Below, piece by piece: positions 1 through 64,000 of a stretch of DNA of 64,000 nucleotides. The notes under the pieces were generated by a model. That model was not told the DNA's origin and made no database searches. It worked only from the letters and a program-made list of their open reading frames with translations. The stretch is from Rhizobium tumorigenes (GTDB taxonomy: Bacteria > Pseudomonadota > Alphaproteobacteria > Rhizobiales > Rhizobiaceae): positions 186,001 through 250,000 of the forward strand of contig NZ_CP117256.1 of NCBI RefSeq assembly GCF_003240565.2. The letters are read 5' to 3'. A program made the translations under genes and the position numbers. Position 1 is the stretch's first letter. Every line of letters begins with the position of its first letter.

Positions 1-516
1 GGCTCCAAGGATATAAGGGCCTGGGCAGCAGGCGCGCGGGTTGGATACACATTTGAAGAACTGGGCTGGACGCCACGCATTGGAATGCAGGCCGATATTG
101 CATCCGGCGACCCTCATCCAGGCGATCAGACCGTCGGGACTTTCAATCCTTTGTTCCCGAATGGCTACTACTTCTCACTCGCCGGCTACACCGGTTACGC
201 CAACCTGATGCATCTCAAGCCGTCGGTCACCATCAAGCCCACCGAGCAATTGACCCTGACGGGAGCTGTCGGGCTGCAGTGGCGCCAGACAACGAAGGAC
301 GCCGTTTACGTGCAGCCGAATATTCCCGTTCCCGGCACGGCGGGTCACGGCGAATCGTGGACCGGCGTCTACACGCAGCTGCGCGCGGATTATGCCTTCA
401 ACGCCAACCTTACAGGGGCGATTGAAGCAGTCCATTACGATGCTGGCGAAACGATCCGCCACGCCGGCGGACACAACAGCAACTATCTCGGCGCCGAACT
501 GAAAGCCTCTTGGTAG
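1..516 (+). CDS. Alginate-export-family outer-membrane porin, C-terminal part (5' truncated by window)
   Basis: The reading frame is open from base 1, so the N-terminus lies outside the window; about 171 residues are visible. The sequence has alternating hydrophobic/polar strands with many aromatic girdle residues (GYYFSLAGYTGYANL, TGVYTQLRADYAF) and ends in a strand closing with K-A-S-W, as expected for a beta-barrel. The segments FNPLFPNGYYFS and LKPSVTIKPTEQLTLTG match my memory of the alginate_exp (AlgE/OprD-like) family. It is likely an outer-membrane channel for a small anionic or aromatic solute; the substrate cannot be read from this part. The DUF1275 gene follows 21 bases later on the same strand and may be cotranscribed. 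Confidence 0.75.
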   Translation, partial: GSKDIRAWAAGARVGYTFEELGWTPRIGMQADIASGDPHPGDQTVGTFNPLFPNGYYFSLAGYTGYANLMHLKPSVTIKPTEQLTLTGAVGLQWRQTTKDAVYVQPNIPVPGTAGHGESWTGVYTQLRADYAFNANLTGAIEAVHYDAGETIRHAGGHNSNYLGAELKASW

Positions 517-537
517 GGCACAAAAAGGAAACCCCGT

Positions 538-1224
538 ATGAAAAAACTATCTCTTGCCACAGTTCTGAGCTTCGATGCCGGATATGTCGACACAGCCGGA
601 TTTCTGGCACTTCAGGGATTGTTCACGGCGCATGTGACCGGCAATTTCGTGACGTTCGGCGCGGCTGTCGTGCTTGGTACGTCCGGGATCATTGCAAAAC
701 TTCTCGCTCTGCCGGTCTTTTGCGCCGTCATTCTTGTGACCAGACTAGCCAGCTACTGGCTCGCAGGTCGCAAGTATCCGGTCCTGAGTACGATGATGCG
801 CGTGAAGCTCGTGTTGCTGATTCTGGCAGCCGTCCTCGCGGTATCTTATGGCCCCTTCCCCAAGGGAGACGGATGGCCTGCGATCGTTACCGGCATGGTG
901 CTCGTCGCCGCGATGGCGATCCAGAATGCCGCCCACAAGATCCACCTTGCGAAGGCGCCGCCAACAACGATGATGACCGGAAACACCACGCAAATCATGA
1001 TCGATGTCGCTGATATCGTTCGGGGAGAAACCCCGGAAGCCAAGAGTGTGGCCAAGAAGCGCGTCGTCAAGATGCTGACGAGCGTCTGCGCATTCGCCAT
1101 CGGCTGCGGCGTCGCCGCCGCTGCTTTCATGTGGCTCGGAATTTGGTGCCTCGCAGTTCCGCCCTTGCTTGGCCTGCTGGCTCTTCTGGCGGAAACAGAA
1201 ACGCCCGAAGGCGATGCGAAATAA
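538..1224 (+). CDS. YoaK/DUF1275 family membrane protein
   Basis: 228 residues. The N-terminal pattern G-Y-V-D-T-A-G-F-L-A-L-Q followed by F-T-A-H-V-T-G-N-F-V is the DUF1275 (YoaK) signature. About six hydrophobic segments are visible (near 55-75, 90-108, 118-135, 180-215), so it is an inner-membrane protein. The family's function is not established; small-molecule transport has been proposed. The ATG at 538 directly precedes K-K-L-S-L-A-T and starts 21 bases after the porin stop, which suggests cotranscription. Confidence 0.8.
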   Translation: MKKLSLATVLSFDAGYVDTAGFLALQGLFTAHVTGNFVTFGAAVVLGTSGIIAKLLALPVFCAVILVTRLASYWLAGRKYPVLSTMMRVKLVLLILAAVLAVSYGPFPKGDGWPAIVTGMVLVAAMAIQNAAHKIHLAKAPPTTMMTGNTTQIMIDVADIVRGETPEAKSVAKKRVVKMLTSVCAFAIGCGVAAAAFMWLGIWCLAVPPLLGLLALLAETETPEGDAK

Positions 1225-1361
1225 GGCGGGCGTCGACGACATCCGCAACTGCGTTAGAAGCACCACCATTCATTGCCGGACTGGCGAGCTGGCCGACACA
1301 ACCGCCATCGCGTTCGTCCGCACACCCTGGCTTGAACCATTGCAACGGCGTATTGCAGATA

Positions 1362-2273
1362 TCAGCTATTGCGACGCCAATTGCCCGGCGTCGTACCGAC
1401 GACGTTCGTGAAAACGCGGGTGAAATGGCTTTGGTCCGCAAACCCGCAGCTTATTGCCACTTCTGACAATGGCATTTCCTGCGCGCGCAGAAGTTTGCGG
1501 GCATGGGAGATCCGTTCGTTGACGAGCCATCGATGCGGTGTCATGCCGGTGGTCTCGCGGAAGGCGCGAATGAAATAGCCACGCGACAGATTGCAGGCTC
1601 GCGCGACGTCGAGAATGGACACGTCGCCATCCAGATTTTCAAGAAGAATGTTTTTTGCCAACATTTCCTGCGAGCGCGAAAGCCTTCTCAAATTCAGCGG
1701 TGACGCGAGCGACCTGCCGCCGTAGCGCTGGACAAGATGGGTTCCGATTGCCGTCGCCAGTTGGTCGATGAACAGCTTGCTTGCCTCCTCGGGTCGTTCG
1801 AGCGCAGGGATCAGCGCACGCACCAGATTGGCAAGCACAGGGTCTGATGATGCAGTCTCGGCTTCGAGAGACGTCACGCCTGAGAAATCCGCTTCCTCAA
1901 CGATACGGCTCAAGGCGCTTGGAGAAATCTCCAGCAATAGGAAATCAAAGGAACCGCCGAGATCGGCTTTGTAGGGCTCGGCTAGATTGCGGATGTAAAG
2001 TGAGTCCTGTGCGAACACATGGTGCGTCGCGCGATGGCCCTGGAAAATACGTCGCGTATGTCCGGCAAGCGTCGAGATTCCGACCGCAAATCCGCGGTTG
2101 CTGGCCGGTGTTACGACCTGCTCGATTCTGTCATCTCTCGTACCTTTGCGGAAGACACTGATATCGGCACCATGAAGCACTTGATCTTTGTAGAGCTTGC
2201 TGAACGGGCATCCGAAAGTGTCGGTGCCCGACTTGATGGGAAATGTCGTCCGAGCGGTGGAATGACGAAGCAA
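1362..2273 (-). CDS. AraC family transcriptional regulator
   Basis: 303 residues with a probable TTG start at 2273 and no convincing ATG nearby. Residues 1-195 form an AraC-like ligand domain ending in a helix with HLVQRYGG. Residues 200-303 hold the double helix-turn-helix, with first recognition region DVARACNLSRGYFIRAFRE, then TGMTPHRWLVNERI and the second motif SEVAISCGFADQSHFTRVF. It belongs to the same subfamily as the AraC genes at 20504 and 21450. It is divergent from the truncated AraC-like gene at 2564 across about 290 bases in which I see no gene. No obvious target gene is adjacent; DUF1275 is convergent with it. Confidence 0.9.
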   Translation of the reverse strand: MLRHSTARTTFPIKSGTDTFGCPFSKLYKDQVLHGADISVFRKGTRDDRIEQVVTPASNRGFAVGISTLAGHTRRIFQGHRATHHVFAQDSLYIRNLAEPYKADLGGSFDFLLLEISPSALSRIVEEADFSGVTSLEAETASSDPVLANLVRALIPALERPEEASKLFIDQLATAIGTHLVQRYGGRSLASPLNLRRLSRSQEMLAKNILLENLDGDVSILDVARACNLSRGYFIRAFRETTGMTPHRWLVNERISHARKLLRAQEMPLSEVAISCGFADQSHFTRVFTNVVGTTPGNWRRNS

Positions 2274-2563
2274 GGCGCACTACTTTCTCGATCAGAGTTC
2301 AGCTAGGCAAGTTGATGCCACGACCACCCGCTATTTACCATATCTGTTTGGTGAATTTTGGCATGACGCTATGCGACAAAAGCCGAAAAATGATACATAG
2401 AGTGAGAAACGCTTATCGAGCTGGCCCCTTGATAACAGACCGGTCCAGGACGCATCGGCAGTCAGAACGACGGCTCGATTTTTTGCGGCCCTTGATCCTT
2501 GAACAGTTGACCTTCGTAAAGACTATGTGACGCTGCAGTCCCGGAAAATTGACGAATGAATAG

Positions 2564-3127
2564 ATGAGACAAGTATTGGCCGCAGGCGAAAAAATTGCCG
2601 AATGTTTCGGAACGGAAAATGCCCGCTTTTTAAGGAGCAGGCCGCTTCGGCGGGCAGAACTATCCATTACGCACCTTTGGTGCCAATACGACGATGGTGA
2701 CAATGTCGTCGATTTCCCTGCCGATGATGCGTTCCTTGTGGTCCTCTATCTGATCGATGTCGAACACCGCGATATCTGGCTTGATCGCCCCCCGGCTCCG
2801 ATCAAGACCTACCCGAAAGGCTCGATCTGTCTGGTCAGCCTGCGGCAGGGAGCGACCATCGCAATTCGCGGAAATTTCGAAGCCCTTGTCTTTCATGTCC
2901 CGTGTGCGCTCCTCGCCGAACTGGCGGATGAAGCGGGGGAGCCGCGTGTCAACGATCTGGCCGTCTGCCGCGGGGCGGAAGATCAGACCGTTCGCTCTAT
3001 CGGGTCGGCCATCCTGCCGCTCTTCGATCTGGCGGACGATGTGAGAGACCGCCTTTTGCCGCATGTCGCGCTCGCGTTCAATGCCCATATTGCCCATCGT
3101 TACGGGCATTTAGGAAACCTTCAATAA
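2564..3127 (+). CDS. AraC-type ligand-binding domain lacking the DNA-binding domain
   Basis: 187 residues. The whole protein aligns by eye with the N-terminal domain of the neighbouring AraC regulators: a cupin-like stretch followed by FEALVFHVPCALLAELADE, AEDQTVRSIGSAILPLF and NAHIAHRYGH. It stops just where the linker to the HTH begins, so the roughly 100-residue DNA-binding domain is absent. The stop is followed within two bases by a strong hairpin. It may be a regulator truncated by deletion, or a stand-alone effector-binding protein able to pair with an intact paralogue. The clean stop and terminator suggest an expressed short protein, but loss of function is equally possible. Confidence 0.6.
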   Translation: MRQVLAAGEKIAECFGTENARFLRSRPLRRAELSITHLWCQYDDGDNVVDFPADDAFLVVLYLIDVEHRDIWLDRPPAPIKTYPKGSICLVSLRQGATIAIRGNFEALVFHVPCALLAELADEAGEPRVNDLAVCRGAEDQTVRSIGSAILPLFDLADDVRDRLLPHVALAFNAHIAHRYGHLGNLQ

Positions 3128-3128
3128 A

Positions 3129-3158
3129 AGCGCCGCGGTCTTTGAAATGCGCGGCGCT
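3129..3158. terminator. Hairpin terminator between convergent genes
   Basis: A perfect 9-base stem (AGCGCCGCG / CGCGGCGCT) with a 12-base loop sits two bases after the stop of the 2564 gene. It is followed by a short T-rich stretch and, on the other strand, precedes a run of A/T. It can serve both converging units (2564 plus, 3182 minus). Confidence 0.7.
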
Positions 3159-3181
3159 ATTTCGTCGTCTCGATGACGCTG

Positions 3182-4114
3182 TCAGGCGGTCAGTGGCTCG
3201 AGATTGGCCTCGATCTGATCGCGGAAGCTTTCGTAGCGGCTAGGCAGCTTCAATGCCTCACCCAGATGTGCCGTATCCTCGTCGTGGTCGAAACCCGGTT
3301 CATTGGTGGCAATCTCGAACAAAATGCCGCCCGGAGTTCGGAAATAGATTGCCCAGAAATAATCTCGGTCGATCACCGGGGTGACCTGATAGCCGGTGTC
3401 CATCAGCGCTTTCCGCACTTCCAGCTGCTTCTCGCGATTGTCGACGGCAAAGGCTATGTGGTGGACCGAGCCTGCACCCTGGCGGGAAGACGGTGTCGCT
3501 GGCAGGGCTGCAAGGTCGATTGTGTCGGCGCCGTTCCCACCGGGAATGATAAAGCGCTTTACATTGCCTTCGGTTTCGGCACGCTGGTAGCCCATGAAGC
3601 CCAGCAGTTCTTCGGTCGCTGCCGTTTCGCGCAGATTGAAGCGAGCCCCGGCAAAACCGCGAATGGCCGCCTGGTCCGAGACGCTCCCCCCCCTCCATGC
3701 AGGGCGACCATCATCCGCCGTCTCCACCAGAGCAAAGCCATCACCATCGGGACCGATGAAGCGTAGCCGGTCGGCACCGAAGACGGTGTCGGCTTCGATC
3801 CCGCTGACACCTTGTAAGATAAACCGGTCTTTCCAGAAGGAAAGAGACCCTTTGGGAATGGCGAATTGGGTCTCGCCGACTTCGCCGACGCCGGGACGAC
3901 TGGGCATCATGTTAGGAAATGGAAAATAGGTCATGACAGTGCCTGGAGTGCCATTTTCGTCACCGTAGTAAAGGTGGTAGACATTGGGATCGTCGAAGTT
4001 GACGGTCTTCTTGACGCGGCGCAGACCGAGCGTATCGGTAAAGAAGCTGTTGTTCTGCCGCGCATTCGACGCCATCGAGGTGATGTGATGAAGTCCATTG
4101 ATATCCTTGATCAT
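3182..4114 (-). CDS. Ring-cleaving dioxygenase, two-domain VOC (glyoxalase) family
   Basis: 310 residues, the usual length for MhqO/LinE-like hydroquinone-type extradiol dioxygenases. Two vicinal-oxygen-chelate modules are visible: the first begins GLHHITSMASNA (metal-ligand His near residue 9) and the second begins GSVHHIAFAVDN, with the conserved Glu in GILFEIATNEPGF. Family members are Fe(II) enzymes that cleave (halo)hydroquinones or related quinols in the cytoplasm; the exact substrate is not shown. It is divergent from a LysR gene at 4234, its likely regulator. The ATG at 4114 is followed by the conserved N-terminus I-K-D-I-N-G-L-H-H. Confidence 0.85.
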   Translation of the reverse strand: MIKDINGLHHITSMASNARQNNSFFTDTLGLRRVKKTVNFDDPNVYHLYYGDENGTPGTVMTYFPFPNMMPSRPGVGEVGETQFAIPKGSLSFWKDRFILQGVSGIEADTVFGADRLRFIGPDGDGFALVETADDGRPAWRGGSVSDQAAIRGFAGARFNLRETAATEELLGFMGYQRAETEGNVKRFIIPGGNGADTIDLAALPATPSSRQGAGSVHHIAFAVDNREKQLEVRKALMDTGYQVTPVIDRDYFWAIYFRTPGGILFEIATNEPGFDHDEDTAHLGEALKLPSRYESFRDQIEANLEPLTA

Positions 4115-4183
4115 AGTCTGGTGCCCTTCTTCGTCCGCTGGTGTGTTTCGTTGACAGCAGATTTAGCCGGGTTGATTACCAAG

Positions 4184-4202
4184 GAGAATTGCAATATTTC
4201 TC
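4184..4202. promoter_or_regulatory. Candidate LysR operator
   Basis: Imperfect dyad GAGAA-N9-TTCTC centred on TTGCAAT in the 119-base divergent gap between the dioxygenase and LysR genes. Size and position fit a LysR-type site; no binding evidence. Confidence 0.3.
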
Positions 4203-4233
4203 TCGAATGAATTGTCATTTTTGAAATAATCAG

Positions 4234-5133
4234 ATGAACGACTACAAAGCGCTCCGTGTTTTCCTTGTCGCCGCCGAGAAACGCAATTTTGCACAGGTTG
4301 CCCGCGAGCTTGACCTGACGCCGGCGGCGGTGACCCGTGCGATCGCGGCATTGGAGACTGAACTGGGCGTGCAGCTTTTCGTGCGCACCACACGGCAGGT
4401 GTCGCTGACGACAGATGGTGCCATTTTTGCAGCGCAGATCCAGCCTGCTGTAAAGGCGCTTGAGAATGCGCGGCGCGACGTGATGAATACGCATAAGGCG
4501 GATCAAGGGCGGTTGCGGATCAGCGCGCCCACTTGGTTCGGGAAGGCAGTACTGCCTCCGATCCTTTCAGGATTTAGAAGTCTCTACCCGAAGATGAGCT
4601 TTGAGATCTCGCTGTCAGATGGTCTCGTGGATATCGTCGATGACGACTATGATCTCGCGATCCGCATATCCTCGCAGCCATCTGACAAGTACACCATCTG
4701 GCGCAAGATCCGCGCCGTACCGCGTATCCTGGTCGCGGCACCTGGAAGCCGTTTCCTAAGTATCGAGCATCCCAATGAACTCACGCCCGACGACTGTCTC
4801 GCATACAGCGGCGAAAGTCGACGGGAAGCGTGGGTATTGTCGGACGGTGGGTCGAGTGTGACCATTTCAGCGGGTCGGGCGTTCAGCGCAAACAATGGCG
4901 AGGTTCTGGCCGACATGGCGGCCGATGGTGGCGGCGTCGCGATGCTGCCGGGTTTCCATGTGTCCGATCATCTGAGCACAGGGCGCTTGGTTCACGTTCT
5001 GCGGGGATGGGCGCCTCCGGACCTCTGGCTGACGCTCTATTACCCACCCTATCAGGCATTGCCACCGCGCATCGCTTCATTCTCTAAGTTCTTCGAAGAG
5101 CGAGTGGCGTCGCACATGACAATGCTTGATTGA
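4234..5133 (+). CDS. LysR family transcriptional regulator
   Basis: 299 residues. Residues 1-60 are the winged HTH (NFAQVARELDLTPAAVTRAIAALE, then LGVQLFVRTTRQVSLT), followed by a periplasmic-binding-like effector domain (RISAPTWFGKAVLPPILSGF). It belongs to the CrgA-like group whose members usually control quinone or aromatic stress genes. It is divergent from the ring-cleaving dioxygenase, which it probably controls. Start ATG at 4234. Confidence 0.9.
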   Translation: MNDYKALRVFLVAAEKRNFAQVARELDLTPAAVTRAIAALETELGVQLFVRTTRQVSLTTDGAIFAAQIQPAVKALENARRDVMNTHKADQGRLRISAPTWFGKAVLPPILSGFRSLYPKMSFEISLSDGLVDIVDDDYDLAIRISSQPSDKYTIWRKIRAVPRILVAAPGSRFLSIEHPNELTPDDCLAYSGESRREAWVLSDGGSSVTISAGRAFSANNGEVLADMAADGGGVAMLPGFHVSDHLSTGRLVHVLRGWAPPDLWLTLYYPPYQALPPRIASFSKFFEERVASHMTMLD

Positions 5134-5317
5134 AGTAAGAGAATATTAGCTGAATTATCAGGCAAATTGGCCTGGATATTTTCTAGGAATGTATTGAGAA
5201 GCCGGCCACGTATAGGTGGCCTTTAAGCTTTTTTAGGACTGCGGTTGACAGAAATCGAAGCCGCGCAACCCATCTTACATCGGAAATCATTTCCGCCGTG
5301 AGATGCAGGAAAAGTCT

Positions 5318-5340
5318 TTGCCTTGAACGGAATCGAACCT
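5318..5340 (-). repeat. Dispersed tRNA-3'-end-like repeat, copy A
   Basis: Read on the minus strand it gives AGGTTCGATTCCGTTCAAGG, a T-loop-like GTTCGATTCC followed by CAAGGC. The same core recurs at 23537, 36115 and 60060 in the same orientation. No complete cloverleaf could be folded upstream of it, so it is not called as a tRNA. It lies in the 316-base gap 5134-5449, which otherwise holds a perfect 7-base dyad at 5281-5295 and no gene. Confidence 0.5.
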
Positions 5341-5449
5341 CTGGCCATAACTGGCCCGCCCGGCCGCCTGAGTGCTTCTCGGTAAGTAAGCCACGGGGAT
5401 ATTTTGCCCACCGGCACGTGGTCGTGGGCAACAAGAAGGAATGTTTGGG

Positions 5450-6367
5450 TCAGATCGTGCCCGAGTGCGCTTGCGAAAGTAAGTCGATCAATTGGGTCTC
5501 ATACATCGACGGTTGATGTCCCCGGTGACGCGAGACCATGAATGTCAGCGAACCGATATGCCAGGCATGGCGGTCGAGTTCGATCAATGTTCCAGACGCG
5601 ATGTCGCCAGCAACAAGGTCCGCCGGCATGTGCCCCCAACCCAATCCCGCATTCAGGAAATCATGTTTGGCGCTGAGTTCGTTGACGAACCAGCGCCGCT
5701 CGCTCGCCACCGACACAAGCGTCCTTTCCGCGTTGGGCTGGTTATCGGTTACGACGAGTTGAAAGTGGCGGCTGAACTCGTCGCGGGATACCGGCCCTTT
5801 AGTCTTGGCCAACGGATGAGAGGGCGCGCAAACGGTAACCATCGGCGTCTCGCAAAGCCAATGCCTCTCGATCGCGCTTGGCTTTAGCTCCGGCACCTCA
5901 GACGCGGTGACGGCGAACAGGCATACACCGTCTAGAACCAATGCCTCCCCGCCCTGCATGGTCGTTATGCGAAGGCTGACGGCAGCAGTCGGTGAGGTCT
6001 CATGGAGTTTCTGCAGACAGGCGATGAGATGCTTGCGCGGGAAATAGACATCGATCGCGATCGATAGCTGTGGGGCACCGGCTTCGTGGATGGAGCGCGC
6101 CCGCGTTTTCATTTCTTCGGTACGGGCGATCACCGCGCGGGCATCGGGCAGAAGGCTCCGGCCGGCATCGCTGAGCTCGGCCCGCCTCGTATCCCGCGCA
6201 AACAGGTCGACGGACAAGGCAGCCTCGAGTGCTGAGATCGCATGACTGACCGCCGACTGGGCGCGCGAAAGGTGTTTCGCAGCACCAGAGAAACTTCCCG
6301 CATCACACACGGCGACGAAGGTGCGGAGCTGATTGATGGTGACGCCGTCGAGCACTTCGATATCCAA
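5450..6367 (-). CDS. LysR family transcriptional regulator
   Basis: 305 residues. N-terminal wHTH (LRTFVAVCDAGSFSGAAKHLSRAQSAVSHAISALE, with LFARDTRRAELSDAG), then an effector domain that retains the usual SIAIDVYFP start. It is divergent from the azoreductase/NADP-binding pair at 6485-7739 across 117 bases, so it probably regulates them. The start Met lies at 6367; a second possible start is a few codons inside. Confidence 0.9.
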   Translation of the reverse strand: MDIEVLDGVTINQLRTFVAVCDAGSFSGAAKHLSRAQSAVSHAISALEAALSVDLFARDTRRAELSDAGRSLLPDARAVIARTEEMKTRARSIHEAGAPQLSIAIDVYFPRKHLIACLQKLHETSPTAAVSLRITTMQGGEALVLDGVCLFAVTASEVPELKPSAIERHWLCETPMVTVCAPSHPLAKTKGPVSRDEFSRHFQLVVTDNQPNAERTLVSVASERRWFVNELSAKHDFLNAGLGWGHMPADLVAGDIASGTLIELDRHAWHIGSLTFMVSRHRGHQPSMYETQLIDLLSQAHSGTI

Positions 6368-6484
6368 TGATTAGATCGATAGCAATAATATTACGTCAAT
6401 TACCGAGATGGATCAATGCAGCTAGAACTCCGTCAGCGACGTGGGGTATCCGCACGTCTACCGAAACAAACGATAGAGGTCTTT

Positions 6485-7123
6485 ATGCCCACGCTTCTCG
6501 CCATTGAGGTCAGCCCTCGTCATCATCTCTCTGCATCACGCAAACTCACGGCACATTTTATCGAGAGCTGGAAAGCCGAAAATCCTGACGGCGTTGTGGT
6601 CGTCCGCGACCTGATGAAAACCCATCTTCCATCTGTCGATCTGCCCTGGATCCTAGGAGCGTTTACCCCCGCAGACCAGCATTCCCCGGAGAGCGCTGCC
6701 GCCATCAAGGTGTCCGACGATCTCGTCGCAGAATTGAAAGCAGCGGACCATATCGTCATCGGCACGCCGATGTTCAATTTCTCGATCCCGGCAGTTCTCA
6801 AGGCCTATATCGACCATATCGTCCCCGTTGGTATCACCGTCACGGCCGACAACAAGGGACTTCTGACCGGAAAAAGGGCCGATATCATCCTGGCATCGGG
6901 TGGCGATTTCTCGCCCGGCTCGCCTGTTGAACACTACAATCAGGCAAGCGGCTACCTTCGCCAGGTCCTGACATGGATCGGTATCACAGACGTCAATATC
7001 ATCCTGTCGGCCCGTGCCCGTTCGGGCGTCTATGGCGAGACGGCGATCGAAGCATATGGCGACACGGTTGCCGCTGCTGCGGTTCGCGCGCCTGCATCAT
7101 CGCTTGCTGCGGCGGCAGAGTGA
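6485..7123 (+). CDS. azoR: FMN-dependent NADH:quinone oxidoreductase / azoreductase
   Basis: 212 residues from ATG 6485, chosen because AGAGGT lies at the right spacing and the family starts with M-P-T-L-L-A-I-E. It has a flavodoxin-like fold: an N-terminal phosphate-binding loop region (EVSPRHHLSASRKL), the family-typical GTPMFNFSIPAVLKAYIDH, and FMN-contact segment LASGGDFSPGSP. AzoR enzymes reduce quinones and azo dyes by two-electron NADH-dependent transfer in the cytoplasm. The NADP-binding gene follows 16 bases later; the LysR at 5450 is the likely regulator. Confidence 0.88.
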   Translation: MPTLLAIEVSPRHHLSASRKLTAHFIESWKAENPDGVVVVRDLMKTHLPSVDLPWILGAFTPADQHSPESAAAIKVSDDLVAELKAADHIVIGTPMFNFSIPAVLKAYIDHIVPVGITVTADNKGLLTGKRADIILASGGDFSPGSPVEHYNQASGYLRQVLTWIGITDVNIILSARARSGVYGETAIEAYGDTVAAAAVRAPASSLAAAAE

Positions 7124-7139
7124 AAAAACGGAGGCGGAT

Positions 7140-7739
7140 ATGAGCTATAGTATCATTGGAACTGGCATTGTGGGATATACTCTCGCGAGCCTGTTCGCTC
7201 GAGGCGGCGTGGACGTGAAAGTCGCCAACACAAGGGGACCGGAGGCGGTGATCCCGATTATCAAAGACCTTGGCGCCAGCGTCGTTGCAGCAACGCTTGA
7301 TGAAGCCCTTGAGGCAGACGTCATCCTCCTCGCTGTGCAGTTTCTCAACTTCAAGGACGTCGGTAAATTGAAGTCCGACTGGACGGGGAAAATCGTCGTC
7401 GACGTGACGAATTCAGCATTCCTGCCTCCGGACGTACAGGAACGCGAACTCAAGGGCCGCCTGTCTTCGGAGGTAAACGCCGAGCGTGTTCCGGGCGCAA
7501 AACTCGTGAAGGCCTTCAATCAACTGCCCATGCAAGGTCTTGCCGCGCCGGTGCCTCAAGGTGGTCGTCGCGTCGTGTTTATCGCCAGCGACTATCCAGA
7601 TGCCAGCACCACAATCGCCTCGCTGGTAACGCAACTTGGGTTCGCACCAATCGAGGTCGGTAAGATCGCAGAGGGAGGAAGGCTGATCCAGGCCCGCAAC
7701 GCGCTTGTGTTTCATAACTTGGTGAAGTTCGACAGCTGA
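7140..7739 (+). CDS. NADPH-dependent F420-reductase-like / NAD(P)-binding oxidoreductase
   Basis: 199 residues from ATG 7140, preceded by GGAGGCGGA. It opens with a Rossmann dinucleotide loop (IIGTGIVGYTLASLFARGG) and has VVDVTNSAFLPP and AFNQLPMQGLAAP, as in the F420_oxidored / ProC-like N-terminal family. Members are coenzyme-reducing oxidoreductases, but in Rhizobiales, which lack F420, the substrate is unknown. Cotranscription with azoR suggests a quinone or redox-stress role. A strong hairpin follows the stop. Confidence 0.8.
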   Translation: MSYSIIGTGIVGYTLASLFARGGVDVKVANTRGPEAVIPIIKDLGASVVAATLDEALEADVILLAVQFLNFKDVGKLKSDWTGKIVVDVTNSAFLPPDVQERELKGRLSSEVNAERVPGAKLVKAFNQLPMQGLAAPVPQGGRRVVFIASDYPDASTTIASLVTQLGFAPIEVGKIAEGGRLIQARNALVFHNLVKFDS

Positions 7740-7746
7740 TGCCTTT

Positions 7747-7773
7747 GGGGCTGGTGCGGCGTGCGCCAGCCCC
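7747..7773. terminator. Hairpin terminator between convergent genes
   Basis: An 11-base stem (GGGGCTGGTGC / GCGCCAGCCCC, one G-T pair) with a 5-base loop lies between the stop of the 7140 gene and the convergent SnoaL-like gene. No long T tract is present. Confidence 0.7.
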
Positions 7774-7787
7774 ATGAAAATTAATGA

Positions 7788-8168
7788 TTAAGCCGCATCC
7801 GAGATATCGAAGCGCACGATCTTGTCGCCATCCATGCGAAAGATGTGCATGACGGTCTTGTCCTTGAGGTCGTGGGTTTGCTGTCCCTGCAGCGGCTGAC
7901 CGTCGAGGTCGAAGACCGACTGGATCACCTCGACCGTGATGATGCCGTCTTGCGTGATGGTAAACGCCACCGGCTCGACATGCGGGCTGACGACAGCCCA
8001 CTGCCGCGTCCAATACTCGCGCACCGCTTCGCGCCCATGCTCGTGGCCTCCTTCCATCCCGTTTGCCCAGGCGACATCGTTGGCAATCGCGCTCAACACC
8101 CCATCGATGTCTCTCTCGTTGAAGCGATCATACAAATGCTTTATCAGTGGGATGTGATCGTTCGACAT
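7788..8168 (-). CDS. Nuclear transport factor 2 / SnoaL-like protein
   Basis: 126 residues. N-terminal IKHLYDRFNERDIDGVLSAIANDVAWANG, then GREAVREYW and PVAFTITQDGIITVEV give the cone-shaped NTF2-like fold used by small isomerases, hydrolases and ligand-binding proteins. No catalytic assignment is possible. It is divergent from a MarR gene at 8289, a common arrangement in which the regulator controls the small enzyme. Confidence 0.8.
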   Translation of the reverse strand: MSNDHIPLIKHLYDRFNERDIDGVLSAIANDVAWANGMEGGHEHGREAVREYWTRQWAVVSPHVEPVAFTITQDGIITVEVIQSVFDLDGQPLQGQQTHDLKDKTVMHIFRMDGDKIVRFDISDAA

Positions 8169-8239
8169 GTCATTTCCTCGATGTGAGATGTATAGAATCG
8201 CAGTGGTATCGACGAAGCCTTGCCTTCGGTCATCGATTT

Positions 8240-8259
8240 ATATATGTGCGTATGTATAT
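8240..8259. promoter_or_regulatory. Candidate MarR operator / AT-rich promoter region
   Basis: An ATATA...TATAT dyad-like stretch in the 120-base gap between the SnoaL-like and MarR genes. The centre is not palindromic, so the call is weak. Confidence 0.25.
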
Positions 8260-8288
8260 TGCAGTCAAGGGCAATCGAGGCAGTTGCA

Positions 8289-8780
8289 ATGGATGAAGAC
8301 GTGCTTTCAACTCCGGGGCATCTGATCACGCTTGCCGCCCGGGGTTTTGCCCGCCTGAGCGAGGCGCGCCTCGGACCGCTCGGCTTCGGTGTCGGCCAGT
8401 TGCCGGTTCTTGTCGCGCTGCAGAATGGCAAAGCCGCAACGCAACGGGACCTCGCTCGTTTCGCCAAGGTCGAGCAGCCGCCAATGGCGCAAATGCTGGC
8501 GCGCATGGAGCGGGACGGCTTGATCGAGAAGACACCCGATCCGGCCGATGGTCGCAGCAGCAGCATCGCGCTCACGAAGACCGCACTGATGCGCCTTCCG
8601 TCGGCGGTCGAAACCTTGTTCCATGGCAACAAAGAAGCATTGGCAGGCTTCACCGACGCAGAAGCGGGACAATTCGTCGATCTGCTGAAGCGGCTGATCG
8701 AAAACCTGGATCAGATCGCGGGCGCTGCGCCGGCATTGCGCAAAACGGATGGACCGCTGAAAAGCTCACGTGAAGGCTGA
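8289..8780 (+). CDS. MarR family transcriptional regulator
   Basis: 163 residues from ATG 8289; an upstream in-frame start would add 23 unlikely residues. It has the winged-HTH core AATQRDLARFAKVEQPPMAQMLARMERDGLIEKTPDPADGRSS, with the D-x-R-S wing motif of MarR proteins, and dimerisation helices at both ends. The likely target is the divergent SnoaL-like gene, and possibly itself. Confidence 0.88.
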   Translation: MDEDVLSTPGHLITLAARGFARLSEARLGPLGFGVGQLPVLVALQNGKAATQRDLARFAKVEQPPMAQMLARMERDGLIEKTPDPADGRSSSIALTKTALMRLPSAVETLFHGNKEALAGFTDAEAGQFVDLLKRLIENLDQIAGAAPALRKTDGPLKSSREG

Positions 8781-8919
8781 GACCGCTTAACAAGGGATGC
8801 CGGACGTAATCGCGGGTGCGCTGTCGACAGGCCTTATCCGAACGCCAGGCAAGGATGGTCGCGCACCCATCGTCAAGCCGCTGCGGCCATCGGGTTACCT
8901 CCGGCAAGGAGGACCGGAG

Positions 8920-9264
8920 CTACTGACCAACATGTCCTTCGGAAAACCGCCTTGCAGCTATCAGCACAGGCATGAAGTTGCGACCGGCATCGGTGAGTGC
9001 ATATTCGACGCGCAGCGGTTGTTCGCCGAAGTCCGTCCGCCCGACGAGGCCGTCACTTTCCAACTCCCGCAGGTGCTGGGTCAGCATTTTCTGCGAGATG
9101 CCGGGCATGTCTCGTTTTAACTGAGACGTCCGCATCGAAGGCTCTGCATAAAGGCGGAAGAGGATCGGCAGCTTCCAGCGTCCGCTGATCATACGCAGCA
9201 CCCGTGTGACATGCCCGACAGCGCCATCCGGGCCGAGGCAAACCGACCGTTCATCCTTTTCCAT
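8920..9264 (-). CDS. HxlR family transcriptional regulator
   Basis: 114 residues from ATG 9264. The sequence GPDGAVGHVTRVLRMISGRWKLPILFRL followed by RTSQLKRDMPGISQKMLTQHLRELESDGLV is the HxlR winged-HTH signature. The frame is open for another 55 codons upstream, but M-E-K-D-E-R is the family-like start and the upstream part has no similarity. It is divergent from the SDR at 9345; a dyad-rich operator lies immediately upstream. HxlR proteins often sense electrophiles or aldehydes. Confidence 0.85.
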   Translation of the reverse strand: MEKDERSVCLGPDGAVGHVTRVLRMISGRWKLPILFRLYAEPSMRTSQLKRDMPGISQKMLTQHLRELESDGLVGRTDFGEQPLRVEYALTDAGRNFMPVLIAARRFSEGHVGQ

Positions 9265-9266
9265 GA

Positions 9267-9286
9267 GCACTTTTAAGTGCGTACTT
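9267..9286. promoter_or_regulatory. HxlR operator candidate with overlapping dyads
   Basis: GCACTT-TT-AAGTGC is a perfect 6-base inverted repeat (9267-9280). It overlaps AAGTGCGTACTT (9275-9286), another near-perfect dyad. The block lies between the divergent HxlR and SDR starts, where an HxlR dimer would be expected to bind. Confidence 0.55.
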
Positions 9287-9344
9287 GCCTCGATCACCGT
9301 CCCGGTCTCCCTATGGCGTAGATATGTCAGATAGGAGTTCTTTG

Positions 9345-10154
9345 ATGGATTTAAAACTTGCCGGAAAGATCGCGCTCGTGACCGGAAGCAGCAAGGGCAT
9401 CGGCGAAGCGATCGCCAGAGGCCTCGCACGCGAAACCGCGACCGTCGTCGTGCATGGGCGAAACAGAGGAGAGGCGGAACGCGTCGCTCATGACATTCGC
9501 TCGCTGGGTGGACAGGCGCATGCCGTGGTCGGCGACCTCGCCATTGACGATGAGGTGCAGCATCTTGTCGAAGAGGCTCAGGCGCTCGCCGGCCCGATCG
9601 ACATCCTGATCAACAATGCCGGCGGTTCGGGGGATGCGGAAGACTGGACGAATACCAAAACCTCGTCCTGGATCTCCACTTTTGACCGTAACGTGCTGGC
9701 CGCTGTCAGGGTCACCACGCGGCTGCTTCCGCACATGCGGGCCGCCAGGTGGGGCCGGATCGTCAACATTTCCAGTCTAGCCGGTTTGATGCCGCCCGCC
9801 GCCAGGCCCGACTATTCCGCAGCCAAGGCTGCGATGAACGCCATGACGGCATCAATGGCCAAAGCGGTCGCGGCTGACGGTGTGACAGTCAACACCGTAT
9901 CACCTGGCACAATTCATAGCGAAAGGTTAGACGCACGGTTCCGCGAAGTGGCCGGCGAGCAAGGGATTGCCAGAGATGCGCCATGGGAATTGATCGAGCA
10001 AGCGGTCTTGCCGATGTTTGCCGCGGTGCCTGTCGGCCGTGTCGGAACTTTGGAAGAAATCGCTGACACCATCTCGTTTCTCGTCAGCCCCCGGGCGGGT
10101 TACATCACAGGAGCCAATCTCAGGCTCGACGGTGGGGTGCTGCCCACAATCTGA
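9345..10154 (+). CDS. Short-chain dehydrogenase/reductase
   Basis: 269 residues from ATG 9345, with GGAG seven bases upstream. Cofactor loop TGSSKGIG, the NNAG motif, catalytic YSAAK and C-terminal GYITGANLRLDGG are all present, so it is a classical NAD(P)(H)-dependent SDR of intact length. The substrate is unknown. It is divergent from HxlR, its probable regulator. Its 3' end abuts a truncated epoxide-hydrolase gene on the other strand, indicating a recombination junction near 10155. Confidence 0.88.
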   Translation: MDLKLAGKIALVTGSSKGIGEAIARGLARETATVVVHGRNRGEAERVAHDIRSLGGQAHAVVGDLAIDDEVQHLVEEAQALAGPIDILINNAGGSGDAEDWTNTKTSSWISTFDRNVLAAVRVTTRLLPHMRAARWGRIVNISSLAGLMPPAARPDYSAAKAAMNAMTASMAKAVAADGVTVNTVSPGTIHSERLDARFREVAGEQGIARDAPWELIEQAVLPMFAAVPVGRVGTLEEIADTISFLVSPRAGYITGANLRLDGGVLPTI

Positions 10155-10271
10155 CCGCATCACCTCGGTGCTGTTGGGAAGTGCCTTCGGCCAGCGGACC
10201 ATGGGCAGACGATGCTTTAGATGCAGAAGAGCTTCGTCGGGAACCGCGATCGTGAATGGACGAATAATCAT
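10155..10271 (-). pseudogene. Epoxide hydrolase N-terminal stub
   Basis: From ATG 10271 the minus strand reads IRPFTIAVPDEALLHLKHRL and then VRWPKALP, which is the start of the epoxide-hydrolase N-terminal (EHN) domain. Similarity ends after about 35 residues where the SDR gene begins, so the alpha/beta-hydrolase domain is missing. Its ATG overlaps the stop of the LysR gene at 10268 (ATGA), so the intact ancestor was translationally coupled to that regulator. Confidence 0.7.
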
Positions 10272-11164
10272 GTCTTTGTCCTCGAATGGTCCATGGACGC
10301 TTGCGAACGCTTGAAGCCGTCGCTGAGGTGGCGCGCGAGCTCGTTTGTGGCCTGGCTGCAGGCCCGGTTAGGACGATGAAGGGTGATGGCATAGGAAGGG
10401 AGGCTCGGGAGACCTGCGTCTTGATTGAGAATGTTGAGGTCGGTCGCAACCGTCGAGGCCAGCCAGGCGGATACAGCCATATCCATCCTGATGGAAGCAA
10501 GCGTTGCCTCCAGTCCCCCATTGTCGAAGACGGCGCGCGCCTTTCGGCCCTCTTTTTCCAGCGCGGCAAGGATGGCTGGCCGAAAACAGCAGGTATCGGC
10601 AACAAGCGAGATCGGCAGGGGAGATTTCCGATGCGCGGTGCCTCCCACCATGCCGACCCAGACCAGCCGATCGATCATCAGGCATTCTCCCGTAGCACTT
10701 GCAACAGGCTCTTCAACGACCATGAGATCCAGCCGCCCCTCTTCCATGCCGCGGCGGAGTTCCTCCGAAGACCCGCAACTCAGCTGCAAATCGACCTTGG
10801 GAAAAGCCTCGAGGAAACCTCTCAGCACCGGAACGAAAACCGTCCCGACCAGATCGACGGGCAGGCCGAGCCGGACCACGCCATCAACCGCATTACCACT
10901 CATCTCAGACCATATCTCATCATTCACCGCCAGCATCTGCCGCGCTTTCGCCAGCAGGCGTTCACCCGCCGGCGTCAGCGACAGCCCTCGGTGCTCCCTG
11001 GTGACCAACTGATTTCGCGATAGGGCTTCCAGACGCGCAATTTTCTGACTGACCGCCCCTTGCGTGAGATGTAGGGCCTTGGCGCTGGCTGTCATGCTCT
11101 TGCATTCGGCGACAGCAACAAAGGTTCGAAGAAGGGATGTATCGAGATTACGCATACCTGACAT
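10268..11164 (-). CDS. LysR family transcriptional regulator
   Basis: 298 residues (or 295 from the next Met). wHTH SMTASAKALHLTQGAVSQKIARLE with LVTREHRGLSLTPAG, then the effector domain VVRLGLPVDLVGTVFVPVLRGF. It is divergent from the LysE-type exporter at 11253 with a clear dyad between them, the LysG-LysE arrangement, so it probably activates the exporter. Downstream it was once coupled to the epoxide hydrolase stub. Confidence 0.9.
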   Translation of the reverse strand: MSGMRNLDTSLLRTFVAVAECKSMTASAKALHLTQGAVSQKIARLEALSRNQLVTREHRGLSLTPAGERLLAKARQMLAVNDEIWSEMSGNAVDGVVRLGLPVDLVGTVFVPVLRGFLEAFPKVDLQLSCGSSEELRRGMEEGRLDLMVVEEPVASATGECLMIDRLVWVGMVGGTAHRKSPLPISLVADTCCFRPAILAALEKEGRKARAVFDNGGLEATLASIRMDMAVSAWLASTVATDLNILNQDAGLPSLPSYAITLHRPNRACSQATNELARHLSDGFKRSQASMDHSRTKT

Positions 11165-11170
11165 TAGTAC

Positions 11171-11200
11171 AGCTAATAGTTTCTATTGCAATTATTAGCT
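11171..11200. promoter_or_regulatory. LysR operator candidate
   Basis: Perfect 8-base inverted repeat AGCTAATA-N14-TATTAGCT, with a nested AATAG-TTT-CTATT dyad, in the 88-base gap between divergent LysR and lysE-like genes. Length and AT-rich symmetry fit a LysR-type site. Confidence 0.55.
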
Positions 11201-11252
11201 TTACTTGCGGCTTTGAGATCGACATGCCTGTGTTTTCAGCCGAGGAATAACG

Positions 11253-11846
11253 TTGATCACGAGCATGGCACCCCTCCTTCTGTTCGTCCTGATTGCAACG
11301 ATCAGTCCAGGCGGCGCGACCACCCTTGCGACCGCATCAGGAGCGAACTTCGGCTTGCGTAGATCCCTTCCGCTGATCGCCGGCATCTGCGCCGGCCTTG
11401 CCACGATGGCGGCACTTGCGGCATTGGGCCTTGCCACACTGCTACTGCGTGAGCCGACGCTTCGGATAGCCATGAAAGTCATCGGGTCGGCATATCTCGT
11501 GTGGCTCGCATGGAGAACGGCGCGTAGCGGCCGACCGGATCTCGAGCGCGGCGTTGCAAAGCCATACACCTTCTTTGGTGGCGTCGGGCTCTTATGGCTC
11601 AATCCCAAAGGATGGGCGATGACGCTGAGTGCTGCAGCCTCGTTCGCCACGATTGCTGAGGGGCCGGTTCAACTGGCGGGGATGCTCGGTATGACATTCG
11701 CATTGCTGTCCGGCCTGTCCCTCATCTTATGGTGTGCCGTCGGCCTTCTTCTTGCAAAATTCTTGCGATCCGATGCTCAATGGCGGGCGTTGAATATTGT
11801 TCTCGGCATCCTTCTCGCCGCTTCGATCCTGCCCATTTGGCTCTAA
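11253..11846 (+). CDS. LysE family amino-acid/metabolite exporter
   Basis: 197 residues from TTG 11253 (GAGGA upstream), or 193 from ATG 11265. The N-terminal PLLLFVLIATISPGGATTLATASGANFG contains the family's S-P-G-x(3-4)-T region. Six hydrophobic segments are visible and WLNPKGW is the conserved mid-protein motif. It is an inner-membrane RhtB/LysE exporter of amino acids or related metabolites. The divergent LysR at 10268 is the likely regulator. Confidence 0.88.
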   Translation: MITSMAPLLLFVLIATISPGGATTLATASGANFGLRRSLPLIAGICAGLATMAALAALGLATLLLREPTLRIAMKVIGSAYLVWLAWRTARSGRPDLERGVAKPYTFFGGVGLLWLNPKGWAMTLSAAASFATIAEGPVQLAGMLGMTFALLSGLSLILWCAVGLLLAKFLRSDAQWRALNIVLGILLAASILPIWL

Positions 11847-11871
11847 TAATGCCGTGATTGTGTCCGAGTGA

Positions 11872-12264
11872 ATGGAGTGTGATTTGACCAGAATTGCAGA
11901 CTGCCAATGCGGCGGCGTCCACTTGACGTGCGAGGGTGAGCCGACCCGCGTGTCGGTCTGCCATTGTCTGGCGTGTCAAAAACGGAGCGGTAGCGCCTTC
12001 GCTGCTCAGGCGCGCTACGCCCGTGGACAAATAGCTGTTGCAGGGGAGACACGCGAATTCATCAGGATCGCGGACAGCGGTGAACACATATACCAGCACT
12101 TCGGTCCAGCGTGCGGAACTGGGCTCTTTTACTACCTCAAAGCGTCGCCTGACATCACTGCCGTTCCAGTAGGCCTGTTTGCGGACCCTCAATTACCCGC
12201 CCCACGCTACTCCGTCTACGAAGATCGCAAACATCCGTGGGTCGAGATCGCGACTGCAAGATAA
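11872..12264 (+). CDS. GFA family (glutathione-dependent formaldehyde-activating-like) zinc protein
   Basis: 130 residues. Cys ligands occur in the family order: CQCGG near residue 9, CHCLACQKRSGSAF near residue 33, and FGPACGT near residue 80 in place of the usual F-C-P-x-C-G. The first Cys of the last motif is therefore replaced by Gly. Proteins of this fold bind zinc and some act on S-hydroxymethylglutathione; the function of this one is unknown. It starts 25 bases after the exporter on the same strand. Confidence 0.82.
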   Translation: MECDLTRIADCQCGGVHLTCEGEPTRVSVCHCLACQKRSGSAFAAQARYARGQIAVAGETREFIRIADSGEHIYQHFGPACGTGLFYYLKASPDITAVPVGLFADPQLPAPRYSVYEDRKHPWVEIATAR

Positions 12265-12607
12265 ATCAGCAACGCAGGGATCGAGACGGCGCAGCTCGCA
12301 TATCAATCCCGGCATGACAATCAAATCCAGACGGCTGTTTTCCCATGTTGGTCGGACACATGGTTTCTTTGCGGATCTTGTTCGCTGGGGGGCAATGGGG
12401 TGGCTGAAAGGTGTGGTTTTCGAGAGCATCGAGAGGATTTAGTGTCAAGTGTGGAGACTGCTCACCATGCAGAGGTCAACGGCTACCTTTTGCAAACATC
12501 ATGCATCGCAGCAGCGGTCCCGGGGGCGGCGGGCTCTCCCAATCCCATCCCGCGTAGTCGGCGGACGAGATCAGGATAGCTTTCACCAGCGACTTATCCG
12601 CGCGCCG
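12265..12607. other. Gap without a recognisable gene
   Basis: 343 bases between the GFA gene and the convergent CMD gene. Open frames on both strands are short and compositionally unconvincing. No repeat or strong hairpin was seen. Confidence 0.5.
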
Positions 12608-13165
12608 TCAACGCCACGGCGCCTCCCATGCATGCGGCTGAAACGTTGCTTCCAACGGCGGCTGCGTGATGTTGGCCGTGTAATTCGTGATGGTGGATGC
12701 CGCAAGAACAGCGACCACTTCCAGCAGGCGGCTCTCATCAAAGCCCAGGTCGAGGAATTCACGCTTTTCGGCTTCACTGACGCCGCCACGCTTCTCGATC
12801 AGGGAACGCGTGAGTTTTGATAGAGCGGCGTGCTTGGCATCTCCAGGCAAAGCGCCGTTCCTGATGGCGGCTACATCGTCCGTGCTAACCCCTTCAGCAA
12901 TGGCCAGATACGAATGGAATGCTACGGCCCACTCCGCGCCATTGGTGACGGCATTGGTTAAAAGCAGGATCTGGATCTCGGCCTCGCTGAAACTGCCGCC
13001 GTGGACCCGACCGAACAGATCGGTCAGGCTGCCGATAAGCGCGGGCGACGTTGCCATCGCGCCGGCGATATTCGGTATGAAACCGAAGGCGGAGTTCAAC
13101 GCTTCAAGCGCCGGCTTTGACGCCTCAGGCGCGGTCTCGATGGAATGAACGGGAAGGTTCGTCAT
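12608..13165 (-). CDS. Carboxymuconolactone decarboxylase (CMD/AhpD-like) family protein
   Basis: 185 residues from ATG 13165, with AAGGAC upstream. Typical CMD helices are visible: LLTNAVTNGAEWAVAFHSYLAIAEGV, where the AhpD C-x-x-C is replaced by G-A-E-W, so peroxidase-type disulfide chemistry is not expected. The protein is probably a CMD-fold enzyme of unknown substrate. The frame is open upstream beyond 13165, but that part reads as antisense of the neighbouring hydrolase. It lies 86 bases downstream of the alpha/beta hydrolase on the same strand and is probably cotranscribed. Confidence 0.82.
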   Translation of the reverse strand: MTNLPVHSIETAPEASKPALEALNSAFGFIPNIAGAMATSPALIGSLTDLFGRVHGGSFSEAEIQILLLTNAVTNGAEWAVAFHSYLAIAEGVSTDDVAAIRNGALPGDAKHAALSKLTRSLIEKRGGVSEAEKREFLDLGFDESRLLEVVAVLAASTITNYTANITQPPLEATFQPHAWEAPWR

Positions 13166-13251
13166 GTAATCGTCCTTTAAGGTTTGCAATCGCGCCACGC
13201 TGCGGCACCTAGAAGAAAAGGCGCCGAGCCAAGCGCTGGTGGTTTGCTTGT

Positions 13252-14061
13252 TCAATCGGCCTGTGCCGCCTCTACGATCACGTCGGCGACTTGTTGCGGA
13301 TGCGAGAGCATGACGACATGCGATGCATCGGGCACGACCACGACATCGCGCGCCTGCGCCCGCTTTGCCATGAAGGCGTGTAGCGCCGGGGGGATGCTCT
13401 TGTCGGCGGCGCCGTAGACGAAATAGGAGGGAATGGTTCTCCAAGCCGCCGGACCTGAAGCCTCCTTTAACGCGGCCTCTGTCACTGGTCGTTGTGTTAT
13501 AGCCATCAACGTCACTTGATCATGCGGTAGGTCGGCTGCGAATGGCCCGGCAAATTTTGCGGGATCAACGCTCAAATCATGACCACCATCGGAAAGCGTC
13601 ACCGGCTTTGCCAGGGCGGCGCCGAGTTCACTGCCTGGAAACTTACCAATCAAAGCAAAGGCGCTCTCGCCCTTTTCTGGCGCGAAGGCCGCGACGTAGA
13701 CCAGCGCCGTGACATTGTTATTGCTATTGCTATTGACTGCGTTGGTTATGACCACTCCGCCATAGGAATGGCCGACCAACACCACCGGCCCGTTGATGGA
13801 TTTTATGACGCTGGCGACCAATGCGGCATCGCCAGCAACGCTGCGAAGCGGATCGGCAACAGCGACGACATTGTAGCCATCCTTTGAAAGGAGCGGGATC
13901 ACACCATTCCAGGACGAGGAGTCAGCCATCGCACCGTGAACCAGAACGATGGTGGGTTTGGTCGATGCGGCTTCGGTCGCCATCGGAACGATCAGCAGCA
14001 TAGTAAGTGCCGCTATGGTTTGCGATAAGCCGCGAACGGCCAATTTCGTTTCGGGGTTCAT
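13252..14061 (-). CDS. Exported alpha/beta hydrolase
   Basis: 269 residues. A signal peptide is visible (RGLSQTIAALTMLLIVPMATEA), then TIVLVHGAMADSSSW (oxyanion region), nucleophile elbow GHSYGG, acid in YGAADKSIPP, and His in PDASHVVML, a complete Ser-Asp-His triad. The protein is probably periplasmic and resembles the EstC/salicylate-esterase-like group; the substrate is unknown. It is divergent from the LysR at 14170, whose gap holds CTAAA-T-TTTAG at 14115-14125. Confidence 0.85.
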   Translation of the reverse strand: MNPETKLAVRGLSQTIAALTMLLIVPMATEAASTKPTIVLVHGAMADSSSWNGVIPLLSKDGYNVVAVADPLRSVAGDAALVASVIKSINGPVVLVGHSYGGVVITNAVNSNSNNNVTALVYVAAFAPEKGESAFALIGKFPGSELGAALAKPVTLSDGGHDLSVDPAKFAGPFAADLPHDQVTLMAITQRPVTEAALKEASGPAAWRTIPSYFVYGAADKSIPPALHAFMAKRAQARDVVVVPDASHVVMLSHPQQVADVIVEAAQAD

Positions 14062-14169
14062 TATTTTCTCCTAGACAGGCTCGGGCGCCTGTATCTGGGA
14101 CGATATAAACCATGCTAAATTTTAGATAAGACTTGCGGGCGGAATGATATTCGTGCGCATTATGCATGA

Positions 14170-15060
14170 ATGGATTTTGACGACCTCAAAACATTCTGCC
14201 GGGTTGCCCAGCTAAGCAGTATCGCGGCCGCGGCGCGGGCCGAGGCGAGCGAGGCATCAACGGTATCGCGGAGAATCGCCGCGCTGGAGGCGCAGCTTGG
14301 GACGCGTCTGTTCCAGCGGACGACGCGCAAGCTATCGTTGACAGAGGCCGGCGCGATTTTTCTGTCTCACATTCTGCCGATCCTGGATGACGTCTCGGCG
14401 GCAAGCGAAGCGGCCGTCGCTGCGGTGGAACAGCCGGCCGGCCTGTTGCGCGTGACCGCTTCCAACGCCTACGGCGAAGCTGTGGTTGCGCCACTTCTGG
14501 CCGCGTTCTGCGCGCAATATCCGAAAATCGAGATAGACCTGCTGCTCTCAGATTCGCTGGTCGATCTTGTCGCCCAGCAGGTCGACGTCGCCTTGCGTCT
14601 GGGGCCGCGCCCCGCGGGCGATCTCATCGTCTCCAAGCTGAAGACGATTGAGCGTCGTCTGGTGGCATCGAAGGAATATCTGTCGTCTTTGCCGACGGTC
14701 GAGCAGCCCAGTGATATTGTCGGGCATGTTTGTCTTCCGACGACGAATTCACCGCAACCGCCTGTGTGGCTGTTCAGGCGCGATGTCGAAAATATTGAGC
14801 TGGTCGTGCCGGCGAAGATAAGGACCAGCAATACGCTGGCGCTTCGTCAGTTGGTCCGCGACGGTGTCGGGATCTCGCTCCTTCCGGAGTGGTCGGTGGA
14901 CGAGGATATCAAAAGTGGGAAGCTCATCCAACTCCTTCCAAACTGGAAGGTCAGCGTCGGGGCACAGGAGAGTGCCGTGTGGATTGCCTACCCCTCGCGC
15001 GCCTACCTCCCCCTGAAAACGCGGAAATTTATCGATTACTTCAGGGAGCAGGTCTCGTAG
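14170..15060 (+). CDS. LysR family transcriptional regulator
   Basis: 296 residues. wHTH LSSIAAAARAEASEASTVSRRIAALEAQLGTRLFQRTTRKLSLTEAG and an effector domain starting LLRVTASNAYGEAVVAPLL. It is divergent from the exported hydrolase and convergent with the AraC at 15082. It probably regulates the hydrolase-CMD unit. Confidence 0.9.
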   Translation: MDFDDLKTFCRVAQLSSIAAAARAEASEASTVSRRIAALEAQLGTRLFQRTTRKLSLTEAGAIFLSHILPILDDVSAASEAAVAAVEQPAGLLRVTASNAYGEAVVAPLLAAFCAQYPKIEIDLLLSDSLVDLVAQQVDVALRLGPRPAGDLIVSKLKTIERRLVASKEYLSSLPTVEQPSDIVGHVCLPTTNSPQPPVWLFRRDVENIELVVPAKIRTSNTLALRQLVRDGVGISLLPEWSVDEDIKSGKLIQLLPNWKVSVGAQESAVWIAYPSRAYLPLKTRKFIDYFREQVS

Positions 15061-15081
15061 ACAGTCCCGGTCGCCTGTTGG

Positions 15082-15963
15082 TCACTGTCCATCATCATCG
15101 TTTGGTGTAACGTCGCCGAGGGGTGATACTCCAAACATCCTGCGGTACTCACGATTGAACTGCGACTGACTATCATATCCGACTTCGAAGGCGATCGTGC
15201 CTGCCTTCGATCCACCGAGAAGCAGTCTGCGACGCGATTCGTGCAATCGCAGGCGTGTTCGAAACTGTAACGGGCTCGACCCTGTTGCCGATTTGAAAGC
15301 GCGATGAAACGACGTGACACTCATTCCGGTCATCTGGGCGAGATCGCCAACGCTAACTGCCTTGTTGAAGTTTGCCTTGATCCAGGCAGTTGCCTCAGCA
15401 ATGCGAGATATCTGGGTTCCAGTCGTCCCGGATTGCCGGACAAGAGCTGCGAGGCTGCCGACGAGAAGGCGGTAATGGATCTCGCGTTTAATGAGAGGTG
15501 CGATGACCTTTATATCTGCAGGCCGATCCAGAAGCCGAACAAGCCTCTCGAAGGGCTCAAGGATATCTTCGTTTTGTGGTGCCGTTTTGGCGCCGGCCGT
15601 TTCGCTGCTCCCACCACGGCTCTCTTCTTCGAACAGAAGGTCCACGATCAGCTCCGCGTCGAGATCGAGGGTAAGAGAGAAGTGCGGTTCCAATGGTGTC
15701 GCCTCGGTGATGTTGGCCGAGACCGGCAAGTCAATAACCGCGACCAGATAGTCATCGGGGCCCACATCTAACCGCGTGCGATCCAGAGAAATCTGCTTAC
15801 GCCCCTGCAGAACAATGCAGATCCGGGGGTTGTAGAGGCTTCGTACCGGTTCCGTTGGATGATCGCTGCGAAACAACGTTAATCCAGGCACCGCCGTTGC
15901 CTGCTTTGGCCCCCGGCAATGCGCCCGCACATGATCTATCAACCGCCGCTTCGTCGTTTCCAT
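15082..15963 (-). CDS. AraC family regulator with AraC_N cupin domain
   Basis: 293 residues. N-terminal domain TAVPGLTLFRSDHPTEPVRSLYNPRICIVLQG is the AraC_N type seen in regulators paired with SDRs and aldo-keto reductases. The C-terminal double HTH has VGDLAQMTGMSVTSFHRAFKSATGSSPLQF and AGTIAFEVGYDSQSQFNREYRRMFG. It is divergent from the SDR at 16127, its probable target. Confidence 0.9.
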   Translation of the reverse strand: METTKRRLIDHVRAHCRGPKQATAVPGLTLFRSDHPTEPVRSLYNPRICIVLQGRKQISLDRTRLDVGPDDYLVAVIDLPVSANITEATPLEPHFSLTLDLDAELIVDLLFEEESRGGSSETAGAKTAPQNEDILEPFERLVRLLDRPADIKVIAPLIKREIHYRLLVGSLAALVRQSGTTGTQISRIAEATAWIKANFNKAVSVGDLAQMTGMSVTSFHRAFKSATGSSPLQFRTRLRLHESRRRLLLGGSKAGTIAFEVGYDSQSQFNREYRRMFGVSPLGDVTPNDDDGQ

Positions 15964-16126
15964 AGAGGCTCACGTTAAACAAATTGGAAACGGGCTGTAA
16001 CCCGTCGCGACGGGATTGGTAGGATTGTGCAATACTATGGCAGCCCTGATCTAAGCGTCATGGTTTGTGGGTCCCATCTTCCATGCATGGCCGTGTGGCC
16101 TTGTTCATTTGAAAAGGGAAAATACC

Positions 16127-16972
16127 ATGACCGACGATGTATCTGTCTGGCTTATCACAGGCGCCTCATCAGGATTGGGACGGGCACTCGCGGAAGCGGC
16201 TCTCGAGGGTGGCTACAAGGTCGCGGCGACCGCCCGGCGTCCCGAAACTCTGACTGACCTGGCCGAGAAATATCCCGATCGCTGCGTCGCAACGACACTC
16301 GATGTGACCAATCCTGCGAGTGTCAAAGCGGCGGTTTCAAAAATCGAAAGCAGTCTCGGTAAGATCGACGTTCTGGTCAATGCTGCCGGTTACGGATACC
16401 TGGCTGCAATAGAGGAAGGCGAGGACGACGGCGTACGCGCGCAGTTTGAAACAAATGTCTTCGGGCTGCTTGATGTCACCAAGGCTGTGCTGCCTGGAAT
16501 GCGCAACCGTCGAAAGGGCGCCGTCGTCAACCTTTCCTCCTTGGGCGGTTTGGTCGCTTTTGCAGCGACTGGCTATTATCATGCGACCAAATTTGCCGTT
16601 GAAGCTTTGTCGGAGTCTCTCTCGCACGAAGTCGGGCCGCTTGGCATCAAGGTTCTCATTGTCGAGCCCGGTGCTTTCCGGACCGATTGGGCCGGCCGCT
16701 CAATGGTTGAATCGCCGACCGTCATAGACGACTACGCAGAAACCGCAGGGAAACGTCGATTGGCTACGCGGGCCGTATCTGGTTTGCAGCCCGGCGATCC
16801 GGCAAAGGCTGCCGCAGCAATCATCGCGGCAGTTCAGTCCGAGTTCCCGCCTCTCCGTCTACTTCTAGGGGGCTCGGCAATGAAAATTGCCCTCGATCGA
16901 CTTGATGCACTTCGGGCGAATTTCGATGCCACAGCTGACATCACGACCAGTGTAGATTTTCCGACGACGTAG
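16127..16972 (+). CDS. Short-chain dehydrogenase/reductase
   Basis: 281 residues from ATG 16127; an open frame upstream to 16067 is not family-like. Contains TGASSGLG, catalytic YYHATK and a C-terminal extension typical of the SDR group that oxidises or reduces lipophilic carbonyls, with GAFRTDWAGRSM as the substrate loop. The divergent AraC at 15082 is the likely regulator. Confidence 0.87.
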   Translation: MTDDVSVWLITGASSGLGRALAEAALEGGYKVAATARRPETLTDLAEKYPDRCVATTLDVTNPASVKAAVSKIESSLGKIDVLVNAAGYGYLAAIEEGEDDGVRAQFETNVFGLLDVTKAVLPGMRNRRKGAVVNLSSLGGLVAFAATGYYHATKFAVEALSESLSHEVGPLGIKVLIVEPGAFRTDWAGRSMVESPTVIDDYAETAGKRRLATRAVSGLQPGDPAKAAAAIIAAVQSEFPPLRLLLGGSAMKIALDRLDALRANFDATADITTSVDFPTT

Positions 16973-17185
16973 AAATTCCGGGAATAACCTCTGGCGGGCG
17001 GCCATTGCCTACGGTCATCATCCGATGCTTACCCGCGATCCTGTAAGGACCGGTCGTGCGGTATGCCGGGTGGCACGGGAAGGCTGCGGCCGTGACCAAG
17101 GTCGCACTCGAACCCTGTTACGACCGAGCCTTAAGGAGCCGTTCTGGTCGAATAGGAGGAATGCTGCAGCCGACGTGAAACTTTG

Positions 17186-17362
17186 GTTCGGGTTATTGAG
17201 GTGTATCGCCGCCATGCCGGTGCATCGACGGCCCAGCTCGGCACTCTGCTGCCGGAACGGACATGGATCGAACAGTTCGCCAACAGTTGCAGCAGGGCGG
17301 AGAGGTGCTCGATATTGGATGCGGGTCCGGCATAGTGCCGGCCGATCTTGCTGTCGTCGTAT
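17186..17362 (+). pseudogene. SAM-dependent methyltransferase remnant
   Basis: One frame reads V-I-E-V-Y-R-R-H-A-G-A and then L-P-E-R-T-W-I-E-Q-F; after a frame change near 17285 another reads GGEVLDIGCGSG (SAM motif I). Together they match the first 70 residues of class I methyltransferases that begin V-I-x-L-Y-R-R-H. The remainder is missing. The rest of the 16973-17491 gap shows no other recognisable gene. Confidence 0.55.
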
Positions 17363-17491
17363 TGGATATCAAAATCGGTGAAGAGATCAAACGAACCAAA
17401 GGCGCTCGTTCCGCCACGAAACAATTGCCTGAGGGTTGCTCACGGCGCGCATCACGTGTGACCCGGCGCGGCTTTTTCGTCATATATGTGC

Positions 17492-18283
17492 CTAGAGGGT
17501 ATCGATAACCCCCCCGTCAACGCGTACGGACGCCCCGGTTGTGGCCGACGCAAGCGGCGAAGCCAGATAAGTCACGAGGTTTGCGACCTCTTCGACACTT
17601 GCCGCTCGCTGGATGATTGAGGTGCTGCGATGCTGCTTGACGAACGCCGCAGCCAGATCCTCGATCGGTAGGCCGGTCTTTTGCTGTTCCCCCGCAAGCA
17701 TGGCCTGCACGCCCTCGGACAGCGTAGGGCCTGGAAGGACCGAGTTGACGGTGACACCCGTGCCGGTCATCCGCTTCGCCAGACCCCGGGCAACGGCGAT
17801 GTCGGCGGTCTTGCTGACGCCATAGTGGATCATCTCGACCGGGATGTTGAAGCCGGACTCCGACGCGAGGAAGATTACGCGTCCCCAGTTCAGCTTTTGC
17901 ATGCCGGGCAGATATGCCCGAGACAATCTGACGGCCGACATGACGTTGACCTGCCAGTGCCGGTCCCAAACCTCGTCTTCGGCGTCAAAGAAGTCGATAG
18001 GCTGGAATATGCCGGCATTGTTGATCAAGATGTCCGCATGTGGAACCCTGGCCACGAGTGCCCTGCATCCCTCTGCTGTCGATAGGTCGGCGGCCACCCC
18101 AGTCATCCTTCCGGTGATCCCCTCGCCTTTGAGCCGTTCTACGGCCCTTGCGGTCTTGTCTTCTGACCGGCCGTTGATGATCGTGTCCGCGCCGGACTTC
18201 GCAAGCTGTCTGGCGATTGCGTAGCCGATGCCTTCAGTGGAACCGGTGACCAAAGCCGTCTTGCCGGTGAGATCAATCTGCAT
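17492..18283 (-). CDS. Short-chain dehydrogenase/reductase
   Basis: 263 residues from ATG 18283, with GGGAG upstream. TGSTEGIG, NNAG, catalytic YGVSKTAD and terminal TTGASVRVDGGV are intact. The reading frame continues upstream without a stop into an isochorismatase-like gene, so there is no stop codon separating the two. I chose the internal ATG because its RBS and SDR start are canonical. It is the last gene of the minus-strand unit 20262-17492. Confidence 0.87.
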   Translation of the reverse strand: MQIDLTGKTALVTGSTEGIGYAIARQLAKSGADTIINGRSEDKTARAVERLKGEGITGRMTGVAADLSTAEGCRALVARVPHADILINNAGIFQPIDFFDAEDEVWDRHWQVNVMSAVRLSRAYLPGMQKLNWGRVIFLASESGFNIPVEMIHYGVSKTADIAVARGLAKRMTGTGVTVNSVLPGPTLSEGVQAMLAGEQQKTGLPIEDLAAAFVKQHRSTSIIQRAASVEEVANLVTYLASPLASATTGASVRVDGGVIDTL

Positions 18284-18913
18284 TTTGTCTGCTCCCTGGG
18301 TTGATTGGCTATCGATCTTGAAAAGTATATCTGCAAAACGGGGAACGGTCTCCTCCCGGTTCCAGTCCCGTTGCAGTTCGCAGATCAACTGCACCCACGA
18401 GACGGGTTTGCCGCCGGCCTGGAGCAGCCTTATCAGGCCCGCCTCATGAGCTTCGAGCGAGGTTCCGCCGATGCAGTCCACGACCGGGTAGACTTCGAAG
18501 CCTTCATTGATCGTGTCGAGAGCAGGATGCACGAGGCACACCTCGGTCCACAAGGCCGCCATGATCAGCTTGTTACGGTCCGCGGCCTTCACCGCGCGAT
18601 CGAAGTCCTCGTCCTCCCAGGCATTAATGGAGGTCCGGTCGATCGGCTTTACGTCTCAGAGGACATCAGTGATCTGATGAATGGTCGGCTGGTTGCGGCC
18701 CGTCTGGCCGTTGACCGTCGAGAGGATGATCGGCATCTCGTAGAGCTTTGCAATCCGGGCCAGCGCCGTAATGTTGGCCGCGAGCTCACGCCGAGGCCGG
18801 GAGGCGATGGAAGACACCTGGACGGGCTGAAAGTCTATGATGATCACGGCAGCGTTTTGCAGCGTAAGCAGATGGTCGCCGACGGGATCTCTGCGATGGG
18901 CAAAGGACCTCAT
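18284..18913 (-). pseudogene. Isochorismatase-like cysteine hydrolase with in-frame TGA
   Basis: From ATG 18913 the frame reads QNAAVIIIDFQPVQVSSI (catalytic Asp region) and MPIILSTVN. It then meets TGA at 18656-18658, and in the same frame continues D-V-K-P-I-D-R-T-S-I-N-A-W-E-D-E-D and WTEVCLVHPALD (catalytic Cys). Apart from the TGA the protein is collinear with YcaC-like hydrolases of about 210 residues. Its normal C-terminal stop is absent and the frame runs into the SDR. It is therefore probably inactive as a full-length protein. It starts 12 bases after the cupin gene. Confidence 0.75.
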
Positions 18914-18925
18914 ATCTTGCTCTCT

Positions 18926-19342
18926 TCACTTTCCTGCGGGTGCGTCGGCGGCGTCGACGTACTGAGTGTCGGTGGGACCGACGCCTGTGATGAAGACCGC
19001 CGCCGACTTATCTCCCGTGAATGCGAAATGGGCCGTGTTAGCAGGCTCGGTGTAGAAGCCTCCAGGTCGCAGGACCGACGTGTCGGCATTGTCCGCCTTT
19101 TGACCGTATCCGAGATGCCATTCGCCGGAGACGACGAGCGCTTGCCGCTCATCGCGATGACTGTGCGCGGCGATACGGGTGCGCGCGGCCACTTGAAGCT
19201 CGATAGCGTACGGGCCGGGTTTTGTCGGATCGCCGGAAAGGACAACCATTTTCACCCGCTGCTGGCCCGAGGTCCCCGCTCCGCCTTGGCCATGGCTCAA
19301 TGCGGCAACGTCATCTGCTTTTAGTCGCGTCGGCTTGAGCAC
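18926..19342 (-). CDS. Cupin-domain protein
   Basis: 138 residues. Cupin motif 1 is visible as RIAAHSHRDERQALVVSGEWHLGYG, and motif 2 as LRPGGFYTEPANTAHFAF, so a metal site with His/His/Glu-like ligands is likely. It may be an isomerase, dioxygenase or sensor; the function is unknown. It overlaps the upstream hydrolase gene by 22 bases and is part of the 20262-17492 operon. Confidence 0.8.
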   Translation of the reverse strand: MLKPTRLKADDVAALSHGQGGAGTSGQQRVKMVVLSGDPTKPGPYAIELQVAARTRIAAHSHRDERQALVVSGEWHLGYGQKADNADTSVLRPGGFYTEPANTAHFAFTGDKSAAVFITGVGPTDTQYVDAADAPAGK

Positions 19343-20262
19343 GATGGATCGGGAGCACCGAGGAAGGCGCGGATCGCCGCGACCGTCGCTTCAGGTTGCT
19401 CCTCCATGAGCCAATGGCCCGAGTTTGCGATGACGACCTGATGCACGTCATCGGCGGCGAAGCGCATGACGTGAGCCATCATTGGACCAAAAGAGCGCTC
19501 GCCCCCAATCGCCAGAACCGGCATTTGCAAACGACCCTTTATCAGGGCGGCACGATTATCGATCGCATCCTGATCGAATGCGGCGAACTGCATGAATCCG
19601 GCGTGCATGCGTCCAGGCTTCGAGTACAATTCCGCATAGTGCGAGCGGGAGGCTTCGGTGAACCTCGAAGGGTCGGCGGCAAACTCGTTCCAGAACCGAT
19701 CGAGATAGATCCGTTCCCGTCCCAGCACCAAACGCTCCATGTCGGGTCCGCCGAAACGAAAGTGCCACAGCAACGGACTTTTGAGAATGTCTTCCCAAGG
19801 CCCGATACCGGGAACGGGCGCGTCCATCATGACAAGGCGCGTGGTGCGATCGGGATATTCCCTGGCAAAGGCGTAGGCGACCATGTTGCCAATGTCGTGA
19901 CCGACAACGTCGGCCTTCGAGACCTTCAGCGTATCCAAGACCCCTGCTAGGTCCTTCGCTTCGTTCTGTTTCGTGAAACCATCTGTCGCCACGGCAGACA
20001 GACCCATGCCTCTGAGATCCGGGGCGATGACGGTGTGGTCGGCCATCAGCTCCTTGGCGAGCGGCGCCCACATGTCGCCTGTGTCGCCATATCCATGGAT
20101 TAGTAGGACCGCAGGACCCTTGCCGCCAATCCTTAGGTGAACCGTGGTTCCGTTGGTCGTGATCTCCTCTGTCCTGAAGGTGCCAGGGAAGTCGAAGGAC
20201 TCCGCCGCCGCTTCGCCGCCAAGTAAAAGGCAAACCGCTATTGTTGCCAGTATCTGTTTCAT
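19321..20262 (-). CDS. Exported alpha/beta hydrolase, epoxide hydrolase/dehalogenase-like
   Basis: 313 residues from ATG 20262. Signal peptide (ILATIAVCLLLGGEAAAE), HGYGDTGDMW oxyanion region, nucleophile elbow GHDIGN with Asp as nucleophile, and NSGHWLMEEQPE with the catalytic His. An Asp nucleophile fits epoxide hydrolases and haloalkane or haloacetate dehalogenases rather than esterases. It is probably periplasmic. It is the first gene of the operon and divergent from the AraC at 20504. Confidence 0.85.
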   Translation of the reverse strand: MKQILATIAVCLLLGGEAAAESFDFPGTFRTEEITTNGTTVHLRIGGKGPAVLLIHGYGDTGDMWAPLAKELMADHTVIAPDLRGMGLSAVATDGFTKQNEAKDLAGVLDTLKVSKADVVGHDIGNMVAYAFAREYPDRTTRLVMMDAPVPGIGPWEDILKSPLLWHFRFGGPDMERLVLGRERIYLDRFWNEFAADPSRFTEASRSHYAELYSKPGRMHAGFMQFAAFDQDAIDNRAALIKGRLQMPVLAIGGERSFGPMMAHVMRFAADDVHQVVIANSGHWLMEEQPEATVAAIRAFLGAPDPSCSSRRD

Positions 20263-20503
20263 CGAAGACCCCCATGGATGGAGGGTTTCTACTACGGGTA
20301 CGGGTCGACCATCTTGCACAATCTGATCGTTTCTGGTGCAAAACTGAAGGGACGGAGCTAGGCATTCCGCCGGAGAGAGCAATCCGTCGCGGAGTTCACG
20401 TTTCCACCCAGTACCGCAAGAAAATTCAAGACAGCGGCGAGACATTGCACTAGCGTGCTGGAATAGAAGTGAGGGCTTTGAGACCGCGTAGCGAGGGCGA
20501 TAC

Positions 20504-21415
20504 GTGCAATCCGATCCTGCCTATGGTCAGAAGTTCGTCAGTCCGTTCAAAGCGGACTCGGCTTCGCAGCTTGCCGTGTCAGGAATAAAGAAGTCGCGCC
20601 TGCTCGTCTCGCGACTTCGACGAGATACGCCCGGGCACGGCCTGGTAACGGCTCCCCAGCAGGAAGGCGGCGCAGTCTACTCCGTCCTTCTGCAGCTTCG
20701 TGAGCAGACGAGCCGAGAGCTGTTCATCGCCGAAAAATGCGTCCATCGCGGCTCTTACGCGGCTCGCACGACCAGCATCGTAAATCATCTTGAGCGCCCT
20801 ACGGCGAACTTGCTCAGCCCATTCGACAATTTGATGTTTACGGTCCCCCAAACCGCTCTCGACGAGATCGCCGACGAGCGTGGCGTTGCCCGAGTGAACC
20901 AACTTTACTGTAGGACTGGCGGCGTGTTCGACAAGACGGTCTGGCATCTGGGCAACGCTCTCCTTCCGGCTTTGGAACGCCCCAACGAAGTCGGCGCGCT
21001 CTATGCCCAGCAACTGATGCTCGCCATCAACACGTACTTTGCCCAGACCTTCGGCGGACTGCGACAGCCGAAAGATAAAGCGGGAATGCTTGCGAGCTGG
21101 CAGCTGAAACGAGCGACTGAGGCAATGACGTCGCTTGCGGACGACGATCTCTCTCTTAAGGAACTGGCATCTCAGTGCGGACTTTCCGTAAGCTACTTCG
21201 TGCGTGCCTTCAAATCCACGACAGGTGACTCGCCGCATCGTTGGATACTGCGTCACCGCATCGAATGCGCCAAGTCGATGCTCGCGCATGGCGATGCGAA
21301 CCTCGTCGACATTGCGACAAGCTGCGGCTTTGCCGATCAAAGCCATTTCACCCGGATGTTCAGGTCGTTCGTCGGCATCACCCCGGCGGCGTGGCGACGG
21401 GCAGTAAAATCTTGA
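20504..21415 (+). CDS. AraC family transcriptional regulator
   Basis: 303 residues from GTG 20504. The N-terminal ligand domain ends with NTYFAQTFGGLRQP. The HTH region has LKELASQCGLSVSYFVRAFKSTTGDSPHRWI and LVDIATSCGFADQSHFTRMFRSF. It is divergent from the hydrolase-cupin-isochorismatase-SDR operon and probably regulates it. A tandem, partly diverged copy follows 34 bases later. Confidence 0.9.
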   Translation: MQSDPAYGQKFVSPFKADSASQLAVSGIKKSRLLVSRLRRDTPGHGLVTAPQQEGGAVYSVLLQLREQTSRELFIAEKCVHRGSYAARTTSIVNHLERPTANLLSPFDNLMFTVPQTALDEIADERGVARVNQLYCRTGGVFDKTVWHLGNALLPALERPNEVGALYAQQLMLAINTYFAQTFGGLRQPKDKAGMLASWQLKRATEAMTSLADDDLSLKELASQCGLSVSYFVRAFKSTTGDSPHRWILRHRIECAKSMLAHGDANLVDIATSCGFADQSHFTRMFRSFVGITPAAWRRAVKS

Positions 21416-21449
21416 CGATCTGCGATCCTCAGGACGATGGGAGCTCAAC

Positions 21450-22356
21450 TTGGAATCGGATCAGCATTACGCGCAGAGGCAAGTGCGGCAGTTCAAGACC
21501 GACACCCTTTCTCAGATCGTCGCGTCAGGGCCTGCAAATTCGAAGCTCCTTGTGTCGCGGGTCAGGCGCGATACTCCGGGCCATGGGTTAGCCACGCCGA
21601 CGAGGTCGGATTCGGTGTTCTCAATCCTTGTCCAGCTTCGCAAGCAGGAGCGTCGGAAGCTCTTTCTAAACGATAGGCTTGTTCATCAGGGAGCGTTCCC
21701 AGAGCGCACGGTTTCGGTGGTCAATCACTGGCAAAGTCCCAAGGCAAACCTGTTGAGCGCGTTCGATACGATCATCTTTACAGTCCCACAGACGGCTCTT
21801 GACGAAGTCGCCTACGAGCAGGCCCTGCGGCCGGTCCCGACACTGCTGTGCGAGAACGAAGGGCGCCTCGACGGCACGATCTGGAGCCTTGCCCAATCCC
21901 TCCTCCCCGCGCTCGAACGTCCGGAAGAGGTGGGGTCGATGTACGCGGAGCGTGTCCTGCTCGCGAGCACGACATATTTTGCACAGGCGTTCGGCGGACT
22001 GCGGCAGGCTGCGGCAAGCCGACACGGTCTTTCGCGTCGGCAAGGCCAATCTAGCCTTTGACCTCATGCAAGATCATCTTTATACTGATCTGTCCCTGTC
22101 AGCCCTTGCTTCCGAGATGAATCTGACAGCCCGGGAGTTCGCACAGGCATTTCCAAACACAACGGGCAGCGCACCTGACAGATGGATGCGCCGTCAACGA
22201 GTTGAAAAGGCGAAGATGCTGCTCCGCGCAACTGCGCTTCCGATTTCGCAGATCCCCACTGCCTGCGGCTTTGTGAGTTCGGAACATTTCTCGCGCATCT
22301 TCGCATCAATTGTGGGCGTAACGCCGGCTACCTGGCGAAAACATATTCTGAATTGA
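21450..22356 (+). pseudogene. Tandem AraC paralogue, frameshifted
   Basis: TTG start at 21450. The first frame encodes a ligand domain closely similar to the 20504 protein (RVRRDTPGHGLATP, FTVPQTALDE, YFAQAFGGLRQ). The HTH half (LSALASEMNLTAREFAQAFPNTTG and ISQIPTACGFVSSEHFSRIF) lies in another frame. The break is a 10-base tandem duplication at 21999-22018. Removing one copy restores a continuous AraC protein. As it stands, only the ligand domain plus a short wrong-frame tail can be made. Confidence 0.8.
21999..22018 (+). repeat. 10-base tandem duplication causing a frameshift
   Basis: CTGCGGCAGG is followed directly by CTGCGGCAAG. The intact paralogue at 20504 has a single unit at the equivalent place (G-L-R-Q). 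The extra 10 bases shift the frame of the second AraC gene. Confidence 0.8.
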
Positions 22357-22557
22357 AGCTAGCGCCGAACAGCGCTCGACCAAGTCCTACCAATTGACTA
22401 TGCGGAGAATGCTGGCCGGGGCATTCTGGGTCTTGAAGTCATAGGAACGAACGACCCGCGATCTAGCCGCAGGCTTCTAGCCTGAAAATCATCGGAAAAA
22501 TGATTTCTCCTCCCTCGTCTGGTCCTTTGCCTTCTACCGGTTTGATCAGCAGCAGGC

Positions 22558-23007
22558 CTAAATCCTCGGCGGGATAGTTCGTTGCGCAGGCACACGGTCT
22601 GAGTCGGTCAATCCCACGCCGAAGTGGGCAGCAGCGTCCGCCAAAATCACTTGCAGCATCTTCGCGGCAGCTTCAATTTCATCCTTTTCACCTCTTTGAG
22701 GCAAGCGACCGGCATCCTTCGGGTAACGGTAGGTCGTAGCGTAGACAGTGAGGAAAGTGATCGGAGACATTCTTGCCTTCAACGGATTCTCGTTGGGCAG
22801 GAGATCTCTTAGGACGTCAAGTCGATGCGAGTCTCTACGCTCAGCCTTGATATTTTCCGAGTTGAGGAGCGCCAGAAGGATTTTCTCGGCAGCTTGCTGC
22901 AGATGGTAGACGTCGTTTCTGTTGTCTATTGCTGAAAGGGCCTCAGCTGCAACCAAATCTTCATGCGCCAGCCGAAGATAATTTGCGATGTGGAGACTAG
23001 CCGACAT
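22558..23007 (-). CDS. HEPN domain protein (toxin-like partner of MNT)
   Basis: 149 residues from ATG 23007. It is a helical HEPN protein: NYLRLAHEDLVAAEAL, then DVYHLQQAAEKILLALL and the core SHRLDVLRDLL, the [ST]-H-x-L-x-x-L motif. An R-x3-H spacing (R-R-D-S-H) is present instead of the commonest R-x4-6-H, so RNase activity is uncertain. Its start overlaps the stop of the nucleotidyltransferase gene by 11 bases, the usual MNT-HEPN operon. The 200 bases downstream (22357-22557) contain no clear gene. Confidence 0.8.
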   Translation of the reverse strand: MSASLHIANYLRLAHEDLVAAEALSAIDNRNDVYHLQQAAEKILLALLNSENIKAERRDSHRLDVLRDLLPNENPLKARMSPITFLTVYATTYRYPKDAGRLPQRGEKDEIEAAAKMLQVILADAAAHFGVGLTDSDRVPAQRTIPPRI

Positions 23008-23356
23008 CAAGAACGACGCCGTCTACGACGATATGGCTGGATGCGGAGTTCGCAACGGCCAGGTCAGCGTGGAATTCTGAAAGCCTAATGCAGGAGACAT
23101 CTGCGTAAACGCCCGAGCCTTCCTGAATGCGCCAACCAGACATGGGCGAAAAAAAGCGTTCCGGCGCTTCGTCGGAAACGATCACTTTCAGGTCCCAATC
23201 GCTCTGGCTAGTCGCTTCCCCGCGGGCGCGGCTGCCATAGAGAATGACATCGATCGGGCTGTATTCTGCCTTGATACGAGCAAGCAGCGTTCCCAACTCC
23301 GGAAACCGACCGGCAGAAGCAACACGTCCGCCAAAACTATCTGCAACAACAGTCAT
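22997..23356 (-). CDS. MNT-type minimal nucleotidyltransferase (antitoxin-like)
   Basis: 119 residues from ATG 23356, with GGGACGGA upstream; a GTG at 23386 is an alternative. The nucleotidyltransferase signature LYGSRARGEATSQSDWDLKVIV carries the G-S-x-A-R-G and the D-x-D-like metal ligands (S-D-W-D). In MNT-HEPN modules this protein adenylylates or otherwise neutralises the HEPN ribonuclease. A third metal ligand may be D-V-S further on. It is cotranscribed with and translationally overlaps the HEPN gene. Confidence 0.82.
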   Translation of the reverse strand: MTVVADSFGGRVASAGRFPELGTLLARIKAEYSPIDVILYGSRARGEATSQSDWDLKVIVSDEAPERFFSPMSGWRIQEGSGVYADVSCIRLSEFHADLAVANSASSHIVVDGVVLDVG

Positions 23357-23536
23357 TTCCGTCCCATTACATCGCTCTTTCACCACTATAGCCGCTCTCG
23401 ACAGGCATTTCTACTGGTTCGATATCAGGGTAAGCTACAGAGGTATCGCCTTCGCCGCGAAGGCTCGGCTAAACCGGCACAACCATGGCGCCTAGAAAGG
23501 TGGCGGCGCACGCAAAGATGTCGAGCGCAATACCTC

Positions 23537-23557
23537 GCCTTGAGCGGAGTCGAACCT
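23537..23557 (-). repeat. Dispersed tRNA-3'-end-like repeat, copy B
   Basis: On the minus strand it reads AGGTTCGACTCCGCTCAAGG, very close to copy A. It lies in the 483-base gap 23357-23839 between the MNT gene and the Fic gene. Apart from this repeat I see no gene in that gap. Confidence 0.5.
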
Positions 23558-23839
23558 AAGACCGCGCCGTTGTTTCGCGTCGATCTCATCCGAACCGTAG
23601 GGATGTCAAAGACTTAGAAATCCTAATCCACGAGCTCGTTCGCTAGTGCATTGCCAACCACTTAGGATGACCGTCTCGAATTTTTGAGAGCTGTCCTCGC
23701 CCTTCTTCTCGCGTCTCGCTGCAAAAGTTTGAATTCGCTTGAGGTCGTTCGCGATCAACCGGCACGTTTGAAAAGTGTGTCGTAGAAATTGGGTGGAAAT
23801 GGATGAATAAATGGGATATGACAGCGTCTCAGGTATCGG

Positions 23840-24913
23840 ATGCGAATGGATGGGCAAATGGAGCTTCTAAACACAGCGACCGTCCGAATCACGCCCGAAA
23901 TCCTGTCGTTGATCGCCGAAATCGATGAATTCAAAGGTGCTTGGCGTGCGATCGGCCGGATCGCGCCTGAGCGGCTATCCAGCCTCCGGCGGGTTGCTAC
24001 GGTCGAAAGCGTCGGTTCCTCCACACGTATTGAAGGGGCACGCCTCACCGACCGGGAGGTGGAAAAGCTACTGGCAAACATTCGCCTGGGGTCGTTTACG
24101 ACACGCGACGAGCAGGAGGTTGCCGGCTATGCGGAGGTAATGGAGACCATCTTCAGTGCCTACGAAGCAATTTCGTTCACCGAGAATCATATCCGTCAGC
24201 TCCACCGCGACCTTCTTGCGCATTCGACAAAGGACGAGCGGCATCGCGGCGCCTACAAAACCCTCTCCAACAACGTGGAAGCGTTTAACGAGCAGGGCGA
24301 GAGCCTCGGCATCGTTTTCGAAACGGCATCACCGTTCCATACGCCGCGTCGAATGGAAGAGCTGATCGCCTGGCTGGATGAGCAAGGGCGAGAAAAGCGG
24401 CTCCATCCACTTTTGGTCGTAGCGATCTTCGTTGTCGTTTTCCTCGAAATCCATCCATTCCAGGATGGCAATGGCCGCCTATCGCGTATTCTGACCACTC
24501 TGTTGCTCCTGCGGGCCGGCTACGCTTACGTCCCCTACAGCTCGCTCGAAAGCATCATCGAGCAAAGCAAGGAGAGCTATTACATCTCGCTTCGACGCAC
24601 GCAAGGAACGATCCGCAGCGCCGAGCCTGACTGGAATCCCTGGATCGAGTTCTTTTTGAGAGCCCTGCATCGGCAGAAGACGCGGCTTGAGAAGAAAATG
24701 GAGCGCGAACGCATTATCCTCGCCGACATGCCGGAATTATCTGTCACATTGCTCGAATTGGCGCGCGAGCACGGGCGGATCACGGTCGCGGAGGCTGCAC
24801 GGATCACCGATGCAAGCCGTCACACCATCAAGGATCATCTCAAGGCACTCGTGGATCAAGGGCACCTCATCCTGCGCGGTGCAGGCCGCGGGGCATGGTA
24901 CGGTCTTTCATGA
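23840..24913 (+). CDS. Fic family AMP-transferase-like protein, class II
   Basis: 357 residues. The Fic core HPFQDGNGRLSR starts with the catalytic His near residue 205. The inhibitory motif S-x3-E-G (S-T-R-I-E-G, residues 61-66) lies N-terminal, so it is a self-inhibited class II Fic. A C-terminal winged HTH follows (GRITVAEAARITDASRHTIKDHLKALVDQG). Such proteins transfer AMP to protein hydroxyls and may regulate their own expression. No antitoxin partner is needed or seen. The 270 bases downstream contain no convincing gene. Confidence 0.88.
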   Translation: MRMDGQMELLNTATVRITPEILSLIAEIDEFKGAWRAIGRIAPERLSSLRRVATVESVGSSTRIEGARLTDREVEKLLANIRLGSFTTRDEQEVAGYAEVMETIFSAYEAISFTENHIRQLHRDLLAHSTKDERHRGAYKTLSNNVEAFNEQGESLGIVFETASPFHTPRRMEELIAWLDEQGREKRLHPLLVVAIFVVVFLEIHPFQDGNGRLSRILTTLLLLRAGYAYVPYSSLESIIEQSKESYYISLRRTQGTIRSAEPDWNPWIEFFLRALHRQKTRLEKKMERERIILADMPELSVTLLELAREHGRITVAEAARITDASRHTIKDHLKALVDQGHLILRGAGRGAWYGLS

Positions 24914-25183
24914 TGAACCGGATGTCAGGTCCATCTGAATAGATATGCCCTTGAACCGTAATGAACCCGCGACCAGATGGCCGAAATTGAATAAGCGTCT
25001 GAAACGCCAAGCTTTTTTGCATGAGGCCTATTTATGGAACTCAGGTGAGGAGCGGCAAGCCTGGCATGATCCGCCTTGACTTGTATCGAGCCAATGGCGC
25101 CCTTTTTCGACCGCATCAGCTACCGATATGTCCATCACTTCTTTCCTTACATCAATTTGATTTGCTGGGAATGCATGGTGACT

Positions 25184-26091
25184 TCAATTTGGCATGAGGG
25201 TCAGAGCGCCTTTGCTCTGGATCGAAATAGCCGCAACCGAATGAGCTTCACGCAAGGAGACCGAGATCATACGACCAAGCAGGCGGTTCGCTAGATATCC
25301 ACCATTGAAGGCATCACCAGCACCTGTCGTATCGACGGGTGTGTGAACGGTTTGCGCTGGCGATGTTCCTCCGTCTCCATCCAGACGGTAAAATGTTGGA
25401 TCTGATCCACACTTCACCACGATTTCGCTTGGACCACTCCTGGAAACTCGATCGAGCGTGGCGATGGGATTTTCATCGCCATAGAGGCTTCGCTCATCAT
25501 CGAATGTTGGCAGGACTATATCACTTAGCGATAGAGCCTCGCCGATCACCTCCATCGCGAACTTTTGGTCGCTCCACAAGCGACTGCGGTAGTTGGGATC
25601 AAATGCAATCCTGGCGCCACGTTGGCGTGCGGCCGAAAGTTCATCAAAAAGAGTTTCAAGATGTTCATTGGGCATGACTGCCGTCGTAATGCCGGAGAGG
25701 TAGATCAGGTCTCTTCCAAGAGGCTCTGTCTCAGTGCGTTACGGTCAACAGCCAACTGGCGTGCGGCGGACTGGCTACGCCAATAATCGAAGCTCCGCTC
25801 ATAGCCATCCAGCGTAATGGCGTAGAGACCGGGTCGCAATCCCGGGATGACTGGGCTGTAGGCAGTGCCGATCTCGTGTTCGTTGAAGAATGCCCGTTGT
25901 CTCCGAGAGAATCCATCGTCTCCGAAGGCCGTCACAAAATCAAGAATGCTATCAGAGGGCAGGAGCGCCCGCATCGTCCATAGAGTGTTGAACGTATCAC
26001 CAGCGTAGGCCGACTGCCAGCTGTCCGGCCCGGTGCTGGATAGCTCGATCATGCACTCCCCCACGGAGGCAATGCTCAATCTCTTTGCCAT
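25184..26091 (-). pseudogene. kdgK: 2-keto-3-deoxygluconate kinase (PfkB family), frameshifted
   Basis: The first part (from ATG 26091) reads SIASVGECMIELS with YAGDTFNTLWTMRAL, the KdgK N-terminus. The second frame (stop at 25184) has IAFDPNYRSRLW and the PfkB active-site motif VDTTGAGDAFNGGYL. The two join if one base is added near 25706, where L-L-E-E meets D-L-I-Y-L-S-G. It may be a true mutation or a sequencing error. KDG kinase is the step after mannonate dehydratase, and this is the last gene of the sugar-acid operon. Confidence 0.8.
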
Positions 26092-26121
26092 GTTATCCCG
26101 CTACTACAATTTCGCATACCA

Positions 26122-27141
26122 TCACGCATCAAAAGCCAGCTGTACTTTCAGCGTTTGCTCAGGATGATTCTCGACCAAATCGAAGGCCTTGCGAGCGTCG
26201 GCCGCGTTGAAAGTTTGCGTGATCATGTCTACGGGTTTCAGCTTGCCCGTCTCGAGCCACTGCACGACTTCGGGGATGAACCTTCGGTTGAGGCGCGAAC
26301 CAACCAGGCTCAATTCCTTGCGAACGATTTCCTGCTGGCTGATATTGCAGGGCGCCGCCGAGAAGCCTAGAATCCCGATGCGCCCGGCGGGTCCCGCGAT
26401 GCGGCAGGCTTCGTCGAGCAGTGCCGGGATACCTGCACCATCGATGACTATGGAAGGGCCGAGCCCATCCATCTCGTCAGCCACCTCTGCGGGTACAGAT
26501 TTTTCTCGCGAATTTATGACGACATCGGCACCAAACTCAAGGGCTCGCTCGAGGCGTTGCGGGTCGATATCAGCGATGATGCAGCGCGCGCCGCGCATCT
26601 TTGCAACCTGAAGGACCGTGATACCCACCGTACCGGCGCCGTAAATCATCACGACGTCGTCAGCGCCGCATTCTGTGCGAGATAGAACGTTCGCCGCCAC
26701 CGCCAGCGGCTCGGCAAGTGCTGCAACGTCAAACCCGAGCGACGGCGAGATCTTGACGGCATTTTCCTGCGGGATGACGGCGACCGATCGGAACCCGCCG
26801 TCTCGGTGGACGCCTATGACCTGCAACTTGGCGCAAACGTTCGAGCGACCAATGCGGCATGGATGGCATTTGCCGCAGGATATCACCGGATCGGCAACCA
26901 CATGATCGCCGATCGCGAGGTGAGATACGCCACGGCCAAGCGCCGTTATCACTCCCGCGAACTCGTGCCCGATGATGCGCGGATAGGTGACGAACGGATT
27001 GGAGCCGTGAAGGATGTGCATATCCGAGCCGCAAATACCGGCCCTTATAACTTGGATAGCGATCTCCCCATCGCCCGGCGGCAGCGCGTCGCGCTGGTCA
27101 ATGCCTAGCTTGTGGGGTTCCGAGACAGATATCGTAACCAT
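26122..27141 (-). CDS. Zinc-dependent alcohol/polyol dehydrogenase (MDR family)
   Basis: 339 residues. Catalytic zinc region GICGSDMH and GHEFAGVI, structural zinc CGKCHPCRIGRSNVC, and Rossmann loop IYGAGTVGITVLQVAKMRG. It resembles L-idonate/L-galactonate or sorbitol-type dehydrogenases. In this operon it probably oxidises an aldonate or polyol to feed the UxuB/UxuA steps. It lies 30 bases upstream of the kinase and 65 bases downstream of the mannitol-dehydrogenase-family gene. Confidence 0.87.
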   Translation of the reverse strand: MVTISVSEPHKLGIDQRDALPPGDGEIAIQVIRAGICGSDMHILHGSNPFVTYPRIIGHEFAGVITALGRGVSHLAIGDHVVADPVISCGKCHPCRIGRSNVCAKLQVIGVHRDGGFRSVAVIPQENAVKISPSLGFDVAALAEPLAVAANVLSRTECGADDVVMIYGAGTVGITVLQVAKMRGARCIIADIDPQRLERALEFGADVVINSREKSVPAEVADEMDGLGPSIVIDGAGIPALLDEACRIAGPAGRIGILGFSAAPCNISQQEIVRKELSLVGSRLNRRFIPEVVQWLETGKLKPVDMITQTFNAADARKAFDLVENHPEQTLKVQLAFDA

Positions 27142-27206
27142 GTTGTCTCCGTTGTTGTCTTGTCTGGTGCCAGACCCCCGTGGGAGGGTCTTTTAAAGAG
27201 CAGTGC

Positions 27207-28619
27207 TCAGACCGATTGAATGGATTTCAGATGCCGGTCGACGCTGGCTCGCCACGCAGTATCAATCATGAGCGTAGGCGGAAAAAGCCCAGGGATATCG
27301 AAGAAAGCCACGGAACCGTCATTGCGTAGCACGCTGTCTTGGGCCGCTTTTCGCAGCTCGTCGGCACGGGGGTCATCAACATTTTCCGTCGTCAGCACGT
27401 AGGCGATCCATAATGCCGTCGCATAGGCGAATGCGTCGGCATCCTTCCCGGCTGCTAGCGCCTCTAATGCTGGAGCGAAGATCCGCTGCGGCAATTTCTG
27501 AGTACCGTCCATGGCGATCTGCGCCGTCCGATGGGCGATAGCCGGATTGGCAAATCGGGCGACCAATTGCTCGATATATGCGTCAAGATCGATGCCCGGC
27601 ACCGGATCGAGCGTCGGCAGCGCTGCCTGCATATGATGGCGAACGATTTGCTGATAATCGGCCACGGCCATGACATCGCGAACATATTCCAGGCCGTGTA
27701 ACTGGCCTATATAGGCAATGAGCGAATGCGAGCCGTTGAGAAGCCTGAGCTTCATCTTCTCATAAGGTTCGACTGCGTCAACGAAGAGAGCGCCGCCTGC
27801 CTCCCAAGCGGGCCGCCCGGTGACAAAGCTGTCTTCGATCACCCATTGCGTAAATGGCTCGGTCTCAAGAGCCAGTGCATCCGCTGCTCCGATGATGCCA
27901 GCTGCACGTTCGCGGACTGCATCTGTTGCGGCGGGCACGATCCGATCCACCATGCTTGACGGGAAGCGGCCTTCCGTCTCGATCCACTGGCCGAGCTCAG
28001 GATCGCGGCGAGATGCCATTTCGATCACAAGACGACGAACGACATGCCCATTGCCCGGTAGATTGTCACAGCATAGTACCGTGAATGGCGCATGGCCAAG
28101 CGCATGTCTGCGTGCGAGGCCTTCAACGATGAAACCTATTGCTCCAACAGGGTTGTGCGGGTCTGCCATATCATGGGCCACCGCCGCGTGGTCGGCATGG
28201 AGGCCACCGGTTTTTGGATCTATCCCATAGGCCTTTTCGCTGACTGTCAAGGTTACGATCCTGATGGCAGGATCTGCGAGGCAGGAGAGGAGCGCTTCCC
28301 GATCTTCTGTCGCCGCGATTGCCCTGACTGTTGAACCGACGATCCGGGCGCCATCTCCCACACGGTCACGCGTGACGACAGTATGCAGGCAATCTTGCGC
28401 GGTCAGGGCATGAACGATGTCTGTCGACCGGAGACTTGCTCCGACGATGCCCCAGTCACCGAACTCATGCGTGAGCGCATCGTCGGTATAGACCGCCTGA
28501 TGGGCACGATGGAAGGCGCCGATACCGAGGTGAACGATGCCTGGTTTCAGCGCGGATCTGTCGTAGCCGGGTGCCTGGACGCCCTCCGGCAGGATTGTCT
28601 GTGCATTCAATCGCTGCAT
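27207..28619 (-). CDS. uxuB: Mannitol dehydrogenase family, fructuronate-reductase type
   Basis: 470 residues from ATG 28619. The N-terminal dinucleotide region GIVHLGIGAFHRAHQAVYTDDAL and the polyol-dehydrogenase motif K-x5-N-x2-H (MKLRLLNGSHSLIAY) are present. Neighbouring mannonate dehydratase two bases upstream makes fructuronate reductase (D-fructuronate to D-mannonate, NADH) the best guess; a plain mannitol or arabinitol dehydrogenase is the alternative. Intact length. Confidence 0.82.
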   Translation of the reverse strand: MQRLNAQTILPEGVQAPGYDRSALKPGIVHLGIGAFHRAHQAVYTDDALTHEFGDWGIVGASLRSTDIVHALTAQDCLHTVVTRDRVGDGARIVGSTVRAIAATEDREALLSCLADPAIRIVTLTVSEKAYGIDPKTGGLHADHAAVAHDMADPHNPVGAIGFIVEGLARRHALGHAPFTVLCCDNLPGNGHVVRRLVIEMASRRDPELGQWIETEGRFPSSMVDRIVPAATDAVRERAAGIIGAADALALETEPFTQWVIEDSFVTGRPAWEAGGALFVDAVEPYEKMKLRLLNGSHSLIAYIGQLHGLEYVRDVMAVADYQQIVRHHMQAALPTLDPVPGIDLDAYIEQLVARFANPAIAHRTAQIAMDGTQKLPQRIFAPALEALAAGKDADAFAYATALWIAYVLTTENVDDPRADELRKAAQDSVLRNDGSVAFFDIPGLFPPTLMIDTAWRASVDRHLKSIQSV

Positions 28620-28621
28620 GA

Positions 28622-29818
28622 TCAAGCCAGTCCATAAGTCGCGTGCGACAGGGTCCGCTCGATACCGCGAAGCTCTGCCAGGCCCTTGAGCCGGCCGATG
28701 GCCGGATAGCCCGGTTGCGCGCCGCGCGTCAGATCGTTGAGGATTTCCTGGCCGTGGTCGGGTCGCATGAAAATCTGGTGATCTGCGCGGCCCTCAGTCC
28801 TGCGGCGATTTTCTTCAGCGACGATAGCAGCGATAACCGCCACCATGTCGGTATTGCCCTCCAGATGTTCGTCCTCGAAGAACGAGCATGGCGTGGTCTC
28901 ATCTTCCCGCCGGACATTGCGCAGATGGACGAAGTGGATGCGCGACGCGAGGCGCCCGACCATTGCTGGAAGATCGTTGTCTGCGCGCACGCCGAGCGAC
29001 CCTGTGCAGAAGGTCACGCCGTTGGCGAGGCTGTCGACGGCCTCAAGCACCTCGACGTAGTCCGCTTCGGTCGACAGGATGCGCGGCAATCCGAGCAGCG
29101 GCCATGGCGGATCGTCCCCATGGGCACACAGACGCATCCCGAGCTCTTCGGCAACAGGAACCACTTCCGACAGGAAGGTAATCAGGTTGGCGCGCAGGGT
29201 CTTCGCATCGATCGATGCGTAGCGCGCGAGTGCCTCGCGTAACTCGCCGATGCTGTAGCGGTCGGAAGACCCTGGAAGGCCGGCTCCAATATTGCGAGAG
29301 AGCGCGTCCTTTTTCTCATCGGACATGGCTCGGTATCGCTCTTCGGCTTGTGCGATCACATTTGGCGGGTAGTCCGCGTTAGCTGCGGGTCGCTGAAGAA
29401 CATGGATATCAAACGCCACGAAGTCGATCAGGTCGAAGCGCATTGCCCGTGCACCGCTCGGCGTCTCCCAGCGGAGGTCGGTTCGTGTCCAGTCGAGGAC
29501 CGGCATGAAGTTGTAGCAGACAGTGAAAATGCCGGCGCCTGCCAAGACGCGCAGGCTTTCCTTCCAGGCCTCAACATGGGCTTTCCAATCGCCCGACATC
29601 GTCTTGATGTTTTCGGATATCGGAATGCTTTCCACGAGCTCCCATTCCAGACCGCCGGCCCGGACCTCGCTTTGTCTCTTGGCGACGTCCTCGGTCGTCC
29701 ATGCCGTTCCGGTTGGCACATGGTGGAGTGCGCTGACGATACCCTGGGCCCCCGCCTGGGCCGCGTCACGAACACTGACCTTGTCAATGGGCCCGAACCA
29801 GCGCCATGTATGTCTCAT
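28622..29818 (-). CDS. uxuA: Mannonate dehydratase
   Basis: 398 residues, close to the E. coli UxuA length. It begins M-R-H-T-W-R-W-F-G with D-K-V-S-V-R-D-A-A-Q-A-G-A-Q-G-I-V; the metal-binding and substrate regions LCAHGDDPPWPLLGLPRI and FMRPDHGQE are conserved. It dehydrates D-mannonate to 2-keto-3-deoxygluconate with Fe/Mn. Its start overlaps the stop of the cyclase gene by four bases (ATGA), and UxuB follows after two bases: tight operon. Confidence 0.92.
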   Translation of the reverse strand: MRHTWRWFGPIDKVSVRDAAQAGAQGIVSALHHVPTGTAWTTEDVAKRQSEVRAGGLEWELVESIPISENIKTMSGDWKAHVEAWKESLRVLAGAGIFTVCYNFMPVLDWTRTDLRWETPSGARAMRFDLIDFVAFDIHVLQRPAANADYPPNVIAQAEERYRAMSDEKKDALSRNIGAGLPGSSDRYSIGELREALARYASIDAKTLRANLITFLSEVVPVAEELGMRLCAHGDDPPWPLLGLPRILSTEADYVEVLEAVDSLANGVTFCTGSLGVRADNDLPAMVGRLASRIHFVHLRNVRREDETTPCSFFEDEHLEGNTDMVAVIAAIVAEENRRRTEGRADHQIFMRPDHGQEILNDLTRGAQPGYPAIGRLKGLAELRGIERTLSHATYGLA

Positions 29819-30582
29819 GCCTTACCTCTTGTATTCATTTCTGCGTGCAAAGCACCCGAACCGCCTTGATCGGATGCCATTTTAGATTCAACGAGTGCCA
29901 CGGCTCTCGCTGGAGATCCGGAGCCGCCCACGATTGGCAATGGCAAGGCCACCAGAAAGCAGTAGGGCGGCAATTGTCCGAGATTGGCAAAGTTTTCGCC
30001 GATGAGAATGTTTCCGCCAAGGAGGATATTGTGGGCGGGGAAATTCGAGCTGCCATAACAATCGATCGAAAGGCAGTCCGAGCCGACGATACGAACGCTT
30101 CTCTCCTGCAAAAACTCGCTGGCACCCTGCGACAGGCCTGGCCAATCCTTGAGAAAGCAATCCTGTTGGGAGGCATCATTCCAGTACCGGTCCCAACCGA
30201 AATGGAAGAACACCGCATCTCCTGCCTCGATCGGACCGTAAAGGTCCTCGAACTCCAGGATCCGATCGATAGTTACGGCTTCGCGAGGGGCACAATCTTG
30301 GGCGTCGATGGTCGCCATGCGGCCAAAGAATTGCTCAAGGGAAATCTCTGCGATCGACTGGCCGCCCTTTATAAAATGCAAAGGCGCATCGAAATGCGTG
30401 CCGGAATGTTCGCTTAAGCAAAGCGAGTGGTTACAGGCGACGTCGCCGTTATCGTAGCTCTCAATGACCTCCTGGCAAAATGCCGGGTGGGTTGGCCAGA
30501 CCGGCATGCCTTCCTTTAGTGGATGGGTGAGATCGATGAACCTGAAGCGGTCTCGCCTGAAAAGAGCGGTAAGATTGTCCAT
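29815..30582 (-). CDS. Cyclase family protein (kynurenine formamidase-like fold)
   Basis: 255 residues from ATG 30582; an in-frame TTG at 30591 is an alternative. The family metal motif H-x-G-T-H-x-D is visible as HSGTHFDAPLHF, with IDLTHPLKEGMPVWP at the N-terminus. Members hydrolyse amides, lactones or thiol esters with a metal. In this operon it may open a sugar lactone before oxidation; that is inference. It lies one base after the permease gene. Confidence 0.82.
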   Translation of the reverse strand: MDNLTALFRRDRFRFIDLTHPLKEGMPVWPTHPAFCQEVIESYDNGDVACNHSLCLSEHSGTHFDAPLHFIKGGQSIAEISLEQFFGRMATIDAQDCAPREAVTIDRILEFEDLYGPIEAGDAVFFHFGWDRYWNDASQQDCFLKDWPGLSQGASEFLQERSVRIVGSDCLSIDCYGSSNFPAHNILLGGNILIGENFANLGQLPPYCFLVALPLPIVGGSGSPARAVALVESKMASDQGGSGALHAEMNTRGKA

Positions 30583-30583
30583 G

Positions 30584-31522
30584 TCAGGCAACCCGCGGTC
30601 GGGGCGCGATCGCCACGATGAGGATGATCAATGCACCGGTCAGCACGAAACGTACGCCCGCCTGCATCTGGAAGGTGTTCAGCATTGTCGCCATCAGATT
30701 GAAGAAAAGTGCGGCACCCCAGATGCCGACGGCATTCGCCTGACCACCCGCGACGCTGGTGCCTCCAAGCACCACGACGGCAATGGATTCCAGAAGGTAG
30801 ACATCACCCATGTTCAGTGCTGCACCGCCGGAAAAGCCAGACAGCAGGAACCCCGCAAGACCGCCGGCAACGCCGCAAAGACTGTAGGCAATGAGCCGAA
30901 CACGCCCCGCCGATATGCCTGCCAGCCGCGCCGCCGGCTCACTTTGGCCGACGGCCAGAAGACGGCGACCCCAGATGCCGCGCGAAAGGACAAGCATGGT
31001 GACAATGGTCAAGAGCATGACCGCGAAAGGCATGAAAGGAATGCCCTCAACGCGCCATTGCGTGAACGCAGACAACATGGCCGGCGGCTTCAGCGTCGCC
31101 TCTCCGCCAAGGTTGAAGGCGAAGGACTGAAACACGAAACTCCACGCCAGCGTCGCTATAATTGGCGGCAGCCGCAGCAATGTGATGGCAAGGAAATTGA
31201 GCATCCCCGCGACCGCGCCCACAGCAATTGCTGCAAGCAAACCAGCCAGGATCATGCCGTCCTGGGCCTTCATTACGGTCATGGACACATAGGCCGCAAG
31301 CGTCAGCACCGATGGTACCGACAGATCGATATTACCCGGCCCCGATGCAATGACCAGCATCTGGCCGGTTCCTACGAGCACACTGAAGGCGCCGAAGGTA
31401 AGGGCAGCGGTCAGGGTGGCCTCGGCACTGCCAAAGCCGGCATAGGCGGTGGTGGCAATCCACATCATCAGCGCAACAATGAAGCCGTAGGTCCACGGTG
31501 CAAGAGTAAGACGCGACATCAT
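30584..31522 (-). CDS. Sugar ABC transporter permease (RbsC family)
   Basis: 312 residues with about eight to nine membrane segments. The family loop GPGNIDLSVPSVLTLAAYVSM and the EAA-like FLLSGFSGGAALNMGDVYLLESIAVVVLGGTSVAGG are present. It is the second of two adjacent permeases, suggesting a heterodimeric channel. It overlaps the upstream permease by four bases. Inner membrane. Confidence 0.88.
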   Translation of the reverse strand: MMSRLTLAPWTYGFIVALMMWIATTAYAGFGSAEATLTAALTFGAFSVLVGTGQMLVIASGPGNIDLSVPSVLTLAAYVSMTVMKAQDGMILAGLLAAIAVGAVAGMLNFLAITLLRLPPIIATLAWSFVFQSFAFNLGGEATLKPPAMLSAFTQWRVEGIPFMPFAVMLLTIVTMLVLSRGIWGRRLLAVGQSEPAARLAGISAGRVRLIAYSLCGVAGGLAGFLLSGFSGGAALNMGDVYLLESIAVVVLGGTSVAGGQANAVGIWGAALFFNLMATMLNTFQMQAGVRFVLTGALIILIVAIAPRPRVA

Positions 31523-32484
31523 GATTTTTCCTCCGACAGGAGGACACGCCCGGCCAGCACGAGAAACAGGATTCCGCCCTGCGCGCCGATCTGCCAGGTT
31601 GGCGGCACCTGCAGGAAGCTCAACAGAGACCCGGCAAGGGAGAGCGTCAGTGCGCCGATGACCGTTCCGACCGGCGAGACGACGCCGCCGTTGAACGAAC
31701 CGCCGCCAAGAATGACGGCGCCGACCCCAAGCAGCGTATACGCCGGCGCTACGTTGGGATCACCTGAAGTCGTCAGACCAGTCAACGTCACACCGGCAAG
31801 GCATGCAAGCACGCCGGCTGCTGCGTACACCAACACACGGATACGAGTGGTTGACCAACCTGCCCGTTCGATCGAACGCGGATTGGCGCCAGCACCGAGA
31901 AGAACCGCTCCATAGGAGGACCGGGTAATGATCAAGTGGCCCACCGCAGCGGCGACGACGGCTAACAAGATCGGCAACGGAATGAACGGTGGACGCCAGT
32001 TCATGAAGCCCGACAGCCATGCTGGCACCGAACCGCCCGGCGAGGGCAGGATGATAATGGCGATGCCGAGCCAGATGAACGACATGCCAAGCGTGACGAT
32101 GATCGAGGGCAGCTGGCGAAGATGGATGAGCAGGCCAATGCCGGCATAGACGGCGATCGTCACCAGATAGAGTAGAACCGCCAGCAATGGATGAGCGTCG
32201 AGGTTCAGTGCGGTAATACATGTGATCAGCCCGACGAAGGCGCCGTTGGAAAGATCGATGTCACCCAGCATGATGATCAGCATCTGGGCGAGCGCCGCAA
32301 AGACCAGCGGCGTCGCAAGCTTGAAGAGCAGCGTGAAGCCGAAATAGCTCATGGCCGACGGCCTTATCCAGAAGATGATCGCAAGCATGAGAACAAGCGT
32401 AACGGCCGGCAAACCAACCTGCAGTGCCGCAGTCAGCCATGCGGGACGGCGGACCGACTGACGTCGGATCATCACATCAGCCAT
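31519..32484 (-). CDS. Sugar ABC transporter permease (RbsC family)
   Basis: 321 residues from ATG 32484, with GGAGGC upstream; an upstream in-frame extension reaches into the ATPase gene. It contains IMLGDIDLSNGAFVGLITCI and GVTLTGLTTSGDPNVAPAYTLLGVGAVILGGGSFNGG, both standard for RbsC-type permeases. It pairs with the permease at 30584 and overlaps the ATPase gene by eight bases. Confidence 0.87.
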   Translation of the reverse strand: MADVMIRRQSVRRPAWLTAALQVGLPAVTLVLMLAIIFWIRPSAMSYFGFTLLFKLATPLVFAALAQMLIIMLGDIDLSNGAFVGLITCITALNLDAHPLLAVLLYLVTIAVYAGIGLLIHLRQLPSIIVTLGMSFIWLGIAIIILPSPGGSVPAWLSGFMNWRPPFIPLPILLAVVAAAVGHLIITRSSYGAVLLGAGANPRSIERAGWSTTRIRVLVYAAAGVLACLAGVTLTGLTTSGDPNVAPAYTLLGVGAVILGGGSFNGGVVSPVGTVIGALTLSLAGSLLSFLQVPPTWQIGAQGGILFLVLAGRVLLSEEKS

Positions 32485-33952
32485 TTGCGCCTCCAAACGA
32501 AGCTTCGAGGATGCGGCCATGATCAATGTCAGCGCCGTGTATCTCCTCCACGGCCCTGCCTTCGCGGAACACGTAGAGCCGGTCGCAATTGTTGAGTTCT
32601 TCCATCTCGGTCGTATACCAGACGAAGGTCCGGCCCCGCTCGGCTTCGCTGCGGATCAATTGATAGACTTCCTGTTTGGTGCCGACATCGACGCCGCGCA
32701 TTGGGTCATCCAAGAAAATGACGCTGGCGTCGGAGGCGAGCGCGCGTGCAAAAAGCACCTTCTGCTGATTACCGCCGCTCAATGAGAGGATGGGCGTATC
32801 GATGGACGGTGCCTTCACCTTGAGGCGTGCGGACCACTTTCCAGCGAGATCTTTCGCTCCGGTACTCGATACGAAGCCATATTTCTGCAGAGCATTAAGA
32901 CTGCGAATCGTGAGATTATCGGCGATCGACCATAGTCCGAAAATACCTTCCAGCCCGCGGTCGCCGGCGACATAGGCCGCACGGATCTTGCCGCTCCTTT
33001 CGATCGCCGCGAAGATAGCCCGCAACCTCTCTCGCTGGCCGTGGCCGTCGAGACCCGCAAATCCGATGATTTCGCCGGCGGCGGCTTGGATCGGCCGGTC
33101 GGCAGCATCGATCCCTGCATGATCTATCTGCGGCTCGCCGAAGCCACGCGAACTCCGATTTTGTCTATGCTCGTGCGTAGCCTCGATGCTGCCCATCATC
33201 TCGACCAAATTGGAGCGCGACAGTCCTTGAGTTGCGCGCTGCGCAACGACCTTGCCGTCCACCATGACGACAGCACGGTTGCAGACAGAAATGATTTCGT
33301 TCAGCCGGTGCGTAATAAGAATGCACGCAATACCCCTTGAAGCTGCCCTGCGGATATAGGTCAGAAGCTGTTCAGTCGCCTGGTGTCCGAGGGACGATGT
33401 GGGCTCGTCCAGAATGACGCAGCGGACAGTGATATCTGTTTCCGTAAAGGCGCGGGCGATTTCCACCATCTGCCGCAACCCGATCGATAGCTCCGAGATC
33501 TTTGCGTCTGGGTTAATGCCGTGGCCAGGAAAGATCTCATCCAGCGCCTTCGCGATCAGATCTCGCGCGCGGCCGCGCCAGCCAAAACCCCGCAGCTGAC
33601 GGTGGACAATGCGCGTGTTCTCGGCAGCAGAAAGGTTGGCGCAAAGCGACAACTCCTGAAATATGCAGCGCAGGCCTCCCGACTGGGCTCGCCCCGCGCT
33701 CCATATATCAACGTCTCCTCCACCATAGCGGAAACTGCCTGCCGTGCGCTGCACTGCGCCCGACAAGACATTCATCAGCGTCGACTTGCCGGCGCCGTTG
33801 TGACCGACCAAGCCAACCACCTCGCCGGAGCGTAGCTGAAAATCCACACCACCGAGTGCGTGGACGGCGCCGTAGCTCTTACGAATATGGCGAACATCGA
33901 TCAGCGCTTCTGCTGCAGCCTGCGCCGACGAGGGGGTTGCAAGGTCATTCAT
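32477..33952 (-). CDS. Sugar ABC transporter ATP-binding protein, two NBDs (RbsA family)
   Basis: 491 residues. The first NBD has Walker A GHNGAGKS, signature LSIGLRQMVEIARA and LDEPTSSLG. The second NBD has a degenerate Walker A (GLDGHGQRE), as usual in RbsA proteins, and signature LSGGNQQKVLFARALA. It energises import of the sugar bound by the protein at 33963. It starts 10 bases after that gene. Confidence 0.92.
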   Translation of the reverse strand: MNDLATPSSAQAAAEALIDVRHIRKSYGAVHALGGVDFQLRSGEVVGLVGHNGAGKSTLMNVLSGAVQRTAGSFRYGGGDVDIWSAGRAQSGGLRCIFQELSLCANLSAAENTRIVHRQLRGFGWRGRARDLIAKALDEIFPGHGINPDAKISELSIGLRQMVEIARAFTETDITVRCVILDEPTSSLGHQATEQLLTYIRRAASRGIACILITHRLNEIISVCNRAVVMVDGKVVAQRATQGLSRSNLVEMMGSIEATHEHRQNRSSRGFGEPQIDHAGIDAADRPIQAAAGEIIGFAGLDGHGQRERLRAIFAAIERSGKIRAAYVAGDRGLEGIFGLWSIADNLTIRSLNALQKYGFVSSTGAKDLAGKWSARLKVKAPSIDTPILSLSGGNQQKVLFARALASDASVIFLDDPMRGVDVGTKQEVYQLIRSEAERGRTFVWYTTEMEELNNCDRLYVFREGRAVEEIHGADIDHGRILEASFGGANG

Positions 33953-33962
33953 ATGTCAATTC

Positions 33963-35048
33963 TCACTTCGGTGCTGGAACAGCCGGAAGAGCAGTCTTGT
34001 TGACGTTGGCATCGATAATCTTTGCCACGAGATCCTGCGGGTACTGCGCGTTGACCACGCCACCTTCCGGAACCGTCTTCAACCATGCCTCGAGATCGGG
34101 CTGATTGATCTGCAGCAAAGGCACCTCAACGAATTTCGGCACCTTTTTGCCCGCTAGGATTTGCTGGGCAACCCAGAAGGCGACCTGCGAAACCGATGGT
34201 GTTGCGCCAAGCGAGAAGGTCTCATAACCGGACGCATCGTGCTCCTGCTTCCAGAGCCCTAGTTCATCCTGGCGATTGCCCATGATGATGATCGGCAGGT
34301 CCCGCTTTGCCGCCTTGAAAGCCTGAGCCGCGCCATAACCATCGCCGCCTTGGGTTAGGACTGCATCGACCTTGGGCAAGGAGGGAAGAATGCCGGACAC
34401 CTCCTTCTGCGCGACTGTAGCCGTCCACTGGCCGTACACTTCGCCAACGCTCTTGTAGGCCGGATGCTCGGCCATTGCCTTGACGACGCCGTCATGCAGC
34501 CGCTTATCGAAGCCATCGCCAGCCATGCCGCGAATCTCGAGGATATTTGCCGGCCTGTCGCCCTGCTTTCCCTTGATGAAATCAAGCTCTGCCTTGGCAT
34601 AGGAATTAAGGTTGTAGTCAACCACGTAGGCGCAGGGCTCGGTCACACCACTGGCAAAAGCGACGACAACTATACCTGCGTCGCAAGCATCCTTGATCGC
34701 GCCGTTGAGTGCCGTGTCCGAGCCGGCCAGAACGATGATTGCGTCATATCCTTGCAGGATCAGGTTCTGGATCTGCGAGGCCTGTTCGGTAACCGAGTTG
34801 TTGGCACTGACGACAGCCGTATCGCCAATCTTGCCATCGGCTTTCGCCTTTGTGCCCATGTCCTGAAAGCTCTTGATCATCACCTGCCGGAATGAGTTTC
34901 CGGCATAGGAGTTGCTGAATGCGATATTCTTGCCGCTGGTATCCCCCACGGCAATGCCATCCTCGGCGCGGGCGGTCGCAGTTATGGCTGGACTTGTCAG
35001 CAACGCCAGGCAAAGCGCGGCGGCAGTTCTCTTGTAGACGGTTCTCAT
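33963..35048 (-). CDS. Periplasmic sugar-binding protein (RbsB-like)
   Basis: 361 residues from ATG 35048, with GGAGAGAG upstream. Signal peptide (RTAAALCLALLTSPAITATARA), then the type I periplasmic-binding fold: KNIAFSNSYAGNSFRQVMIKSFQDM, GYDAIIVLAGSDTALNGAIKDACDAG, GDGYGAAQAFKAAKRDLP. As first gene of the operon it sets the substrate, probably a sugar acid or aldonate given the UxuA/UxuB genes. GntR at 35321 is divergent and likely controls transcription. Confidence 0.88.
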   Translation of the reverse strand: MRTVYKRTAAALCLALLTSPAITATARAEDGIAVGDTSGKNIAFSNSYAGNSFRQVMIKSFQDMGTKAKADGKIGDTAVVSANNSVTEQASQIQNLILQGYDAIIVLAGSDTALNGAIKDACDAGIVVVAFASGVTEPCAYVVDYNLNSYAKAELDFIKGKQGDRPANILEIRGMAGDGFDKRLHDGVVKAMAEHPAYKSVGEVYGQWTATVAQKEVSGILPSLPKVDAVLTQGGDGYGAAQAFKAAKRDLPIIIMGNRQDELGLWKQEHDASGYETFSLGATPSVSQVAFWVAQQILAGKKVPKFVEVPLLQINQPDLEAWLKTVPEGGVVNAQYPQDLVAKIIDANVNKTALPAVPAPK

Positions 35049-35223
35049 CGGTGCTCTCTCCTCCAGCTTCCTGTTCAAGGCCCCGCTCCTGTCGTGACCC
35101 TCGGGTCGGCGGCGGATCGTTCGACGGCAATTCGTCGCCTCGTTCTCTGATATTCGCCGAAGCGAGTATCTCCCGAAACTCTGCTGTCGATAGGTCCGCC
35201 TGTCTCTCCCCAGGACTTAAGAT

Positions 35224-35262
35224 ACAGACTGCCATGGTAGTATGTCAACGTCTGTGATAGAC
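35224..35262. promoter_or_regulatory. Candidate GntR operator region
   Basis: ACAGAC (35224) and GTCTGT (35250) form an inverted pair, and GTCT-GTGAT-AGAC overlaps the second half. The block lies in the 272-base divergent gap between the sugar-binding protein and GntR genes. Confidence 0.4.
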
Positions 35263-35320
35263 TGCTTCGTCAGGATATGCGATTTGCGGAGATGGCGACG
35301 ACTATTGCTGAGAAGGGGGC

Positions 35321-36067
35321 ATGATGGCAGACAGACACGGGATCGACGAAAGTGCTGGCAGGAAGGGTGCAACCCCACCTGGAAACGACATTTTAGAAGC
35401 GATTAATATCCGCCAGCCCATCGCTCCTCAGGTTTATGAGCGTCTTCGCCGAGCTATAACGACGCTTGCGATGCTGCCTTCCGAGGCGCTGAGCGAAAAA
35501 GATCTCTCACTGCAGCTCGGCGTCAGCCGAACACCTGTGCGCGAAGCATTGATCCGGCTTGCGGATGAGGGATTAATTGACATTTTGCCGCAACGCGGGA
35601 GTTTCGTGGCGCCGATCCGTATCCACGATGTCGAGGAAGCCCAGTTCATCCGGGAATCGCTTGAGGTTGCGGTCGTTAAGAGGTTAGCGGGAGGCTGTTC
35701 GACGCGGTTCCTGACCGACATCAAAGCCAATCTTTCCCGGCAGGAATTGGCAGTGGCCCAGGACAACGGGGACCTGTTTTTAGAGCTTGATGAGGCCTTT
35801 CACAGGGGCTTTTGCGAGGAGGCCGGCCTCTCGAAGAGCTGGCGTGTTATCCAAACAGTGAAACTGCAGATGGATCGAGTCCGTTACCTCAGCCTCCCCG
35901 ATCCCGCCCATTTGAAGACACTATTGGCACAGCACTGGGAAATCGTCCATGCGATCGAGCACGGGGATCGGGAGTTGGCGAGTAACGCCATGTCGGCGCA
36001 CCTGCAGGAAGTACTTCGCACCGCGCAGCGGTTAAGCGTTCAGCGAGCAGAGCTAGTTGAGCGCTGA
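35321..36067 (+). CDS. GntR family regulator, FCD subfamily
   Basis: 248 residues. N-terminal wHTH: VYERLRRAITTLAMLPSEALSEKDLSLQLGVSRTPVREALIRLADEGLIDILPQRGSFV. The C-terminal all-helical FCD domain has metal-site-like residues (D near FLELDEAFHRGF, and H in LLAQHWEIVHAIEHGD). UxuR/ExuR-like regulators bind hexuronate-type effectors. Its position, divergent to the sugar-acid operon, makes it the probable repressor. Confidence 0.9.
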   Translation: MMADRHGIDESAGRKGATPPGNDILEAINIRQPIAPQVYERLRRAITTLAMLPSEALSEKDLSLQLGVSRTPVREALIRLADEGLIDILPQRGSFVAPIRIHDVEEAQFIRESLEVAVVKRLAGGCSTRFLTDIKANLSRQELAVAQDNGDLFLELDEAFHRGFCEEAGLSKSWRVIQTVKLQMDRVRYLSLPDPAHLKTLLAQHWEIVHAIEHGDRELASNAMSAHLQEVLRTAQRLSVQRAELVER

Positions 36068-36114
36068 AGAATATATTCCGGAGAGTTCCAAAAAACCGAG
36101 ATCCAGACTCTCGC

Positions 36115-36206
36115 GCCTTGAGAGGATCTGAACCGTCGGCCACTTACTTTTAGAGATGTTTCCTAACAATATCAACAGCCTTGAGCGTAAAGCTGATTTA
36201 TGCAAC
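36115..36206 (-). repeat. Dispersed tRNA-3'-end-like repeat, copy C (long form)
   Basis: It shares the GCCTTGA...TGAACC core with copies A and B, and aligns over its whole 92 bases with copy D at 60060. Shared blocks are GATCTGAACCG, CTAAC, GAGCGTAA and ATTTATG. The other sequence in the 36068-36538 gap shows no gene; a hairpin near 36498 belongs to the next operon. Confidence 0.5.
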
Positions 36207-36497
36207 TATGCACTTTTGACACCCAGGCGTGCCAATTCCGCTTTTGCACCGTCAAACTCTAAAAACGTCTTTGGGCATAACCGAATGCTTGCCTGCGGAC
36301 GCCCGAAATCACTTTGTTGTCAAGCCTCGACGCTGCAACGGCCCATCAAAGACCTCCTTCCGCATATTTGCTGATCCCCGCACCAACGCTGTGAAGGCAA
36401 AGATCCTAGTCGATGGCGACGGTAAGGTTTTAACAGCCGCGCCTGATTTTCGACCTTCGTCAGCAACGACTACCTTCTGAAGAAGTAGCAGCCCCGT

Positions 36498-36533
36498 CGC
36501 CAGCCGGAAAGTTGCTCGATATCCCGGCTGGCG
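36498..36533 (-). terminator. Hairpin downstream of the aldehyde dehydrogenase operon
   Basis: A perfect 10-base stem (CGCCAGCCGG / CCGGCTGGCG) with a 16-base loop starts five bases after the aldehyde dehydrogenase stop. No T tract follows, so it may stabilise the mRNA end as much as terminate. Confidence 0.55.
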
Positions 36534-36538
36534 CCACC

Positions 36539-38053
36539 TCAGATCACAGCGCAGACCGTCTTGGTTTCCAGGTAGTTCTCCAGGCCCGGCGCGCCGTTTT
36601 CGTAGCCCCAACCGGATTCCTTGTGGCCGCCCTTCGGCAGTTCGGGCGAGAAGTACGAATGGCAGTTGATCCAGACGGTGCCTGAACGGATCCGCGCGGA
36701 GAGCCGATGGGCAGAACCGAGGTTCTCCGTCCAGACGCTGGCTGCAAGCCCGTAGGGCGAGTCGTTGGCAAAGGTAATTGCCTCATCGGCGTCATCGAAC
36801 GGTGTGACAGTCACCACGGGACCGAAAATCTCCTCCCGCATCATCCGCATGTCCTGCCGGACCCCCGTCATGACCGTCGGCCGGTAGAAGGTCTGTAACT
36901 CTCCGTCCTGCGCGCCACCTGTAACGATCTCGGCGCCTTCGCTGGCGCCCTCGGTCACATAGCGCGCGACATGATCGGCCTGACGGCGATTGACGAGGGG
37001 CCCGAGGTCGACCTCCGGATCCAGGCCGTGGCCGAGCCGCAGCTTGGCCGCCTCCTGCGCCAGCCCTTCGACCAGTTGCTGATAGATCGAGCCATGGGCA
37101 TAGACGCGCGAGCCGGCGACGCAGACCTGTCCGCCATTGGCAAAGATGCCCCGCGCAATGCCCGGTATGGCCATCGTCATGTCGGCATCCGGCATGACGA
37201 TGGCCGGCGACTTGCCGCCGAGCTCGAGTGTCAGCTTCTTGAGATTGCCCCGGGCGGCTCCGACGATCAGCTTGCCGACTTCGGTCGAACCAGTAAAGGC
37301 GACCTTGTCGACGCCGGGATGGCTGGTCAGTGCCGCACCGGCCGTCTCGCCGAGGCCGGTGACGATGTTGACCACGCCGCGCGGCAGCCCGGCCTCGAGC
37401 ATAAGTTCCCCCAGCCGAAGCGTGGTCAGAGACGTTTCTTCCGCCGGCTTCAGGACGACCGTGCAGCCGGCAGCCAGCGCCGGGGCGAGCTTCATGGCTG
37501 CCATCAGCATCGGCGAGTTCCACGGCGTGATGGCGGCGACGACTCCGATCGGCTCGCGCGTCGTATAGGCGAATATCTTCTTGCCCGGCGGCTGGTAGCC
37601 GATCGAGGTCGGGATCGTCGTGCCGAGGATCTTGGTGGTAAAGCCGGCGTAATAGCGAAACTGCTCGGCCGAGGCGGGGATCTCGCCCAAGCGTCCAGTC
37701 TTGAGAGATTTTCCCTGGTCGAGGGTCTCGAGTTCGGCAAGTTCGTCGACATGGGCATCGATGAGATCAGCGATCCGCCACAGCAATTTGCCCCGCGCCG
37801 ACGGCGTCATGCCGCGCCAGGCATCCCCTTCGAATGCTCGCCGTGCCGACGAGACGGCGGCATCGATATCGGCTGCTCCTGCCGCCGCCAGTTCAGCGAG
37901 AGACTTGCCGGTGGCTGGGTCGAACGTCTTGAACGTGGCGCCGGAGGCGGCCGCGACCCACGCGCCATCGATCAGCAGTTTCTTTTCTGTTTGTGCCAGA
38001 AAGCGTCGTGCGCCTTCGCTGGCGGGCTCGAAGATGCGAATTGGGATGGTCAT
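36539..38053 (-). CDS. NAD(P)-dependent aldehyde dehydrogenase
   Basis: 504 residues. Catalytic Cys in FANGGQVCVAGSR, Glu in LTLELGGKSP, cofactor loop FTGSTEVGKLI, and ITPWNSPMLMA. It is an intact class 3-like ALDH. As the last gene of the minus arm it probably oxidises an aldehyde released by the GMC oxidoreductase or by oxidative N-dealkylation. It overlaps the 2Fe-2S gene by four bases (ATGA). Confidence 0.92.
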   Translation of the reverse strand: MTIPIRIFEPASEGARRFLAQTEKKLLIDGAWVAAASGATFKTFDPATGKSLAELAAAGAADIDAAVSSARRAFEGDAWRGMTPSARGKLLWRIADLIDAHVDELAELETLDQGKSLKTGRLGEIPASAEQFRYYAGFTTKILGTTIPTSIGYQPPGKKIFAYTTREPIGVVAAITPWNSPMLMAAMKLAPALAAGCTVVLKPAEETSLTTLRLGELMLEAGLPRGVVNIVTGLGETAGAALTSHPGVDKVAFTGSTEVGKLIVGAARGNLKKLTLELGGKSPAIVMPDADMTMAIPGIARGIFANGGQVCVAGSRVYAHGSIYQQLVEGLAQEAAKLRLGHGLDPEVDLGPLVNRRQADHVARYVTEGASEGAEIVTGGAQDGELQTFYRPTVMTGVRQDMRMMREEIFGPVVTVTPFDDADEAITFANDSPYGLAASVWTENLGSAHRLSARIRSGTVWINCHSYFSPELPKGGHKESGWGYENGAPGLENYLETKTVCAVI

Positions 38054-38568
38054 GGGTGTGGATCTCCCGGCCCGTGGGCCAATTGAGCAGCTTCAAGCCG
38101 CGCCGATGCGTTGAGCGCACCGCGAATGATCGAATGATAGCCGGTGCAGCGGCAGATATTGCCCTCGAGCGCAGAAAGAATCTCCGCCTCGCCAGCAGCC
38201 GGCAGGTCGATGAACAGTGCCGTCAGGGCCATCAGGAAGCCGGGCGCGCAGTAGCCGCACTGGAAAGCATTTTCTTCGGCCAGCGCTGCCTTCACGACCC
38301 GCGCGATCTCGAAGGCATCGATCCCCTCCGGCGTGACGATGTCTGCATCCGGCAGCTGCCATGCCATGACCAGGCAACCATTGACGGCAAGGCCGTTCAT
38401 AAACACGGTGCAGGCGCCGCATCGGCCGATGCCGCAGGCGATCTTGGTGGCGGTGAGACCGAGTTCGTCGCGCAACAGTTCGGCTAGCCGCATATCCGGC
38501 GGCACTTCGAGGGCGACCGTTTCGCCGTTGAGGCGGAAGTTGACGTGCGTCGTCGCCACGGTGCTCAT
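38050..38568 (-). CDS. 2Fe-2S subunit of a molybdenum hydroxylase
   Basis: 172 residues from ATG 38568. Two [2Fe-2S] motifs: ACGIGRCGACTVFMNG with a later Cys in AVNGC, and QCGYCAPGF with GNICRCTGY. It corresponds to the small subunit of xanthine dehydrogenase/CoxS-type enzymes and passes electrons from the Mo site to FAD. The ATG overlaps the stop of the large subunit by four bases. A longer frame upstream is antisense-like and was not used. Confidence 0.92.
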   Translation of the reverse strand: MSTVATTHVNFRLNGETVALEVPPDMRLAELLRDELGLTATKIACGIGRCGACTVFMNGLAVNGCLVMAWQLPDADIVTPEGIDAFEIARVVKAALAEENAFQCGYCAPGFLMALTALFIDLPAAGEAEILSALEGNICRCTGYHSIIRGALNASARLEAAQLAHGPGDPHP

Positions 38569-41500
38569 GCCCGCCCCGCCATCGCATCGAGGATTGCCTC
38601 CGGGGAAAGCGGCAGGCTGAGCGGCCGGTGGCCGATGGCATCGGCAACGGCATTGGCAATCGCCGGCGCGATGGCGCCGATGCCGAGTTCGCCGGCCCCG
38701 CGCGGCCCAAGCTCGTCGCCCGCGTCCAGATCTTCCAGTGCATAGACCGACATTACCGAAGCACTGTCCCTGATGCCGGGCATCATATAGCTGTCGAAAT
38801 TGCCGTTCACGTTGGTGGCGTCGTGCATCATGGCGTCTTCCGTCAGCGTAAACCCGAGCCCCTGGATGGCGCCACCCTCCATCTGACCGAGATAGGCGGC
38901 GACGTCGATGACCGGGCCTGCCGCCGTGTGCTGCCTGATCTCCATGACACGCACGCTGCCGGTCACGCGGTTGACGGCAACCCGCACCAGACATGCCCCG
39001 AAGGCGAAGATGTAGCGGGCGTTGCCTGCCTCGTAGTCCGTCTTCGGAAAGTCGAAGGCGACCGTGGCGCTGGGCAGCGCGTCCGGCCCCAGCGAGCGGG
39101 CCAGCTCACGGTAGGTGAGGAGAAGGTCCCCGCTGTTGCTGCCGGCGTCGGCAAAGCCACAGGGTGCAAGCCGCAGGCTCATTGCCGGAAGTCCGATTTT
39201 CAGTCCGGCGGCCTCGAGCAGCTGTGGCGCCAGCAGCGCGCCGGCGGACTTGGCCACCTGCCAGACGACATAGCCGCCGCGCGATGCCGTGGTCGAGCCG
39301 GAATCGGGCGCAAGGTGGGTATCTCCCGTCACTGGCAGGACATCGTCGCGCCCGCAGCCAAGCCGGTCGGCAACGGCTGCCTTGATCGATGTCGGCAGGC
39401 CCTGCCCCATTTCATCGAGGCCATAGGCCGCTTCGATGAAGCCGTCTTTGGAGAGGGCAAGCCTGCCGCCGGCCGGGTCGGGAACCAGCGAGCCGAGACC
39501 ATTGCCCTGATAGTTCAACGCCATGCCGACCCCAACGATCTCCTCGGGCCCTACCCCGCCCGCCTCCTGCCACAGAGGACTTGCGGCAGCGGCATCCAGC
39601 ATCTCGGACAGCCGCTCTGAGGTAGACACAATCTGGCCGAGATAGCCGGGCGCGCCGGGCTGGCGCAGATTGCGGCGACGGATGTCGACCGGCGTCAGGC
39701 CGCAGAGGTCTGCCAGCAGATCCATCTGACACTCGATCGCATAGGTCATCTGGTTGGCGCCAAAGCCTCGGAATGCCCCGCAGACACCATTGTTCGTATA
39801 GGCAAGGCGACCGCGGGTCTCAACGTTATCTATGATGTAGGGTCCTGCCACATGTTCGAGCGCGGTCTCAAGAACGCCGGGACCGAGCGATGCATAGGCA
39901 CCGGCGTCGGAGAGGACATCGACCTCCTGGGCGAGCAGCCGGCCATCGGCATCACAGGCGGTGCGCATTCGGATCGTCATTGGATTGCGCTTGACGCCGG
40001 CAACGACCGATTCTGCGCGCGATAGGTGGATGCCAACCGGCTTCCCGGTTTTCTCGGCAAGAAGCGCCAGTGCCGGCTGCACCGTCAGTTCGTCCTTGCC
40101 ACCGAACGCGCCGCCCGTCGGGCTGGTGACGACGCGGATCGTCTCCTCCGGCCGCCCAAGAATTCGCGCAAGTTGCTGGCGGTCGCGAGCACCGTGCTGG
40201 CCGCCGGCGAAGATCGACAGAACGCCACCCGCCTCCACCTCCGCATAGCCGCCTTCTGTTTCCATGAAGCCATGCATCTGCCGGGGCGTCGTATAGACGC
40301 GCTCGACGATGTGGGCGGCAGTGGCAAAGCCTTGCACCACGTTGCCGCGTGAAAAATGCAAGCTTCGCTGGAGATTGCCGCCCTCGTGCACGGCGGCCGC
40401 ATCATCGGCTAGAGCCTGCAGCGGATCGGTGACGAGTGGAAGTGCGGCATATTCGACCTTGATGAGATCGAGCGCTGCCTGTGCCGTCCTTTCGTCGACG
40501 GCGGCGACAGCCGCGACCGCATCGCCCTTGTACCTCACCTTGTCGAAGCATAGTGCTGGTTGATCCTGTACGACGATACCGAAGGCGTTGACACCATTGA
40601 TGTCGCGATGGGTGACGACGGCAGCAACCCCCGGCAGAGCCTCTGCATCGCGCGTGTCGATCGAGACGATCCGGGCGTGGCCGACGCCAGCGCGCAAGAT
40701 CCGCCCGACCAGCATGCCGGACATTCTTCGGTCGGTAAGGTAGGCCAGCTGGCCAGCGATCTTGGCCTCCACGTCCGGGCGCGTGTGCCAGCGCTGCGGC
40801 TGGTCCCTCCGGCTCAGTCGAATTTCTGCTACGAGCGGCGGCGCTTCCAGCCGGCACCTGCGGGATCGTGCGGGCAATTCGGGCAGCCCGGCCAGGCCAT
40901 GGACCAAGGCATTGGCAGCGACGTGGCGGCGGTAGCGGCCAGATCGAAACATATCATCGGGAGCAGATATTTCGTCTATCAACCGGGCGTGCAGCGCGTC
41001 CCAGTCGACATCGGCCCAGGCGAGACCCCCGAGGCTCGCCTCTGTTGCAACCAGGCGTGTCGGCGCCACGATGCCACCGCCGACAGCAAGCCGCACGGTT
41101 TCGATCCTGCCATCCGTTAGTCCGATAAGGCCGGAAATGCCAATGACACTCGGAGTGAAGGCGGCGCGCAATCCGATTTTTCGCGTGGTCCAGCGAAAGA
41201 CAGGGAACGTCTCGGGAAGGATGACGGCCTTGATTACTTCATCCGGAGTGGCGGGCTGCGATAGCCAATGGCGGAGGCTTTCGCGCCCGGTGCCGCCTGT
41301 GCGGGCGATTTCCAGGCAAGCATCGAGCGCCAGCATGGGCGGCAGCAGGCAGCCATTGCGGCCGGCGATATTGCCGCCGATTGTGCCTATATTGCGCACT
41401 GCGGGGCCCGCCACCGATGCTGCCGATACCGCGAGCATCGCCAATCGCTCGGCAACCAGCGGATCCCTCAAGAGTGCCGACAGCGGCGTAAGGGCTCCGA

Positions 41501-41711
41501 TGCGGATGATCTTGTCGTCGAGCGAGATACCGGTCATCTCGCCTATGCGCCCGAGATCGATCAGTCTTGCCGGTTTCGCCGCACTTTTTGCCCACTCGAG
41601 TTGCAGGGCCGTCCCGCCGGCGACGAGACGCGCATCCTCGAAATCCCGCATCATGCCGAGGGCATTCCCGACGGACGCCGGATGGAGCACGGTGAAGTCG
41701 GCGCGGGTCAT
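38565..41711 (-). CDS. Molybdenum hydroxylase, fused FAD and Mo-cofactor subunits
   Basis: 1048 residues. Residues 1-285 are a CoxM/XdhB-like FAD domain (AGGTALQLEWAKSA, and IGTIGGNIAGRNGCLLPPMLALDA). Residues from about 300 form the CoxL/XdhC-like Mo domain (VRYKGDAVAAVAAVDE, TGGAFGGKDE, GAFRGFGANQ), ending with the active-site Glu region GAGELGIGAIAPAIANA. With the separate 2Fe-2S subunit this makes a two-polypeptide enzyme. Usual layouts are separate subunits or FeS-FAD fusion, so FAD-Mo fusion is unusual. It probably hydroxylates an N-heterocycle, given guanine deaminase and a BMP importer nearby. It lies two bases after the Rieske-less oxygenase gene. Confidence 0.9.
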   Translation of the reverse strand: MTRADFTVLHPASVGNALGMMRDFEDARLVAGGTALQLEWAKSAAKPARLIDLGRIGEMTGISLDDKIIRIGALTPLSALLRDPLVAERLAMLAVSAASVAGPAVRNIGTIGGNIAGRNGCLLPPMLALDACLEIARTGGTGRESLRHWLSQPATPDEVIKAVILPETFPVFRWTTRKIGLRAAFTPSVIGISGLIGLTDGRIETVRLAVGGGIVAPTRLVATEASLGGLAWADVDWDALHARLIDEISAPDDMFRSGRYRRHVAANALVHGLAGLPELPARSRRCRLEAPPLVAEIRLSRRDQPQRWHTRPDVEAKIAGQLAYLTDRRMSGMLVGRILRAGVGHARIVSIDTRDAEALPGVAAVVTHRDINGVNAFGIVVQDQPALCFDKVRYKGDAVAAVAAVDERTAQAALDLIKVEYAALPLVTDPLQALADDAAAVHEGGNLQRSLHFSRGNVVQGFATAAHIVERVYTTPRQMHGFMETEGGYAEVEAGGVLSIFAGGQHGARDRQQLARILGRPEETIRVVTSPTGGAFGGKDELTVQPALALLAEKTGKPVGIHLSRAESVVAGVKRNPMTIRMRTACDADGRLLAQEVDVLSDAGAYASLGPGVLETALEHVAGPYIIDNVETRGRLAYTNNGVCGAFRGFGANQMTYAIECQMDLLADLCGLTPVDIRRRNLRQPGAPGYLGQIVSTSERLSEMLDAAAASPLWQEAGGVGPEEIVGVGMALNYQGNGLGSLVPDPAGGRLALSKDGFIEAAYGLDEMGQGLPTSIKAAVADRLGCGRDDVLPVTGDTHLAPDSGSTTASRGGYVVWQVAKSAGALLAPQLLEAAGLKIGLPAMSLRLAPCGFADAGSNSGDLLLTYRELARSLGPDALPSATVAFDFPKTDYEAGNARYIFAFGACLVRVAVNRVTGSVRVMEIRQHTAAGPVIDVAAYLGQMEGGAIQGLGFTLTEDAMMHDATNVNGNFDSYMMPGIRDSASVMSVYALEDLDAGDELGPRGAGELGIGAIAPAIANAVADAIGHRPLSLPLSPEAILDAMAGRA

Positions 41712-41713
41712 CG

Positions 41714-42583
41714 TCAGCCAGCCCCCATCGTTGTGCCGAAACGGATACCCTTTTCCTTCAGCCAGCGGCGGTAGGCGACGGAGGAGCTGTCTGCGCGGGT
41801 CGGGATTTCCTGGCGCGGTTCCAGTGGCAACAGAAGCGGCCGCTGGTTCTCGACGACGATGCGATCCTGCAGGAAAATGATCTGCTCGAAGTGTAGCAGC
41901 GAGGTATGCGTCGAGGCGTTGTCGACCAGATACATGACGGGCTGGGCGCGACAGAGCCCCTCTTCCATCGGCTGGATGAACAGCGCAATGGCGTCGAGCC
42001 GATCCGGCGCTGTGGGGCAGACGCGGTAGAGCATGACGCAGAAAGGCGTGGGCACGCGGTAGGTCAGTTGCACGAAGGTGCCTTCGCTCTCGGTGGCAGC
42101 AATGCGCGGCTGGAAGAAGGTGCAGTTGGTCGCCCAGACCTCGTCGACATCGCGGCGGACCTCACTCAGATAGCCCGGCACTTCGGTGTGCGGTTCCGAA
42201 CCGAGGATGTCTGTGTGGACGAACGGGAAATGTGCCATGTCGAGGAAATTTTCGACGACGCGAAGGCCTGATGCCCGCATCCTCACCCAGCCGCAGGGTA
42301 CAAACCGGCGATCGGTCTCCGAGGCTTCCGAGATGTCGAAGATGTCCCTGTTCGGATGGCCGAGCGTCGTCCAGACGCAACCGTATTTCTCCTGCGCAGG
42401 CAAGGGGGCGTCAGACGCCACGCCGGAATGCACTTCGCAAATGACGATCCGCCCGCCTTGCTGGCGCACGATCTCGATGTCCTGCCCGAGCAACCGCGTC
42501 CGCACGGGCACTCCGGTGACGTCCGCTGCGGTTTCGACAGCGTACCACTCGTCCAGTGCAGCCCTGTCGGATGTCTTTGCCAT
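41714..42583 (-). CDS. Rieske-less oxygenase catalytic subunit (NdmC-like), paralogue 1
   Basis: 289 residues. The mononuclear-iron domain is complete: ENFLDMAHFPFVH gives N112, D115, H118 and H123, and FLQDRIVVENQRP gives the probable third ligand Asp. Between residues 44 and 66, where C-x-H...C-x2-H of the Rieske cluster would stand, there are only about 20 residues with no such motif. It therefore needs an external Rieske donor, most likely the protein at 48399. NdmC (7-methylxanthine N7-demethylase subunit) is the known precedent. It is 50-60% alike by eye to the protein at 54571. It sits between the deaminase and Mo-hydroxylase genes. Confidence 0.85.
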   Translation of the reverse strand: MAKTSDRAALDEWYAVETAADVTGVPVRTRLLGQDIEIVRQQGGRIVICEVHSGVASDAPLPAQEKYGCVWTTLGHPNRDIFDISEASETDRRFVPCGWVRMRASGLRVVENFLDMAHFPFVHTDILGSEPHTEVPGYLSEVRRDVDEVWATNCTFFQPRIAATESEGTFVQLTYRVPTPFCVMLYRVCPTAPDRLDAIALFIQPMEEGLCRAQPVMYLVDNASTHTSLLHFEQIIFLQDRIVVENQRPLLLPLEPRQEIPTRADSSSVAYRRWLKEKGIRFGTTMGAG

Positions 42584-42591
42584 GGAGGCTC

Positions 42592-43974
42592 CTATTCAGC
42601 CTTCGTCCACTGCGCCGTGCCGCCGGCGTTCTCTGCCAGCCATGCCGCACGGCGAGCAAAATGCGGCGGTGCGATGCGGTGGATCTCGGCGATGATTGCC
42701 TTCATGTCGCCGGTCTTAAGCATGCCGTCCTCGACTAGGATCTTGCCGTCGACCATCGTCATGCTGACATCGCCGCCGCGAACGGCGTGGACGAGGTTGT
42801 GCTGAAGGTTGAAATAGGGGTCTTCACCGAAAACCGGCGTCATGCGCGGCGTATCGGTGCGCACGGCGATCAGATCCGCCCGCTTGCCCGCTTCCAGCGA
42901 GCCGATCTCGTGATCGAGCCCGATGGCGCGTGCACCTGATATCGTCGCCATGCGCAGGACGTCCCAGCTATCCATCGCGGCCGCATCGAGATCCTTCAGC
43001 TTGCCGAGCAGGGAGGCGACCTTCATTTCCTCGAACATGTCGAAGTTGTTGTTTTCCTTCTCGCCATCCGTGCCGATCCCCACCGGTACGCCGGCTGCCA
43101 GCATATCGCCAACGAGGGCGATGCCGCTTGCAAGCTTCATGTTGCTGACCGGGTTATGGGCGATGGAGACCTTGTACCTCGAGATGAGCTCGATCTCTGC
43201 CGAATCGAGCCAGACCCCGTGGGCGATCATGGTGCGCGGTGCCTCGAAGAAGCCGAGCTCTTCGAGCGCAAACATCGGCCGCTTGCCATAGCGCTTGCCG
43301 AACTCTGCCAGCTCGATCTCCGCTTCGCTGCAATGGGTGTGAAAGCCGGTGTCATATTTTTTGGCAAGGGCGATGGCGCGTTGCTGGCCTGCCTCGTCGG
43401 CATAGAAGAGGTGTTCGAGCCCGACCCATACGTTGATGCGCCCATCCGCCTTGCGATGCCAGGTCTCGATCATCGCCTCGTTCATGTCGAGCGTGTCGAA
43501 ATAGTTATATTCCGGGTGCTCGCCGACATAGGGCACGGCCACGAGCCGGTTGCCGATGGCGGCTGCAGCCTTTGCGCTGCCGTCCATGTATCGCCACATG
43601 TCGACCACGGTCGTCGTGCCGCCGAGAACAGATTCCGCGTAACAGAGCCAAGACGCCGCCTCCGCCTCGTGCGGCTGCAGCATGCGGTGCATCGGGTTGA
43701 TATGCAGGGTCAGCCAGTCCCAGACGGGCAGGTGCTCCGCCGTGCCGCGCAGGAAACCGGAATGGGCGTGGGCATTGATGAGCCCGGGCATCAGGACGGA
43801 ATTCTCGATCTTTCTGACGGACACCTCCGGATGTTCGGCCACGAGTTCGGCAAGCGGCGCCACCGCCTCAATGCGTCCGCCGTCGATCAGTACGGCACCA
43901 CCCGTCACGACGCGATTTGCCGGATCCATGGTCAGGAGATGGTCGCCGGCGATGATCTGTCTTGCACTTGCCAT
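42592..43974 (-). CDS. TrzA/AtzA-type amidohydrolase (aminoheterocycle deaminase)
   Basis: 460 residues from ATG 43974. Metal motifs NAHAH, HTHCSEAE, IAHNPVSNMKLASG and GIGTDGE are those of the SAH/8-oxoguanine/melamine deaminase group of metal hydrolases. The likely reaction is hydrolytic deamination or dechlorination of an N-heterocycle, and it is distinct from the guanine deaminase at 55433. It lies eight bases upstream of the Rieske-less oxygenase gene. Confidence 0.87.
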   Translation of the reverse strand: MASARQIIAGDHLLTMDPANRVVTGGAVLIDGGRIEAVAPLAELVAEHPEVSVRKIENSVLMPGLINAHAHSGFLRGTAEHLPVWDWLTLHINPMHRMLQPHEAEAASWLCYAESVLGGTTTVVDMWRYMDGSAKAAAAIGNRLVAVPYVGEHPEYNYFDTLDMNEAMIETWHRKADGRINVWVGLEHLFYADEAGQQRAIALAKKYDTGFHTHCSEAEIELAEFGKRYGKRPMFALEELGFFEAPRTMIAHGVWLDSAEIELISRYKVSIAHNPVSNMKLASGIALVGDMLAAGVPVGIGTDGEKENNNFDMFEEMKVASLLGKLKDLDAAAMDSWDVLRMATISGARAIGLDHEIGSLEAGKRADLIAVRTDTPRMTPVFGEDPYFNLQHNLVHAVRGGDVSMTMVDGKILVEDGMLKTGDMKAIIAEIHRIAPPHFARRAAWLAENAGGTAQWTKAE

Positions 43975-44015
43975 GATGGGTTCCAATTTCGTTTATCCGG
44001 TCCTGCACCGAGGGC

Positions 44016-45584
44016 TCAGGTCCCGGTCGCAGTGAGCAGGAAGTCGGCCGCCCGCTCGCCGATCATCGTAACCGGCGCGTGGGTATTGCATGTCGGGATA
44101 ATGGGGATGACCGAAGCGTCGGCAATCGTCAGCCCGGCGACGCCCATCACCCTCAGCCTGCTGTCGACCACAGCCATCTCCCCGCTGCCCATCGCGCAGG
44201 TTCCGCAGACATGGAAAAAGGTCGAGCAGGCGTTGCGGATGTAAGCGATGATGTCCTTTCGGCCGAGCATCGCCGGCGGGGCTGCGTATCCGCCGAACCA
44301 GTCCGCATAGGCGGGCGTTGCCGCGAGCGCCATTATCGTTTCCACCGAAGTGACGAGGGCGTCGAGATCACTCGGTTCAGCGAGGTAATTGGGCTGGATT
44401 TCCAGCCCGCCGCCCGGCTCCGGGCTCAGCAGCCTCAAATAGCCGACGCTCTTCGAGCGCATCAGCCCGCAGCCGATCGAAAAGACGTCACTGGGAAGAT
44501 CATAAAGTTGACGAATGCGCGGTTCGGCGCTGTTGCCCTGGACGGGAAAGGCGTGCAGGTCGGCTTGCGGCAGATGAGCGCTCGACTTCCAGTTCATCAT
44601 CGTGCCGCCGCCATTGCCGATCGTCGGCCCAAGCGGCTGCCTGGCGCGAAAGACGCAGGCCTGCACCAGCGGATGATCCTGGAGGTTGCGGCCGACGCCT
44701 GCAAGTGCGGCACGGACGTCTATCCCGAGCCGCTTCAACTCGGCGGGATCGCCGATGCCGGACATCATGAGCAGACGCGGCGTGTCGATCGCTCCAAGGG
44801 CGAGAACGACGCCGGTCGTTGCTTCAGTCTCGTGCGGACGGCCGTCGACCAGATGGGTAACGGAAACGCACCGGCCGTTTGCGATCCCGAGGCGGATCGC
44901 GAGCGAATTTGTCACCACTGTCAGCCGCTCGTTGTCGAGCACCGGCTCGAGATAGCCTTTCGCCGAACTCCAACGCTTGCCGCCGGATATGTTGAAATTG
45001 GAAACGGCAGCACCCTCGTTGTCGGGGCCGTTGGGATCGTCGATGACGGGAATGCCGAGCGCCCGGGCGCCGTCGAGCATCGCCGCGGCTGTCGGGTGCA
45101 GTGTCGCACATCGCTCGATGCGCAACGGGCCGCTTGCACCGCGCAGGTCCGATGCACCGTCCTCCCAGTCTTCCGAACGCTTGAAGAACGGGAGCATGTC
45201 CTTGAAAGACCACCCCTTTGCGCCGGCAGCTTCCCAGGCATCGTAGTCCATCGGATGGCCGCGATACCACATCATCGCATTGACGCTGCTGGAGCCGCCG
45301 AGCACCTTGCCGCGCGGAATACCGATGACGCGATTGTTGACCGCAGGCGTCGGCGCGTAGTCGTAGCCCCAGTCGTAGCGGCTGCGGCCGAGCGGCACCC
45401 AGGACGCCGGGTCTTCAATTTCGGGAATGCCGAAGCCCGAGCTTCCGGCTTCGATCAAGAGCACGCTCGCGTCGCTGCCGTCGATCAGACGCCGTGCCAC
45501 CGCGCAGCCGCCCGACCCCGATCCGACGACGATATAGTCGTAGGCTCTGGAAAGCGGCTTCTGGGGAATGGCGATGGCGGACAT
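44016..45584 (-). CDS. GMC family FAD-dependent alcohol oxidoreductase
   Basis: 522 residues from ATG 45584, with AGGAAA upstream. FAD motif YIVVGSGSGGCAVARRL, GMC signature GKVLGGSSSVNAMMWYRG and C-terminal HVCGTCAMG with N-T-H-A-P are present. It resembles choline-dehydrogenase-like enzymes and oxidises an alcohol to an aldehyde, probably upstream of the ALDH at 36539. A long open frame beyond 45584 is antisense-like and was rejected. Confidence 0.9.
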   Translation of the reverse strand: MSAIAIPQKPLSRAYDYIVVGSGSGGCAVARRLIDGSDASVLLIEAGSSGFGIPEIEDPASWVPLGRSRYDWGYDYAPTPAVNNRVIGIPRGKVLGGSSSVNAMMWYRGHPMDYDAWEAAGAKGWSFKDMLPFFKRSEDWEDGASDLRGASGPLRIERCATLHPTAAAMLDGARALGIPVIDDPNGPDNEGAAVSNFNISGGKRWSSAKGYLEPVLDNERLTVVTNSLAIRLGIANGRCVSVTHLVDGRPHETEATTGVVLALGAIDTPRLLMMSGIGDPAELKRLGIDVRAALAGVGRNLQDHPLVQACVFRARQPLGPTIGNGGGTMMNWKSSAHLPQADLHAFPVQGNSAEPRIRQLYDLPSDVFSIGCGLMRSKSVGYLRLLSPEPGGGLEIQPNYLAEPSDLDALVTSVETIMALAATPAYADWFGGYAAPPAMLGRKDIIAYIRNACSTFFHVCGTCAMGSGEMAVVDSRLRVMGVAGLTIADASVIPIIPTCNTHAPVTMIGERAADFLLTATGT

Positions 45585-45601
45585 CGAACGATATTTCCTG
45601 T

Positions 45602-46210
45602 TCAGTTGTGCTCGCTGGGGCCCATGATGACGATGCCTTCGCTCGCCTCGACATGGCGGACGAAGATGTATTTGTCCTCCCGGCCATCGCTGTGCTTGCG
45701 TTTGATGTCCGGCTGCACCGTGCCGGCAACCTTGGCGACGATGACATAGGGGGCGTGGGCTGCAAGCCCTGCGGCGCAATGGGCGTCGAACTCTTCCACG
45801 TCGCGTGCCGTGAAGGCATTTTCGATGCCGCAGCCGCGCGCGATGGCAGCGATATCGACACGTCCGAAGGCCGTATGCGTCGGCGGTCCGCCGATCGACT
45901 GGTAGATCTCGTTGTCCCAGACGACGACGAGGAGGTTCTTCGGTTGCTCGTTTCCGAGCGTCGCGAGAATGCCGAGGTTGAACATCATGCCGCCGTCCGT
46001 ATCCAGCGAAACGATGCGCCTGTGTGGCAGGCCGGCGGCAAGCCCGAAGGCCTGGGGCGTGACGCAGCCGAGCTGCTGTTGGAAAAGGCTGGCTTCCCGC
46101 ATATGCGGCGCCGCGTTGTACCATTCGTCGACGCTGCCACCGAGGGAGAGGATGACGAGCTCATCCTTCAGCCGGGCCGAAAGGGCTTTCATGCAATCGA
46201 AGCGTTTCAT
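45602..46210 (-). CDS. TPP-dependent decarboxylase, beta (TPP-binding) subunit
   Basis: 202 residues from ATG 46210. The TPP motif D-G-G...N is visible as SLDTDGGMMFNLG then VVWDNEIYQSIGG. It matches ComE/sulfopyruvate or phosphonopyruvate decarboxylase beta subunits. It overlaps the alpha gene by four bases (ATGA). The pair would decarboxylate a 2-oxo acid to an aldehyde; the substrate here is unknown. Confidence 0.85.
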   Translation of the reverse strand: MKRFDCMKALSARLKDELVILSLGGSVDEWYNAAPHMREASLFQQQLGCVTPQAFGLAAGLPHRRIVSLDTDGGMMFNLGILATLGNEQPKNLLVVVWDNEIYQSIGGPPTHTAFGRVDIAAIARGCGIENAFTARDVEEFDAHCAAGLAAHAPYVIVAKVAGTVQPDIKRKHSDGREDKYIFVRHVEASEGIVIMGPSEHN

Positions 46211-46707
46211 CGGACGATCTCCCCGCCAAGCGCGATTGCCGAATGGTAATAGGCCGCATAGGACCACTTGAAGGCGTCGGTGATGGCCCGCTCGATCGCC
46301 TCTTCCTCGCGCACGATCCGGTACGGAATGCGCAGCGCGTCGAGCACCGGCTCCATGGTTATGCCATGGGGGATCGCCCACCAGTTGTTCTCGCCGAGCT
46401 CACCGCGATAGCTCATCAGCATGACGACCGGGATGCCGGCACCAAGGCCCATGCGCGCCAGGGGTTCGACAGACGCCCTGAGCCCGGAATTTTCCATCAC
46501 CAATGCTGCCCGTTTGCCGGACAGGAAGACCCCGCCACAGATCGCGGCGCCCTCCCCCTCGTTCGTGACGCGGATCGTGCGGATATCGGGATCGGCATCG
46601 AGCGCCGGGTAGAGCTCCTTGAAAAGTGAGTCCGGCAGGTAGCAAACGACGCTCACGCCGGCCTTTTTCAGGCCACGGATGACAGCGTCAACAGCAGATT
46701 TTTTCAT
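46207..46707 (-). CDS. TPP-dependent decarboxylase, alpha (pyrimidine-domain) subunit
   Basis: 166 residues from ATG 46707. The Glu that activates TPP is in TNEGEGAAICGG; MENSGLRASVEPLARMG and PVVMLMSYRGELGE follow the ComD/sulfopyruvate decarboxylase alpha pattern. The two halves of a normal decarboxylase are split into separate genes. The 96-base gap upstream may hold a promoter (see 46748). Confidence 0.85.
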   Translation of the reverse strand: MKKSAVDAVIRGLKKAGVSVVCYLPDSLFKELYPALDADPDIRTIRVTNEGEGAAICGGVFLSGKRAALVMENSGLRASVEPLARMGLGAGIPVVMLMSYRGELGENNWWAIPHGITMEPVLDALRIPYRIVREEEAIERAITDAFKWSYAAYYHSAIALGGEIVR

Positions 46708-46747
46708 CGGGCATCCTCTCTTCCCGGTCAGGGTGACAAATGCCGGA

Positions 46748-46759
46748 TGTTCCGAATAG
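46748..46759. promoter_or_regulatory. Candidate shared operator, copy 1
   Basis: TGTTCCGAATAG in the gap between the decarboxylase alpha gene and the LysR gene. Its core TTCCGAA recurs at 49510-49521 before the BMP importer. It could be the site of the LysR at 46804. Confidence 0.35.
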
Positions 46760-46803
46760 GGTCTTATTTTCGATCCATACAATGCGCCAAAAGCAACATG
46801 TCA

Positions 46804-47733
46804 TCATGTTCGATCTTCCGATCCATCAAGCGACTGCGCCAGAAGCCTGCCCATCGCCGAGGCGGCGTCCGACATTTCCTTCTCCGAGCGCGAGAGAAGC
46901 ATCAGCTTGCGCGGATTGACCTTGGCGTCGTGCAAGGGGACGAACGTCAGCGTCCCATCGGCAATCTCCTGTTCGATGCCGACACGGGTCTGCAGCACCG
47001 TGCCGAGGTCGCGCTTGGCAAGATCGATCATGAGCCCGATGGAGTTGGTGCGCGCGCGGGGCGTGAGGTCGACGAAAGATCGGCTGAAGGCATCCTCGAC
47101 CCAGGCGCCGAGCGTCAGGCTGGCGTCGGACAGGATGACCCGTTCGCCAGCAAGGTCGAACAGCTTCAGTTCCTTCTTCTGCGCATGAGGGCTATCCGGG
47201 AGCGCCAGTACGCCGAGCGGCAACAGCACAGTCGAAATGCGCCGCACATTGCGCGCCACTTTGGCGTCGAACACGACAGCAAGATCGCATTCGCCAGCGG
47301 CCACGGCATCGGCGGCCTGCTGCGATCCCATCACCCTGACATCGACGGAGATCTCCGGGTGCCGCTTCCAGAATTCCTGCAGGGCGTCCGGCATCAATCC
47401 CCGCGAGACGCTTTCGATGATGGCGACGGAGACGGTACCGCGATGCAGTCCGTTGAGATCGTTGATCTCGGTGCAGGCGCGCTTCAGTTCCGAAAGGCTG
47501 AGACGGGCGTGATAGAGCATCAGTTCACCGGCGCTGGTGAGCTTCAGCCGCTGGCGGACACGCTCGAAGAGAGGCGTGCCGAGCTCTTCCTCGAGCTGCT
47601 TCAGGATACGGCTGATCGAGGACGGCGCGACGTTCAGGGCCTGGGCTGCCTGGCGAATGGAGCCAAGACGCGCCACGAGCTGAAAGTAGTGGAGACGGGT
47701 GGCCACCAGCCCGAGCCGAAATGGATCCATCAT
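46804..47733 (-). CDS. LysR family transcriptional regulator of the catabolic island
   Basis: 309 residues. wHTH LGSIRQAAQALNVAPSSISRILKQLEEELGTPLFERVRQRLKLTSAG; the effector domain starts TVSVAIIESVSRGLMPDAL. It lies inside the minus arm, 33 bases after the GST-like gene, not divergent. It probably controls both arms; the effector could be the imported heterocycle. Confidence 0.88.
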   Translation of the reverse strand: MMDPFRLGLVATRLHYFQLVARLGSIRQAAQALNVAPSSISRILKQLEEELGTPLFERVRQRLKLTSAGELMLYHARLSLSELKRACTEINDLNGLHRGTVSVAIIESVSRGLMPDALQEFWKRHPEISVDVRVMGSQQAADAVAAGECDLAVVFDAKVARNVRRISTVLLPLGVLALPDSPHAQKKELKLFDLAGERVILSDASLTLGAWVEDAFSRSFVDLTPRARTNSIGLMIDLAKRDLGTVLQTRVGIEQEIADGTLTFVPLHDAKVNPRKLMLLSRSEKEMSDAASAMGRLLAQSLDGSEDRT

Positions 47734-47766
47734 GCCAACATGCCCATAAGCCGCGCCTTTCCGCTC

Positions 47767-48399
47767 TCAGTGATAATCGGGAATGCCGGGCATGGTCAGG
47801 AAGCCCTTGAGCGAGCGGAAATGCCGGATCCAGCGTCGCAGCGCCGGGAACTCCGCGTGATCGACACAGAAATCGCGGCTGAGGGCGAAGGATGGGAAAA
47901 GCATGAGGTCGCCAAGCGTCGGACCGCTGCCGCAAAACCACTCCAGTCCATCGAAATGGCGGATTGTCATATGGTCGTCCATGATCCGGAAGGCTTTGCG
48001 GGCCGAGGCGCGAAGCGTTGTTTCGTCACCGGGCGTATCGAACAGCGCCTGTAGCCGGGCCGCCACCGCCGGGCCAAGGGCAGTGTCGCCAAAGCCGACC
48101 CATCGGACGACGTCGGCGAAGGCCTTCGGGTCGTGCGGCAGCCACTGTTGCGCCGCGTCGTGCGCCCTGGCAAGATAAAGAAGAACGGGCGCCATGCCGT
48201 AAACGACGAGATCGCCATCCTTGACGACGGGAAGCGTCCCGAGCGGATTGAGAGCCAGCATGGCCGGTTTCCCGTGCTCCTGCCCTGGAAACATGTCGAT
48301 GGCCACGGTCTGCCAATCCAGCCCGAGCATGGATAGCAAAAGACGAGCGCGGTAGCTGTTTTCGTCGAGTTCGTAGCCGTAGAGGGTGATTTCCGGCAT
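47767..48399 (-). CDS. Glutathione S-transferase-like protein (NdmE-like scaffold candidate)
   Basis: 210 residues from ATG 48399. Thioredoxin-like N-domain LYGYELDENSYRARLLLSMLG, cis-Pro region NPLGTLPVVKDGDLVVYG, then a helical C-domain (FCGSGPTLGDLMLFPSFAL). Its start overlaps the stop of the Rieske protein by four bases (ATGA), so the two are made together. In the NdmCDE demethylase a GST homologue, NdmE, is a structural partner of the catalytic and reductase subunits; I infer the same role. Ordinary GST activity is the alternative. Confidence 0.82.
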   Translation of the reverse strand: MPEITLYGYELDENSYRARLLLSMLGLDWQTVAIDMFPGQEHGKPAMLALNPLGTLPVVKDGDLVVYGMAPVLLYLARAHDAAQQWLPHDPKAFADVVRWVGFGDTALGPAVAARLQALFDTPGDETTLRASARKAFRIMDDHMTIRHFDGLEWFCGSGPTLGDLMLFPSFALSRDFCVDHAEFPALRRWIRHFRSLKGFLTMPGIPDYH

Positions 48400-49061
48400 C
48401 AGGCCATCTCCGCCGTTTGCTCGAGTTCGAACCGCATCTTTTCCATTAGGCGGGCGTGGTGCGCCTGCCTGCCGCTTGCCTGCGGGGAAAGAGGGCCGAG
48501 AATGACACCGTGAATGGCGGTCTTGTCGGGGGAGACTCGCTGGACGGCCATGAGCAGCCGGTCGCCATCCGCCGCCAGCAGTCCGGTGTTGGCATCCAGA
48601 TGTTTCATTCCCGCCTGATCGAGCGCCGCGAGCACATCGCTGATCGGACAATCGACATAGAGGCTGCGGACGGGCGCGAATTCTGCGGCACCCACGGCAT
48701 CCGGCAAAACGGCCTCGCTGGATGCCGTCGCCCAGATGATCCCGTAGTCTTCCCGCGCAAGATATGTCGGCACCTTGATGGTCAAAGGCACGTCCAGCGC
48801 AGGATGGGCCGGGATGTAGCGGCACTGACCGGCAGCATCATACTGCCAGCCGTGGTAGAGGCAGGCAATATGGTCGCCGCGCACGAAACCGAAGCTCATC
48901 CGCATGCCGCGATGCGGACAGCGATCCTCCCAGACATGGACGATGCCGCTGCTGTCGCGCCAGACGACGATCTCCTGCCCGTCGACGACGGCACCCGCCG
49001 AGGTTCCGGGCTCGATCGAGGACGAAAGCCCGACCGGCACCCACCCTGCTTCCAGTCTCAT
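48399..49061 (-). CDS. Stand-alone Rieske [2Fe-2S] protein with unknown C-terminal domain
   Basis: 220 residues from ATG 49061, with GAGGAG upstream. Rieske domain residues 7-115: DRCPHRGMRMSFGFV (C48, H50) and IACLYHGWQYD (C67, H70). The roughly 100 residues that follow (for example SLYVDCPISDVLAALDQAG) match neither the oxygenase catalytic fold nor a flavin/ferredoxin reductase. It is the only Rieske cluster in the window and sits beside the GST-like gene. It is the obvious electron donor for the two Rieske-less catalytic subunits, as NdmD's N-terminal Rieske domain is for NdmC. A complete oxygenase is excluded: there is no iron-ligand motif. Confidence 0.87.
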   Translation of the reverse strand: MRLEAGWVPVGLSSSIEPGTSAGAVVDGQEIVVWRDSSGIVHVWEDRCPHRGMRMSFGFVRGDHIACLYHGWQYDAAGQCRYIPAHPALDVPLTIKVPTYLAREDYGIIWATASSEAVLPDAVGAAEFAPVRSLYVDCPISDVLAALDQAGMKHLDANTGLLAADGDRLLMAVQRVSPDKTAIHGVILGPLSPQASGRQAHHARLMEKMRFELEQTAEMA

Positions 49062-49074
49062 GATCCGCTCCTCT

Positions 49075-49314
49075 TCATGCCGCAGCATGTCGCTCGATAT
49101 CCAGGATGATGCAGTCGTAAGGGCCCAGGCTGCAGGCCATCTCGAACGCATCGACGAGATCGCCCTGACCGCGAACCGAAAGAGTGGCGGCTGCACTGTC
49201 GCAGGCGCCGAAATCGATGTCGAGATCCAGCTTGCGGGCGCGATGCGTGGCAAACTCCGTGAAGCTGTCGCAGATCATCTGACCGCGAAAGATAAAGCTT
49301 GCCGCTTCGATCAT
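49075..49314 (-). CDS. Small unknown protein of the Rieske operon
   Basis: 79 residues from ATG 49314, or 86 from 49335. I do not recognise the family. The C-terminal half (SAAATLSVRGQGDLVDAFE and LGPYDCIILDIE) has the strand-helix-strand rhythm of an acylphosphatase-like ferredoxin fold; the three Cys do not form a cluster motif. It is the first gene of the minus arm, 13 bases before the Rieske gene, so it may be an accessory or assembly subunit. Confidence 0.6.
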   Translation of the reverse strand: MIEAASFIFRGQMICDSFTEFATHRARKLDLDIDFGACDSAAATLSVRGQGDLVDAFEMACSLGPYDCIILDIERHAAA

Positions 49315-49509
49315 CGCTCGACCTCGCTCGGGCAAGCGCCGCTCTGCGACCTCCCTAGTGCCTTGACCTGCATGAAAATGACCCGTCTTGCATAAATTTT
49401 CATCGCGCCTTAGTTTTGTGCATCCTATCCGGTTTTTGCCGGAGAGTTCAAGTCGGTTTGGTGACGGAGTTGTTGCCTTTTGCGCCTGAGCGCCTTCGAA
49501 AAATTGGCA

Positions 49510-49521
49510 CTATTCCGAACA
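49510..49521. promoter_or_regulatory. Candidate shared operator, copy 2
   Basis: CTATTCCGAACA in the 385-base divergent gap 49315-49699 between the two arms. It differs by one base from the reverse complement of 46748-46759, and both carry TTCCGAA. The rest of the gap holds no gene, and I saw no purine-riboswitch pattern in it. Confidence 0.35.
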
Positions 49522-49699
49522 AATGCCGTCTGACACTGTGATTGCCGATAGCGTCTTGCGCGCTTGAGATGGACGAAACCGCGCAGATCTATGCCGCTCC
49601 AGAGCCGTTTTCGACCGGGAAGTTGGTCCTCGTCATCTGGCACAGTTGTTGCGTCGCATAAATCAACGCTGGCCGAAGCCGGCTATAAAGGGGGATACC

Positions 49700-50821
49700 A
49701 TGCTGGACTTGCGTACGCTTTCAAGACGCGGATTTTTGAACATGAGTGCCGCTGGCGCCGCCTCGCTGATGCTGCCGACAGGCTTTGCCAGCCAGGCACT
49801 GGCCGCCTCGGCATTTCCCCCGATCAAGGAAGAAGACGCTGTTGTCGGTTTCGGCCATGTCGGCCCTATCTCCGACGAGGGATGGACCTGGTCCCACCAT
49901 CAGGGTCTCCTGGCCGTTAAGAAGGCCTATCCCAAACTCAAGAAGGTTCTCGAGGTCGAGAACATTCCCTACTCGGCCGACGCCACACGCACCTATCGCC
50001 AGTTCGTCAGCGAAGGCGCCAACATCATCTTCGATACGTCGTCCAACGGCGATTTCCTGCATGGGGTGGTCAAGCGCGCCACCGACGTCGCCTTCATGGA
50101 ATGCGACGGCCGCGTGACGATGGACAATCTCGGCTGGTACTACCTCGCCCACTGGTATCCGACTTATGTGATCGGTGTTGCCGCCGGCCATCTGTCTAAA
50201 ACCGGCAAGCTCGGCTACATCGCCTCTTTCCCGGTCGCTTCCGTCTATGCATCGACCAACGCATTCCTGATGGGCGCTCGCAGCGTCAACCCGAACGCCG
50301 TGTTGCAGACCATCGTCATCAACTCGTGGTTCGACCCGCAGGCAGCGACGCAGGCCGGCACGGCGTTGATCGACAACGGCTGCGACTTCCTCTTCGGTAT
50401 TATGGATGAGGCCGGATATCTCCAGGTCGCGGAAAAGCGTGGCGTCTGGGCGGCGATGTGGAACACCGACATCCGCCGCTACGGCCCGAAATCCTATGTC
50501 TCGTCCGTGCTGATCGACTTCACCAAATTCTATGTCGACCAGGTCGGCAAGCGCCTCGCCGGCACCTGGACGCCGACCGAGCAGCTGTTTGCCATGGGTG
50601 CGGGCGTCGATCGCGACAAATGGGGCGAAAAGGTTCCGACCGACGTCGCGGCGGCGGCCGACGCAGTCCGCCAGAAGATGGTTGGCGGCTGGTCCCCGTT
50701 TACCGGAGAGATCAAGGATGCAAGCGGAAAGGTACGTGTTGCTGCCGGCCAGACGATGACCGACCTGGAACTCTACAACTGGGACTGGTCGGTCGAGGGC
50801 GTCTCGGGCCTTTCCGGCTGA
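49700..50821 (+). CDS. BMP family substrate-binding protein, Tat-exported
   Basis: 373 residues from ATG 49700, with GGGGGA upstream. Twin-arginine signal (SRRGFLNMSAAGAASLMLPTGFA). The BMP fold begins DAVVGFGHVGPISDEGWTWSHHQGL with YIASFPVASVYASTNAFLMGARSVNP and GCDFLFGIMDE. BMP/PnrA-like proteins mostly bind nucleosides or purine-like ligands, which fits the guanine deaminase in the same arm. It is the first gene of the plus arm. A hairpin follows. Confidence 0.9.
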   Translation: MLDLRTLSRRGFLNMSAAGAASLMLPTGFASQALAASAFPPIKEEDAVVGFGHVGPISDEGWTWSHHQGLLAVKKAYPKLKKVLEVENIPYSADATRTYRQFVSEGANIIFDTSSNGDFLHGVVKRATDVAFMECDGRVTMDNLGWYYLAHWYPTYVIGVAAGHLSKTGKLGYIASFPVASVYASTNAFLMGARSVNPNAVLQTIVINSWFDPQAATQAGTALIDNGCDFLFGIMDEAGYLQVAEKRGVWAAMWNTDIRRYGPKSYVSSVLIDFTKFYVDQVGKRLAGTWTPTEQLFAMGAGVDRDKWGEKVPTDVAAAADAVRQKMVGGWSPFTGEIKDASGKVRVAAGQTMTDLELYNWDWSVEGVSGLSG

Positions 50822-50847
50822 TCCCGGTCGACAACCACCAATCCGGG

Positions 50848-50867
50848 ACCCGGCCTTGCGGCCGGGT
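50848..50867 (+). terminator. Intercistronic hairpin after the binding-protein gene
   Basis: Perfect 8-base stem ACCCGGCC / GGCCGGGT with loop TTGC, 26 bases after the stop. It probably raises binding-protein mRNA over the membrane components, as in many ABC operons, rather than ending transcription. Confidence 0.6.
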
Positions 50868-50894
50868 TCGCTGCTTTCCTTCCGGTGCATATTG

Positions 50895-52469
50895 ATGACT
50901 GAAAACGCGATCCGTTTCAAAGCTCCTGCCGGTGCGCCGCCTTTGGTCCAGCTGAAGGGTATCTCCAAGTATTTTCCAGGCGTCGTCGCCAACGAGAATG
51001 TCGACCTCGATGTCATGCCGGGTGAGATCCACGCCCTCTTGGGCGAAAACGGCGCCGGCAAGTCGACCCTGATGAACATCCTGACCGGTATCTACCAGCC
51101 GGACGCGGGCGAAATCATTATCGACGGTTACGCCAAGCAGTTCGCCACCCCGCTGCAGGCCATCGCTGCGGGGATCGGTATGGTGCATCAGCATTTCAAG
51201 CTCGTGCAGGCGTTCACGGTTGCCGAAAACATCCATCTCGGCTGGTCTGAGACACCCCGCCGTGCCTCGGCGCCTGTTCTGGAAGCCCGGACTGAGGCGC
51301 TTGCCGAAAAATTCAATCTCCAGACCCGACCGGGCGCGCGGGTGAGCGACCTGTCGACGGGTGAGCAGCAGCGCGTCGAAATCCTGCGCGTGCTTGCCCG
51401 CCAGGCGCGCGTGCTGATCCTCGACGAGCCGACGGCAGTGCTGACCCCTGCCGAAGCCCGCGAGCTCTTCAAGGCCTTGCGCAACTTCGTCGCCAGCGGC
51501 AATGCCGTCATCTTCATCAGCCATAAGCTCGACGAGGTGCTGGAAATCTCCGATCGCATCAGCATCCTGCGCGGCGGCCGCAAGATGGCGACGGTCGAGG
51601 CGGCCGAGTGCAATCCGCGCATGCTTGCAAAGCTCATGGTCGGTCGAGATATCGTGCTTGCCGACATGCGCCAGCGCTCGCCGACCGCGGCTGCAATGTC
51701 GGCGACACCGGCGCTCAGCCTTGAGCACGTCTCGGCTTCGGGCGACAACGGCAATCAGGCATTGTTCGATGTCTCGCTCGACGTCCGGGCCGGCGAGATC
51801 GTCGGCATTGCGGGCGTCGCTGGCAACGGGCAGCGCGAGTTCAGCCAGGTGCTGACAGGCATTCGCCCGCTCAGCGCAGGCCGCATCCTTATCGATGGCA
51901 GCGCGGTGGAGAATGGCAATGCGGCATTTTTTGCAGATAGCGGCATCGGCCACATTCCGGAAGACCGACTGCACAGCGGCCTGGCGCCGGCGCTGAGCAT
52001 CACCGTCAATGCCGTCATGCGCGAATACAAGACACCGCGGATCTCGGCGGGAGGCATCTACCGGCCGGCCTCGGCAGCGGCGCTGGCCAAGGAAATTGCC
52101 GCCGCTGCCGAGGTGGCTATTCCGGATTTCGCCATGCCCGTCCGCAATCTGTCGGGCGGCAACCAGCAGCGGCTGGTGGCGCGTCGCGAAATGCGGATCG
52201 CCCACCGCGTGCTGGTGGCCGCCTATCCCAGCCGCGGCCTCGATGTCGGCGCCATCAACACGATGCTGCGCTATATCGTCGAACTTCGCGACGCCGGCGC
52301 CGGTATCATCCTCATTTCCGAAGAACTCGAGGAACTGCTGAACGTCTCAGACCGGATCGCTGTTCTCTATGAAGGCCGGATCATGGGCATCGTCGATACC
52401 GACAACGCCGACCTCGACGAGATCGGCCTGCTCATGGGCGGCCGCGCACCAACCCACGAGGCCGCCTGA
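50895..52469 (+). CDS. ABC transporter ATP-binding protein, two NBDs (BMP-type importer)
   Basis: 524 residues from ATG 50895; a start at 50856 would lie in the hairpin. NBD1 Walker A GENGAGKS, signature LSTGEQQRVEIL, LDEPTAVLTP. NBD2 has the degenerate GVAGNGQREF and LSGGNQQRLVARREM with PSRGLDVG. It matches the NupB/YufO-type ATPases that pair with BMP proteins. It energises uptake of the island's substrate. Confidence 0.92.
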   Translation: MTENAIRFKAPAGAPPLVQLKGISKYFPGVVANENVDLDVMPGEIHALLGENGAGKSTLMNILTGIYQPDAGEIIIDGYAKQFATPLQAIAAGIGMVHQHFKLVQAFTVAENIHLGWSETPRRASAPVLEARTEALAEKFNLQTRPGARVSDLSTGEQQRVEILRVLARQARVLILDEPTAVLTPAEARELFKALRNFVASGNAVIFISHKLDEVLEISDRISILRGGRKMATVEAAECNPRMLAKLMVGRDIVLADMRQRSPTAAAMSATPALSLEHVSASGDNGNQALFDVSLDVRAGEIVGIAGVAGNGQREFSQVLTGIRPLSAGRILIDGSAVENGNAAFFADSGIGHIPEDRLHSGLAPALSITVNAVMREYKTPRISAGGIYRPASAAALAKEIAAAAEVAIPDFAMPVRNLSGGNQQRLVARREMRIAHRVLVAAYPSRGLDVGAINTMLRYIVELRDAGAGIILISEELEELLNVSDRIAVLYEGRIMGIVDTDNADLDEIGLLMGGRAPTHEAA

Positions 52470-52470
52470 G

Positions 52471-53514
52471 ATGGCTGCATCACTTCGCCTTCAGCGTCTG
52501 CCGTCCGCGTCGCCCGTCATAGCCTTTGCGGCGCGCGCCGCAGCCATTGTCATTGCCCTCGTCTTTGCCGGTATCGTCCTGTCGCTCACCGGGGCCGATC
52601 CTCTCAATCTCGGCCTGCAGGTGTTGAGCGCCAGCTTCGGATCGAGTTTTGGATTGGAGGATCTGGGGCTGCTGCTCATTCCCCTGATCCTCACCGGGCT
52701 GTCGGTCTCTGTCGCCCAGCAGATCGGCGCCTGGAATATCGGGGCGGAAGGCCAGTTCTACGCAGGGGCCTTCGCTGCCGCCGCTGTCGGTCTCTTCGTG
52801 CCGGGACCGCCGGTCGTCATCCTGCCGATGATGTTCGTCGCCGGACTTGTCGGCGGCGCCGTCTGGATCCTCGTGCCGACGCTTGCGCGCGCCTACGCCG
52901 GTGTCAACGAGCTGATCACGACGCTACTGCTCAATTTCGTCGCGATCCTGCTCGTCTACTATGTCTCGACGAACGCCTGGCGCGACAAGATGGCGAATTC
53001 GGCCACCAAACGACTTTCCGCTGAAATCCCGGACTTCTGGGGCTCAGTCCACTGGGGCCTGCCGATTGCCGTTATCGTCGCGCTGGCCGTCGCGGCCTTG
53101 CTGGCGTTCTCGCGCTGGGGCTATGAAGTGCGCCTCGTCGGTTCGAACCCATCGGCTGCGCGCTATGCCGGCATGCCGGTCCGCAGGCACCTGATTACCG
53201 TCATGCTGCTCTCCGGTGCCATCGCCGGTCTCGCCGGCATGCTGGAGATCGCCGGCACGGTGCATCGCCTGCAAGGGGGCATCTCCAACAATTACGGCTA
53301 TCTCGGCATTATGGTCGCGGTTCTCGCCCGTAGCTCAGCGGTCGGCGTCATTTTTTCCGCAGCGCTGATGGCCTTTATCCTCAATTCCGGAATCATCCTG
53401 CAGACGCAGGGGCTGACGACGTCGACCGTGCTGGCAATCACCGGATTGATCCTGTTTCTAACCGCGATCGGCGACGAACTCGCCCATTACCGTATCGCCC
53501 GCGACAAGGCTTGA
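52471..53514 (+). CDS. ABC transporter permease 1 (BMP-type importer)
   Basis: 347 residues from ATG 52471, one base after the ATPase stop (TGAGATG). About eight to nine membrane segments; family motifs IGAWNIGAEGQFYAGAFAAAAVG and GSNPSAARYAGMPVRRHL. It forms the channel with the permease at 53526. Confidence 0.9.
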   Translation: MAASLRLQRLPSASPVIAFAARAAAIVIALVFAGIVLSLTGADPLNLGLQVLSASFGSSFGLEDLGLLLIPLILTGLSVSVAQQIGAWNIGAEGQFYAGAFAAAAVGLFVPGPPVVILPMMFVAGLVGGAVWILVPTLARAYAGVNELITTLLLNFVAILLVYYVSTNAWRDKMANSATKRLSAEIPDFWGSVHWGLPIAVIVALAVAALLAFSRWGYEVRLVGSNPSAARYAGMPVRRHLITVMLLSGAIAGLAGMLEIAGTVHRLQGGISNNYGYLGIMVAVLARSSAVGVIFSAALMAFILNSGIILQTQGLTTSTVLAITGLILFLTAIGDELAHYRIARDKA

Positions 53515-53525
53515 GGAGACAGAAC

Positions 53526-54461
53526 ATGGACCTTCTGACCGGGCTTTTCACCACGGCGTTTCTTGCCGGCGGCGTGCTGGCGCTGGCCGCCCTCGGCGAG
53601 GTGCTGGCCGAGCGCGTCGGCGTCGTCAATCTCGGCGTCGAAGGGCTGATGGCCATGGGCGCGCTGACAGCGGTTGCCACCGTCGCGTCATTCCCGTCGC
53701 CAACGGTCGGTTTTCTCGCGGCCCTCGGCGTCGGCGCTGTCTTCGGCATGATGTTCGCGTTCGCCACTGTGATCCTCAGGGCAAATCAGGTGCTCTGCGG
53801 CCTTGCCTTGACACTGATGGGCAATGGTCTTGCCTCGACGATCGGCCGCGCCTATTCCGGCATGCCCGCCCGTGCGGTGTTTGCCGGTATCGAGGTACCG
53901 CTTCTCAGCAGCATCCCGATCTTCGGGAAGGCCTTCTTTTCGCAGAACATCCTCGTCTATCTCATCTATATCATCCTGCCGGTCGGGCTCAGCTACCTGA
54001 TGCTCCGAACCCGCCACGGCCTCAACATGCGGGCTGTCGGCGAAAATCCGGCTGCGGCAGATGCTGCCGGCATTTGCGTCAATCTCATCCGCTTCGTCTA
54101 CGTGACGGCCGGCTCCGCGCTGGCGGCGGGTTCCGGTGCCTATCTGACGTTGACCTTCGTGCCCTCGTGGTCCGATGGGGTCGTCGCCGGTCGCGGCTGG
54201 ATTGCCGTCGCACTGGTAATTTTTGCCGGCTACCGGCCGATCCCGGCTGTCCTGTCCGGGCTGCTGTTCGGCTTCATCACGGCACTCGGCTTCGTCGGCC
54301 AAGCGCGTGGCTGGCCGTTTGCGCCTGCCTTTCTGTCGATGCTGCCCTATCTTGGCACCATGGCCTTCATCATCGTGCCGGTGCTCACCTGGCAGCGGAT
54401 GCGCCGGATCATGGCGGCACCGGCGGCTATCGGCGTGCCCTATTACAGGGATGTGCGCTGA
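53526..54461 (+). CDS. ABC transporter permease 2 (BMP-type importer)
   Basis: 311 residues from ATG 53526, with GAGGAG upstream. Motifs VLAERVGVVNLGVEGLMAMG and GENPAAADAAGICVNLIRF mark the second BMP-type permease. It ends 109 bases before the second Rieske-less oxygenase gene, and no gene is seen in that gap. Confidence 0.9.
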   Translation: MDLLTGLFTTAFLAGGVLALAALGEVLAERVGVVNLGVEGLMAMGALTAVATVASFPSPTVGFLAALGVGAVFGMMFAFATVILRANQVLCGLALTLMGNGLASTIGRAYSGMPARAVFAGIEVPLLSSIPIFGKAFFSQNILVYLIYIILPVGLSYLMLRTRHGLNMRAVGENPAAADAAGICVNLIRFVYVTAGSALAAGSGAYLTLTFVPSWSDGVVAGRGWIAVALVIFAGYRPIPAVLSGLLFGFITALGFVGQARGWPFAPAFLSMLPYLGTMAFIIVPVLTWQRMRRIMAAPAAIGVPYYRDVR

Positions 54462-54570
54462 TGCAGGAGGCATGCGCCACGCGGGTATTTGTCGATTTAG
54501 CGATGGACCAATGGCCCGCAGATCATCAAGATGAGGCGGCAGGCAGTCGATCGAGAAACGGGAGCACTCC

Positions 54571-55422
54571 ATGAGCAGATGTTCGGACCAGGCAGCCCTT
54601 AATCAATGGTATCCGCTCGATACGGAGACGGAGATTCCCTTCGGGACATCGTCGAGCCGCCTGCTCGGCAGCGATCTTGTGGTAACGAGAGAGGCGGAAG
54701 GTTTAATCGCGGTTACGGCAGAAGACGGTGCCCTTCCGATCATCAAACGCTTCGGCCTTGTCTGGACGACGTTGGGGCAACCGGCCGGCGGCCTCTTTGC
54801 GCTGCCGGAGGCTGACGAGGAAGACCGTCGTGTCGTCAACTGCGGTTCCGTGATGGTTCGCGCATCCGGGCTACGGATTGTCGAGAACTTTCTCGACATG
54901 GCGCATTTTCCGTTCGTGCACACCGACATTCTGGGCGCCGAGCCCCACACCGAAGTGATGCACTACAATGCCGAGATCCGCCGGGATGTCGACGAGGTCT
55001 GGGCAACGAACTGCCAATTCTTCCAGCCGCAGGCCGCCCTATCCGCGACTGGCGGCATCATGACCGACTATATCTACCGCGTCATGACCCCGTTTGCGAC
55101 GCTGCTCTACAAGACATGCCCGAACGCGGCCAACCGATGGGATGTCATATGCCTGTTCGTCCAGCCGCTCGATCCCGGCCGCTGCCGCGCCCATCCCGTC
55201 ATGTTCCTGATCGACGATGTCTCGACGACCACCGAGCTGGTGCATTTCCAGCAACTGATCTTCTTGCAGGACCGCATCATTCTCGAAAACCAGCGCCCGG
55301 TGCTGTTGCCGATGGAGGCGCGCTCGGAGATCCCGACGCGGGCCGATGCCAGCTCCATCGCCTATCGTCGCTGGCTGAAGGAGAAGGGCATCACCTACGG
55401 CACTTCAGCGATGGCAGCGTAG
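54571..55422 (+). CDS. Rieske-less oxygenase catalytic subunit (NdmC-like), paralogue 2
   Basis: 283 residues. Iron site ENFLDMAHFPFVH (N106, D109, H112, H117) and FLQDRIILENQRP are intact. The region between residues 40 and 60 lacks C-x-H...C-x2-H, as in paralogue 1. It is placed between the importer and guanine deaminase. The first 100 residues differ most from paralogue 1, while the iron site and C-terminus (RADASSIAYRRWLKEKGI) are nearly identical, so the pair may differ in donor contact or substrate. It needs the Rieske protein encoded on the other arm. Confidence 0.85.
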   Translation: MSRCSDQAALNQWYPLDTETEIPFGTSSSRLLGSDLVVTREAEGLIAVTAEDGALPIIKRFGLVWTTLGQPAGGLFALPEADEEDRRVVNCGSVMVRASGLRIVENFLDMAHFPFVHTDILGAEPHTEVMHYNAEIRRDVDEVWATNCQFFQPQAALSATGGIMTDYIYRVMTPFATLLYKTCPNAANRWDVICLFVQPLDPGRCRAHPVMFLIDDVSTTTELVHFQQLIFLQDRIILENQRPVLLPMEARSEIPTRADASSIAYRRWLKEKGITYGTSAMAA

Positions 55423-55432
55423 CGGATAACCC

Positions 55433-56803
55433 ATGGATCTTCGCAACCGGACACTTAGCGCCAGCGGCTTTCACACGCCGGTACGCGGCACCATCGATAT
55501 CCTGCAGGACGTCTTGATCGACATCGACGGTGACGGCAGGATCGAGGCGATCTTGAGGCCCGGCGAACCCGGCTATGACGAAATTCGCCGGGCCCGCGAG
55601 ACCGACGGGCGGCTCGTCACCCTTTCCCGCACCACCTACCTCCTGCCGGGCTTCGTCGACCTGCACGTACATGCGCCGCAATATCCGCAGCTGGGAAGCG
55701 CGCTCGACGTGCCGCTCGAGGTCTGGCTGCAGACCTATACCTTCCCGCTCGAGGCCCGCTACCAGGACCTGGCCTTTGCAAGGCGCAGCTATGGATTGCT
55801 GGTCGACGACCTGCTGGCGAACGGCACGACCACCGCCCTCTATTTCGCGACAGTCCACCAGGAGGCGACGCGCCTGCTGGTGGATCTCTGCCTCGAGAAA
55901 GGCCAGCGGGCATTGATCGGCAAAGTCGCAATGGACAATGCCGACGAATGCCCGGACTATTATCGCGACGCATCGAAAGAGGCGGCCTTGGAGGGCACGC
56001 GGGCGCTGGTGGACCATATCCGCAGCCATCCGGACAATGGCGCCGATCGCGTTCTGCCGGTGGTGACGCCACGCTTCATTCCGTCCTGCACGGATGCGAC
56101 ACTCGAGGGGCTCGGTGCCATCGCCAGCGAATGCGGTTGCCATGTCCAGACCCATTGTTCCGAGAGCGACTGGGCGCATGGCTACGTGCTCGACCGCTAC
56201 GGGTCTACCGACACCGACATGCTCGACCGGTTCGGCCTGCTCGGGCGCAAGACGGTTCTCGCCCATGCCAATTTCCTGACGGCCGGCGACATCGAAACAA
56301 TCCGCGTCCGCAAGGCCGCCATCGCCCATTGCCCTCTGTCCAACGCCTATTTCGCCAACGCCGTCTTCCCACTGCGCGCAGCGCTCGAAAAAGGCGTTCA
56401 CGTTGGATTAGGCACCGATATTTCCGGCGGTCCGAGCGCGTCAATGCTTGAAAATTGCCGAGGCGCCATCCTTGCCTCGCGCATGTTGCAGAGCGGTGTC
56501 GATCCGACAGTCGCTGCGGGTATCCGATCGACCTTCAGCCCCGCGCAGATCGATTTCCGCGATGCCTTCTACATTGCGACCACAGGGGGCGGCGTGGCCC
56601 TCGACCTGCCCATCGGCCAGTTCACGCCCGGCTACAAATTCGACGCCGTCGTCATCGATGTCGAGGCTGAAGGCGGGACGGTGCGCCTTTGGGACGAGTT
56701 CGACCACGGTGAGCAGATCCTCCAGAAGATCGTATACACCGCGTCGCGGGCAAACGTCTCCGCCGTGTGGGTCGACGGGCTGGACAGACTGGCTGTCAGG
56801 TGA
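55433..56803 (+). CDS. guaD: Guanine deaminase
   Basis: 456 residues from ATG 55433. Characteristic motifs PGFVDLHVHAPQYPQLG, QTHCSESDWAHG, VLAHANFLT, AHCPLSNAYFANAVFPL and GTDISGGPSASML give a zinc site like that of other guanine deaminases. It converts guanine to xanthine and ammonia in the cytoplasm. It follows the oxygenase paralogue by 10 bases. The product would be a natural substrate for the Mo hydroxylase of the other arm. Confidence 0.9.
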   Translation: MDLRNRTLSASGFHTPVRGTIDILQDVLIDIDGDGRIEAILRPGEPGYDEIRRARETDGRLVTLSRTTYLLPGFVDLHVHAPQYPQLGSALDVPLEVWLQTYTFPLEARYQDLAFARRSYGLLVDDLLANGTTTALYFATVHQEATRLLVDLCLEKGQRALIGKVAMDNADECPDYYRDASKEAALEGTRALVDHIRSHPDNGADRVLPVVTPRFIPSCTDATLEGLGAIASECGCHVQTHCSESDWAHGYVLDRYGSTDTDMLDRFGLLGRKTVLAHANFLTAGDIETIRVRKAAIAHCPLSNAYFANAVFPLRAALEKGVHVGLGTDISGGPSASMLENCRGAILASRMLQSGVDPTVAAGIRSTFSPAQIDFRDAFYIATTGGGVALDLPIGQFTPGYKFDAVVIDVEAEGGTVRLWDEFDHGEQILQKIVYTASRANVSAVWVDGLDRLAVR

Positions 56804-56820
56804 TCAGCTAGCAACTTGCA

Positions 56821-57000
56821 TTACGGGCGCTGCTTGTCGTTCGTCGTGAGATAGATGGCGTAGACAAAGGTCGTCGCTGTTACGAAAAGGCGGTTGCGGC
56901 GTGGTCCGCCGAAGGTGAGGTTGGCAACGGTTTGTGGCACCTTGATCTTGCCGAGCAAGATGCCGTCTGGCGAGAAGCAATGCATCTCTCGTCCTTCCAG
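56821..57000 (-). pseudogene. SMP-30/gluconolactonase-like C-terminal remnant
   Basis: On the minus strand the frame reads MHCFSPDGILLGKI, VPQTVANLTFGGP and LFVTATTFVYAI, ending K-Q-R-P at a stop at 56821. This is the last blade of an SMP-30/LRE-type lactonase. Upstream the frame is lost within a few codons and no other blades are found, so only a tail survives. The 57001-57340 stretch shows no recognisable gene. Confidence 0.65.
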
Positions 57001-57340
57001 AACAGCGCCTCAACCCAATCATAGATCGGGATCACATGGAAATGGATCGGATAGCATTGAAGGAAGTCGTTGTCTGCATAGAGGAAAACCACCAACAGCT
57101 TGCCGGAAATCAGGGGAGCTATATACTCAGGCCGAAGGGCATACCCTTCAAACACGAAGGGCGTTGGAACATGGCCCACGAAGACCTTCGGGCACCGACT
57201 GCTACGTCCTTTAGGACGACGGTTCAAGCGTTCTGACTTCGATGACCAACGCCTTTTAACGCCGGAGAGTTTAGAAGCGTGAGCGACACTGCCCGGTGGG
57301 TTGTCCGCGGCTGATTCTCGCTGTGACATTACGCCAACGT

Positions 57341-57490
57341 CTAAATCCATGTCGCGACATCACCCGGAATGGCGACTTCGCCCGGCTCCAGCGCCTCGAT
57401 CCAGGCAAGGTCGCAATGCAGCGAGTTTACCAAATCAATCGATGTCCAGCGGATGAGGTTCAGGCATTCTCTGAAACCGTCGGGCGTCAT
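57341..57490 (-). CDS. Very small HTH-like protein
   Basis: 49 residues from ATG 57490, with AGGAG upstream. The sequence starts M-T-P-D-G-F-R-E-C-L and ends V-A-T-W-I, the pattern of short Rhizobiales HTH proteins (M-T-P-x2-F-R ... V-A-x-W-L). The central helix (WTSIDLVNSLHCDLAWIEAL) is unusual but the layout is preserved. It lies 54 bases after a second small gene and probably shares its transcript. Function unknown. Confidence 0.55.
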   Translation of the reverse strand: MTPDGFRECLNLIRWTSIDLVNSLHCDLAWIEALEPGEVAIPGDVATWI

Positions 57491-57544
57491 GTTGACCACT
57501 CCTAGTCCTCAAAGTTCGAACGACACTGTTGTGCCATTATACCC

Positions 57545-57724
57545 TCATTGCGGAGCCTCGAGCGGGGGCCGCTCGCGTCTATCCTGAGACGTGAGATTTC
57601 TAGCCCGCGCGGCGTTTTCCATGATCTTCGCAAATTCACCCAACGGCACGTGATCAGCGCGAAGCATAAGCCGGATCATCGGATCATGGAGAACTTCCGA
57701 CATCGTCAAATCATCGTGGTACAT
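57545..57724 (-). CDS. Very small conserved-type protein
   Basis: 59 residues from ATG 57724, with AGGGTGA upstream. Sequence core MSEVLHDPMIRLMLRADHV and LGEFAKIMENAARA resembles short Rhizobiales proteins with L-L-H-D-P-L-I...A-D-x-V. No function is known to me. It probably forms a two-gene unit with 57341. The downstream part is Arg/Pro-rich. Confidence 0.55.
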   Translation of the reverse strand: MYHDDLTMSEVLHDPMIRLMLRADHVPLGEFAKIMENAARARNLTSQDRRERPPLEAPQ

Positions 57725-58176
57725 GCGATCACCCTTTTTTTTGTGAGGTTGATAGCGCTGGTCTGTGACGCCAACATGATGAGATCGAGGCTAGATCTGG
57801 GCCTGTCTTGACAGCGCGGCCGGCCATGGAAATCCGGGATGCATCGATAGCAGCTGACGCCCGCGATCTGTTGCAACTTTGCCGCATCTCAAAGATTAGC
57901 CAAAAAATCTAGCCGAGTTCCACTTGGCCTGCGTCCCCAATCGATCTAGGATTGGCAATCATCAACACGGTTCCAGGGAGTTTTCGATGGCTAATTTTCA
58001 CAACTCCCGAGCAGCTTCCGCGAAGTTCGCCTGAAGCCTGCAGCGTTTTTCGACGCGATAGAACCTGATTGACTGGTGCCACCCTCCCGTCGATCATTCC
58101 TCACAAAACCCTTTCGCGCGTTTCTGCGCGGACATCCCTTTCCCTGTGAAGGAGCCGGCGTGAGCCGGATATATCA
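57725..58176. other. Gap without a recognisable gene
   Basis: 452 bases between the small gene and the ABC exporter. I see no long frame, repeat or strong hairpin. Its 3' part should hold the exporter promoter. Confidence 0.5.
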
Positions 58177-59997
58177 ATGGCTTTTGGTTTCAAATCCCGC
58201 CGCAGCGGGGCTTTTCGCAGCGTCTTCCGTTTTTGCTGGGCTCATTGGAAGCATCAGCCGGGCCGCGCTTCCTTCATGTTGTTTACTGTCATGCTCTCGA
58301 CCCTTGCGGATGTGCTGACACCCTTGTTCTCCGGTCGGCTGGTCGATGCCGTGGTCTCCGGACAAGCGAGCGATCTCGCAACGTGGAACAATGCCATCAA
58401 CGCTTTTTGTTGGCTGATAGCACTGTCGATCAGCGCCGTCATTCTAAGGCATGCGACGTTCACCGCCATCATAGGCTTCACCCTGAAGTCAATGTCTGAG
58501 ATTGCCGCGGACTCTTTCGCCCATATCCAGCGGTTTTCAAGCGATTGGCACGCCAACAGTTTTGCCGGCTCTACCGTCCGCAAGGTGACGCGTGGCATGT
58601 GGGCGCTTGACGTCCTCAATGACACCGTCTTCGTAGCGCTGTTTCCATCGCTGGTCATGCTCATCGGCTCAACGATCCTGATGACGTGGTACTGGCCGAT
58701 GATGGGATTGCTGGTCGGCGCCGGTTCGGTCCTCTTTATTGTGTTCACTGCGGTGATGGCATTACGCTATGTCGCGCCTATGGCTAGCATGGCTAACAGT
58801 TGGGATACGCGTCTTGGCGGCGCGCTTGCCGACGCCGTGACGTGTAATGCGGTGGTTAAAGCCTTTGGTGCCGAAAGCCGTGAAGACGAACGTCTCTCCC
58901 TCGTCACTCGGAAGTGGCAAGATCGAACACGACGGACCTGGACGCGGGGCACCCTGAACGGCACCTCGCAGAATGCGCTGCTCAGCCTGTTGCGTGGGTG
59001 CGTGCTGGGCCTTGCCCTTTGGCTCTGGGCCAATGGCAAGGCCAATGCCGGCGACATCACCTTCGTCCTGACCGCGTTTTTCATTCTACAGGGCTACCTG
59101 CGCGAAATCGGCATGCATATCCGTAACCTCCAGCGCTCGGTCAACGACATGGAGGAGCTTGTCACCATCCATGCCCAGCCTTTGGGGGTGGAAGACGTTC
59201 GCGGGGCACCTGCGCTCCACGTGAAAGCTGGCTTGATCACCTTCGATCGTGTCACCTTCCACTATGGCAACCACCACGCCCCGCTCTACAAAGATTTCTC
59301 GGTCACCATCAAGCCTGGCGAACGGGTGGGCCTCGTCGGCCATTCTGGCTCTGGAAAGACCACCTTCATCAAACTGATCCAGCGTCTGCATGATATCAAC
59401 GGTGGGATAATCTCGATCGACGGGCAGGATATTTCCAAGGTAGCTCAGACCTCTCTTCGCCGCCAGATCGCCATTGTCCAGCAGGAACCCATCCTGTTTC
59501 ACCGCTCGCTGGCGGAGAATATCGCCTACGCAAGACCAACCGCTACGCAAGAGGAAATCAGAACTGCCGCGCGGCTTGCCAGCGCCCATGACTTCATACA
59601 GGCGTTGCCAAAGGGTTATTCGACACTTGTCGGCGAACGCGGCATCAAACTTTCCGGTGGCGAACGGCAACGCATCGCCATCGCCCGGGCATTCCTGGCC
59701 GATGCTCCAATCCTGATCCTTGATGAGGCGACCTCTAGTCTCGATTCAGAGTCGGAGATGCTCATCCAGGAGGCAATGGAGAAGCTAATGGAGGGCCGTA
59801 CAACACTCGTCGTCGCTCACCGGCTGTCGACAGTGCGGGCGCTTGATCGGCTACTAGTCTTCAAACACGGACATATTGCCGAGGAAGGCACCCATGCTAG
59901 CCTGATCCGGCGCGAGAGCGGTATCTACCGGGGGCTTTTCGAGCGCCAGGCACTGGATCTGACGAAGGGCATCGCGAGCGAAGGGCTGATCGGCTGA
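58177..59997 (+). CDS. ABC exporter, fused membrane and ATPase domains
   Basis: 606 residues. The N-terminal half has six membrane segments (for example FMLFTVMLSTLADVLTPLF and VFVALFPSLVMLIGSTILM). The C-terminal NBD has Walker A GHSGSGKTT, Q-loop IVQQEP, signature LSGGERQRIAIARAFLA, Walker B ILILDEATSS and H-loop VVAHRLST, all intact. It acts as a homodimeric exporter of lipid, peptide or drug; the substrate is unknown. Confidence 0.92.
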   Translation: MAFGFKSRRSGAFRSVFRFCWAHWKHQPGRASFMLFTVMLSTLADVLTPLFSGRLVDAVVSGQASDLATWNNAINAFCWLIALSISAVILRHATFTAIIGFTLKSMSEIAADSFAHIQRFSSDWHANSFAGSTVRKVTRGMWALDVLNDTVFVALFPSLVMLIGSTILMTWYWPMMGLLVGAGSVLFIVFTAVMALRYVAPMASMANSWDTRLGGALADAVTCNAVVKAFGAESREDERLSLVTRKWQDRTRRTWTRGTLNGTSQNALLSLLRGCVLGLALWLWANGKANAGDITFVLTAFFILQGYLREIGMHIRNLQRSVNDMEELVTIHAQPLGVEDVRGAPALHVKAGLITFDRVTFHYGNHHAPLYKDFSVTIKPGERVGLVGHSGSGKTTFIKLIQRLHDINGGIISIDGQDISKVAQTSLRRQIAIVQQEPILFHRSLAENIAYARPTATQEEIRTAARLASAHDFIQALPKGYSTLVGERGIKLSGGERQRIAIARAFLADAPILILDEATSSLDSESEMLIQEAMEKLMEGRTTLVVAHRLSTVRALDRLLVFKHGHIAEEGTHASLIRRESGIYRGLFERQALDLTKGIASEGLIG

Positions 59998-60059
59998 CAA
60001 GAGGCTACAGGCAGCCTTCTCCCAAAATGGGCTTACCTTGCACGCGAGGTGGCCCCCTC

Positions 60060-60151
60060 GCCTTGAAACGATCTGAACCGCCCGCCCCTTCAGCAACGAA
60101 GACCTTTTCTAACGATCTCAAAGCCTGGAGCGTAACCGTAATTTATGGAAC
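60060..60151 (-). repeat. Dispersed tRNA-3'-end-like repeat, copy D (long form)
   Basis: Ninety-two bases in the gap between the ABC exporter and the LuxR gene, alignable with copy C (36115-36206) and sharing its core with A and B. Same orientation as the other copies. Confidence 0.5.
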
Positions 60152-60208
60152 ATTGGGAGGGTGTTTCTTACGTAGCCTGGTTAGGTGTAGCCACTCCGCA
60201 AGCGCGAG

Positions 60209-60943
60209 CTAAGAGAATAGTTTTCTTCGAATTGCTTCAGCTGCTGCGTGGGTTCTACTAGTGACGCCTAGCTTCTTTATGACCGAATTCATGTAGGTAT
60301 TGACTGTGTGGAGTTGATAACCCGTTTCAACGGCGATTGTTTCACTAGTTAGGCCAAAGCTAGCTTGCTTAAGGCAGGCGATCTCGCCGGCTAGCAAGCG
60401 GAGCTCATCGGCCGCGAACCGCTCCATGAGTGGTTTTGTTATCGCGGTATGAATGACTTCGGCAACAAGCGATAGAAAACACTTTTCCTCGTCAGTGAAC
60501 GGGGTCGTACGGCATACATAGACCGCCCCGTAGACCAAATCATTCCTCGCGACCGGAAAAAATGTCCGGTTTTGAACGCCATACATGCGAGCAAGATAGG
60601 CTAAGCGCTCTGGCGGCTTTTCCAATGCATAGACGTCTGATTCCGCGATCACGGAATGCGCAGAGCGCACCGCGCGGACAAATGGATCCAATGAGAACAT
60701 GCGATCCGCGTCGTAGGCTTCAACGAAGGCTGGAGGCAGGTCAGTGTCGATTGAAAATCCAAACCCGTAACGATAGTTATCTAAGTCGAGGCCACTGATC
60801 ACGATATAATCAAATGGCACCGCAAGTCGTAAGCGATCGATGATAGTATTCCGCCCGAAGTGCCTGTGGTTCGGGACCGAGCGAAGATCCTGAAACTCAT
60901 CAAGGGCCTTCGGCGTCGTAGTGGATAATTGTCTGACCGGCAT
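60209..60943 (-). CDS. LuxR-type solo transcriptional regulator
   Basis: 244 residues. The autoinducer-binding-like domain (FDYIVISGLDLDN, LPPAFVEAYDADRMFSLDPFVR) keeps the Asp-Pro but has Phe where the conserved Trp of AHL receptors stands, so AHL binding is doubtful. The GerE-type HTH follows (TSETIAVETGYQLHTVNTYMNSVIKKLGVTSRTHA). No luxI-type synthase is in the window, so it is a solo. Target unknown. Confidence 0.85.
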   Translation of the reverse strand: MPVRQLSTTTPKALDEFQDLRSVPNHRHFGRNTIIDRLRLAVPFDYIVISGLDLDNYRYGFGFSIDTDLPPAFVEAYDADRMFSLDPFVRAVRSAHSVIAESDVYALEKPPERLAYLARMYGVQNRTFFPVARNDLVYGAVYVCRTTPFTDEEKCFLSLVAEVIHTAITKPLMERFAADELRLLAGEIACLKQASFGLTSETIAVETGYQLHTVNTYMNSVIKKLGVTSRTHAAAEAIRRKLFS

Positions 60944-60963
60944 ACATCATTCCTTAAAGCGTA

Positions 60964-61035
60964 ATCGACGAAAACCGTGTCAGATCGATTTAGTCGATTC
61001 TGTTTTTATTAAGTGCTCTTATCGACGAAAAACGT
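60964..61035. repeat. Direct repeats upstream of the LuxR gene
   Basis: ATCGACGAAAACCGT at 60964-60978 and ATCGACGAAAAACGT at 61021-61035, spaced 57 bases. The second copy also encodes the last codons of the broken gene at 61019, so the first may be a duplicated 3' end rather than an operator. Confidence 0.4.
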
Positions 61036-61475
61036 TTAGGTCGACAATCCCTGTTTGCCCCACGAACAAACCGCTCCCCAACGTCAGTTTTCCCGATGCC
61101 GTGTGGCCCCAGAGATCAAACATGTATTTTCCATAAGCCGTTTGTACCTGGGCAAACATCTGCTCGACGCCACAGCCCTTGCTTGCGGTTGAATAGAGCA
61201 GGGTTCGTATAAACAATTTGTACAGGCCTGACGGTTGTTCGCGCCGCAAGCACAGCAGAGTCGGTCATCTTCAGATGCCCTCGGCGAAATTGCGTCACCC
61301 ATATCGTAAAAATCGACAAAATAAGTGAGATCGACGACAATACGGCGGGGTAGATATCCTTCACGTCGTGAACCTTGTAATAGGGGCCTCTCACTATAGA
61401 GGACTTATCCACCCACGTTTGAGGATTACACAGTTTCATTACATCCGGCGCGGGAAAATCGGTTCTCTGGACCAA
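61019..61475 (-). pseudogene. Membrane-anchored hypothetical protein, frameshifted
   Basis: The first frame, from 61475, contains a membrane segment (YPAVLSSISLILSIFTIWVTQFRRG). The second frame, ending at 61019, has LYKLFIRTLLYSTASKGCGVEQMF and GSGLFVGQTGIV. Together they match a hypothetical-protein type with a TM anchor followed by F-L-R-T-L-L-Y-S-T and G-S-G-L-x-V-G. The frame change lies near 61255. No function is known. Confidence 0.6.
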
Positions 61476-61581
61476 TATGAATCCGATATAGCGAAACAGT
61501 CGTTTTCAGGACATGCGTCTGTGATTGACCGCTCTTCGGTGTCGTCACATGCTGCTGCATGCTCAATCTAGGAAATCACGA

Positions 61582-62103
61582 ATGCGGAGATTGATCGTGA
61601 CCGGCTCGAATGGTGCGGGCAAAAGCTACATGGCCGCGCAATTGGCGGCAGTGCGTCCGGAGGTTCCGGTCATTTCCTTCGACGCCGTAAAACTCACGCG
61701 AAATTGGCAGCAACGCCCCAAATCGGAGATCGACGGCGAACTGTTACGCATTGTCCAAATGGACAGCTGGATTTTGGAAGGCGGTCCGAGTTTACTCCCC
61801 TACGCGGTCGACCGTGCCGATGGCATCATATGCCTTGACCCACCAATGGGATTAAGAGCTTGGCGCTTGATTATACGGCCGCTGCGCAACATGGGGAGAA
61901 CTCGTCCGGAACTCCCGCGTGGCAATGTTGACTGGCCATGGAAGCAATACAGATTTGCAATTCGAAGCCTCCGAAATCAGGACCGGTTTCGAGCTTCGAT
62001 TTCTAACCACCTCGCGGATGCCGGAGGCGTCCGCATTTGGCATATTCGAGATACCCGTGACATCGGGTCAGTGATTGCCGAGTGGCGGAATTCAGCAACT
62101 TAG
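61582..62103 (+). CDS. P-loop kinase-like protein (FlaR/adenylate-kinase-like)
   Basis: 173 residues from ATG 61582, with AGGAAAT upstream. Walker A GSNGAGKS at the N-terminus; DSWILEGGPSLLPYAVDRADGIICLDPP and WRLIIRPLRN fit the small AAA/kinase group annotated as DNA-topology-modulation (FlaR-like). Nucleotide binding is likely; the substrate is unknown. Its last four bases overlap the convergent GNAT gene. Confidence 0.75.
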   Translation: MRRLIVTGSNGAGKSYMAAQLAAVRPEVPVISFDAVKLTRNWQQRPKSEIDGELLRIVQMDSWILEGGPSLLPYAVDRADGIICLDPPMGLRAWRLIIRPLRNMGRTRPELPRGNVDWPWKQYRFAIRSLRNQDRFRASISNHLADAGGVRIWHIRDTRDIGSVIAEWRNSAT

Positions 62104-62558
62104 GCGATCTGTTTTTCCCTAACGAATGTCCGCTCCTCGCCATGCAGGACCTCTCTCACTTCGTGATAACCGAGACGAGCGTAGAAGCTTCTCGCCGTAA
62201 GAGAGGCTGGGACGTGTAAGACCTTGACACCGATTTTGACAGCGGCGGTTTCCACCCTTGCCATGAGACGCCGTCCGACGCCGTGACCTTGAACGGTCGG
62301 GGATACAAAAACCGTCCTCACCATATCTCCATCAAGGCTTGCTGTACCAACGGTCTCACCGTTTCGCCGTGCAACCCAAATGACCCGGCTAGCCATAAAA
62401 TTAAGTACCGCTTCCGGGGAGAAGTTGCCAACGACCGTCTCAATGACACCGGCAGGATAGTCGGCTGAATTGCTGATACGGATTGTGTCCTGCACCAGTT
62501 CGCTGATCGCAACGGCGTCGCTGCCGAGCGCAAGCTGGATTTCGATTGGCTCTGTCAT
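62100..62558 (-). CDS. GNAT family N-acetyltransferase
   Basis: 152 residues. Acetyl-CoA motif VFVSPTVQGHGVGRRLMARVE with the Q-x2-G-x-G pattern, and C-terminal SLTARSFYARLGY. An intact GNAT; acceptor unknown. It overlaps the convergent P-loop gene by four bases. Confidence 0.88.
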   Translation of the reverse strand: MTEPIEIQLALGSDAVAISELVQDTIRISNSADYPAGVIETVVGNFSPEAVLNFMASRVIWVARRNGETVGTASLDGDMVRTVFVSPTVQGHGVGRRLMARVETAAVKIGVKVLHVPASLTARSFYARLGYHEVREVLHGEERTFVREKQIA

Positions 62559-62670
62559 GTCTGGATTGAACTAAGCCGCTGATCGCGGCGATTTGCGGCG
62601 GGCTTTGACGAGAGCGCCCTGACTGAGAGGATGGTTGTGTTGCAACCCACCCTTCAGACAGGAGGCCCCG

Positions 62671-63534
62671 ATGGCTGAGATAAGCCCTCTTCGCCGCCGG
62701 ATGATTGAGGACATGACGATCCGCAATTTGTCCCCGGCAACCCAAAGATCCTACATCAGTGCAGTCCGGAAGTTCAGCCGCTATTTCTCCCGATCACCTG
62801 ATCGGCTTAATCTCGACGACATTCGCACGTTCCAGGTTCACCTTGTCTCGACGGGGATATCGTGGGCATCGTTAAATCAGATCGTGTGTGCTCTCCGATT
62901 TTTCTATGGCATTACCTTGGCCCAAGACGATGTCCCTGAGCGGATTCCATACGCGCGCAAACCCCGCAAGATCCCCGTTGTTCTGTCGGCGGACGAGGTG
63001 GCCCAATTTCTTGAGGCCGTCTCCAGTCTCAAGGCGCGTGTAGCGCTGACCACAGCTTATGCCGCTGGCCTCAGGGTCGGCGAGGTCTGTGGTCTGAAGA
63101 TCGAGGATATCGACAGTTCCCGGATGGTGATCCATGTTCGTCATGGCAAAGGCGCCAAAGCCCGATACGTCATGCTGTCAAACGAGCTGCTGGGCATTTT
63201 ACGCAGTTATTGGCGTCTATCGCGACCCACCGGGTTCCTTTTTCCAGGGCGCGATGCCGACAGGCCGATCGAACCGACCGTTTTGAACGCCGCCTGTCGT
63301 TCAGCGGTTGCCGCTACTGGCCTTTCAAAGCGGGTCACCGTCCATACGTTGCGGCATTCCTTTGCAACGCACCTTCTGGAGAACGGCACCGATATCCGGA
63401 TCATCCAGGTCTTGCTTGGCCATGCCTATCTATCCAGCACTGCGCATTATGCACAGGTGTCCACCGACACCATCAGGTCGACCGCCAGTCCCCTTGACCG
63501 TTTGCGATTGGAGGTGACCCCGCCGGAAGCGTAG
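62671..63534 (+). CDS. Tyrosine recombinase/integrase of the IS91-type element
   Basis: 287 residues from ATG 62671, with AGGAGG upstream. SAM-like N-domain (MIRNLSPATQRSYISAVRKFSRYF-type, starting MTIRNLSPATQRSYI), catalytic Arg in AAGLRVGEVCGL, H-x-x-R in HTLRHSFATHLL, and His/Tyr in LLGHAYLSSTAHYAQ. It is intact. It is followed after four bases by the transposase start, so the two genes form a unit. Confidence 0.9.
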   Translation: MAEISPLRRRMIEDMTIRNLSPATQRSYISAVRKFSRYFSRSPDRLNLDDIRTFQVHLVSTGISWASLNQIVCALRFFYGITLAQDDVPERIPYARKPRKIPVVLSADEVAQFLEAVSSLKARVALTTAYAAGLRVGEVCGLKIEDIDSSRMVIHVRHGKGAKARYVMLSNELLGILRSYWRLSRPTGFLFPGRDADRPIEPTVLNAACRSAVAATGLSKRVTVHTLRHSFATHLLENGTDIRIIQVLLGHAYLSSTAHYAQVSTDTIRSTASPLDRLRLEVTPPEA

Positions 63535-63538
63535 CAGG

Positions 63539-64000
63539 TTGCGTCCCGCCTTCGAAGTCGCCGACATCTTTCGGTGGCATGGTGGCCCTTACAGACGCGA
63601 GAACGCCGGTCATCTTGGCCGCAGCGAACGACGCGTCATGGGAGCAATAGAAGCCTGCCGGACACCCAGGCTCGGGGGTCATGTCGATGCTTGCGATCAG
63701 TGCGGCAGAACCCGCATCTCCTATAACTCATGTCGTAATCGCCACTGCCCAAAGTGTCAGGGAGCCGCTCGCAAGGATTGGGTCGACGCACGCATCGCCG
63801 ATCTCTTGCCGGTCCCCTATTTCCATGTGGTCTTCACGCTACCACGTGATGTCGCTGACATCGCCTTCCAGAACAAGGCGGTCGTCTATGCATTGTTGAT
63901 GCAGATCTCGGCCGAGACCCTGCAGACCATCGCAGCTAACCCCAAGTGGCTAGGCGCAGAGATCGGCGTCACCGGCGTACTTCACACCTGGGGCCAGGCG
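63539..64000 (+). CDS. IS91 family transposase (3' end beyond window)
   Basis: TTG start at 63539 gives M-R-P-A-F-E-V-A-D-I-F-R-W-H-G, the usual IS91 start. The zinc-binding region has Cys pairs (CDQCG, SCRNRHCPKCQ), then YFHVVFTLP and the frame is open to the window edge. It is a Y2/HUH rolling-circle transposase; the catalytic Tyr pair should lie beyond 64000. Confidence 0.88.
   Translation, partial: MRPAFEVADIFRWHGGPYRRENAGHLGRSERRVMGAIEACRTPRLGGHVDACDQCGRTRISYNSCRNRHCPKCQGAARKDWVDARIADLLPVPYFHVVFTLPRDVADIAFQNKAVVYALLMQISAETLQTIAANPKWLGAEIGVTGVLHTWGQA

Follow-up and report, generated by a model that had tools for sequence, protein, structure and literature searches.

Rieske non-heme-iron oxygenases ordinarily pass an electron between neighbouring subunits of a ring, across about 12 Å and via a conserved Asp. 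NdmCDE, which carries out the N7-demethylation of 7-methylxanthine, is a 3:3:3 complex. In the system of Pseudomonas putida CBB5, according to the available excerpts of two reports (PMC4408171, PMC10380055), an iron subunit lacking a Rieske cluster is combined with a Rieske domain on another chain and with a GST-like partner, in a purine context; this build is called unique among caffeine degraders in the excerpt of the first (PMC4408171). The saxitoxin Rieske oxygenases SxtT and GxtA (SxtDIOX) form α3 homotrimers, as stated in the accessible part of a further report (PMC12445004).

Here, we analysed a 64,000-nucleotide stretch of the genome of the soil bacterium Rhizobium tumorigenes (the window), in which two metal centres that usually occupy one chain appear to be split over two complementary, half-disabled chains (Table 1). 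The catalytic subunits CAT-1 and CAT-2 (57% identical) both matched the Pfam family VanA_C (PF19112; 1.6e-20 and 6.1e-16, respectively), both contain N-x2-D-x2-H-x4-H and the QD...E region, and a Pfam search found no Rieske family in either; the iron site of CAT-1 consists of N106, D109, H112, H117 and D234. The site is present in 61/61 aligned members of the catalytic family, CAT-1 and CAT-2 included, and this invariance argues that the catalytic proteins are not decaying. The original prediction that these two proteins keep the iron site and QD...E without a Rieske motif is borne out, and no hidden Rieske motif was found, since C-x-H...C-x2-H was absent from all of the same 61 sequences. In the RSK family, the Rieske motif (C48/H50/C67/H70 in RSK) is present in 67/67 aligned sequences and the iron site in 0/67, and, as had also been predicted, RSK holds the only linked Rieske motif. 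The two sites never share a chain here, and both are present only in the pair of CAT and RSK. Across the genome containing the window, PF19112 matched CAT-1 and CAT-2 only, while PF00355 matched only RSK, an oxygenase that we take to be GbcA-like and a protein that we take to be PetA.

Table 1 Features of the R. tumorigenes locus, in window positions.
Feature	Position	Strand	Remarks
Aldehyde dehydrogenase	36539..38053	-	End of CAT-2 block; annotation of locus L005
Xanthine-dehydrogenase (XDH)-like enzyme	38050..41711	-	Directly downstream of CAT-2
XDH-like [2Fe-2S] subunit	38050-38568	-	
XDH-like FAD and molybdopterin subunit	38565-41711	-	
CAT-2, catalytic subunit, 289 aa	41714..42583	-	Same iron-site residues as CAT-1; no Rieske motif
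AMD, amidohydrolase of the deaminase/chlorohydrolase kind	42592..43974	-	Directly upstream of CAT-2
GMC oxidoreductase	44016-45584	-	Role unexplained
Two-subunit thiamine-diphosphate enzyme	45602-46210, 46207-46707	-	Role unexplained
LysR-type regulator	46804..47733	-	From the L005 annotation of this gene
GST-like partner (NdmE-like)	47767..48399	-	TGATG overlap with RSK
RSK, Rieske subunit, 220 aa	48399..49061	-	Rieske motif, followed by a predicted, shrunken catalytic domain lacking the iron site
ACYP, acylphosphatase-like gene, 79 codons	49075..49314	-	Upstream of RSK; missing from the ORF list
BMP-type ABC importer	49700..54461	+	Ends from the R. tumorigenes annotation
BMP importer binding protein	49700-50821	+	
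BMP importer ATPase	50895-52469	+	
BMP importer permeases	52471-53514, 53526-54461	+	
CAT-1, catalytic subunit, 283 aa	54571..55422	+	VanA_C domain; predicted Rieske-domain core without cluster loops
Guanine deaminase	55433..56803	+	Directly 3' of CAT-1; TIGR02967, 419.9 bits (cut-off 375.4)

The start of RSK most likely lies at 49061, as in the R. tumorigenes annotation, rather than at that of a longer TTG ORF. In the predicted model of the protein, residues 128–219 adopt a reduced catalytic-domain fold, and because the model aligned over both domains of Rieske-oxygenase α subunits, we read RSK as a putative α subunit whose catalytic domain is shrunken and lacks iron. The predicted model of CAT-1 aligned over both domains as well, so that RSK and CAT-1 share the two-domain α-subunit fold, and the modelling describes the catalytic proteins as α subunits without cluster loops. 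SxtT and GxtA are the closest solved structures to both CAT-1 and RSK, in sequence as well as in fold; unlike the proteins described here, they hold the two centres in one chain. The Rieske protein had been proposed to be free-standing, and it is indeed a separate chain; the image of a bare, loose Rieske domain does not stand, as RSK would, from its model, be a whole iron-less α subunit, which is new relative to the earlier reading.

As far as the available text on NdmCDE goes, the locus shares with that system a Rieske-less iron subunit, a Rieske domain on another chain, a GST-like partner and a purine context. In NdmCDE, the Rieske domain is part of the NADH reductase NdmD, whereas RSK is a separate protein and a reductase-profile search of the window found no NdmD/VanB-type reductase. 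Further differences from NdmCDE are the added acylphosphatase-like gene, a single Rieske chain common to two catalytic subunits that are encoded in separate blocks, and a guanine deaminase and an XDH-like enzyme as neighbours. Our sequence comparison used the NdmCDE-like loci of Sinorhizobium meliloti pSymA (L010) and P. putida KF715 (L004) in place of the NdmC and NdmE sequences of CBB5. The CAT proteins of these loci are 44–47% identical to CAT-1, their GSTs are 33–39% identical to that of the window, in keeping with an NdmE-like partner, and the N-terminal part of their NdmD-like protein matches the RSK profile with 132–133 bits; unlike here, the Rieske part is fused to the reductase and ACYP is absent. 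CAT-1 is 41–48% identical to the listed Rieske-less relatives from S. meliloti, P. putida and Variovorax, compared with 31% over 76% of its length for an annotated HpxD (a subunit of a Mo-independent xanthine hydroxylase), which speaks against a close relation to the latter. Full-length oxygenases of four genomes (G038, G079, G114 and G144) are CAT-profile relatives adjoined by BMP importer genes (4/4) and guanine deaminase (2/4), and these, unlike the window's proteins, carry the Rieske motif and the iron site in one frame of 338–396 aa.

Of the genomes in which we found a Rieske-less catalytic protein, 41/41 had a linked Rieske partner. The co-occurrence survey that had been proposed therefore favours the original prediction, and this linkage, together with the invariance of the motifs in the alignments, places the division between Rieske and iron sites above chance. 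The split architecture is well supported. The partner is separate in 26 of these genomes, as here, and fused to a reductase in the other 15, as in NdmD; the separate-Rieske form is one of two main lineages and not a local oddity. The family extends over rhizobia, Bradyrhizobium, Rhodobacteraceae, acetic acid bacteria and one Rhodococcus. Our CAT tree covers 14 of 80 named loci, hand-picked for spread, and in the Rieske-domain tree four full-length proteins were entered twice, with the two split groups unaffected. Sequence relatives, gene order, co-occurrence and trees all support the proposal of a distant, reorganised NdmCDE relative with two catalytic paralogues, and suggest that the NdmCDE build is one branch of a wider purine-linked family. 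In the titles and abstract beginnings of the literature, mostly non-subscription, we recognised no account of either the separate-Rieske form or a partner resembling acylphosphatase.

The junction between RSK and the GST-like gene is TGATG, with one base common to both genes, and not the ATGA coupling first proposed. Beside the separate RSK gene, the earlier reading had missed ACYP. PF00708, the acylphosphatase family, was matched by 17/19 ACYP relatives (best E 1.7e-8), while the window's own copy gave no match alone. Acylphosphatases rely on an Arg and an Asn as catalytic residues; the positions aligned with these hold other residues in the ACYP-family profile, and ACYP has apparently lost its catalytic residues. 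ACYP adjoins the separate RSK gene in 22/26 genomes, compared with 0/15 fusions, and no reductase gene was seen in the examined stretch of these 22. The separate-Rieske form thus usually has an ACYP-like gene and no linked reductase; two of the 26 genomes have neither. Raw counts for the mutual exclusion of ACYP and reductase are 22/0 against 2/17 (Fisher 1e-9), a figure in which kinship is not separable: on the tree, each changes three times, so that independent events are few, and a sign test is not significant. A promoter and terminator consensus scan of 49000–49800 gave no match.

That most separate-Rieske members have no reductase gene found alongside is a puzzle. Two candidates for a dedicated reductase in trans were rejected: C1:3410148, the best match in the genome (37% identity), sits among genes that, by our own gene naming, presumably serve dimethylamine/trimethylamine catabolism, and C1:455225, the only other match at E ≤ 1e-5, adjoins the GbcA-like oxygenase. 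In the order set, the reductase part of NdmD had no match at E ≤ 1e-10 in 10/19 separate-RSK genomes (one printed as zero, nine deduced from their absence from the full list of 108 matching genomes). Upon re-searching 14 of the 19 at E ≤ 1e-3, 12 had at least one match, mostly partial, and G067 and G180 still had none; across the entire G180 genome, NAD_binding_1 matched only once (11 genomes examined). These searches identified no electron donor common to separate-Rieske systems.

We consider it likely that the locus encodes a Rieske non-heme-iron oxygenase split over two α subunits, each half-disabled and complementing the other: a reorganised NdmCDE-type purine N-demethylase with a borrowed reductase. 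RSK would supply a [2Fe-2S] cluster next to its shrunken, iron-less catalytic domain, and CAT-1 and CAT-2 would each supply the mononuclear iron next to a Rieske-domain core without a cluster. Since the electron already crosses subunits in ordinary Rieske oxygenases, a CAT–RSK pair could rebuild a working interface, in which the electron would travel from His50/His70 of RSK through Asp109 of CAT to the CAT iron. Like NdmE, the GST-like protein may have a structural role; the acylphosphatase-like protein probably adds another subunit without catalytic function, and electrons would come from a reductase encoded elsewhere. One set of RSK, GST and ACYP would serve two catalytic subunits of differing specificity, CAT-1 going with the importer and guanine deaminase, and CAT-2 with the other deaminase and the XDH-like enzyme. 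The system appears to be a reorganised relative of the enzyme that performs the last demethylation of caffeine, and it probably strips small groups from purines. The likely reaction is oxidative N-demethylation (or N-dealkylation), acting on a purine that may be an N-methylated guanine. With donor and acceptor apparently in different chains, either half could be changed or exchanged independently, and communication between the two centres becomes directly testable.

A bolder version, which we regard as unlikely, has two reciprocally inactivated α subunits that function solely as a mixed ring. In it, the catalytically dead acylphosphatase-fold subunit would have replaced a dedicated reductase as the site where a housekeeping electron donor docks, and two catalytic subunits with a common Rieske subunit would open two purine routes, one of them dedicated to N-methylguanine (e.g. 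7-methylguanine from RNA turnover). ACYP could instead be a passenger gene of the lineage outside the oxygenase, and the missing reductase an unlinked, ordinary one, which we hold to be a serious minority possibility: gain of ACYP and lack of the reductase track the tree closely, the two separate-RSK genomes with neither gene fit it, and oxygenase reductases can be promiscuous, as noted in the available text of PMC12445004. The position of ACYP within 1.5 kb of RSK in 22/26 separate-RSK genomes of several families and in 68/77 named loci is more than one would readily expect of a passenger.

Three-component systems often include a separate Rieske ferredoxin, and RSK could in principle be one that feeds another oxygenase, with the Rieske-less proteins independent of it or decaying. 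The Rieske domain of RSK does match ferredoxins, more weakly (2e-6 for naphthalene dioxygenase ferredoxin compared with 1.4e-23 for GxtA); Rieske-type ferredoxins are small and single-domain, whereas RSK has 220 residues and a second folded domain, and its predicted two-domain fold, aligning to whole α subunits, leads us to reject this role. The genome's only other oxygenase-type Rieske protein has its own adjoining reductase gene, and the constant linkage and intact iron sites described above also make this reading highly improbable. The split oxygenase may also be real and act on substrates other than N-methylated purines, such as other compounds that resemble purines or pteridines and bear longer side chains; these would be hydroxylated or dealkylated and then processed by the GMC, thiamine-diphosphate and aldehyde dehydrogenase enzymes. 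These genes surround CAT-2 and are unaccounted for by simple demethylation, and 28/80 named loci have no guanine deaminase, strong AMD or strong XDH-like match at the chosen thresholds, both of which count against our preferred reading. Like the genes around CAT-2, three further points favour such substrates: the best solved relative of the importer is a binding protein from the atrazine locus, AMD resembles triazine/deoxyadenosine-type deaminases, and saxitoxin hydroxylases come closest in full fold. We nevertheless find this alternative rather doubtful, given that a clear guanine deaminase adjoins CAT-1 and that the nearest characterised system of the same build, going by the excerpt of PMC4408171, is a purine N-demethylase.

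Among the neighbouring genes, AMD scores below every specific cut-off shown. Clustering of the conserved neighbours was swamped by shadow ORFs. The annotation names of the catalytic relatives are generic where shown, for example 'aromatic ring-hydroxylating dioxygenase subunit alpha'.

The block at 36.5–56.8 kb matches part of the Rhizobium tumorigenes 932 plasmid pRt932 in gene order, and its first Rieske-less catalytic subunit, CAT-1, is 99.6% identical to the pRt932 counterpart, which places the window in R. tumorigenes or a close relative. CAT-1 and the second such subunit, CAT-2, share 57% identity, and VanA_C is the sole Pfam family above cut-off in each. The gene for the separate Rieske subunit (RSK) is directly followed by that of a GST-like partner (GST); the two had been predicted to be coupled by ATGA, but the observed overlap is TGATG. 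Upstream of RSK, we found a 79-codon acylphosphatase-like gene (ACYP) that was absent from the gene list of the original prediction; its annotation is hypothetical in R. tumorigenes and acylphosphatase for the counterpart in Rhizobium sp. C104. Among six aligned NdmE-like GSTs, a PG-x-EH segment is invariant; near its N-terminus, the GST of the window has Ser where the other five (5/5) carry Cys.

Features of the split oxygenase locus in the window
Feature	Position	Strand	Remarks
CAT-1	54571-55422	+	VanA_C; whole iron site
CAT-2	41714-42583	-	VanA_C; whole iron site
RSK	48399-49061	-	sole linked Rieske motif
GST	47767-48399		GST-like partner
GMC oxidoreductase and two-subunit thiamine-diphosphate enzyme	44016-46707		around CAT-2
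Aldehyde dehydrogenase	36539-38053		around CAT-2

In alignments of 61 CAT and 67 RSK sequences, all of the separate-RSK lineage and including those of the window, the iron-site motif N-x2-D-x2-H-x4-H was present in 61/61 CATs and 0/67 RSKs, and the Rieske motif C-x-H...C-x2-H in 0/61 CATs and 67/67 RSKs, upholding the original prediction on both sides: catalytic proteins with an iron site and no Rieske motif, and a Rieske protein with no iron site. CAT residues D234 and E239 were likewise invariant, and a second CAT set that includes NdmD-type loci (n = 29) gave the iron site in 29/29 and the Rieske motif in 0/29. Judging from these sequences, the division of motifs between CAT and RSK is more than chance. 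The assembly (99.98% complete) encodes only three Rieske-domain proteins, RSK and two others that we read as GbcA-like, with an adjoining reductase gene, and as PetA; its VanA_C proteins are two, CAT-1 and CAT-2. RSK is the sole evident Rieske source for the CATs in their own genome, and the CATs are the sole evident partners of RSK.

Linkage of the two parts was surveyed in 199 genomes drawn from the host's order and in a phylum-wide draw of 398. Four of the 35 order-set CAT-profile matches (family f38) were full-length oxygenases whose single frame contains both motifs, and all remaining genomes (31/31) had a Rieske-profile match nearby on the same contig. The phylum-wide draw yielded 22 genomes with a match, 15 Rieske-less (10 new to the survey) and seven in frames of 329–400 aa, five of which were inspected and contained both motifs (5/5). 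Jointly, 41/41 genomes with a Rieske-less CAT had a linked RSK, confirming the predicted co-occurrence; the RSK was separate in 26 and an NdmD-type fusion in 15, and a GST lay near it in 40/41 (exception, G095). In genome G506 (L215:9314-9958), the frame is 230 aa long and its catalytic match starts at model residue 66, which would suggest complete loss of the Rieske-domain remnant, barring gene damage or a misassembly. The catalytic gene of Cupriavidus EM10 (L211:8989-9830) spans two frames, and a dehydrogenase gene of the formaldehyde-detoxification type lies close by.

ACYP was found within 1.5 kb of RSK in 22/26 separate-RSK genomes versus 0/15 NdmD-type fusions, and none of the 22 (0/22) had a reductase-profile match in the 13–20 kb examined for each (64 kb for the window). 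Two other separate-RSK genomes (G085, G506) have a separate reductase near RSK and an ACYP-like match 6–7 kb away, and two (G010, G553) have neither ACYP within 1.5 kb nor a reductase near RSK. Among the best 80 of at least 560 confirmed named relatives, a set that leans toward close relatives, 77 had a separate RSK and 0/80 a reductase-profile match within 10 kb or up to the contig end. ACYP was present in 68 of these 77; of the nine loci lacking it, five belong to acetic acid bacteria, one each to a Telmatospirillum and a Rhodococcus, and two are on contigs shorter than 5 kb. RSK is missing from three loci, which are amidohydrolase (AMD)–CAT–xanthine dehydrogenase (XDH) blocks resembling that of CAT-2.

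Separate-RSK CATs formed a single group in the CAT tree (37 rows, SH-aLRT 91), with CAT-1 and CAT-2 in different sub-groups, and again in a further CAT tree (25 rows, SH-aLRT 98), which placed G553 on the other side; their Rieske domains also formed one group (33 rows, 92). Other arrangements were seen. Variovorax paradoxus VAI-C (L008:9986-11800) keeps RSK separate and joins the reductase to the catalytic part, giving a third way of combining these components. Sinorhizobium meliloti pSymA (L010:10001-14261) carries a tandem pair of catalytic paralogues accompanied by a single NdmD-like protein and a single GST, an adjoining BMP-type ABC importer and, further along, an XDH-like enzyme. The NdmD-like gene of P. 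putida 1290 (L210:9871-11626) appears in the annotation as three CDS, and the 302-aa protein P0122, in which an RSK-like sequence is joined to a GST N-terminal domain, is possibly a natural RSK–GST fusion.

In known oxygenases, the Rieske cluster lies ~12 Å from the iron of the next subunit, with a conserved Asp connecting the histidine ligands; the composition given for NdmA and NdmB is α3α'3 (PMC12445004). Asp109 is invariant in CATs even though they have no cluster of their own, which would be expected were the cluster provided by a partner chain. NdmC, the catalytic subunit of the N7-demethylase NdmCDE, is described as insoluble alone and as forming a 3:3:3 complex with NdmD and NdmE (PMC10380055); CAT, RSK and GST may assemble into a complex of this kind, with ACYP as a putative further subunit. 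Two-component oxygenases can have promiscuous reductases (PMC12445004), so a housekeeping electron donor is plausible. No NdmD/VanB-type reductase was detected in 2/14 re-examined genomes holding the system. In the host genome, the best NdmD-reductase-like match outside the locus lies near C1 3.41 Mb (L188:4701-9859), in a cluster read as dimethylamine/trimethylamine catabolism.

By analogy, the system would work in the same manner as NdmCDE, which was presented as the first instance of a Rieske domain that had been detached and joined to a reductase (PMC4408171). This defining feature, the Rieske domain on the reductase, was looked for and is absent here, and the system is therefore a variant of the NdmCDE build rather than NdmCDE itself. 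Homologous clusters have been reported chiefly from Sinorhizobium and Mesorhizobium (PMC4408171), and the text of a coffee-borer survey gives single, scattered ndm homologues and does not contain 'rhizobi' (PMC8055839); the literature searched yielded no description of a separate RSK, of the reduced catalytic domain of this chain or of ACYP. CAT-1 matched 3513 proteins at E ≤ 1e-5, a number that may include full-length oxygenases; the 120 matches listed span 282–301 aa.

CAT-1 is flanked by a BMP-type importer and by a guanine deaminase (GUAD) scoring above its curated cut-off; among solved structures, the best match to the importer is an atrazine-locus binding protein (5.6e-57). Since NdmC is the nearest characterised relative by build, the simplest reading is that CAT-1 would demethylate an N-methylated guanine, either ahead of deamination or following it. 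Among the best 80 of at least 560 named relatives, GUAD matched in 18/80, a strong AMD in 33/80 and BMP in 63/80, and 28/80 lacked all three of a GUAD, a strong AMD and a strong XDH-like match; at the same thresholds, 0/12 NdmD-type loci of the order set had GUAD or AMD. BMP importer genes adjoin 4/4 and GUAD 2/4 of the full-length f38 relatives. CAT-2 neighbours AMD, an XDH-like enzyme, and GMC, thiamine-diphosphate and aldehyde dehydrogenase genes; the last three fit no explanation that we can offer. The two-subunit thiamine-diphosphate enzyme is sulfopyruvate-decarboxylase-like, below cut-off; Rhodococcus sp. CH91 (L171) has a similar frame beside the system, which hints at inter-phylum transfer.
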